In this document: one piece after another, positions 1 to 25,987 of the stretch
Numbering within the stretch: position 1 is the stretch's first letter
How the letters are laid out: every line of letters begins with the position of its first letter
Source of the DNA: a virus
DNA length: 25,987 nucleotides
Virus record (IMG/VR): IMGVR_UViG_3300025437_000843
Span: 1-25,987 of that record
Direction: 5' to 3' (one strand)
Made by a program: the position numbers and the translations under genes
Notes under the pieces: model-generated
Told to the model about the DNA's origin: nothing
What the model saw: only the letters and a program-made list of their open reading frames with translations
Databases searched by the model: none

Positions 1-498
1 GGGTGCCTATGTAACATAGCCGACGGCGGAGAAGGGGCAAGTGGTACCATACATTCAACTGAAACAAAAGCTAAATGGTCTGTTGCAAAAAAAGGTAAGA
101 CTTGGGAAGAAATATATGGTGTAGAACAAGCTCAAAGAATAAGAGAGAAACGAAAGATTACCGGTAGAAAACCAAACTCCGAGGAGACTAAAAAGAAAAT
201 GTCCATAGCCAAACAAGGTGTAAATAATCCTATGTATGGCAAGTCACCATCTGAGGAACACAGTCGTAATTTATCTATAGCTAAAATTGGAAAGCCCTCA
301 AACGCTAAGGGCAAAAAATACTCCGAAGAGACTAGACAAAACTATAAGAAGGCTGCTATAATAAGAGCTACTGACCCAATGATAAATGAAAAAATATCAA
401 ATAGTTTAAAAGGAATTAAGCGTTCCGAAGAAACTAAAAGAAAAATGGCAGAGGCTGCCAAATTAAGAGAAGCAAAAAAGAAATTATCAACTAACTAA
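1..498 (+). CDS. GIY-YIG-type homing endonuclease, C-terminal part (5' truncated)
   Basis: The frame is open from the first base of the window to the TAA at 496-498, so only the C-terminal 165 codons are present. The start reads LCNIADGGEGASG followed by HSTETK, like the end of the catalytic domain and linker of phage Seg/GIY-YIG endonucleases. It is followed by at least four NUMOD3-like repeats (GRKPNSEETKKK, GKSPSEEH, GKPSNAKGKKYSEETR, LKGIKRSEETKRK), a DNA-binding module of free-standing homing endonucleases. The protein is very rich in Lys and Ser and the DNA is visibly more AT-rich than most neighbours, which fits a recently mobile gene. The GIY and YIG residues lie upstream of the window, so the nuclease class is inferred from the repeats. 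It ends 8 bases before the next gene. Confidence 0.75.
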   Translation, partial: GCLCNIADGGEGASGTIHSTETKAKWSVAKKGKTWEEIYGVEQAQRIREKRKITGRKPNSEETKKKMSIAKQGVNNPMYGKSPSEEHSRNLSIAKIGKPSNAKGKKYSEETRQNYKKAAIIRATDPMINEKISNSLKGIKRSEETKRKMAEAAKLREAKKKLSTN

Positions 499-506
499 GG
501 AAAAAT

Positions 507-767
507 ATGTCTAATAGAATGTTTAGCAATGAACAGAAATTGAAGCTGACGCAGATCATCAATGAAGGTATGGCCGTGCTTCAAGAAATTGAAGACCTAA
601 ATGCCGGACTCAGTGATACTGTTAAAGCCATTGCCGAAGAAATGGAAATCAAACCAGCGATTCTAAAAAAAGCTATCAAAATTGCACAAAAGGCCAAATT
701 AACTGATACCAACAACGATCACGAAGAATTGAATACAATTCTCGAAACCGTAGGTAAAACACTTTGA
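507..767 (+). CDS. dsbA: DsbA-like double-stranded DNA-binding protein (late transcription accessory)
   Basis: This 86-residue protein starts at ATG 507 after an AAGGA Shine-Dalgarno sequence (496-500). It is predicted largely helical, with a central LSDTVKAIAEEMEIKP segment and an acidic C-terminus. Length and pattern resemble T4 DsbA (89 residues), a small dsDNA-binding protein linked to late-promoter transcription; similar proteins occur in T4-like cyanophages. The match rests on remembered family patterns, with no catalytic motif to confirm it. The stop codon overlaps the TTG start of the next gene. It could be another small helical phage protein. Confidence 0.55.
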   Translation: MSNRMFSNEQKLKLTQIINEGMAVLQEIEDLNAGLSDTVKAIAEEMEIKPAILKKAIKIAQKAKLTDTNNDHEELNTILETVGKTL

Positions 768-1057
768 TATTTTCAAAAACCATTGACTACATACGCCGAG
801 ACTACGAAGAGTATCCCCTGCGTTGTGTGTTGGAAATAGTAGGTTGGTTTGGTAGTGTAGGGTGTGCCTTGGGTATGACTTATTTTATACCCAACCCACC
901 ATTACTACAGTTGTATACCATCTGGGTCATCAGCACCTTGATCTATTCCTGGGCCGCTTGGACACGTGGATCGTTTGGCATGTTGGCCAACTATGCTCTG
1001 TTATTTTGCATTGACTCAGTTGGTCTAACTAAACTTGTATTAGCAGCTATAAAGTAG
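764..1057 (+). CDS. Small membrane protein, unknown function
   Basis: A 97-residue frame begins at TTG 764, which overlaps the TGA of the preceding gene (TTGA). No ATG lies near the start, so translation is probably coupled. After a charged N-terminus of about 18 residues there are three hydrophobic stretches (roughly residues 22-42, 46-66 and 72-95), so it should be an inner-membrane protein with about three passes. The family is not recognised. It is followed by a 70-base gap leading to the DNA polymerase gene. Confidence 0.65.
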   Translation: MIFSKTIDYIRRDYEEYPLRCVLEIVGWFGSVGCALGMTYFIPNPPLLQLYTIWVISTLIYSWAAWTRGSFGMLANYALLFCIDSVGLTKLVLAAIK

Positions 1058-1063
1058 TACAAT
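1035..1063 (+). promoter_or_regulatory. Candidate sigma70-type promoter before DNA polymerase
   Basis: TTGTAT (1035-1040) and TACAAT (1058-1063) are separated by exactly 17 bases. The -10 matches 5 of 6 consensus bases, the -35 only 3 of 6. It overlaps the end of the membrane-protein gene and would give a leader of about 58 bases before the polymerase ATG. It is weaker than the other promoters in this window. Confidence 0.35.
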
Positions 1064-1127
1064 AAGATTCGTCCGCTTTAAGGGCATGTAGAGCAAGTGT
1101 AAGCTCAAAGTTACACACAGGAGATTT

Positions 1128-3788
1128 ATGAGTTATATTGACGCATTGTTTGATCGCGAGCATGATCGCATTCACGTGGTAGAACGTGTCAATGGCGAAC
1201 GGGTCTATCAAGAGTACCCAGCCAATTATGTATTCTACTACGATGATCCACGTGGTAAGTTCCAGACCATCTATGGAACACCAGTCACAAGATTTGCCAC
1301 ACGCAACGGCAAAGAATTCCACAAAGAACAACGTATTAATTCAGGCAAGCGCCTATGGGAGTCAGACATTAACCCTATCTTCCGTTGCTTGGAAGAAAAT
1401 TATCTAGGCGCCCAATCACCAAAACTACAAACAGCCTTTTTCGATATTGAGGTCGACTTTGACCCTGAACGTGGTTTTTCAAAACCTGAAGATCCATTCA
1501 ATGCCATTACTGCTATTTCGGTCTATCTAGACTGGATGGAAAAAATGGTAACCCTGGTTATTCCGCCCAAGAGCTACTCGTGGGATACCGCTGAAGAAAT
1601 TTGTCGGCAGTACGAAAACTGCTATCTGTTTGAACGTGAAGAAGACCTGCTCAACACATTCCTTGACTTGATTGAAGATGCCGATATCTTGTCGGGTTGG
1701 AACTCAGAAGGCTTTGATATTCCCTATACCACCATGCGTATCAATCGTGTACTATCAAAAGACGACACACGCAGACTATGCCTGTGGGGCCAATATCCCA
1801 AGCAACGTACCTTTGAACGCTTTGGTGCTGAGAACCTAACCTTTGACCTGATTGGTCGTGTACACATGGACTATATGCAACTGTATCGCAAGTACACATA
1901 CGAAGAGCGACACAGCTACAGCTTGGATGCCATCGGCGAATACGAGTTGGATGAACGCAAAACACAATACGAAGGCACATTAGATCAACTATACAACCGA
2001 GACTTTCCCAAGTTTATCGACTATAACAGACAGGATACCATGTTGCTGGTCAAACTGGACAGGAAACTGCGTTTCTTGGATCTGGCCAACGAACTGGCAC
2101 ACGACAACACAGTATTGCTACCTACCACAATGGGTGCAGTAGCAGTTACTGAACAAGCTATTATCAATGAAGCACATAGTCGTAACATGGTAGTACCTAA
2201 CAGGAGAAGCAGAGATGATCACGGTGAAACGCAAGCAGCAGGTGCCTATGTTGCTTTCCCCAAAAGAGGCATGCACGAATACATTGGAGCAATTGACATT
2301 AACTCGCTCTACCCCTCAGCGATCCGTGCTCTTAACATGGGGCCAGAAACAATCGTCGGGCAACTAAGAACTACCATGACTGACCACTACATCCGAGAAA
2401 AGATCAGTGGTGGATCAAGTTTTGCTGATGCCTGGGAAAACATGTTTGGTACATTAGAGTATCAAGCGGTCATGAACATGGAACCAGGTACAGAAATTAC
2501 CTTAGACTGGGCCGATGGAACTGAGGATGTTATGAGTGCCAAGGATGTCTGGCGCTTGGTATTTGACTCAAACCAACCTTGGACCCTTAGTGCCAATGGA
2601 ACTATATTTAGATTTGATATCAAGGGTATTATCCCGGGCTTATTGGAGAGATGGTATGCCGAACGTAAAGAAATGCAAGCTAAAAAGAAAACCGCAACAT
2701 CTAAGGAAGATGAAGCGTTCTGGGACAAAAGGCAACTTGTTAAAAAAATTAACCTTAACTCACTTTACGGCGCGATCCTTAACCCGGGCTGTCGCTTCTT
2801 TGACCAACGTATCGGTCAATCGACTACGCTCACCGGTCGTATCATTGCGAAACACATGGATGCACACGTCAACGAAGCAATCACGGGCGAATACAATCAT
2901 ACCGGTGAAGCCATCATCTACGGGGACACGGACTCGGTCTATTTCTCAGCCTGGCCGCAAATCAAAGAGGAAGTAGCCGCAGGTCGTATGGAGTGGAACA
3001 GAGAAATCTGTGTACAGTTATACGATACTATTGCCGAAAGTGTAAATGAATCATTTCCTGCGTTTATGGAACGTGCTTGTCATTGCCCAAGAGACATGGG
3101 TGCTATTATCAAGGGCGGTCGCGAAATGGTTGCTTCAAAGGGCTTGTTTATCAAGAAAAAACGCTATGCTGTACTGATTTACGACATGGAAGGTGTACGC
3201 TTGGACACACACGGCAAGCCAGGCAAGGTCAAGGCCATGGGCCTGGATCTCAAGCGTTCGGATACTCCCAAGGTTGTACAGGATTTCCTAAGCAGTATCT
3301 TGTTGGATGTGCTGACCGGCAAGGAACGTGAACACATTATTGCCAAGGTCAAGGAGTTCAAGATCGCCTTTGCCGACAGACCGGCCTGGGAAAAAGGTAC
3401 TCCCAAACGTGTCAACAACTTGACCAAGTACACAGCCGAAGAAGCACGTCTTGGTAAAGCCAACATGCCCGGACATGTTCGTGCCGCAATGAACTGGAAT
3501 AGATTGAAAAAGATGCACGGTGACAACTATTCAACTGCCATTGTGGACGGTATGAAAACCATTGTGTGCAAGCTAAAGGACAATCCCCTGGGACTCACCA
3601 GTGTGGGTTACCCAACAGATGAAACACATATTCCTGCCTGGTTCAAAGAGTTACCGTTTGATGACTCCAGTATGGAATCAACCATTGTGGATCAAAAGGT
3701 AGAAAACTTGTTGGGTGTACTAGATTGGCGAATAGCCGAATCCACTGACATCAAAACAACCTTTGACGATCTGTTTACCTGGGAATAG
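1128..3788 (+). CDS. 43: T4-like family B DNA polymerase (gp43)
   Basis: Replicative polymerase with proofreading exonuclease, 886 residues against 898 in T4 gp43, so probably complete. Exonuclease motifs: Exo I FDIEVDF with D106 and E108; Exo II WNSEGFDIPY with N192 and D197; Exo III YNRQD further on. Polymerase motifs: motif A DINSLYPS with D390; motif B KKINLNSLYG from K539; motif C YGDTDS with D600 and D602; then a KKRY motif. All catalytic acidic residues are present. ATG 1128 is preceded by AGGAG (1119-1123). It should work with the clamp encoded at 4777. The regA and clamp-loader genes (62, 44) that separate 43 and 45 in T4 are absent; only a methyltransferase gene lies between them here. 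Confidence 0.97.
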   Translation: MSYIDALFDREHDRIHVVERVNGERVYQEYPANYVFYYDDPRGKFQTIYGTPVTRFATRNGKEFHKEQRINSGKRLWESDINPIFRCLEENYLGAQSPKLQTAFFDIEVDFDPERGFSKPEDPFNAITAISVYLDWMEKMVTLVIPPKSYSWDTAEEICRQYENCYLFEREEDLLNTFLDLIEDADILSGWNSEGFDIPYTTMRINRVLSKDDTRRLCLWGQYPKQRTFERFGAENLTFDLIGRVHMDYMQLYRKYTYEERHSYSLDAIGEYELDERKTQYEGTLDQLYNRDFPKFIDYNRQDTMLLVKLDRKLRFLDLANELAHDNTVLLPTTMGAVAVTEQAIINEAHSRNMVVPNRRSRDDHGETQAAGAYVAFPKRGMHEYIGAIDINSLYPSAIRALNMGPETIVGQLRTTMTDHYIREKISGGSSFADAWENMFGTLEYQAVMNMEPGTEITLDWADGTEDVMSAKDVWRLVFDSNQPWTLSANGTIFRFDIKGIIPGLLERWYAERKEMQAKKKTATSKEDEAFWDKRQLVKKINLNSLYGAILNPGCRFFDQRIGQSTTLTGRIIAKHMDAHVNEAITGEYNHTGEAIIYGDTDSVYFSAWPQIKEEVAAGRMEWNREICVQLYDTIAESVNESFPAFMERACHCPRDMGAIIKGGREMVASKGLFIKKKRYAVLIYDMEGVRLDTHGKPGKVKAMGLDLKRSDTPKVVQDFLSSILLDVLTGKEREHIIAKVKEFKIAFADRPAWEKGTPKRVNNLTKYTAEEARLGKANMPGHVRAAMNWNRLKKMHGDNYSTAIVDGMKTIVCKLKDNPLGLTSVGYPTDETHIPAWFKELPFDDSSMESTIVDQKVENLLGVLDWRIAESTDIKTTFDDLFTWE

Positions 3789-3790
3789 TC

Positions 3791-4729
3791 ATGGCTCTGT
3801 ATGAACTAGTATCTTTGAGAAAACATCTACTGGAAACTCTGGATACTGAGCCAGTGGAGAAAGAACTGGCAAAATTAATTGACAATATTCAAAGCCTGAC
3901 CATCAAGGTAAATGGTATTGATGAACAAAATTTAAAATTTATCAATGACTTGAACCAGTACTACAATCAAATACTTGATCAAATCAAAGCAACGGACCCT
4001 AAATTACAGGCGCATTTGGCAACTCTCAATGACCAAATTGATGCGATCACACATCGGTTGTTTGCCAACAATTATGATCTGGAAGAAAATACCGGCGGTG
4101 TCGAGCACATAAGAAACAATCGACGAATTAGTGTTCGCCCAGACATTGAGGATTACATAAAACATCGTATCATGTTGCATACCAGCTGGCGCTACCCCGC
4201 ATTGGAAATTGGGTGTAGAGACGGAGAATGGACACAATATATGATTTCTAGTGACCCCTTGTACCTGATAGATTCGCACAAGGAATTTTTAACTGCGGCA
4301 ACTGCAAATTTCACTCCAGAATTTCAACGCAGAGTACGCCTGTACAATTTGGTCGATCACGACCTCACAGTATTGCCGGCCAATCAATTTGGCCTGGTGT
4401 TCAGCTGGGGATATTTTAACTATGTTGGCCTCGACACCATGAAACACTATCTAAAACAAATTTATAGTCTGTTGAGACCCGGTGGCACATTCTTTTTCAG
4501 TTACAACGACGGCGATACTCCTGCTGGAGCCGGAATGGCCGAGTGCTTTGCACAGACCTATATGCCAAAAGGCATGTTGCTGGCCTTGAGTGAAAGCATT
4601 GGGTTTGAATTGGAAACTGATTCATTTTTTGAACCAAACATAAGTTCCTTAGAATTACGTAAACCTGGCGTACTTGAAACAAATAAACTTCACCAGGTAA
4701 TGGGCGAAATAAAATTTATTAATGTTTGA
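3791..4729 (+). CDS. SAM-dependent methyltransferase with N-terminal coiled coil
   Basis: The 312-residue product has two parts. Residues 1 to about 95 are heptad-rich and likely form a coiled coil. From about residue 130 comes a class I Rossmann methyltransferase: motif I LEIGCRDGEW (E139, G141, G145), the acidic end of strand 2 at D161 in YLIDSH, and the post-motif LRPGGTFFF at 228-236. The substrate is unknown; the C-terminal part shows no base-methylase motif such as DPPY, so a glycan, protein or small molecule is as likely as DNA. It starts 2 bases after the polymerase stop without a clear Shine-Dalgarno, so coupling is likely. Its stop codon lies inside the -35 region of the clamp promoter. 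Confidence 0.8.
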   Translation: MALYELVSLRKHLLETLDTEPVEKELAKLIDNIQSLTIKVNGIDEQNLKFINDLNQYYNQILDQIKATDPKLQAHLATLNDQIDAITHRLFANNYDLEENTGGVEHIRNNRRISVRPDIEDYIKHRIMLHTSWRYPALEIGCRDGEWTQYMISSDPLYLIDSHKEFLTAATANFTPEFQRRVRLYNLVDHDLTVLPANQFGLVFSWGYFNYVGLDTMKHYLKQIYSLLRPGGTFFFSYNDGDTPAGAGMAECFAQTYMPKGMLLALSESIGFELETDSFFEPNISSLELRKPGVLETNKLHQVMGEIKFINV

Positions 4730-4754
4730 CTTTTTCTAAATACTCATCTACAAT
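4726..4754 (+). promoter_or_regulatory. Sigma70-type promoter of the sliding clamp gene
   Basis: TTGACT (4726-4731), 17-base spacer, TACAAT (4749-4754): 10 of 12 consensus positions. The -35 overlaps the stop codon of the methyltransferase. Transcription would start near 4761, giving a 16-base leader that contains the CGGAG ribosome-binding site (4766-4770). A CTAAATA string (4736-4742), resembling a T4-type late element, sits in the spacer. Confidence 0.7.
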
Positions 4755-4776
4755 TAACATATTAACGGAGAAAACT

Positions 4777-5511
4777 ATGCGTGATTACTTATTAGATATT
4801 GTACAACACACTTATGGCCTGGGTGTTATCAACATGATCAAGGTTACTGGTACCGAAGACACAACCAGTATCAATGCCTTTGACCAACAGACCAAAACTG
4901 TTGTGTTGAATGCGGAATTTAAAAAGGCACTTCCTGACTTTATTGGTACTTTTGGTATGCCCAACCTGGATCGACTAAACACTATTCTTAATCTTCCAGT
5001 CTACAAAGAAGATGCAACAATTACAGTCAGTACACAAAAAGAAGAAGATGGTACTGAAGTTCCAAGCGGTGTAACTTTTGTCAACAAAGACGGCGACTTT
5101 AAAAACAACTATCGCTTTATGAGTACCGCAGTGATCAATGATCAACTCAAGAATGTCAAAATGAAACAGGTCAAGTGGGGTGTAGAAATTGTACCTACTG
5201 CGGCCAGTATTCAAAAATTAAAGTTTCAAACACAGGCACATTCAGATGCCACAGCATTCAGCAGTAAAACAGAAGGTGGCGAACTGAAGTTTTTCTTTGG
5301 TGATGCCAGCAGTCATGCCGGTTCGTTTACATTTGCTACTACCAGCGGTACATTGTCCAAACAACTATACTGGCCAGTGGCAGTAGTAAACAGCATTTTG
5401 AGCTTGCCTGGTGACAAAACATTCAAGATCTCCGACGAAGGTGTTGCTGAAATTACGGTCGATTCCGGTCTTGCCCTTTACAAATACATGTTGCCAGCAC
5501 AGACAAAGTGA
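4777..5511 (+). CDS. 45: DNA polymerase sliding clamp (gp45-like)
   Basis: Homotrimeric processivity clamp that tethers polymerase to DNA and, in T4, also activates late transcription. From ATG 4777 the product is 244 residues, close to T4 gp45 (228). Recognition is by overall pattern: an N-terminal NILNLPVYKEDA-type segment, repeated beta-rich halves, and a C-terminus ending in YMLPAQTK. The upstream in-frame ATG at 4726 would lie inside the promoter and the preceding gene. ATG 4777 has CGGAG seven bases upstream and follows the promoter, so it is preferred. The stop overlaps the GTG start of the sulfotransferase gene (GTGA). Confidence 0.87.
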   Translation: MRDYLLDIVQHTYGLGVINMIKVTGTEDTTSINAFDQQTKTVVLNAEFKKALPDFIGTFGMPNLDRLNTILNLPVYKEDATITVSTQKEEDGTEVPSGVTFVNKDGDFKNNYRFMSTAVINDQLKNVKMKQVKWGVEIVPTAASIQKLKFQTQAHSDATAFSSKTEGGELKFFFGDASSHAGSFTFATTSGTLSKQLYWPVAVVNSILSLPGDKTFKISDEGVAEITVDSGLALYKYMLPAQTK

Positions 5512-6134
5512 TTGTAGACGCAGGGTTTTTAACCACTTGGAAAAACAAAGGCCATCTGTTTGGCCAATGCATGAGTCACCCCGACGGTGATCTCATGTAT
5601 GTTAACATTCCCAAGAACGCCAGCTCATGGACCAAGCCCAACCTAATAGATCTTGGTTGGGAGTTTTATAACTATCACACAGATCAGTTGGACAAACATG
5701 CACTTGTAGTCTTGCGTGATCCTGTAGAACGTTGGCTCAGTGGTATTGCTGAATACTTGACTCTGTATCATCCAACTCTTGCCATTGACTCAATGGAAAC
5801 CTTAGATATTATTTTTGATCGTGTGTGCTTTGATGATCATACCGAACAACAGATAAAATTCATACACGGCCTTGATACTGACTGTTGTACATTCTTTAGA
5901 TGTGATTCTTACTATAGAGAAGACTTTAGTACATTTTTAGATGATCACGGAATACCCAATCGTTACCACAAGTACGAGTTTCAACATGTGAGTGAATCCA
6001 GCCCAGATCGCCGAAGATTTCAAGAAATTTTTCGCACCCAGTTAGAAAAATCTAAATATCTCACACAGATTAAAAACTACTACGAAGAAGATTACAGATT
6101 AATGGATTCGGTGGAATACTATGGGTCAAGATAA
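5508..6134 (+). CDS. Sulfotransferase-like protein (PAPS-dependent)
   Basis: The 208-residue product begins at GTG 5508, overlapping the clamp stop. It carries a 5'-phosphosulfate-binding loop-like motif VNIPKNASS (residues 32-40) and a 3'-phosphate-binding motif LRDPVERWLSG (69-79), the two PAPS-binding signatures of the sulfotransferase fold. It is short for the family but covers both. The acceptor cannot be read from the sequence; a host surface glycan, the phage's own glycans or a small molecule are possible. The neighbouring glycosyltransferases and epimerase further on favour glycan chemistry, by inference. The gene overlaps the next one by 14 bases. Confidence 0.72.
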   Translation: MIVDAGFLTTWKNKGHLFGQCMSHPDGDLMYVNIPKNASSWTKPNLIDLGWEFYNYHTDQLDKHALVVLRDPVERWLSGIAEYLTLYHPTLAIDSMETLDIIFDRVCFDDHTEQQIKFIHGLDTDCCTFFRCDSYYREDFSTFLDDHGIPNRYHKYEFQHVSESSPDRRRFQEIFRTQLEKSKYLTQIKNYYEEDYRLMDSVEYYGSR

Positions 6135-7146
6135 ACTTGATTTGAGATTGTTTAACACCACGTGGATGCAGTCGCATGTGCGTGGACAAAACTATTCAGG
6201 TCCACCTATTACACATCACTGTACACAACCTTGGAAAACTCTGGTTGTCAATTTGGAAGGTGATTGTTTTGTATGTCTATGTGAAGCACACTTGCCTATT
6301 CCAGTTGGAGCAATAACCGACTTTGACGCTATAGAAGATGTATGGACCAGCGACGCTGCACAGGTATTACAACAGACTATTTTAGATAAAACCTTTACTT
6401 ATTGTGCTGTAACTGATTGTGGTATCATTGAACGAGACATTATATCCGGGCATCATATCAACATCAACATAGATGAAAGTTGTAATCTTGCTTGTCCTAC
6501 CTGCCGACGTGGCATGATTAATCACACTAGTGGTCCGTTATTTGAAAAAAAACTGGCTCAGGTCAATCACTTTGTAAAGTTAATTAACAAGTTTGATCAG
6601 CCAACGAATTTGGTCATGTCGGGCAATGGTGATCCATTGGCCAGTTTGATCATGAGACCACTATTTTTAAACTGGAACCCATTGCCCAATCACAGCATTG
6701 AATTGGCTACCAATGGCCTGTTGATGAAAAAATTGTTGCCCAACAGCCCAATACTGCCAAATATCAAAACTTTTAAAATCAGCGTGGACGCTGGAACCAA
6801 AGAAATATATGAACAAGTCAGACGCCCGGGTAAATTTTCAATCATTAAAGAAAATCTGGATTGGTTGGCCATAAACCGCAGGCCGGGCGTTGCTGTAAAT
6901 TTAATGTTTTGTATCAGTGTTGCAAATGTAGGAGACATGATAAATTTTGCCAATATGTGCAAAGACTACGGATTTGCTGCAAAATATACCCATGTAACTG
7001 ATTGGAATACATTTGACAACTTCGCCAGCCAGGATGTTATAATTAACACTGATAATCCCTTGCATCCGCTGGCAGTGGAACAATTACAAACCATTGCAAC
7101 AATGCCGCATGTAGATTTGTCACCAACACTAAAAAGATTACTATGA
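6121..7146 (+). CDS. Radical SAM enzyme with N-terminal SPASM-like cysteine region
   Basis: The 341-residue protein has a radical SAM core with CNLACPTC (C121, C125, C128; CX3CX2C), preceded by the beta-strand HININID. It continues with a GNGDPL motif and SVDAGTKEIYEQVR, typical of SPASM/twitch enzymes. Unusually, the Cys-rich auxiliary part lies before the core: C34, C49, C52, C54, C95 and C100, with a QPWKTLVVNLEGDCFVCLC pattern that looks like a SPASM domain (normally C-terminal). No C-terminal cysteine cluster is seen. The gene directly precedes the DpdA-like gene with an ATGA overlap, so a role in peptide or deazaguanine chemistry is conceivable but unproven. Confidence 0.78.
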   Translation: MGQDKLDLRLFNTTWMQSHVRGQNYSGPPITHHCTQPWKTLVVNLEGDCFVCLCEAHLPIPVGAITDFDAIEDVWTSDAAQVLQQTILDKTFTYCAVTDCGIIERDIISGHHININIDESCNLACPTCRRGMINHTSGPLFEKKLAQVNHFVKLINKFDQPTNLVMSGNGDPLASLIMRPLFLNWNPLPNHSIELATNGLLMKKLLPNSPILPNIKTFKISVDAGTKEIYEQVRRPGKFSIIKENLDWLAINRRPGVAVNLMFCISVANVGDMINFANMCKDYGFAAKYTHVTDWNTFDNFASQDVIINTDNPLHPLAVEQLQTIATMPHVDLSPTLKRLL

Positions 7147-8684
7147 CCCAAGACAACCTAACCGCTAAACAGAATGACTATGCTGTGTTTCTTCCAGCCA
7201 TCTCTGGGTTTTATGCTACCTTTATAGGTAAACAACGCAACAATAATTATGTAGATCCAGCACGTATGCCAGCTGGGTTGACAGATATGGAAATGATGAA
7301 TTGGTTAAATCCTACCAAGGCATTGTTCCCTTATAAGTGGTCACTTTACTCCGGTGGCCACGCAAACCTTGACCTGAACAAACAGGACTGGTCAGAGGAT
7401 ATGGTACGCAATCGAGATCCCAACACACTAATGCTAGGCGACTCTGGTGGATTCCAGATTGCCAAAGGATTATGGGAAGGCGATTGGAAAGCCCATTCAG
7501 GGTGCCCGAAGGCCCAGAAAAAACGTGAACAAGTTTTGGCTTGGCTGGACGGCATTGCTGATTACGGTATGATTCTTGATATTCCGACCTGGGTAGTGCA
7601 TGATCCACATGCCAGCGCCAAGTGTCAGATTACCACGCACCAAGAAGCTGTAGATGCTACCAAGTACAACAATGACTACTTTATGAAACACCGCAAGGGT
7701 GTAAAAAATGGTGGTGCCCGGTTCTTAAACGTGTTACAAGGTGCCAATCATAAAGAAGCAGAAGATTGGTATCAGACAATGAAACACTATTGTGATCCTG
7801 CGGTTTATCCCGACACACACTTTGATGGCTGGGCCATGGGCGGACAGAACATGTGTGACGTACACTTGATCTTGCGTAGACTAGTGGCTCTGCGCTACGA
7901 TAATCTATTACAGGAAGGTGTTCATGATTGGATGCACTTCTTGGGCACAAGCAAACTAGAATGGGCAGTCTTGCTCACAGTTATACAACGTGCTATTAGG
8001 AAATATGTTAATCCTAGTTTTACAGTCTCGTTTGATTGTGCCAGCCCGTTTTTAGCCACAGCCAATGGGCAGGTATATCATCACATTGACTTGCCCGACG
8101 GCGGCAAATGGTCCTATCGCATGAGTCCCATTGTGGATGATAAAAAATACGCAACCGACACCAGACCCTTTAGAGATGCTGTGCTACAGGATAAACTGAT
8201 ACACCACTTTGACGAAAGCCCACTCAGTGCCCTGTGCCAAATGAAAGATATTTGTGTATACAAGCCCGGCGATGTCAATAAAAATGGCAAAGAAGGCAAG
8301 ACATCGTGGGATAGTTTCAGCTACGCACTCCTAATGGGACATAATGTTTGGATGCACATTGAATCAGTACAACGTGCCAATAGAGAATTTGATAGTGGCA
8401 AGCACCCAGCTATGATGCGTCGTAGTGAAGGTGACTATGCCTTCTTTGAAGACATTGTAGAAGCTATATTTTCTGCACCCACTCGAGCCGATGCCGAAGC
8501 CATTATTGAATACTATGATGAATACTGGATGGAAATTGTGGGTACTCGCGGATTCAAGGGCAAGAAAACACGCAATAGCCTGACCAACTTTAACGCACTA
8601 TTTGAGTTTGAAGATGGTAGCGAAGACGAAGCAGAACCCGAACCAGAATTTGATGAATCACGACTTGACCAACTGGAGGCCTAA
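7143..8684 (+). CDS. dpdA: DpdA-like tRNA-guanine transglycosylase homologue (7-deazaguanine insertion into DNA)
   Basis: A 513-residue TIM-barrel transglycosylase. TGT signatures in order: LMLGDSGGFQ with D100 (matching the base-binding Asp of bacterial TGT), ILDIPTW (D146), FLNVLQG (194-200), GWAMGG (229-234), HFLGTS (265-270), and VSFDCASP with D298, aligned with the nucleophile in the FDCVMP motif of bacterial TGT. The C-terminal zinc site of canonical Tgt (CxCxxC) is not seen; instead there is a strongly acidic tail. FolE, QueD and QueE in the same window support DpdA, the phage enzyme that swaps guanine for a 7-deazaguanine in DNA, over a tRNA enzyme. ATG 7143 overlaps the radical SAM stop. 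The DpdA subfamily is not assigned. Confidence 0.82.
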   Translation: MTQDNLTAKQNDYAVFLPAISGFYATFIGKQRNNNYVDPARMPAGLTDMEMMNWLNPTKALFPYKWSLYSGGHANLDLNKQDWSEDMVRNRDPNTLMLGDSGGFQIAKGLWEGDWKAHSGCPKAQKKREQVLAWLDGIADYGMILDIPTWVVHDPHASAKCQITTHQEAVDATKYNNDYFMKHRKGVKNGGARFLNVLQGANHKEAEDWYQTMKHYCDPAVYPDTHFDGWAMGGQNMCDVHLILRRLVALRYDNLLQEGVHDWMHFLGTSKLEWAVLLTVIQRAIRKYVNPSFTVSFDCASPFLATANGQVYHHIDLPDGGKWSYRMSPIVDDKKYATDTRPFRDAVLQDKLIHHFDESPLSALCQMKDICVYKPGDVNKNGKEGKTSWDSFSYALLMGHNVWMHIESVQRANREFDSGKHPAMMRRSEGDYAFFEDIVEAIFSAPTRADAEAIIEYYDEYWMEIVGTRGFKGKKTRNSLTNFNALFEFEDGSEDEAEPEPEFDESRLDQLEA

Positions 8685-8870
8685 ATGACGCAACACCAAG
8701 AAAATCATTTGAAACATCTGTTAGAAGAACACCATCGATTGGATAAACGCATTGATGGATTAGAATCAACCGGAGTATTTGAAGATGCCAATCTTGAAGT
8801 TTTGAAGAAACAAAGGTTGCATTTAAAAGATGAAATTGCTAAAATACAAGCTCAACAACACCGTGAGTAA
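8685..8870 (+). CDS. Small helical DUF465/YdcH-like protein
   Basis: The 61-residue protein is made almost wholly of two amphipathic helices: LLEEHHRLDKRIDGLE, a short turn, and a second helix with LKKQRLHLKDEIAKIQ. The eH..Ld..I pattern followed by LKK.RL.LKDEI is characteristic of the DUF465 (YdcH) helical-hairpin family, whose role is unknown. GGAGG (8675-8679) lies before the ATG, which directly follows the stop of the dpdA-like gene. It may simply be a small partner or regulator; no function is claimed. Confidence 0.72.
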   Translation: MTQHQENHLKHLLEEHHRLDKRIDGLESTGVFEDANLEVLKKQRLHLKDEIAKIQAQQHRE

Positions 8871-8873
8871 TAT

Positions 8874-9389
8874 ATGAATAGAGCAGGACACGAAGCAGTA
8901 AGTTTCTTCATTGGCCGAGAAGTAGAACACTCGCCAGCATTTGGACACACAACCTTGTTTGTGGTGGGGTTGCAAGATAGCCAAATTGCCATACAAGAAG
9001 CCTTGAACAACAACTGCACTCATATCTATTTTGGTGCCAACCAAAGTTTTCCCAATTTAGATGTCAATGACGGTGATGCCTGGCGTGAATGGGAGTCAAT
9101 GATTCAAGACTGTCTAGACCGTGGATTCTTGTGTAGTTTGGACCTGGATGTGGCCTGTGCCGAAGGCCTGGTTGAAAGCAGTCTGGTTGAGTACAACAAT
9201 TTCATACCAATGATTTCGGTAAAATTGCCCTATATACAACTACTGGGATATAATGCTACAATCAAGCTAGACGATAAAGATTTCCGTGCAACTAATCCGG
9301 GGGTCTGGTGTCACAGCTTGCATGATTTAAGGGACCGTAAGGTATTTACGGATTGGTCAAAATATACTAAAGACGAAGTAATCAAATGA
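8874..9389 (+). CDS. Unrecognised 171-residue protein near the dpdA-like gene
   Basis: No family recognised. The alternation of hydrophobic strands (TLFVVGL, HIYFGAN, CSLDLDV, PMISVKL) and helices suggests an alpha/beta protein, possibly part of a TIM barrel. It ends with a conserved-looking stretch IKLDDKDF.ATNPGVWCHSLHDL. There is no radical SAM cysteine motif, signal peptide or membrane segment. It starts at ATG 8874, three bases after the previous stop, without a clear Shine-Dalgarno. Its own stop overlaps the next ATG (ATGA), placing it between the DpdA-like gene and a T-fold protein, so a link to base modification is possible. Confidence 0.7.
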   Translation: MNRAGHEAVSFFIGREVEHSPAFGHTTLFVVGLQDSQIAIQEALNNNCTHIYFGANQSFPNLDVNDGDAWREWESMIQDCLDRGFLCSLDLDVACAEGLVESSLVEYNNFIPMISVKLPYIQLLGYNATIKLDDKDFRATNPGVWCHSLHDLRDRKVFTDWSKYTKDEVIK

Positions 9390-9835
9390 ATCAAGAACAA
9401 AGAGCACAAGTAGATCGTATCATGGACTCAGCCCGGCGGCAAATTTGGGTCACCTTTCGTAAAGAAGGTATTCATTGTTATCCGGCTGCTGCAACAGATC
9501 CTAAACTAAACACCGCAGGAGAATATGATGTGTCGTTTTTGGCTAGTCCTCATCGCCATATGTTTCATTTCCGGGTGTCAATCGATGTGTTCCACAATGA
9601 CAGGGACATCGAATTCATCCAATTCAAACGTTGGTGTGAGTCATTGTATTCAGGTTCGAGTTCCGTTCTAGAACTGGACTGGAAATCATGTGAAATGATT
9701 GCAGATGACCTATATTTACAAATTGCAGGTCGCTATCCTGGACGTGCAGTAACAATTGAAGTATCCGAGGACGGTGAAAACGGATGCTCAATCTCTTATA
9801 ACCTCACCCGTCCTGCTCAATCAATTGTAATTTAA
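9386..9835 (+). CDS. T-fold protein, divergent QueD/6-pyruvoyl-tetrahydropterin synthase-like
   Basis: The 149-residue protein fits the QueD layout by eye. PHRHMFHFRVSIDV (55-68) lines up with the LHGHSF strand of QueD and keeps an HxH pair (H56, H58). RDIEFIQFKRW (73-83) lines up with the IIDFAELK helix start. SCEMIADDLYLQI (101-113) lines up with TSEVLAKWIWDQV. AVTIEVSEDGENG (121-133) lines up with the C-terminal strand carrying the conserved Glu. The catalytic Cys and the first zinc His of QueD are not at their places (AAA at 34-36, no Cys in SFLASP), and the Asp-His pair is Asp-Trp (D98, W99). It may bind a pterin or 7-deazaguanine without QueD chemistry. The family assignment is inferred. 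Confidence 0.6.
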   Translation: MNQEQRAQVDRIMDSARRQIWVTFRKEGIHCYPAAATDPKLNTAGEYDVSFLASPHRHMFHFRVSIDVFHNDRDIEFIQFKRWCESLYSGSSSVLELDWKSCEMIADDLYLQIAGRYPGRAVTIEVSEDGENGCSISYNLTRPAQSIVI

Positions 9836-9847
9836 AGGAGTAGTAAC

Positions 9848-10111
9848 ATGGCCAAACCAGAATGGCTCACCAAGTATCTTCGTATGAAACCTGAAGTCAC
9901 ACAGATCTTTGATGATCTGGATGATTACTTTCAATTTTGTCGCGATTATGGTTATCCATATGATGAGCGCAACTTGTACAACGAGCGCACACCCTACGGT
10001 GAATTCATGAAAATGAAACGTGGACGTGAACCATGGGACCAGTGGCGTACTCCCAAGCGTGATCGCACAAACTTCAAGCCACGTGATAACAACTGGAAAC
10101 CACGTGACTAA
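9848..10111 (+). CDS. Small basic protein, unknown function
   Basis: 87 residues from ATG 9848, after an AAGGAG Shine-Dalgarno (9835-9840). The N-terminal half has a helical KPEVTQIFDDLDDYFQFCRDYG segment. The C-terminal third is highly basic and low in complexity (KRDR, NFKPRDNNWKPRD), suggesting nucleic-acid or protein contact through a flexible tail. Proteins of this shape are common in T4-like cyanophages, but I do not know a function. A small downstream frame starts inside its last codons. Confidence 0.72.
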   Translation: MAKPEWLTKYLRMKPEVTQIFDDLDDYFQFCRDYGYPYDERNLYNERTPYGEFMKMKRGREPWDQWRTPKRDRTNFKPRDNNWKPRD

Positions 10112-10241
10112 GTATACTGTTAGCTACTATATGAACAGTGGTTGCAAAACTAGAAAATCTTTTGGTACTTTAACCGAGGCCATTAGATTTTCTATCTATA
10201 ACATTCCGTTTCAAAGTTTGTTTCAAATTATTAAAGATTAA
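10104..10241 (+). CDS. Small protein of 45 residues
   Basis: The frame begins at GTG 10104, eight bases before the end of the preceding gene, and ends with TAA at 10239-10241 overlapping the next ATG (TAATG). It fills the otherwise unexplained interval exactly. The product KYTVSYYMNSGCKTRKSF then a short helix looks like a compact beta-hairpin plus helix. The function is unknown. There is no Shine-Dalgarno; coupling with the upstream gene is likely. A longer reading from ATG 10020 would overlap the upstream gene heavily and is not favoured. Confidence 0.5.
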   Translation: MTKYTVSYYMNSGCKTRKSFGTLTEAIRFSIYNIPFQSLFQIIKD

Positions 10242-11434
10242 TGAAATTATATAAAATGCGTAAATTATGGTACATGGGCTTAGAGCCTTATAAAGCAAGA
10301 TACACACTACAACTGCAAGAGTGGAATCGTGCGGTGTTTGAACGTCGCGGCATTGACTACGAAATTGTCACAGGCGAAACATTAAGTAATGATCAAGCCA
10401 TTGTAACAGGACAAGTGCTAGATGCACACGGTCGTACTTACTTTGGTATGAGCCAACTAATGAATCTTGTACGCAAGATGAAACAAGGAGAAGTAACAAA
10501 TGAAGATGTTATCTACTTTGAAGACATGTTTCAACCCGGTATTGAGAGCTTGCCTTACATTATGGATCAAATCGATCCTGCTCACCGTCCCCGTATTGCT
10601 GTTCGCTGTTTGGCACAAAGTATTGACCCCGATGATTTTGTTCACGTGTGGGGCATGCAGAAGTGGATGGCTCTTTATGAAAAGATGGTGGATAGTTTCG
10701 CTGATATTATTCTAGCATCAAATGAAGAAATGGCCATGCATATGAAAGTGGCCGGTTGGGAAGGTGATATCTACAATATTTCAGGTCTAGCGTTTGGTAA
10801 GGCCGAAGTTCGGTCACGTGTTCGAGGCGACTTGAAGCCCTTTGAAGATCGTGCCATGCGGGTAGGCTTTGCGGCTCGGTGGGATCAAGAGAAACAGCCA
10901 GACTTTTACATGGACCTGATCGAAGCATGGAACGACAACTTCCACTTGCCCAAGGTAGAGTTTTGCATTTTTTCAGGTGCAAAATTAAAAAGCAACAACG
11001 ATAGCTATATGGCTCGTACCCGAGACCTACAGGCACGTGGCTTGCTAACTGTATACGAGGATTTAGAAAAAAATGATTACTACGCTTTGCTTAACGATAC
11101 TCGTGTATTGTTTAATTGCGCTTTACAAGACTGGGTCAGTAACACCGTATCAGAAGCAGATACGCTTGGATCGAATGTTTTATATCCTGCTTATCGTAGC
11201 TTCCCTGAAACTTTTGCAAATGACGCAAGCCGGTTATACGTTCCTTGGTCGTTAGAAGATGCCATGAGCAAGTTAGGTACCCTGTTACAAAAACCTCATG
11301 CACGTCAGGGTGCTATCAGTGATTGGACCGATGGCACTATTGACCGTATTGTGGATATCTTAGAAGGCAAAGGCGAAAGTTGGCGTCGTATGACAACTGA
11401 TTATCGTAAACACACACATGAAAGCAAATACTAA
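10241..11434 (+). CDS. GT-B fold glycosyltransferase (GT4-like)
   Basis: A 397-residue protein whose C-terminal half resembles retaining GT4-type glycosyltransferases. RVGFAARWDQEKQPDFYMDL (207-226) matches the phosphate-contacting strand-helix entry, and an SNTVSEADTLGSNVLYP segment (300-316) corresponds to the E-x7-E/nucleotide-sugar loop, with E305 as candidate. The N-terminal domain has IYFEDMFQPGIE and DIILASNEEM, the latter typical of the acceptor-to-donor domain boundary. Donor and acceptor are unknown. It could glycosylate DNA bases, as T4 enzymes do, or surface glycans. No membrane segment is seen, so it is likely cytoplasmic. ATG 10241 overlaps the upstream stop by one base. Confidence 0.72.
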   Translation: MKLYKMRKLWYMGLEPYKARYTLQLQEWNRAVFERRGIDYEIVTGETLSNDQAIVTGQVLDAHGRTYFGMSQLMNLVRKMKQGEVTNEDVIYFEDMFQPGIESLPYIMDQIDPAHRPRIAVRCLAQSIDPDDFVHVWGMQKWMALYEKMVDSFADIILASNEEMAMHMKVAGWEGDIYNISGLAFGKAEVRSRVRGDLKPFEDRAMRVGFAARWDQEKQPDFYMDLIEAWNDNFHLPKVEFCIFSGAKLKSNNDSYMARTRDLQARGLLTVYEDLEKNDYYALLNDTRVLFNCALQDWVSNTVSEADTLGSNVLYPAYRSFPETFANDASRLYVPWSLEDAMSKLGTLLQKPHARQGAISDWTDGTIDRIVDILEGKGESWRRMTTDYRKHTHESKY

Positions 11435-11435
11435 C

Positions 11436-12647
11436 ATGACAACCAAAGACATCACAGCAGAACAACTGATCGAAGTTTTAAAATTTACACCACGCAAATA
11501 CTCAATTAGCCTTTGGGGCTACGGTGGTGAAAAGGTCATGGGTCGTGTACCTCGTGCGGTCTGGGACTACTGCATGGAACATCAAGTAGACTTGCAAGAC
11601 ATTGCCTGGAACAGCGAAGCCGCCGAAGACATGAATCTTGATCCAGATCTGTTGCCATTTCCTCCAGGTTCGTGGTATGAGTGCGATGGTATGGCACACG
11701 CCAATGGTGTAAGCCGTGGATCTGGTACCTTACAGATCGAAGATGAGAACGGTGAAACGGTTATTGAGCAGAGTATTGATGATTTTTCAGGCGACAACAT
11801 AGACGATGAAAGCCCTGAATTTGACTGCACCAACGAATCCTGGATTGGTGAAGCCGCAGAAGGCGAAGTGGTATTTGTTGGATCCAGTAACGAAAAAGGT
11901 ACGTTCTTTGAAGGCGAAATCGAACTTACAGAACCATTTGATATCCGTAAACTCAAACTACAGTATGAAGAAGTTGACGGAGAAGAATTAATCTACGGTG
12001 TCGAATATGCTGGCGAAGACATCGACAACTGGGGTGGTAGCACCGATGGTAAGAGCTCAGACTTTGACATGTATCTAGTGGGTGATGCCTGTACATGGAC
12101 ACGCTACGAGCCCGAAGAAAAAGACTGGGGTCATCCGCCCTATGGTACAAGTCCAAGCGATTGGGAAAAGTCGCCCAAGTTTGACTTTGCCGAACACAAA
12201 CCGGTATACCCAGGTTACTATAACGCAGTATGGAGTCATTTTGGCACTACGTATGGAAGCCTGTACTGGGACGGTAGTAACTTTGGCGAGTGGGAATACG
12301 GTAAGTTTAACCCTATCGCTGGAGTTAAAACCTGGCAGGGTTACAACTGGGACACTTCAGACTGGGCCAATCAACCACCTGAGCCACCAAACCTGATTTG
12401 CTCTAATAAAAAATGCGGTTGGACCGGTATGAGCGAAGAACGACGTACTGACGACAACTATGATGATCATTGCCCTGAGTGTGATGGCACTGACTTTGAT
12501 TGGATTGACTATGATCCAGATACCAAAACAGGTCGTGCTAATCGTGCAAAATACTGTGTTACTCAGACCGAAGAACAAGAATTCATTGCCGGAATGAATG
12601 CGGCATTGGAAGAGCTCCAACAAGAATTTATTCAGTTAGAGGATTGA
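11436..12647 (+). CDS. Acidic protein with C-terminal zinc ribbon, unknown function
   Basis: About 403 residues, strongly acidic and rich in Trp, Tyr and Gly. Near the C-terminus is a zinc-ribbon pattern: C322 and C327 (CSNKKC), then C346 and C349 (CPEC). A central PGYYNAVW...YGSLYWDG..FG segment (about 259-285) resembles short beta modules with a YWDG motif. The N-terminal RVPRAVWDYC helix and ECDGMAHANGVSRG segment are unrecognised. Two starts are possible: ATG 11418, which overlaps the glycosyltransferase end, and ATG 11436, just after it. I prefer 11436 because MTTKDITAEQ looks like a natural start, but neither has a clear Shine-Dalgarno. Confidence 0.75.
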   Translation: MTTKDITAEQLIEVLKFTPRKYSISLWGYGGEKVMGRVPRAVWDYCMEHQVDLQDIAWNSEAAEDMNLDPDLLPFPPGSWYECDGMAHANGVSRGSGTLQIEDENGETVIEQSIDDFSGDNIDDESPEFDCTNESWIGEAAEGEVVFVGSSNEKGTFFEGEIELTEPFDIRKLKLQYEEVDGEELIYGVEYAGEDIDNWGGSTDGKSSDFDMYLVGDACTWTRYEPEEKDWGHPPYGTSPSDWEKSPKFDFAEHKPVYPGYYNAVWSHFGTTYGSLYWDGSNFGEWEYGKFNPIAGVKTWQGYNWDTSDWANQPPEPPNLICSNKKCGWTGMSEERRTDDNYDDHCPECDGTDFDWIDYDPDTKTGRANRAKYCVTQTEEQEFIAGMNAALEELQQEFIQLED

Positions 12648-12648
12648 T

Positions 12649-12855
12649 GTGACAACATTTACCAGTGAAGATGTAACCGCACTATTAACCGATTGGTTTC
12701 CAGGCGATGTTGACCCGGTCAACGAAGGCGAGTATGATGTAATGACTGCACATTGGCCTTGGCCGCATCGTGTGTCATGGACTGCGAAAAAAGGTTGGGA
12801 TACTGCCGAGCCTGTAGCGCAATGGCGTGGATTAAAACTAAGGATTCCAGAATGA
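12649..12855 (+). CDS. Small protein of 68 residues, unknown function
   Basis: GTG 12649 follows the TGA of the zinc-ribbon gene by one base; no ATG is available nearby. The product is Trp-rich (DWFPGD, HWPWPHRVSW, GWDTAEPVAQWRG) and has a compact sequence without membrane segments. Its TGA overlaps the ATG of the next gene (ATGA), which supports it being a translated member of the run. The family is not recognised. Confidence 0.6.
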   Translation: MTTFTSEDVTALLTDWFPGDVDPVNEGEYDVMTAHWPWPHRVSWTAKKGWDTAEPVAQWRGLKLRIPE

Positions 12856-13082
12856 GCATATTACTTTTTCTTGCTGCTGTGTTTTGTGGATTTGTTGCTG
12901 GCCGAGTCAGTGTCAAACACGAACCTCCAGAACTCAGTGACGCTGAATTAAAACTCAAAGAACAGCTTGCTGTGGCTCAAAATCTAAACGAAAGTCTTTT
13001 TCAAGATCTAAAACAAGCAAAAGAAACACTTTGGAAAATCAAACAGGAAAAACAAAATGGCAACAAAAAAACCAGCAGTTGA
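12852..13082 (+). CDS. Small single-pass membrane protein with cytoplasmic coiled coil
   Basis: From ATG 12852 (overlapping the previous stop) the product is 76 residues. Residues 2-17 (SILLFLAAVFCGFVAG) form one hydrophobic segment, followed by a charged helix ELKLKEQLAVAQNLNESLFQDLKQAKETLWKIK with heptad character. This layout resembles small phage spanin- or Rz-like and other single-pass helper proteins, but no lysis gene is adjacent and no role is claimed. An upstream in-frame ATG at 12753 would overlap the previous gene by about 100 bases, so 12852 is preferred. It overlaps the next gene by 26 bases. Confidence 0.65.
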   Translation: MSILLFLAAVFCGFVAGRVSVKHEPPELSDAELKLKEQLAVAQNLNESLFQDLKQAKETLWKIKQEKQNGNKKTSS

Positions 13083-13287
13083 AAAAATTCCAGCAAAGAA
13101 AACCAAATCTAAATATCCTATAGTTACCGTAGGTAGCCATAGTGTTAGAACTGAATACGAAAACGGCCAGGTTGACTTTGTTGTAGATGATGCTAAACTA
13201 TATGCAGATGTCATGGCGGCATTAGATGAATACGCCAATAACAAAGAAACTCCTAAAAAATCAACCCGTACTAAAAAAACTAAATGA
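13057..13287 (+). CDS. Small lysine-rich protein, unknown function
   Basis: 76 residues from ATG 13057 with AGGAAAAA upstream. Both ends are Lys-rich (KKPAVEKIPAKKTKSK and KKSTRTKKTK), flanking a short central fold with YPIVTVGSHSVRTEY and a helix DDAKLYADVMAALDEY. The basic tails suggest nucleic-acid contact, but this is inference. It overlaps the upstream gene by 26 bases and the epimerase ATG by four (ATGA). Confidence 0.6.
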   Translation: MATKKPAVEKIPAKKTKSKYPIVTVGSHSVRTEYENGQVDFVVDDAKLYADVMAALDEYANNKETPKKSTRTKKTK

Positions 13288-14249
13288 AAAAAATTGTAGT
13301 AACAGGTGGGTGTGGCTACATTGGTAGCCACGTCGCACGAGCATTCAAACAGGCAGGTGATCAAGTATTGATTGTCGATCGTGTTCAACGTGATCATACC
13401 TTACAAAACATAGATGGCTGGCACATTGGCGATTTTGCCGACGATGCTGGTTTATCTGCTATTTACAATTTTGAGCCTGATGTGATTGTGCATTGTGCCG
13501 GTACTAGCCTGGTAGGACCTAGTATGACCGATCCGGGTGTCTACTACGACAACAATATCAGTAAAACCATAAAATTACTGAACTGGGTCAACAGATTTAC
13601 AAAAAAACCTATCATCATGTTCAGTTCGAGTGCCAGCGTCTATGGCGAACCTGAGGTGTTACCTATTCGAGAAACTGCTCGTGTACAACCTATCAGTCCC
13701 TACGGTCGTACCAAGGCCATGACTGAAACCATACTCAAAGACTTCTGGGGTGCCTATGCCCTGCCCAGTACAATTTTTAGATATTTCAATGCGGCTGGTG
13801 CAGAACCTGTTGCCTTTGACCTTGGCCAAGAACCTGAGGCTACTCATATTGTTGCTCGTATCTTGGAGGCCAGTATCACAGGTCATGTGTTCAGTATCAA
13901 TGGTGAAGACTTTGATACTCCTGACGGCACTTGTATCCGTGACTATGTTCATGTGTGGGATATTGCCCGTGCTCATGTCATGGCCGCTGAACGACACTAC
14001 ACACAGGCTGGTGCTATACAGAGAATTTACAACTTGGGCACCAACCAAGGTGTCAGTAACAAGCAAATTGTAGACTATGTGGCTGAAAAATACGGCTTGA
14101 TTCACGTCAACTACGGACACAGACGCATGGGCGATCCGGCACAACTGGTAGCTGATGCTGAGTTGGTCGGAGCGGAACTGGGATGGCAACCTGAGTATAG
14201 TGATATTGCCACCATCATTGATTCAGCTTACAAGTGGTACACTCAATGA
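13284..14249 (+). CDS. NAD-dependent sugar epimerase (UDP-glucose 4-epimerase, GalE-like)
   Basis: A 321-residue extended short-chain dehydrogenase. The NAD-binding glycine motif GGCGYIG is at 8-14, the acidic strand-2 end at D32, and the MFSSSASVYG active-site strand at 112-121. The catalytic pair is Y140 and K144 (SPYGRTK), followed by FRYFNAAGAEP, a strong GalE signature. Length is slightly below bacterial GalE (about 338). It would interconvert UDP-glucose and UDP-galactose, or the N-acetyl forms, supplying nucleotide sugars for the glycosyltransferases in this window. It is coupled downstream to the aminotransferase-like gene (ATGA). Confidence 0.88.
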   Translation: MKKIVVTGGCGYIGSHVARAFKQAGDQVLIVDRVQRDHTLQNIDGWHIGDFADDAGLSAIYNFEPDVIVHCAGTSLVGPSMTDPGVYYDNNISKTIKLLNWVNRFTKKPIIMFSSSASVYGEPEVLPIRETARVQPISPYGRTKAMTETILKDFWGAYALPSTIFRYFNAAGAEPVAFDLGQEPEATHIVARILEASITGHVFSINGEDFDTPDGTCIRDYVHVWDIARAHVMAAERHYTQAGAIQRIYNLGTNQGVSNKQIVDYVAEKYGLIHVNYGHRRMGDPAQLVADAELVGAELGWQPEYSDIATIIDSAYKWYTQ

Positions 14250-14830
14250 CATTTCAACCCCTGTTTGACTTTGAGGCCGCGCTAGCTGAATATACCGGTG
14301 CACCATATGTGGTAGTAACCGATGGGTGTACTCATGCTATAGAACTTTGCTTTAGATTAGACCGCATTACCTACACAGAATTCTCAGCCTTTACGTATCT
14401 AAGTATTCCACAGCTGATGCAGGAACTTGGCGTCAGGTATGAACTAAAGACTGACTACTGGCAATCAGTGGGCCAATATCAGTTTGGGTACACCAATATC
14501 TGGGACAGCGCACTACTGCTGAAACCCAACATGTATCGTGCCGGACACAAGCAATGCCTGAGTTTTGGGCATGGTAAGCCACTCAGCATCGGCAAGGCCG
14601 GTGCCATCCTGCTGGATTCAGAATGGGAATATGAAGAACTGAGTCGCATGCGATCAGATGGTCGCGATCTACGTATCTCACCCTGGCAGGCGCAGGAGAC
14701 CTTTGGCGAAGGCTATCACTACTGCCCTACCTTAGAAACATGTCAATTGGGTATAGAAAAATTACCCCTGGTCAACCCAGAACCTAAATATCATGAATAC
14801 CCAGATTTAAGAAAATTGACATTCAAATGA
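14246..14830 (+). CDS. Half-size DegT/DnrJ-like sugar aminotransferase homologue
   Basis: 194 residues from ATG 14246, overlapping the epimerase stop. DegT-like landmarks: LAEYTGAPYVVVTDGCTHAI (13-32), which resembles the cofactor-phosphate region, a WDSA at 86-89 where the PLP-ring Asp is expected, and SFGHGKPLSIGKAGAIL with K111 at the position of the PLP-binding lysine. Family members usually have 360-400 residues. Here the interval between the N-terminal helix and the Asp is shortened and the C-terminal domain is almost missing. There is no sign of a frameshift and the start and stop are both coupled, so it looks like a compact protein rather than a broken gene. The activity is uncertain. 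Confidence 0.66.
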   Translation: MTFQPLFDFEAALAEYTGAPYVVVTDGCTHAIELCFRLDRITYTEFSAFTYLSIPQLMQELGVRYELKTDYWQSVGQYQFGYTNIWDSALLLKPNMYRAGHKQCLSFGHGKPLSIGKAGAILLDSEWEYEELSRMRSDGRDLRISPWQAQETFGEGYHYCPTLETCQLGIEKLPLVNPEPKYHEYPDLRKLTFK

Positions 14831-15528
14831 AAATCCTAGTAAATGGTCCATCAGTTACTCTAGGCCCCATTTCGTGGCCTGTTCAACTGGAGAAAAAAAT
14901 AGCCTGTGAAATTGTAAATTTTTCTCGAGTTGGCTGTGGAAACAATTACATACACGATTCAACCATACTGGAATTGTCTCAAAGAAAATATGATCTTGTG
15001 GTCATTTCGTGGACCTATTTTTTTCGAAGAGATTTTAGAATCAAAACTCCGGGTGCTGTGCTACATGGTCTGGAACTTGAAGATCCACACCTGCACAAAA
15101 ATCCATATCTTGATAAATTTTGGTTTTTCCTGAGGCACACACATCCGCCCGGTGCCGATGTTTCTACCTATACCGAGGACCTAGAAAGATATAATTCTGC
15201 ACTTGATCTATACAGCACCATGTATTCGGATGAACAAAGATTAGAGGAAACCCTGCTGAATATAATATCTCTGCAGTCAGTATTGAAAAATTTAAATATC
15301 CCTTATGTGTTTACATTCTATAAACCATTATTACATTTGAAAAAACTGCAACACCTGTATGACCAAATTGATTATGATCATGTACATGGTGTACATATTT
15401 GTCATTTGGCCAGACAAAACAACTGGGAAAGAGATCGGCATCCTGATACTCCTGCCCATATTGCCTATGCCGATACACTTTTAGAACATCCTGTTGTAAA
15501 AGATCTATTGACAACTACTTGTATATAA
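14827..15528 (+). CDS. SGNH/GDSL-hydrolase-like protein
   Basis: 233 residues from ATG 14827 (ATGA overlap). The N-terminus ILVNGPSVTLGP corresponds to the block I Ser region, NFSRVGCGNNYI (31-42) to the Gly and Asn oxyanion blocks, LVVISWTYF to the block III strand, and DRHPDTPAHIAYA near the C-terminus to the Asp-x-x-His catalytic pair. Such proteins act as esterases, acetyltransferases or structural relatives on glycans. It ends the epimerase and aminotransferase run. The folE promoter overlaps its last codons. Block I is NGPS rather than GDS, so catalysis is not certain. Confidence 0.58.
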   Translation: MKILVNGPSVTLGPISWPVQLEKKIACEIVNFSRVGCGNNYIHDSTILELSQRKYDLVVISWTYFFRRDFRIKTPGAVLHGLELEDPHLHKNPYLDKFWFFLRHTHPPGADVSTYTEDLERYNSALDLYSTMYSDEQRLEETLLNIISLQSVLKNLNIPYVFTFYKPLLHLKKLQHLYDQIDYDHVHGVHICHLARQNNWERDRHPDTPAHIAYADTLLEHPVVKDLLTTTCI

Positions 15529-15536
15529 TATACAAT
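15508..15536 (+). promoter_or_regulatory. Sigma70-type promoter of folE
   Basis: TTGACA (15508-15513, perfect), 17-base spacer, TACAAT (15531-15536): 11 of 12 consensus positions. A second TATAAT (15524-15529) lies inside the spacer but is only 10 bases from the -35. Transcription would begin near 15543 and give a leader of about 35 bases before the folE ATG. The -35 overlaps the end of the preceding gene. Confidence 0.8.
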
Positions 15537-15577
15537 ATTACAAAGTCATCCACGACTATAATAACTCGGAGAATTTA

Positions 15578-16378
15578 ATGCCTAAATACGCATCACCAGA
15601 AGAACAACGAATAGCAGATTTACTAGTAGACGAAGCACCATATCACCCAGGATATGAAGACGCCGCAATGAGCATGAGCGATAAAGGTTACAAAGAAGCT
15701 AACCTGGCTGATGCTATTCGTTTTAATATGAAACGAAACAACAAGCGTTTCTGGGCAGGCGACAACATCAGTGAATATGTAGTGGGTCACAGAGATGAAC
15801 TGATTGCAGGTGCGACCAAGGCATTTGAAGGTGTGCTAGATGCATTACTAATTGATCGCGAAAATGATCCCAACAGTCAAGGTACAGCCAAGCGCCTGGC
15901 CAAAATGTATTTCAACGAAATCATGGCAGGTCGGTATGACCCTGCTCCAGATGCAACAAGTTTTCCTAATGAGGTAGATGATGGTTACAAAGGTATGTTG
16001 GTCGTGCGTAGTGAACTTCGTAGTATGTGTAGTCATCACCATCAGCCCGTTGTTGGTGTTGCGTATATTGGAATCATCGCGGCTGATAGACTTATTGGGT
16101 TATCTAAGTATACTCGCATTGCCCAGTGGTGTGCTCGCCGTGGGACTTTGCAAGAAGAGCTGTGCAACGACATAGCACGTGAGATTGGCCTAGCAACAGG
16201 TAGTAAAAATATTGCTGTTTATATCGAAGCCGAACATGGATGCTGTACCAATCGCGGTATCATGGCTGGTAGCTCAATGACTCAAACCACTGTGTTGACT
16301 GGTGCATTTCAAATTGATATGAATACCAAGAAAGAGTTCTTTGACAATATCAAACTGCAAAAGGATCATTCACGATGA
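15578..16378 (+). CDS. folE: GTP cyclohydrolase I (FolE)
   Basis: Converts GTP to 7,8-dihydroneopterin triphosphate, the first step towards 7-deazaguanines and folates. Family motifs: NSQGTAKRLAKMY (99-111), SMCSHHHQP with zinc ligands C151 and H154, GLSKYTRIAQWCARR (174-188), LQEELCNDIA (191-200), and AEHGCCTNRG with H220 and C222 (third zinc ligand). All core residues are present. The product is 266 residues, longer than the E. coli enzyme (222), through an N-terminal extension of roughly 45 residues (HPGYEDAAMSMSDKGYKEANL). CGGAG lies before ATG 15578. QueD and QueE in the window and the DpdA-like gene indicate a deazaguanine rather than folate role. Confidence 0.93.
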   Translation: MPKYASPEEQRIADLLVDEAPYHPGYEDAAMSMSDKGYKEANLADAIRFNMKRNNKRFWAGDNISEYVVGHRDELIAGATKAFEGVLDALLIDRENDPNSQGTAKRLAKMYFNEIMAGRYDPAPDATSFPNEVDDGYKGMLVVRSELRSMCSHHHQPVVGVAYIGIIAADRLIGLSKYTRIAQWCARRGTLQEELCNDIAREIGLATGSKNIAVYIEAEHGCCTNRGIMAGSSMTQTTVLTGAFQIDMNTKKEFFDNIKLQKDHSR

Positions 16379-16647
16379 AATGGCTAAAACGAATTGTTGT
16401 TCGCTGGGTTAAAGATGACTGGTATAGTACCCAGCCTGTTCAAGATGTAGCGGTAGGTGCTAGATCCGTTGATGTAGAAGGGCTATCATTTAATGTCATG
16501 CCTGCACAAGGTGGAACTGTAGTACAGATTCGTTGCTACGATCGCAAAACAGATCGCAACAATAACATTACACACGTTATCCCCGACGGCGAAGACGTTG
16601 CTGAACGTCTTGGACAAATTGTTAGCATGGAACTGCTACGAGCATGA
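16375..16647 (+). CDS. Small protein, paralogue of the next gene (unknown function)
   Basis: 90 residues, ATG 16375 overlapping the folE stop (ATGA). A basic N-terminus (KWLKRIVVRWVKDDW) is followed by a beta-rich domain with FNVMPAQGGTVVQI and a C-terminal IPDGEDVAERLGQIVSMELLR helix. The same pattern, P-A-x-G-G-x-x-V then a helix ending L-G-x-I-x-x-M, is repeated in the following gene, so the two are tandem paralogues. The function is unknown. Confidence 0.65.
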   Translation: MKWLKRIVVRWVKDDWYSTQPVQDVAVGARSVDVEGLSFNVMPAQGGTVVQIRCYDRKTDRNNNITHVIPDGEDVAERLGQIVSMELLRA

Positions 16648-16982
16648 TACCCAAATCGTGGCGCATACGCTTGTTTAATTGGATTGGTGCAGGTAGAATA
16701 ACATTAACAGAAGATAAACCACAGGAATACAATACAATGAGTACATATACATTAGGTGGTGGTGCCGGACAACCATGGGCCGGTGGTATCGGCCTGGGAC
16801 CTTCTACACAAGGCCCTATCACCGGCCAAACACTGACACTTAAAATTACACCAGCCAATGGCGGTAGTATTGTATCAGTTTCTGGCCAAAGCAGTTCAGA
16901 AAGCCTGTACATCATCGCCGACGAAGCTGACTTTGATCGTGAGCTGGGCAAAATTATTACCATGAGTAAATTAAAATCATGA
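16644..16982 (+). CDS. Small protein, tandem paralogue of the previous gene (unknown function)
   Basis: 112 residues from ATG 16644 (ATGA overlap). The N-terminus WRIRLFNWIGAG resembles the basic start of the upstream paralogue, and the C-terminus (ITPANGGSIVSVSG then EADFDRELGKIITMSKL) matches it closely. A Gly-rich insert (YTLGGGAGQPWAGGIGLGP) separates the two parts. An internal ATG at 16737 with AGGA upstream could give a shorter product, but the shared N-terminus supports the long form. Confidence 0.63.
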   Translation: MIPKSWRIRLFNWIGAGRITLTEDKPQEYNTMSTYTLGGGAGQPWAGGIGLGPSTQGPITGQTLTLKITPANGGSIVSVSGQSSSESLYIIADEADFDRELGKIITMSKLKS

Positions 16983-17206
16983 TAACACAAACACTACAAA
17001 CCCTGGTAGGTGAAGTAAACGGACTTTGGTCCTGGATTATCGGTATTGTTGCCGGCTGGGGCTTGACCTTTACTCTTGTAGTTGCGGCCATTATCTATGC
17101 TCATATCCGTATCAATCGGATGCGTCAAGACCTAGAAAATCTGCGCAATCAGCACGTGACAGAAACTCGTGACCTGAGTCTACGCCTGCGCAAACTGGAA
17201 AAGTAA
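16979..17206 (+). CDS. Small single-pass membrane protein with coiled coil
   Basis: 75 residues, ATG 16979 overlapping the previous stop. A long hydrophobic stretch (about 17-42, LWSWIIGIVAGWGLTFTLVV) is followed by a charged heptad helix INRMRQDLENLRNQ...LSLRLRKLEK. Probably an inner-membrane protein with a cytoplasmic tail. No family recognised. It ends 7 bases before the glycosyltransferase gene. Confidence 0.62.
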   Translation: MITQTLQTLVGEVNGLWSWIIGIVAGWGLTFTLVVAAIIYAHIRINRMRQDLENLRNQHVTETRDLSLRLRKLEK

Positions 17207-17213
17207 TCACGGC

Positions 17214-18131
17214 ATGGATAGGATTGAGTACGATTTATCAACTGCAATCGGACTCGGCGGATTGATTGGTTTTTATAGTTTGATTTTATCAACCAAACAG
17301 CCAGCACAAATCAACATACAGCCAGGCTGGACCCTTGTGCATGATATCAAAAGAATTTTTAACATTGCCGATGATCGAGTTGTTATAAATGAGGTACATG
17401 GTCGATCTATTGACAATGCCTTGGTGGATACGCTGGGCGATAATGCAAAATTTTTTAGCAGTTACATCAAAACTGATCAGTTGAATTTGTTTGGGCAAAA
17501 TATGCCGGTACTGACAAGATCAACCATGGCCGGAACCGCATTGTCAAATGGCAAACCGTGCATAGGATTTGCCATTGGTGGTAGTACCGAAATAGCCAGA
17601 TGGAAATATTTGGATCGATTCTCCGGATTAGATCCTGAGATGCTTCCAAAAAAATACCCTTACACAAAACAGCACATTGACAAAATCATTGAATTGTGTA
17701 TAGATAGTGGCTATGATATTGTTACCATTAACTCTGACCGAATCAGTTTAGAACACAAGATACTGTTGTTGAACAATTTATGCGATTGCGTAGTCGGGTA
17801 CGAAGGTGGAATGGCACATCTGGCACATTGTTTAGATATTCCTGTGATCATGTTTCCATGGGAAAATGACCATACAAAACATGCTATGATGATGCATCTT
17901 GATAAAAAAACATATTTTTTAAATTCAGCGGATGAAGTGTTAGGCTGGACTCCAGACATTTTTTTGGAAATCAAAGATCGTTTACATAACAATTTGGGCA
18001 ACAATGAATTTTTAACAGATCAGTTTAAAAATTCAAGCACAGATGAACAAATGAATTATGCTCCCGACGGATTAAGAGATTTTTTAAAAAACAACATTGA
18101 ACAATTAACAATAGGTGGATACAATGAGTAA
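17214..18131 (+). CDS. GT9-like (heptosyltransferase-type) glycosyltransferase
   Basis: 305 residues. The C-terminal half carries the GT9 pattern: KPCIGFAIGG strand, PKKYP.TKQHIDKIIELC helix, YDIVTIN, LLNNLCDCVVGYEGGMAHLAHCL and IPVIMFPW. The motif V-G-x-E-G-G-x-x-H-L-A is close to the sugar-nucleotide loop of ADP-heptose:LPS heptosyltransferases and related GT-B enzymes. The N-terminal part is less conserved, with a Gly-rich AIGLGGLIGFYS start. Its job could be host-like LPS or capsule alteration, or phage glycan synthesis. ATG 17214 lacks a clear Shine-Dalgarno. It overlaps the phosphoribosyltransferase gene by 8 bases. Confidence 0.68.
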   Translation: MDRIEYDLSTAIGLGGLIGFYSLILSTKQPAQINIQPGWTLVHDIKRIFNIADDRVVINEVHGRSIDNALVDTLGDNAKFFSSYIKTDQLNLFGQNMPVLTRSTMAGTALSNGKPCIGFAIGGSTEIARWKYLDRFSGLDPEMLPKKYPYTKQHIDKIIELCIDSGYDIVTINSDRISLEHKILLLNNLCDCVVGYEGGMAHLAHCLDIPVIMFPWENDHTKHAMMMHLDKKTYFLNSADEVLGWTPDIFLEIKDRLHNNLGNNEFLTDQFKNSSTDEQMNYAPDGLRDFLKNNIEQLTIGGYNE

Positions 18132-18663
18132 AGTATATTACAAAGAATCGACGGTACGTGCATGGATACACGACATTATCCGTTCAATGAACGCTGATCA
18201 TTGGCGCCCAGACTACATAGTAGGCCTAACACGTGGCGGCCTGGTACCGGCTGTGATGTTGAGTCACTATTTAGAAGTTCCTATGGAATGTCTTAAAGTA
18301 AGCCTGCGTGACAGTGAATACGGTCCTGAGCACAACTGCTGGATGGCCGAAGATGCTTTTGGCTATACCGGGCCAACTACCGACGGAGATCCTGCTCGCA
18401 GTACTCGTGGCAAAAATATTCTTATTGTAGACGACATCAACGACACCGGTGCCACCCTCAACTGGATTCAAAACGACTGGCGCGAAAGCTGTTTGCCAGC
18501 GGACCCACGTTGGGATACCGTCTGGGGCAACAATGTTCGGGTAGCAGTCATGGTCAATAATCAAGCGTCTGATTTCAAAGCAGTGGACTATTCTGGACTT
18601 GATATCAATAAACTGGAAGACCCTATCTGGTGTGTGTTTCCCTGGGAAGAGTGGTGGCGATAA
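18124..18663 (+). CDS. Phosphoribosyltransferase (type I PRTase)
   Basis: 179 residues from ATG 18124, preceded by AGGTGG (18113-18118). The PRPP-binding loop is clear: ILIVDDINDTGAT, with the two acidic residues and the DTG turn, and the PPi loop is GLTRGGLVPA. The C-terminus ends with WCVFPWEEWWR. This layout resembles hypoxanthine/xanthine-guanine PRTases and phage homologues of Gpt. Purine salvage is the cautious reading, and a 7-deazaguanine substrate is possible given the neighbours. The longer ATG 18115 has a poorer ribosome site. Confidence 0.85.
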   Translation: MSKVYYKESTVRAWIHDIIRSMNADHWRPDYIVGLTRGGLVPAVMLSHYLEVPMECLKVSLRDSEYGPEHNCWMAEDAFGYTGPTTDGDPARSTRGKNILIVDDINDTGATLNWIQNDWRESCLPADPRWDTVWGNNVRVAVMVNNQASDFKAVDYSGLDINKLEDPIWCVFPWEEWWR

Positions 18664-18843
18664 GTGATTATTGAACTGATAGGAACTTGGTTGTTGGTCG
18701 GCTTTGTCAGTGCCATTGGGTGGAACGTGGCTGACGAAACAGTCAACAAACCGGTCATTGATCCATGGTTATCAAAACAGGTCAGTGACAAAACTGGTCG
18801 AGTGGACGCAAATGTTTCACCACCCACAGCACAAGATAAATAG
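18664..18843 (+). CDS. Small membrane protein of 59 residues
   Basis: A frame from GTG 18664, directly after the TAA of the PRTase gene, to TAG 18841-18843. The product starts MIIELIGTWLLVGFVSAIGW, one hydrophobic helix, then a polar tail ending SPPTAQDK. This is the frame that fits the gene run; a 71-codon frame at 18704-18919 in another phase would run through the queD promoter. The function is unknown. Confidence 0.6.
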   Translation: MIIELIGTWLLVGFVSAIGWNVADETVNKPVIDPWLSKQVSDKTGRVDANVSPPTAQDK

Positions 18844-18881
18844 TTATATTCCCAAAACAGCGGTCTTCGGCGTCATCCCGC

Positions 18882-18910
18882 TTGATAAATTCTGCCGCCT
18901 ATGCTATAAT
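18882..18910 (+). promoter_or_regulatory. Extended -10 sigma70-type promoter of queD
   Basis: TTGATA (18882-18887), 17-base spacer ending in TGC, TATAAT (18905-18910, perfect): 11 of 12 consensus positions plus the TGn extension. Transcription would start near 18917, so the leader would be only about 13 bases and begin at the AGGAG ribosome site (18918-18922). The 86-base gap 18844-18929 holds only this element. Confidence 0.82.
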
Positions 18911-18929
18911 CTAACATAGGAGAATCATA

Positions 18930-19433
18930 ATGGCAAACCAACCCAGACAGTACAAGTACACAAGTACCAAAGAGTATGTAGACGCATTTCCTTGTGCGTA
19001 TCGTCAATGGCGAGCTGACAGTCACTGCAACTTAATTCACGGATATTCATTTAGCATGAAGTTCTATTTTGGCACAGACGACCTGGATGTGCGTAACTGG
19101 GCGGCCGATTACGGTGGACTCAAAGAATTAAAACAAGTGCTAGAAAGTCAGTTTGATCATACTCTATTAGTTTCAGAAGATGATCCTGAACTAGAAACAT
19201 ACAAATTACTACAAGAAAAGAATCTTGCTAAACTAACTATCCTGCCCAAACTGGGTTGCGAAGGCCTGGCAGATCAATTATACCGATACGTCAATGGTGT
19301 GTATATTCCTGACATGTGGGGCACAGCCGAGGCAGATAGACTTTGGTGTTATCGTGTAGAAGTACGTGAAACACAATCAAATATGGCGTTCCGTGAAGGT
19401 CATCGTGAGTGGAATGAGGACTTGTTTGCGTGA
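18930..19433 (+). CDS. queD: 6-carboxy-5,6,7,8-tetrahydropterin synthase (QueD)
   Basis: Second step of the 7-deazaguanine pathway. The 167-residue product (about 120 in E. coli) shows FPCAYRQW (20-27), SHCNLIHGYSF (31-41) with catalytic-type C33 and H37, YGGLKELK (61-68), FDHTLL with D76 and H77, and a late VRET Glu (E147). Two of the three canonical zinc histidines appear as tyrosines (Y24 in CAYR, Y39 in HGYS), where E. coli has AHR and HGH. The rest of the catalytic set is intact, so I still call it QueD. AGGAG precedes ATG 18930, directly after a strong promoter. Its TGA overlaps the GTG start of the MazG-like gene. Confidence 0.87.
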   Translation: MANQPRQYKYTSTKEYVDAFPCAYRQWRADSHCNLIHGYSFSMKFYFGTDDLDVRNWAADYGGLKELKQVLESQFDHTLLVSEDDPELETYKLLQEKNLAKLTILPKLGCEGLADQLYRYVNGVYIPDMWGTAEADRLWCYRVEVRETQSNMAFREGHREWNEDLFA

Positions 19434-19702
19434 GTAAAATAAATGAAATATTGGACATCTTGCAGGAAGAATGTGCCGAAGTTATCCAATCCATTAGCAA
19501 GTGTCGCCGTTTTGGTATGGAAAATAGCCATAAAGATGGTGGTACCCAGCGTGAACACTTGACTCAAGAGCTAGGAGATGTTACACTATTGATAGAATTA
19601 CTCAAGGCCTACGGTGTTTATACGGATCAAGAATTACACCAAGCACAGGTACGCAAGAGTCAAAAATTAACTAAATGGTCGACTGTATATGACTCCGAAT
19701 GA
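19430..19702 (+). CDS. MazG-like nucleotide pyrophosphohydrolase
   Basis: 90 residues from GTG 19430 (GTGA overlap with queD). The MazG metal-binding pattern is present: EECAE (13-17) followed by ELGD (47-50), with the NTP-binding helices between. Short single-domain MazG proteins are common in T4-like and cyanophage genomes and hydrolyse NTPs or related nucleotides. Being between queD and a radical SAM gene it may clear unwanted nucleotides, but that is inference. The length is typical of phage members. Confidence 0.78.
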   Translation: MSKINEILDILQEECAEVIQSISKCRRFGMENSHKDGGTQREHLTQELGDVTLLIELLKAYGVYTDQELHQAQVRKSQKLTKWSTVYDSE

Positions 19703-20537
19703 TGTTAAATGGATCCAAATTGAAGCCAGTTCTAAATGCAATGCCTGGTGTCCCATGTGTAGCAGGAATAAAAACGGCTACGGCCTACGAGACAATCTTG
19801 TTGAAGAAGATGTTCCTACCGAAAAGGTACAGCAAGCGATTGAAAAATTACCAAACCTAGAAATGATCGAGTTTTGCGGCAATCTTGGAGATCCTGTCAT
19901 TGCCAAAAACTTTTTAGAATTAATTGCTGTAGCTAAAACTACCAGAGCCAAAATAAGAATACACACCAATGGCAGTTTACGTACTGAAGAATGGTGGACT
20001 AATTTAGCAAAAGAATTAGCCAATGTAGAACATGACATATGGTTTGGGCTTGATGGCTTAGCTGGAGTACATGAGATTTATCGACAAGGCACTAGTTACC
20101 AAAAAATAATTGATAATGCAACAGCATTTATACAAGCAGGTGGTACAGCGGTTTGGCAATTTATTCCCTATGCACACAACGAACATCAAATCAAAGATTG
20201 TCTAAAATTAAGTCAACGATTGGGATTTAAACGATTTGAATTGGTCAAAGGATTTAGGCGTGATCAACAGGCTCGGCACTACAGAACCGGCGAACCATTT
20301 GCTTTGGATCCTCCAACTACAATTCATCGTGTTATGCGAATGCCTAAACCTAACACGTATGTTGACCCAAATAATTGTATGCACCAATACCAAAGTAGTG
20401 TTTTTATGAACTCAAACGGAAAATTAAATTATTGTTGTTTTTTTGGACGAAAAGGAAGTGTTAACAACGTAGAAGAATTATTGTATAATAAAGTGGACTT
20501 AACCCGCGAAACGTGCATAAAAGAATGTGGATCCTAA
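19689..20537 (+). CDS. Radical SAM enzyme with SPASM/twitch-like C-terminus
   Basis: 282 residues. The N-terminal strand WIQIEASSKCNAWCPMC holds the 4Fe-4S motif (C17, C21, C24; CX3CX2C). It is followed by EFCGNLGDPV (61-70), RIHTNGS (90-96) and WFGLDGL (118-124), typical of the SPASM/twitch subgroup. The C-terminus has further cysteines at C230, C249, C250, C276 and C280 (GKLNYCCFFG and TCIKEC), fitting an auxiliary cluster site. The substrate is unknown. The gene overlaps the MazG-like frame by 14 bases and the queE promoter lies in its last codons, so it is embedded in the deazaguanine block. Confidence 0.82.
   Translation: MTPNDVKWIQIEASSKCNAWCPMCSRNKNGYGLRDNLVEEDVPTEKVQQAIEKLPNLEMIEFCGNLGDPVIAKNFLELIAVAKTTRAKIRIHTNGSLRTEEWWTNLAKELANVEHDIWFGLDGLAGVHEIYRQGTSYQKIIDNATAFIQAGGTAVWQFIPYAHNEHQIKDCLKLSQRLGFKRFELVKGFRRDQQARHYRTGEPFALDPPTTIHRVMRMPKPNTYVDPNNCMHQYQSSVFMNSNGKLNYCCFFGRKGSVNNVEELLYNKVDLTRETCIKECGS
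20461..20489 (+). promoter_or_regulatory. Sigma70-type promoter of queE
   Basis: TTAACA (20461-20466), 17-base spacer, TATAAT (20484-20489, perfect): 11 of 12 consensus positions. It lies within the end of the radical SAM gene. Transcription would start near 20496, giving a leader of about 45 bases. Confidence 0.68.
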
Positions 20538-20540
20538 ATT

Positions 20541-21404
20541 ATGAGTAAAATTAAAGTAAGTGAAATTTTTTATAGTCTCCAAGGCGAAGGTCGCTTTGTT
20601 GGTGTGCCCAGTGTGTTTTTAAGAACATACGGCTGTAACTTTACCTGTGCAGGCTTTGGTTGCCGACCCGGCGAACGGTCTACAGGTGCAGATGAAGTTG
20701 CTAAAAAAATAGAACTATATAAAGACTTTTTAGATCTTCCTTTGGTAGAAACAGGTTGCGATTCATATGCGTCGTGGCATCCTGCGTTCAAACATTTATC
20801 GCCGACATACACCACAGATGAACTTGTGGACAAGATGTTAGCCCTGACTCCCAACAATCGTTGGGTACAAAACAATGGCAATGATGTACATTTGGTAATT
20901 ACCGGCGGTGAACCTTTGTTAGGCTGGCAACGTGCTTACGAAGAATTATTAAGTCATCCTGGCATGGCAGACTTGCGCAACATTACATTCGAAACCAATG
21001 GCACTCAAGAACTGCACGAAGATTTCCGAGATTTCTTAATTGAATGGGCCGGAGAACATGCCGATAGAGAAGTTACATTTTCGGTCAGTGCCAAACTAAG
21101 CGCATCAGGCGAGGCATGGGATGATGCTATCAAACCCAAGGTTGTAAACATTTATCAAACCTATGGGCACACATATCTCAAGTTTGTGGTAGAAACTCAG
21201 GAACATGTAAACGAGGCTGTTCGAGCGGTTGACGCTTTCCGTGCAGGTGGATTCAAAGGATCAGTTTACCTGATGCCACAGGGTGGTGTAGTTGATCCAT
21301 ACGAATCAAACAAAGTAAACATTGCCAACATTTGCTGTACACACGGGTTTAATTATAGTCCACGCCTACATGTAGACTTATGGGGCAACGGCTGGGGCAA
21401 GTAA
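20541..21404 (+). CDS. queE: 7-carboxy-7-deazaguanine synthase (QueE)
   Basis: Radical SAM enzyme that converts 6-carboxytetrahydropterin to CDG. The start EIFYSLQGEGRFVGVPSVF (8-26) is the QueE signature, followed by LRTYGCNFTCAGFGC. Cysteines C32 and C36 keep the CX3C spacing, but the next Cys is C41, giving CX3CX4C instead of the usual CX3CX2C. Later parts are VITGGEPLL, ITFETNGT, SVSAKLS and a C-terminal YLMPQGG, all typical. The product is 287 residues, longer than E. coli QueE (223), with an insert of about 60 residues after the cluster. ATG 20541 has no strong Shine-Dalgarno. The stop overlaps the next ATG (TAATG). Confidence 0.92.
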   Translation: MSKIKVSEIFYSLQGEGRFVGVPSVFLRTYGCNFTCAGFGCRPGERSTGADEVAKKIELYKDFLDLPLVETGCDSYASWHPAFKHLSPTYTTDELVDKMLALTPNNRWVQNNGNDVHLVITGGEPLLGWQRAYEELLSHPGMADLRNITFETNGTQELHEDFRDFLIEWAGEHADREVTFSVSAKLSASGEAWDDAIKPKVVNIYQTYGHTYLKFVVETQEHVNEAVRAVDAFRAGGFKGSVYLMPQGGVVDPYESNKVNIANICCTHGFNYSPRLHVDLWGNGWGK

Positions 21405-21640
21405 TGTTCCCACAAGGACTATACACCGGCATGGATGAAACTTACGATCCATTTTACAACAGAGCCGCATGGCGATTAAAATTTTTATGGTGGCCTAGGA
21501 AGTGTGAATTATCTAATCGATGGATGTGGTTAGATTTTGCGTATCAAGGTCGTGCTGTGTGGACCGGCCCAGGCGAATCTGTGTTTGAAGATCGCTGGCA
21601 CAATACCACAGAACATATTATTTGGAAATTAAAACAATGA
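21404..21640 (+). CDS. Small aromatic-rich protein, unknown function
   Basis: 78 residues, ATG 21404 overlapping the queE stop. Rich in Trp, Tyr and Phe (RLKFLWWPRKCELSNRWMWLDFAYQG), with a conserved-looking WTGPGESVFEDRW segment and a final WKLK. No membrane segment of full length. No family recognised. Such small proteins fill many gaps in T4-like phages. Its TGA overlaps the next ATG (ATGA). Confidence 0.65.
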   Translation: MFPQGLYTGMDETYDPFYNRAAWRLKFLWWPRKCELSNRWMWLDFAYQGRAVWTGPGESVFEDRWHNTTEHIIWKLKQ

Positions 21641-21990
21641 CCACAGCTCAAATCTTAGTAGCAGTAGGTGTGTGGTTGGTGCTGATGATAATCAGCTATA
21701 GCCACTCGGGCTGGCGTAACATGCGTGACTGTTATGCCATGTGGTTCACACGCGAGTACTGGACCAGTTATAATACTGTAGAGTTTGTATCCTGGTTGGC
21801 CAAGGCCATTATCATTATCCCGGGCCTGATCTTTGGTATACAGATCTGGGAATTGTATTATCTTACACTGGCAACCAGCGTGACACTTATCTGGGCCAGT
21901 CGTAAAAAAGCTCTACCAACCCTGGTAGGTTTTAATACCATGTGGGCCTGGTTGAGCTTGATGGTACTGGTACAACATTGGATCAAATGA
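21637..21990 (+). CDS. Multi-pass small membrane protein
   Basis: 117 residues from ATG 21637. Hydrophobic segments at about 5-22 (ILVAVGVWLVLMIISYS), 52-72, 74-88 and 96-114 suggest three or four passes, with a loop SGWRNMRDCYAMWFTREYW between the first two. No family recognised. Both ends are coupled to neighbours through ATGA overlaps. Confidence 0.65.
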   Translation: MTTAQILVAVGVWLVLMIISYSHSGWRNMRDCYAMWFTREYWTSYNTVEFVSWLAKAIIIIPGLIFGIQIWELYYLTLATSVTLIWASRKKALPTLVGFNTMWAWLSLMVLVQHWIK

Positions 21991-22481
21991 CAGACAAAAA
22001 ATCTAATGTCGCTGACGGCCGTGAAAGTTTTGATATTACCGTTGGTAATACTCTTGTTGCATTTTTTAATCGCAATGTCAGTCCTTACCCGACCGAAGCC
22101 GGAGGGCCCAAGTTTGATCTTATTCCCGTTGAGCGACAAAAAGACATCATGGTCAATGTGGCCCGTATGCATGCTCAACAGGAATACAACAGGATTACAG
22201 AATTGGTAGAAGTGCTACAGCGTCAGGCTGCAGAATTAAAACGGCGATTAGATATCACCGACATGGTACATGCCGCTAAATACGATTTCCAGATATATCA
22301 TGGCCAAAAGTATTGGCTCTTACTAGAACGAGATACCGGACACACACGATTGACACAAACCGGACCTGCAGATTGGAGTACCGGTGCTCCGTGTGATTGG
22401 GAATACATTTGTCAGGTCAAATGGTTAGGTGACTATACCTGGATTGAAGTTAAGGAGAATGAAGATGGGATTGCTCGATAG
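21987..22481 (+). CDS. DUF2452-like conserved phage protein
   Basis: 164 residues from ATG 21987 (ATGA). Segments YPTEAGGPKFDLIPVE and IMVNVARMHAQQEYNRI are typical of the DUF2452 family as I remember it, followed by a helix (LQRQAAELKRRLDITDMV) and a beta-rich C-terminal half with YHGQKYWLLLE and GPADWSTGAP. The role is unknown. The assignment should be treated as tentative. The start of the next gene lies inside its last 17 bases. Confidence 0.6.
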   Translation: MTDKKSNVADGRESFDITVGNTLVAFFNRNVSPYPTEAGGPKFDLIPVERQKDIMVNVARMHAQQEYNRITELVEVLQRQAAELKRRLDITDMVHAAKYDFQIYHGQKYWLLLERDTGHTRLTQTGPADWSTGAPCDWEYICQVKWLGDYTWIEVKENEDGIAR

Positions 22482-22857
22482 ATTTAAACGTAAACCCGAA
22501 GTCAAGGTTGAAGAACCAAAGGCCAAGGTATCAAAAAAATCAGCCAAAGATATAGCCACAGAACGAGGCGAACCTTATGTGGCTATTTTGAGTGTGGAAC
22601 TGGACCCAGAAAACATGGGCAATGGTGCATTTGAATTGGATTGGAATGAAAAGTTTATTACCAATCTGGTACGTGCCGGGTATCAAACCAAACCCAATGA
22701 ACCCGAGGATATTATTGTAGATCGTTGGTTTGCTGACATTTGCAAGAATGTTATATCAGAAAACTACGAGCAATGGGAAGCCAATCAACCAATTGAGGCT
22801 CGTCCACGTGTGGTTGATCGTAGGGATCTGGGCAACGGAAAGACCGAAGTAAGTTGA
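22465..22857 (+). CDS. Conserved T4-like phage protein, unknown function
   Basis: 130 residues. ATG 22465 lies 7 bases after TAAGGAG (22451-22457); the in-frame ATG at 22459 is too close to it. The start MGLLDRFKRKPEVK, a Lys/Glu-rich linker, then GEPYVAILSVELDPENMGN and a DRWFADICKNV helix, ending RDLGNGKTEVS, matches a pattern I know from T4-like cyanophage hypothetical proteins. No motif suggests an enzyme. Its TGA overlaps the TTG start of the next gene. Confidence 0.7.
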   Translation: MGLLDRFKRKPEVKVEEPKAKVSKKSAKDIATERGEPYVAILSVELDPENMGNGAFELDWNEKFITNLVRAGYQTKPNEPEDIIVDRWFADICKNVISENYEQWEANQPIEARPRVVDRRDLGNGKTEVS

Positions 22858-23597
22858 TAGTTTACGTAAACGGTGATAGCAACAGCGCCGGAGCCGAAGC
22901 AGTAAAACCTGCTTGCTTTGCCGAAGATGATCCGCTGTATTGGCGACTGGGCCGACAACCTCATCCAGACAATCTTGCAGCCAGTTATGGTTGCGAACTG
23001 GCCAACCGCCTGGGTGCTATCTTGGATTGTGATGCTGAATCAGCCAGTAGCAATGATCGCATCATGCGTACCACACGCAGGTATCTTGAAAACAACAAGC
23101 CTGACCTACTCATCATAGGCTGGGCCACCTGGGAACGTGAAGAGTGGTTACATGATGGTACCTATTATCAGGTCACTGCCAGCGGAACAGATGCTGTTCC
23201 CCCTGAGCTTGCCGAACGCTACAGAAATTGGGTCATTGGACAAACAACTGCAACACGCGAAGACAAAATGTTGGCCTGGCATCAACGTATATATCAGTTA
23301 CACCTTGACTTAGAAACTGCCGGTATCCGCCATGTATTCTTCAATTGTTTCAGTGACTTTGCCAACATAGCATCAGGTCAAATCACCACAGACAATTCCG
23401 ACAATCCCAATAGGTCTGGTCTGCACGAGTGGAATCACAGCTACATAGGACCATACGATAAACAACTGACCTATTATCAATGGCTGACCAACCAGGGCTT
23501 TCAGGCAACCAAACATTATCATTTTCTTGCCGAGGCACATCGTGCCTGGGCCGATTACCTTTATGAATTTCTGGAAGCAAAACCAAATTCCATTTAG
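22854..23597 (+). CDS. SGNH/GDSL-hydrolase-like protein (first of an adjacent pair)
   Basis: 247 residues from TTG 22854 (TTGA overlap). The start is fixed because the block I motif VNGDSNSAG follows at residues 5-13. Then come ESASSNDRI (about 61-69, the Asn block), PDLLIIGWATWERE and a late HFLAEAHRAWADY with a His in the expected region; the DxxH pair is not obvious. It could be an esterase or acyl-transfer enzyme acting on glycans, or an inactive relative. It overlaps the next, similar gene by 35 bases. Confidence 0.62.
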   Translation: MIVYVNGDSNSAGAEAVKPACFAEDDPLYWRLGRQPHPDNLAASYGCELANRLGAILDCDAESASSNDRIMRTTRRYLENNKPDLLIIGWATWEREEWLHDGTYYQVTASGTDAVPPELAERYRNWVIGQTTATREDKMLAWHQRIYQLHLDLETAGIRHVFFNCFSDFANIASGQITTDNSDNPNRSGLHEWNHSYIGPYDKQLTYYQWLTNQGFQATKHYHFLAEAHRAWADYLYEFLEAKPNSI

Positions 23598-24252
23598 TTG
23601 GAATCCACACAACACTACCAGGTCTTGGGCCGGGTCAGATCACCAACAAAGCCTCGACCGTAATCCAAACAAAGGATTGTGGGATGGAATTGAGATCAAC
23701 TATACCTATAACCCACAGGGCTTTCGTACCGCGGACCTGACTCAATACAGTGATCAGCCGGTAGACTTGGCTTTAGGATGTAGTTTAACCGAGGGCATAG
23801 GTCTAGCAACGGATCAAGTATGGCCCAGCATAGTGGCCCAAGAACGACCTTATCCGATGGTAAACTTGGGTATACAACAGGCCAGTACAGATACTGTAGC
23901 AAGAATCTTGACCAATTGCCAGGGTCTGCTCAATATACAATCAGTATTCATACTATGGCCTGACCCAAGTCGATTTGAAACCTATTACGCAGATCGAGTT
24001 GAATCCATAATTCCCACCCAGGCTCAAACTGAACATGTCTGGTACATGGACACCCACAATAGTCTCCAACGATTTTATCGAAATCAGCAGATAGTGCAGA
24101 GTTTTGGCCTACCCATTTTTGAAATCAAAGCTGTACAAGCATTTGATCCAAACTCCAGAGGTGCACCAGATCGGGCCAGAGACGGGCAACATTGGGGGCC
24201 CGAAAGCCATAAAATTGTAGCCTGGGAGTTTATAAAAGGCTTGACAGGTTAA
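23563..24252 (+). CDS. SGNH/GDSL-hydrolase-like protein (second of an adjacent pair)
   Basis: 229 residues from ATG 23563. NPQGFRTAD precedes the block I motif LALGCSLTEGIGL, then VNLGIQQASTDTVARIL (block II/III Gly and Asn region), VFILWPDPSRFE and, near the end, ARDGQHWGPESHKIVA, the DxxHxG...H catalytic signature. It is the most complete SGNH set of the three in the window. A longer reading from TTG 23527 would overlap the upstream gene further. The -35 of the RNase H promoter overlaps its last codons. Confidence 0.68.
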   Translation: MNFWKQNQIPFSWNPHNTTRSWAGSDHQQSLDRNPNKGLWDGIEINYTYNPQGFRTADLTQYSDQPVDLALGCSLTEGIGLATDQVWPSIVAQERPYPMVNLGIQQASTDTVARILTNCQGLLNIQSVFILWPDPSRFETYYADRVESIIPTQAQTEHVWYMDTHNSLQRFYRNQQIVQSFGLPIFEIKAVQAFDPNSRGAPDRARDGQHWGPESHKIVAWEFIKGLTG

Positions 24253-24269
24253 TCATTATATGCTATTAT
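24241..24269 (+). promoter_or_regulatory. Extended -10 sigma70-type promoter of the RNase H gene
   Basis: TTGACA (24241-24246, perfect), 17-base spacer ending in TGC, TATTAT (24264-24269): 11 of 12 consensus positions plus the TGn extension. Transcription would start at about 24276, the A of the RNase H ATG, so the message may have almost no leader. A TATAAT (24267-24272) overlaps it with a 20-base spacer. Confidence 0.75.
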
Positions 24270-24275
24270 AATGCT

Positions 24276-25268
24276 ATGAGATATCTACTTGTTGACACCG
24301 CTAATACATTTTTCCGTGCTAGACACGCCGCTCACCGCCAGGCTGATACCTGGGACCGCTTGGGTTTCGCTATTCACGTAACGCTAAATAGTGTTAGTAA
24401 AGCATTTAGAGATCAGCGAGCAGATCACGTGGTATTTTGTTTAGAAGGGCGTAGCTGGCGTAAAGATTTCTATACACCGTACAAGGCCAATCGTGCTGTG
24501 GCTCGTGCGGCATTAACAGAATCAGAAGCTGAAGAAGATCGACTATTTTGGGAAACCTTTGACAGTTTAAAAGAGTTCTTAGCAAATAGAACTAACTGTA
24601 CAGTATTACAACACCCTGATTTAGAAGCAGATGATTTAATTGCCGGTTGGATACAACAACATCGTCATGATCATCACACCATTGTATCAAGCGATACAGA
24701 TTTTTATCAATTATTAGCAGAAAACGTAAATCAATACAACGGAATTGCAGATGAGCTCCACACTATTACGGGTATTTTCGACAAAAAAGGTAAAGCAGTC
24801 ATCGATAAAAAGACTAAGGAAGCAAAAGTCATTCCGGATCCTAAGTGGATTCTTTTCGAAAAGTGCATGCGAGGAGATCCGACCGACAATATCTTTTCAG
24901 CGTACCCGGGGGTCCGTAAGGTGGGAAGTAAAAATAAAGTGGGACTTGCAGAGGCATTTGCCGACAAAGATGCGAAAGGCTTTGCGTGGAATAATCTGAT
25001 GTTGCAACGCTGGACCGACCACAACGGCGTGGAACATCGTGTCTTGGATGACTACTTACGTAATGTACAATTAGTGGACTTGACTGCACAGCCCGAAGAA
25101 GTTAAAGCTAAAATTGTGGGCACTATTGAAGGCAATAGTCAGCCGCTGAATCGACCCATGGTAGGCGCACAGTTCTTAAAGTTCTGTGGCCGGTATGATC
25201 TGGTCAAAATGGCCGATATGGCCGACAGCTATGTTCGCTTTTTAGAAGCGCCCTACCCGGAGAAATAA
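24276..25268 (+). CDS. rnh: T4-like RNase H (5' to 3' flap nuclease, primer removal)
   Basis: 330 residues, FEN1-like nuclease that removes RNA primers from Okazaki fragments. Metal-binding acids are in place: D7 in LLVDTAN, the arch segment with WRKDFYTPYKANR (61-73), EADD (117-120), SSDTDF (138-143) and GDPTDN with D201 and D204, followed by the GVRKVG helix-hairpin region. T4 RNase H has 305 residues. The ATG at 24276 must be the start because D7 follows; no Shine-Dalgarno is present and the promoter places transcription at or next to the ATG. It would act with the polymerase and clamp encoded earlier. Confidence 0.92.
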   Translation: MRYLLVDTANTFFRARHAAHRQADTWDRLGFAIHVTLNSVSKAFRDQRADHVVFCLEGRSWRKDFYTPYKANRAVARAALTESEAEEDRLFWETFDSLKEFLANRTNCTVLQHPDLEADDLIAGWIQQHRHDHHTIVSSDTDFYQLLAENVNQYNGIADELHTITGIFDKKGKAVIDKKTKEAKVIPDPKWILFEKCMRGDPTDNIFSAYPGVRKVGSKNKVGLAEAFADKDAKGFAWNNLMLQRWTDHNGVEHRVLDDYLRNVQLVDLTAQPEEVKAKIVGTIEGNSQPLNRPMVGAQFLKFCGRYDLVKMADMADSYVRFLEAPYPEK

Positions 25269-25269
25269 C

Positions 25270-25437
25270 ATGTGTATAGCTCAGATAGGTTTATTACTGG
25301 CCATAGGCCTGTTGATTGGATTTTTTGGGACCATGCTGATTGTTGCGGTTGTAGATTGGCATCAGGCACGTAAGACTCGTGTATGGGTAGAGTTACAAAA
25401 AACAAATTATGAACGTAAACGTCCTGCAGCAAAATAA
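25270..25437 (+). CDS. Small membrane protein of 55 residues
   Basis: ATG 25270, one base after the RNase H stop codon. MCIAQIGLLLAIGLLIGFFG begins a hydrophobic helix of about 28 residues, followed by a basic tail (DWHQARKTRVWVEL, ERKRPAAK). A single-pass inner-membrane protein of unknown role. GGAGA upstream in the RNase H end can serve as ribosome site. Confidence 0.6.
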   Translation: MCIAQIGLLLAIGLLIGFFGTMLIVAVVDWHQARKTRVWVELQKTNYERKRPAAK

Positions 25438-25446
25438 GGAGAAGTT

Positions 25447-25617
25447 ATGAATAGTATTGTCAGTTGGTATCGCCGCAATTATGTACAGATTACCTGGTTC
25501 ATCATTGGCTGGTTGGCCATGGTTGCTGTAGTGGACTTTGGCAAAGGTGACTGGGCTGGAGTAGCCTGGGACATTGGCCTTGCCTGGCTAAATTATATTT
25601 TTTATAAGAACAATTAA
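25447..25617 (+). CDS. Small membrane protein of 56 residues
   Basis: ATG 25447 with AAGGAG at 25436-25441. A short amphipathic start (SIVSWYRRNYVQ) is followed by a hydrophobic stretch ITWFIIGWLAMVAVVDFG and a Trp-rich tail (DWAGVAWDIGLAWLNYIFYKN). Unknown function; one or two membrane passes. The stop directly abuts the next ATG. Confidence 0.62.
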   Translation: MNSIVSWYRRNYVQITWFIIGWLAMVAVVDFGKGDWAGVAWDIGLAWLNYIFYKNN

Positions 25618-25815
25618 ATGACCAGACTAAAAGAACACTTACTGATGTGGCCGGCCTTGATATTGTTAATGGCGGCCTTGTTTGGTATATTGTATGGTAT
25701 CAATAATGCATTACCAGATGCCGCACCGAGATACGATTGTCGTATTGCAGAGATAAGTCCCGACTTTACTGCTGCCATGAAAGAAGAATGTAGAAGAAAG
25801 TTGAATACAAAATGA
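25618..25815 (+). CDS. Small membrane protein of 65 residues
   Basis: ATG 25618 immediately after the previous TAA. WPALILLMAALFGILYGI forms one membrane segment (11-28). The remaining polar part holds two cysteines (RYDCRIAE and KEECRRK) which could form a disulfide if the tail is periplasmic. The family is unknown. Its TGA overlaps the next ATG. Confidence 0.6.
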   Translation: MTRLKEHLLMWPALILLMAALFGILYGINNALPDAAPRYDCRIAEISPDFTAAMKEECRRKLNTK

Positions 25816-25987
25816 ACGAAGAACTAATTGCCAAGACTGTTGTAAAGAACAAGATGTGGATTGTGGAAGCCTACACTGGAACCAAGGTCGGCAATATCAT
25901 GGCTGTGGAAGAAGGCGGCTTTGTTTATGTACATGACGACCAACGTGAACAGTTCTCATCTATCAAGTTGTTGAGCAAAAAATACAA
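25812..25987 (+). CDS. Conserved small protein, 3' truncated by window end
   Basis: ATG 25812 (ATGA). Only 58 codons are present before the window ends. The start MNEELIAKTVVKNKMWIVEAY then GTKVGNIMAVEEGGFVYVHDD suggests a small beta-rich domain, a pattern I associate with conserved hypothetical proteins of T4-like cyanophages. No function is known to me. Confidence 0.6.
   Translation, partial: MNEELIAKTVVKNKMWIVEAYTGTKVGNIMAVEEGGFVYVHDDQREQFSSIKLLSKKY

Follow-up and report, generated by a model that had tools for sequence, protein, structure and literature searches.

A DpdA-like protein of a virus fragment carries a putative sliding-clamp-docking peptide resembling the tail of the phage DNA polymerase

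DpdA1 of Enterobacteria phage 9g inserts archaeosine, and dPreQ0 is present in the DNA of phage nt-1 (PMC6884629). A system for the synthesis and incorporation of deazaguanines was credited to Pseudomonas phage PA5oct by Iyer et al. (2021; PMC7824862); 7-deazaguanine goes unmentioned in the papers on MIJ3, Callisto, Paride and PA5oct. The DNA of PA5oct was sized at about 375 kb by pulsed-field gels (PMC3936114), against 286,783 bp in its sequence record, a gap that may possibly reflect the altered mobility of modified DNA, or terminal repeats. Docking on a sliding clamp has been described for other phage proteins: the C-termini of T4 gp43, gp55 and gp33 are alike, exchangeable and bind gp45 (PMC2988020), and the tail of the RB69 polymerase was co-crystallised with the clamp (PMC3012046). 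The T4 alpha-glucosyltransferase modifies phage DNA, as is proposed for the enzyme considered here, and its reported interaction with gp45 led to the suggestion that it acts straight after replication (PMC6024577); unlike this enzyme, it has another fold and chemistry, glucosylating hydroxymethylcytosine. A full-text literature search of partial coverage, which leaves room for an earlier mention, returned no paper linking DpdA with a clamp, and the word "clamp" is absent from Hutinet et al. (2019; PMC6884629). The basic reading as a deazaguanine system is already known via PA5oct, and what is new beyond Iyer et al. (2021) is the putative clamp-docking peptide and the missing QueC.

The window, which is the whole virus fragment of 25,987 bases that was analysed, encodes the DpdA-like protein in ORF 7143-8684 (Table 1). 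Relatives of this protein are encoded in at least 599 IMG/VR contigs, 80 of which were fetched, and the homologues from these contigs share 73-80% full-length identity with it; its N-terminus is also kept in relatives. Among named phages, PA5oct (36% identity over 81% of the query, E 3e-76), Paride, MIJ3 and their kin gave matches at 36% identity, followed by Sinorhizobium phage Phosso (31%) and Vibrio phage 2.275.O (29%), with weak matches in Xanthomonas PhiXhv-type phages; IMG/VR scans for more close kin of the PA5oct and Vibrio 2.275.O proteins found none. The full-length homologues in 80 contigs and the PA5oct match rule out a chance ORF. Searches of Pfam, PHROGs, NCBIfam, PADLOC and PDB sequences with the protein gave no match; the blank Pfam result is not counter-evidence, because the Pfam TGT profile (PF01702) misses known DpdA1 and DpdA2 as well. 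The initial annotation had placed the gene within a replication module, and a family B polymerase, a predicted PCNA-type clamp and a 5'-3' exonuclease are indeed encoded in the window. The clamp gene lies between the polymerase gene and dpdA, has a homologue in 80/80 relatives and stands at most 100 bp upstream of dpdA in 44/83 cases; linkage of dpdA with both polymerase and clamp genes was found in 80/80 relatives. No tRNA gene was found in the window.

Table 1. Coordinates of the features discussed, counted from the first base of the window
Feature	Position	Strand	Remarks
Family B DNA polymerase	1128..3788	+	NCBIfam DNA polymerase II, 4.8e-38; homologue in 80/80 relatives
FDDLF, polymerase C-terminus (TTFDDLFTWE*)	3762..3776	+	Putative clamp-binding motif, same type as FNALFE
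Polymerase tail peptide			IKTTFDDLFTWE
Predicted PCNA-superfamily sliding clamp	4726..5511	+	261 aa; PHROG 12062, unknown function
DpdA-like transglycosylase ORF	7143..8684	+	ATG start, 513 aa, TGT fold, CxCxxC-free
D100 codon, DSGGFQ	7440..7442	+	Invariant in 19 divergent homologues and 40 family members
D146 codon, LDIPT	7578..7580	+	Invariant in 19 divergent homologues
D298 codon, SFDCASP	8034..8036	+	Invariant in 19 divergent homologues
FNALFE, residues 483-488	8589..8606	+	Putative sliding-clamp-binding motif in disordered tail, acidic stretch after
Tail peptide of ORF 7143-8684, putative clamp-binding			TNFNALFEFEDGSED
GTP cyclohydrolase I (FolE)	15578..16378	+	Pfam 2.2e-38; CSHH and HGCCxxRG zinc/catalytic motifs present
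QueD-like 6-carboxytetrahydropterin synthase homologue	18930..19433	+	PHROG 2389, 1.3e-34; altered zinc ligands
QueE radical SAM CDG synthase	20541..21404	+	PHROG 2076, 1.9e-53; 7-carboxy-7-deazaguanine synthase structures matched
5'-3' exonuclease	24276-25268		Replication module of the window

The TGT fold that had been proposed from the letters alone was borne out by modelling. An AlphaFold2 model (pLDDT 78.9, pTM 0.82), for which 40 sequences of the window and the contigs served as input, matched exclusively TGTs in the PDB at E<=0.001 (21/21), and its matches among viral models included the Motura TGT and nt-1 DpdA2, the latter at E 2.8e-8. Overlay on the PDB structures was loose, with an rmsd of 7.5-10.8 and a TM score, by query length, of 0.30-0.41, as is expected at identities of 11-15%. 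A joint alignment of 19 phage homologues was arranged in group A (the window family, PA5oct, Vibrio 2.275.O and Phosso), group B (PhiXhv-15, GR7B, Illi-2, NCTB and Motura) and group C, which is DpdA2 (nt-1, KVP40, pf16, ACP17, X1, BUCT-ZZ01 and Moby). Identity drops to 12-19% among these proteins, and 13 columns are invariant across the three groups, including D100, D146, G200, HxLG and D298. Both aspartates named in the initial annotation, D100 in GDSGGFQ and D298 in FDCASP, are thus present and invariant; we take D100 to be the counterpart of the DSGG aspartate of TGTs, D298 presumably the nucleophile and D146 presumably the base-recognition aspartate, as expected from TGTs. The canonical CxCxxC zinc site, already reported as missing, is absent anywhere in the protein; it is absent from groups A and C and kept in group B and in E. 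coli Tgt. The acidic character given to the tail holds as well, with 13 D/E against 4 K/R in the last 40 residues.

Comparison of profiles placed the window family nearest to the Motura/GR7B group (hhalign 98.7%) and to the nt-1 DpdA2 group (95.5% over 194 columns), against 15.5% for E. coli Tgt and 0.3% for 9g DpdA1, a single sequence with which sensitivity is low. A closest match to tRNA-acting Tgt was therefore not obtained, and the earlier reading of a DNA-acting transglycosylase is supported by the fold, the aspartates, the lack of a zinc site, the remote homology to DpdA2 and the constant company of FolE, QueD-like and QueE proteins. Judged from its sequence, the protein is DpdA-like, a remote kin of DpdA2 yet, by direct similarity, apparently distinct from it, a placement based on the hhalign probabilities and the absent zinc site. 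With DpdA2 (Vibrio phage nt-1, KVP40, Stenotrophomonas phage Moby etc.) it shares the TGT fold, the invariant aspartates, the absence of CxCxxC, an ISYDS/ISFD nucleophile context, FolE/QueD/QueE close by and, for most DpdA2 members, a clamp-type tail motif. It differs in that tblastn between the window protein and nt-1 DpdA2 gave no match in either direction, identity in the joint alignment being 12-15%, in the absence of the QueC that nt-1, KVP40 and Moby possess, and in the acidic tail following the motif, which forms the very C-terminus in DpdA2. The Motura/GR7B/PhiXhv-15-type homologues have the same catalytic set and a QueD-like HGY protein, with queuosine genes in Motura, but they keep the zinc site, and their tails are mostly lysine-rich without an LF motif; searches of the genomes of these group B phages turned up no family B polymerase. 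Retention of the zinc site together with these tail and polymerase features was seen in L084 and L090-L093. The PF02916 clamp profile gives a weak signal even in T4-like genomes and is uninformative on the absence of a clamp in zinc-site phages. DpdA1 of phage 9g, also a phage DNA transglycosylase, adjoins a clamp gene and ends in RLQDLFDE, but it has 317 aa, is accompanied by Gat-QueC and is not significantly similar by profile to the window family. DpdA2 is characterised by the absence of the conserved His196 of the 9g type (PMC6884629), a position at which 9g DpdA gave no reliable residue alignment with the window family. In a search for proteins like DpdA3 and DpdA4, Campylobacter phage CP220 and halovirus HVTV-1 yielded no match to a joint profile, a blank of little weight since 9g DpdA1 also escaped this profile.

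FolE catalyses the first step toward 7-deazaguanines. All three pathway proteins announced for the window (FolE, QueD and QueE) were matched, with the qualification that two of the three zinc histidines are missing from the QueD-like protein. By their motifs, FolE and QueE seem intact, the likely cluster ligands of QueE being C32xxxC36 and C73 (CDSYASW); compared with the usual CxxxCxxC, the third cysteine is shifted to C73, and the cluster loop holds an insert of about 34 residues. The QueD-like protein shows AYRQW and HGY where QueD shows AH and HGH, so that F/Y and HGY stand in the place of zinc histidines. This F/Y and HGY type occurs in the window family, Motura, Xhv15, ACP17 and BUCT-ZZ01, and PA5oct encodes both an HGY-type protein, with one more histidine kept, and a canonical QueD. 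A group with FRQW/AYRQW and SHCxxxHGY comprises the window protein, L091:3318-3764, L084:18072-18536, L095:1066-1542 and L123:5002-5472. Matches to FolE were found in 26/29, to QueE in 23/29 and to QueD-like proteins in 22/29 of the records searched, those without them being mostly short fragments.

QueC was not found in PA5oct (286,783 bp), Phosso (469,473 bp), the 320 kb contig G004 or the window; it was found in Vibrio 2.275.O and PhiXhv-15, and QueF only in Vibrio 2.275.O among the records searched. Weak QueC matches in G004 and G019 were rejected on their sequence motifs, which are those of NadE-like N-type ATP pyrophosphatases. In two relatives, at L103:1012-1773 and L104:1006-1761 (minus strand), a NadE-like N-type ATP pyrophosphatase is encoded one short gene from QueE and gives weak QueC profile matches. 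Since QueC is absent from whole genomes, the inserted base would be 7-carboxy-7-deazaguanine (CDG), or preQ0 via a host QueC, and the product made by the phage itself is most simply CDG; the identity of the base is uncertain because QueC is missing and QueD altered. The possibility of CDG was likewise raised for Bipper, another QueC-less phage (Hutinet et al., 2019; PMC6884629). The window further encodes two radical SAM proteins, at 6121-7146 (between clamp and dpdA) and 19689-20537 (just upstream of QueE), one of which carries a SPASM domain. Interspersed with the pathway genes, at 13284-14830 and 18115-18663, are a GalE-like epimerase, a partial DegT-type aminotransferase and a protein resembling purine phosphoribosyltransferases, and weak DUF6071 similarity, under the curated cut-off, was seen in two proteins, at 14827-15528 and 22854-23597.

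The tail of the DpdA-like protein resembles that of the polymerase of the same phage. Residues 478-503 have pLDDT <50, which predicts disorder, and within this region F483 (97%), L486 (100%) and F487 (100%) are conserved in 72 sequences, against a mean of only 47% for residues 489-505. The motif, counted as F-x-x-[LIMF]-F, occurred in the last 60 aa of 80/85 DpdA tails of the family vs 31/1117 other genes, and in the last 20 aa of 79/83 polymerases vs 17/1117 other genes, counts drawn from related sequences, so that p-values overstate independence. Some of the motif-bearing other genes are fragments of split polymerases, and the split polymerases of L061, L077 and PA5oct also bear a clamp-type motif; the motif is weak or divergent in the DpdA tails of pf16 and Phosso. 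As in gp43, gp55 and gp33, a short hydrophobic-acidic motif near a flexible C-terminus thus resembles the polymerase tail of its own phage. ORF 4726-5511, which may provide the docking partner, is predicted to have a two-repeat PCNA-type clamp fold: its AlphaFold2 model reached pLDDT 90.1, and the 50 PDB matches listed were all PCNA or beta clamps, with E down to 1.4e-10. The sequence pattern suggests that the FNALF tail is a putative clamp-docking peptide like that of the polymerase, and that DNA may be re-coded while it is being copied.

Outside the window family, the motif was examined in 80 contigs encoding DpdA2. A motif such as SLEDLF ends 35/38 distinct DpdA2 tails, vs 12/1348 other genes, and the DpdA and polymerase tails of one genome are alike, as in X1 (SLEELFG/SLESLFG), Moby (SLDDLFG/SLEDLFGW), ACP17 (TLDELFE/SLDDLFE), BUCT-ZZ01 (SLDSFFD/TLDDFFS) and Vibrio 2.275.O (NNNDLFGW/NNTDLFDW). 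The LF or FF type matches in 20/21 same-genome pairs, with p 0.00017 in a permutation test that takes no account of phylogeny. Two genomes with a shortened DpdA2 tail also have a shortened polymerase tail (ILDL and TLDF in L213, LELEF and LLDFG in L239). In a tree from which the tails were left out, the FF type and shortened types are found at more than one position. Within DpdA2, the KVP40/nt-1 group is without the motif, yet 15% of dG is modified in phage 6E351A (PMC12028318), so that clamp docking is not needed in all relatives. Three remote relatives of 9g DpdA1 end in RLF, GLF and GFF, and these ends, like that of 9g DpdA1 itself, recall bacterial beta-clamp motifs (L261-L267).

We consider it probable that ORF 7143-8684 encodes a DNA-guanine transglycosylase that is tethered to the clamp by its tail and modifies phage DNA. 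The fold, the catalytic set, the absence of the zinc site, the pathway neighbours, the clamp fold and the shared, co-varying tail motif are established by computation; activity on DNA, clamp binding, the base inserted and the protection of phage DNA are four steps that we infer. GTP would be converted to CDG by FolE, the QueD-like protein and QueE, and CDG would be used unchanged or converted to preQ0 by host QueC. The F/L-x-x-L/F-F peptide in the flexible tail would bring the enzyme to newly copied DNA by docking on the phage PCNA-type clamp, at the pocket used by the polymerase tail. D298 would then attack C1' of deoxyguanosine, as in the TGT mechanism, D100 would aid the departure of guanine, and a 7-deazaguanine partly held by D146 would take its place, leaving phage DNA poorly cut by restriction enzymes. 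With more reserve, we favour the general reading that phage DNA-guanine transglycosylases (the window family, most DpdA2 and perhaps DpdA1) are clamp clients, whose polymerase-like docking peptide would couple 7-deazaguanine insertion to the replication fork, with CDG or host-finished preQ0 as the base in the window family, as these phages would make CDG without QueC.

The tail motif could also belong to a DNA transglycosylase without binding the clamp, reflecting common descent of the C-terminal tail or another partner. DpdA tails are indeed related by descent, and modification in 6E351A accompanies a motif-less group; against this stand the conservation of the motif inside an otherwise variable disordered tail, its distance from the C-terminus, which differs between the window family and DpdA2, its covariation with the polymerase tail and its rarity in other genes at the same loci, and we regard this explanation as unlikely. 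It is very improbable that the protein is a divergent phage TGT that modifies tRNA and serves queuosine formation and phage translation: the fold is shared with E. coli Tgt, as are the catalytic aspartates, and the queuosine pathway is likewise fed by FolE, QueD and QueE, but E. coli Tgt, which acts on tRNA, has the zinc site CDCYTC that is absent here. The hhalign preference for DpdA2, the linkage with polymerase and clamp in all 80 relatives, the polymerase-like motif and the lack of a tRNA gene in the window also argue against it.

A rather doubtful proposal, compatible with the DNA-transglycosylase explanation, is that the QueD-like protein has another role, for example on CDG, and that the base is neither CDG nor preQ0 but another derivative. 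The recurrence of F/Y and HGY in several phages and the presence of both types in PA5oct speak for it, whereas in most such genomes this protein is the sole QueD relative found, which fits plain QueD function, and the conserved SHC beside HGY may be a rebuilt metal site.

The window dpdA family is carried by many environmental giant phages, in which the enzyme probably swaps guanine of their own DNA for a 7-deazaguanine. Being abundant in environmental virus data and missed by Pfam, PHROGs, NCBIfam and PADLOC, this family suggests that many phages with modified DNA have probably been overlooked; its relatives PA5oct, Paride and MIJ3 are culturable. Docking by the tail, if true, would direct the enzyme to DNA under phage replication, amid host DNA and tRNA, and modification could then come soon after synthesis, ahead of restriction enzymes.
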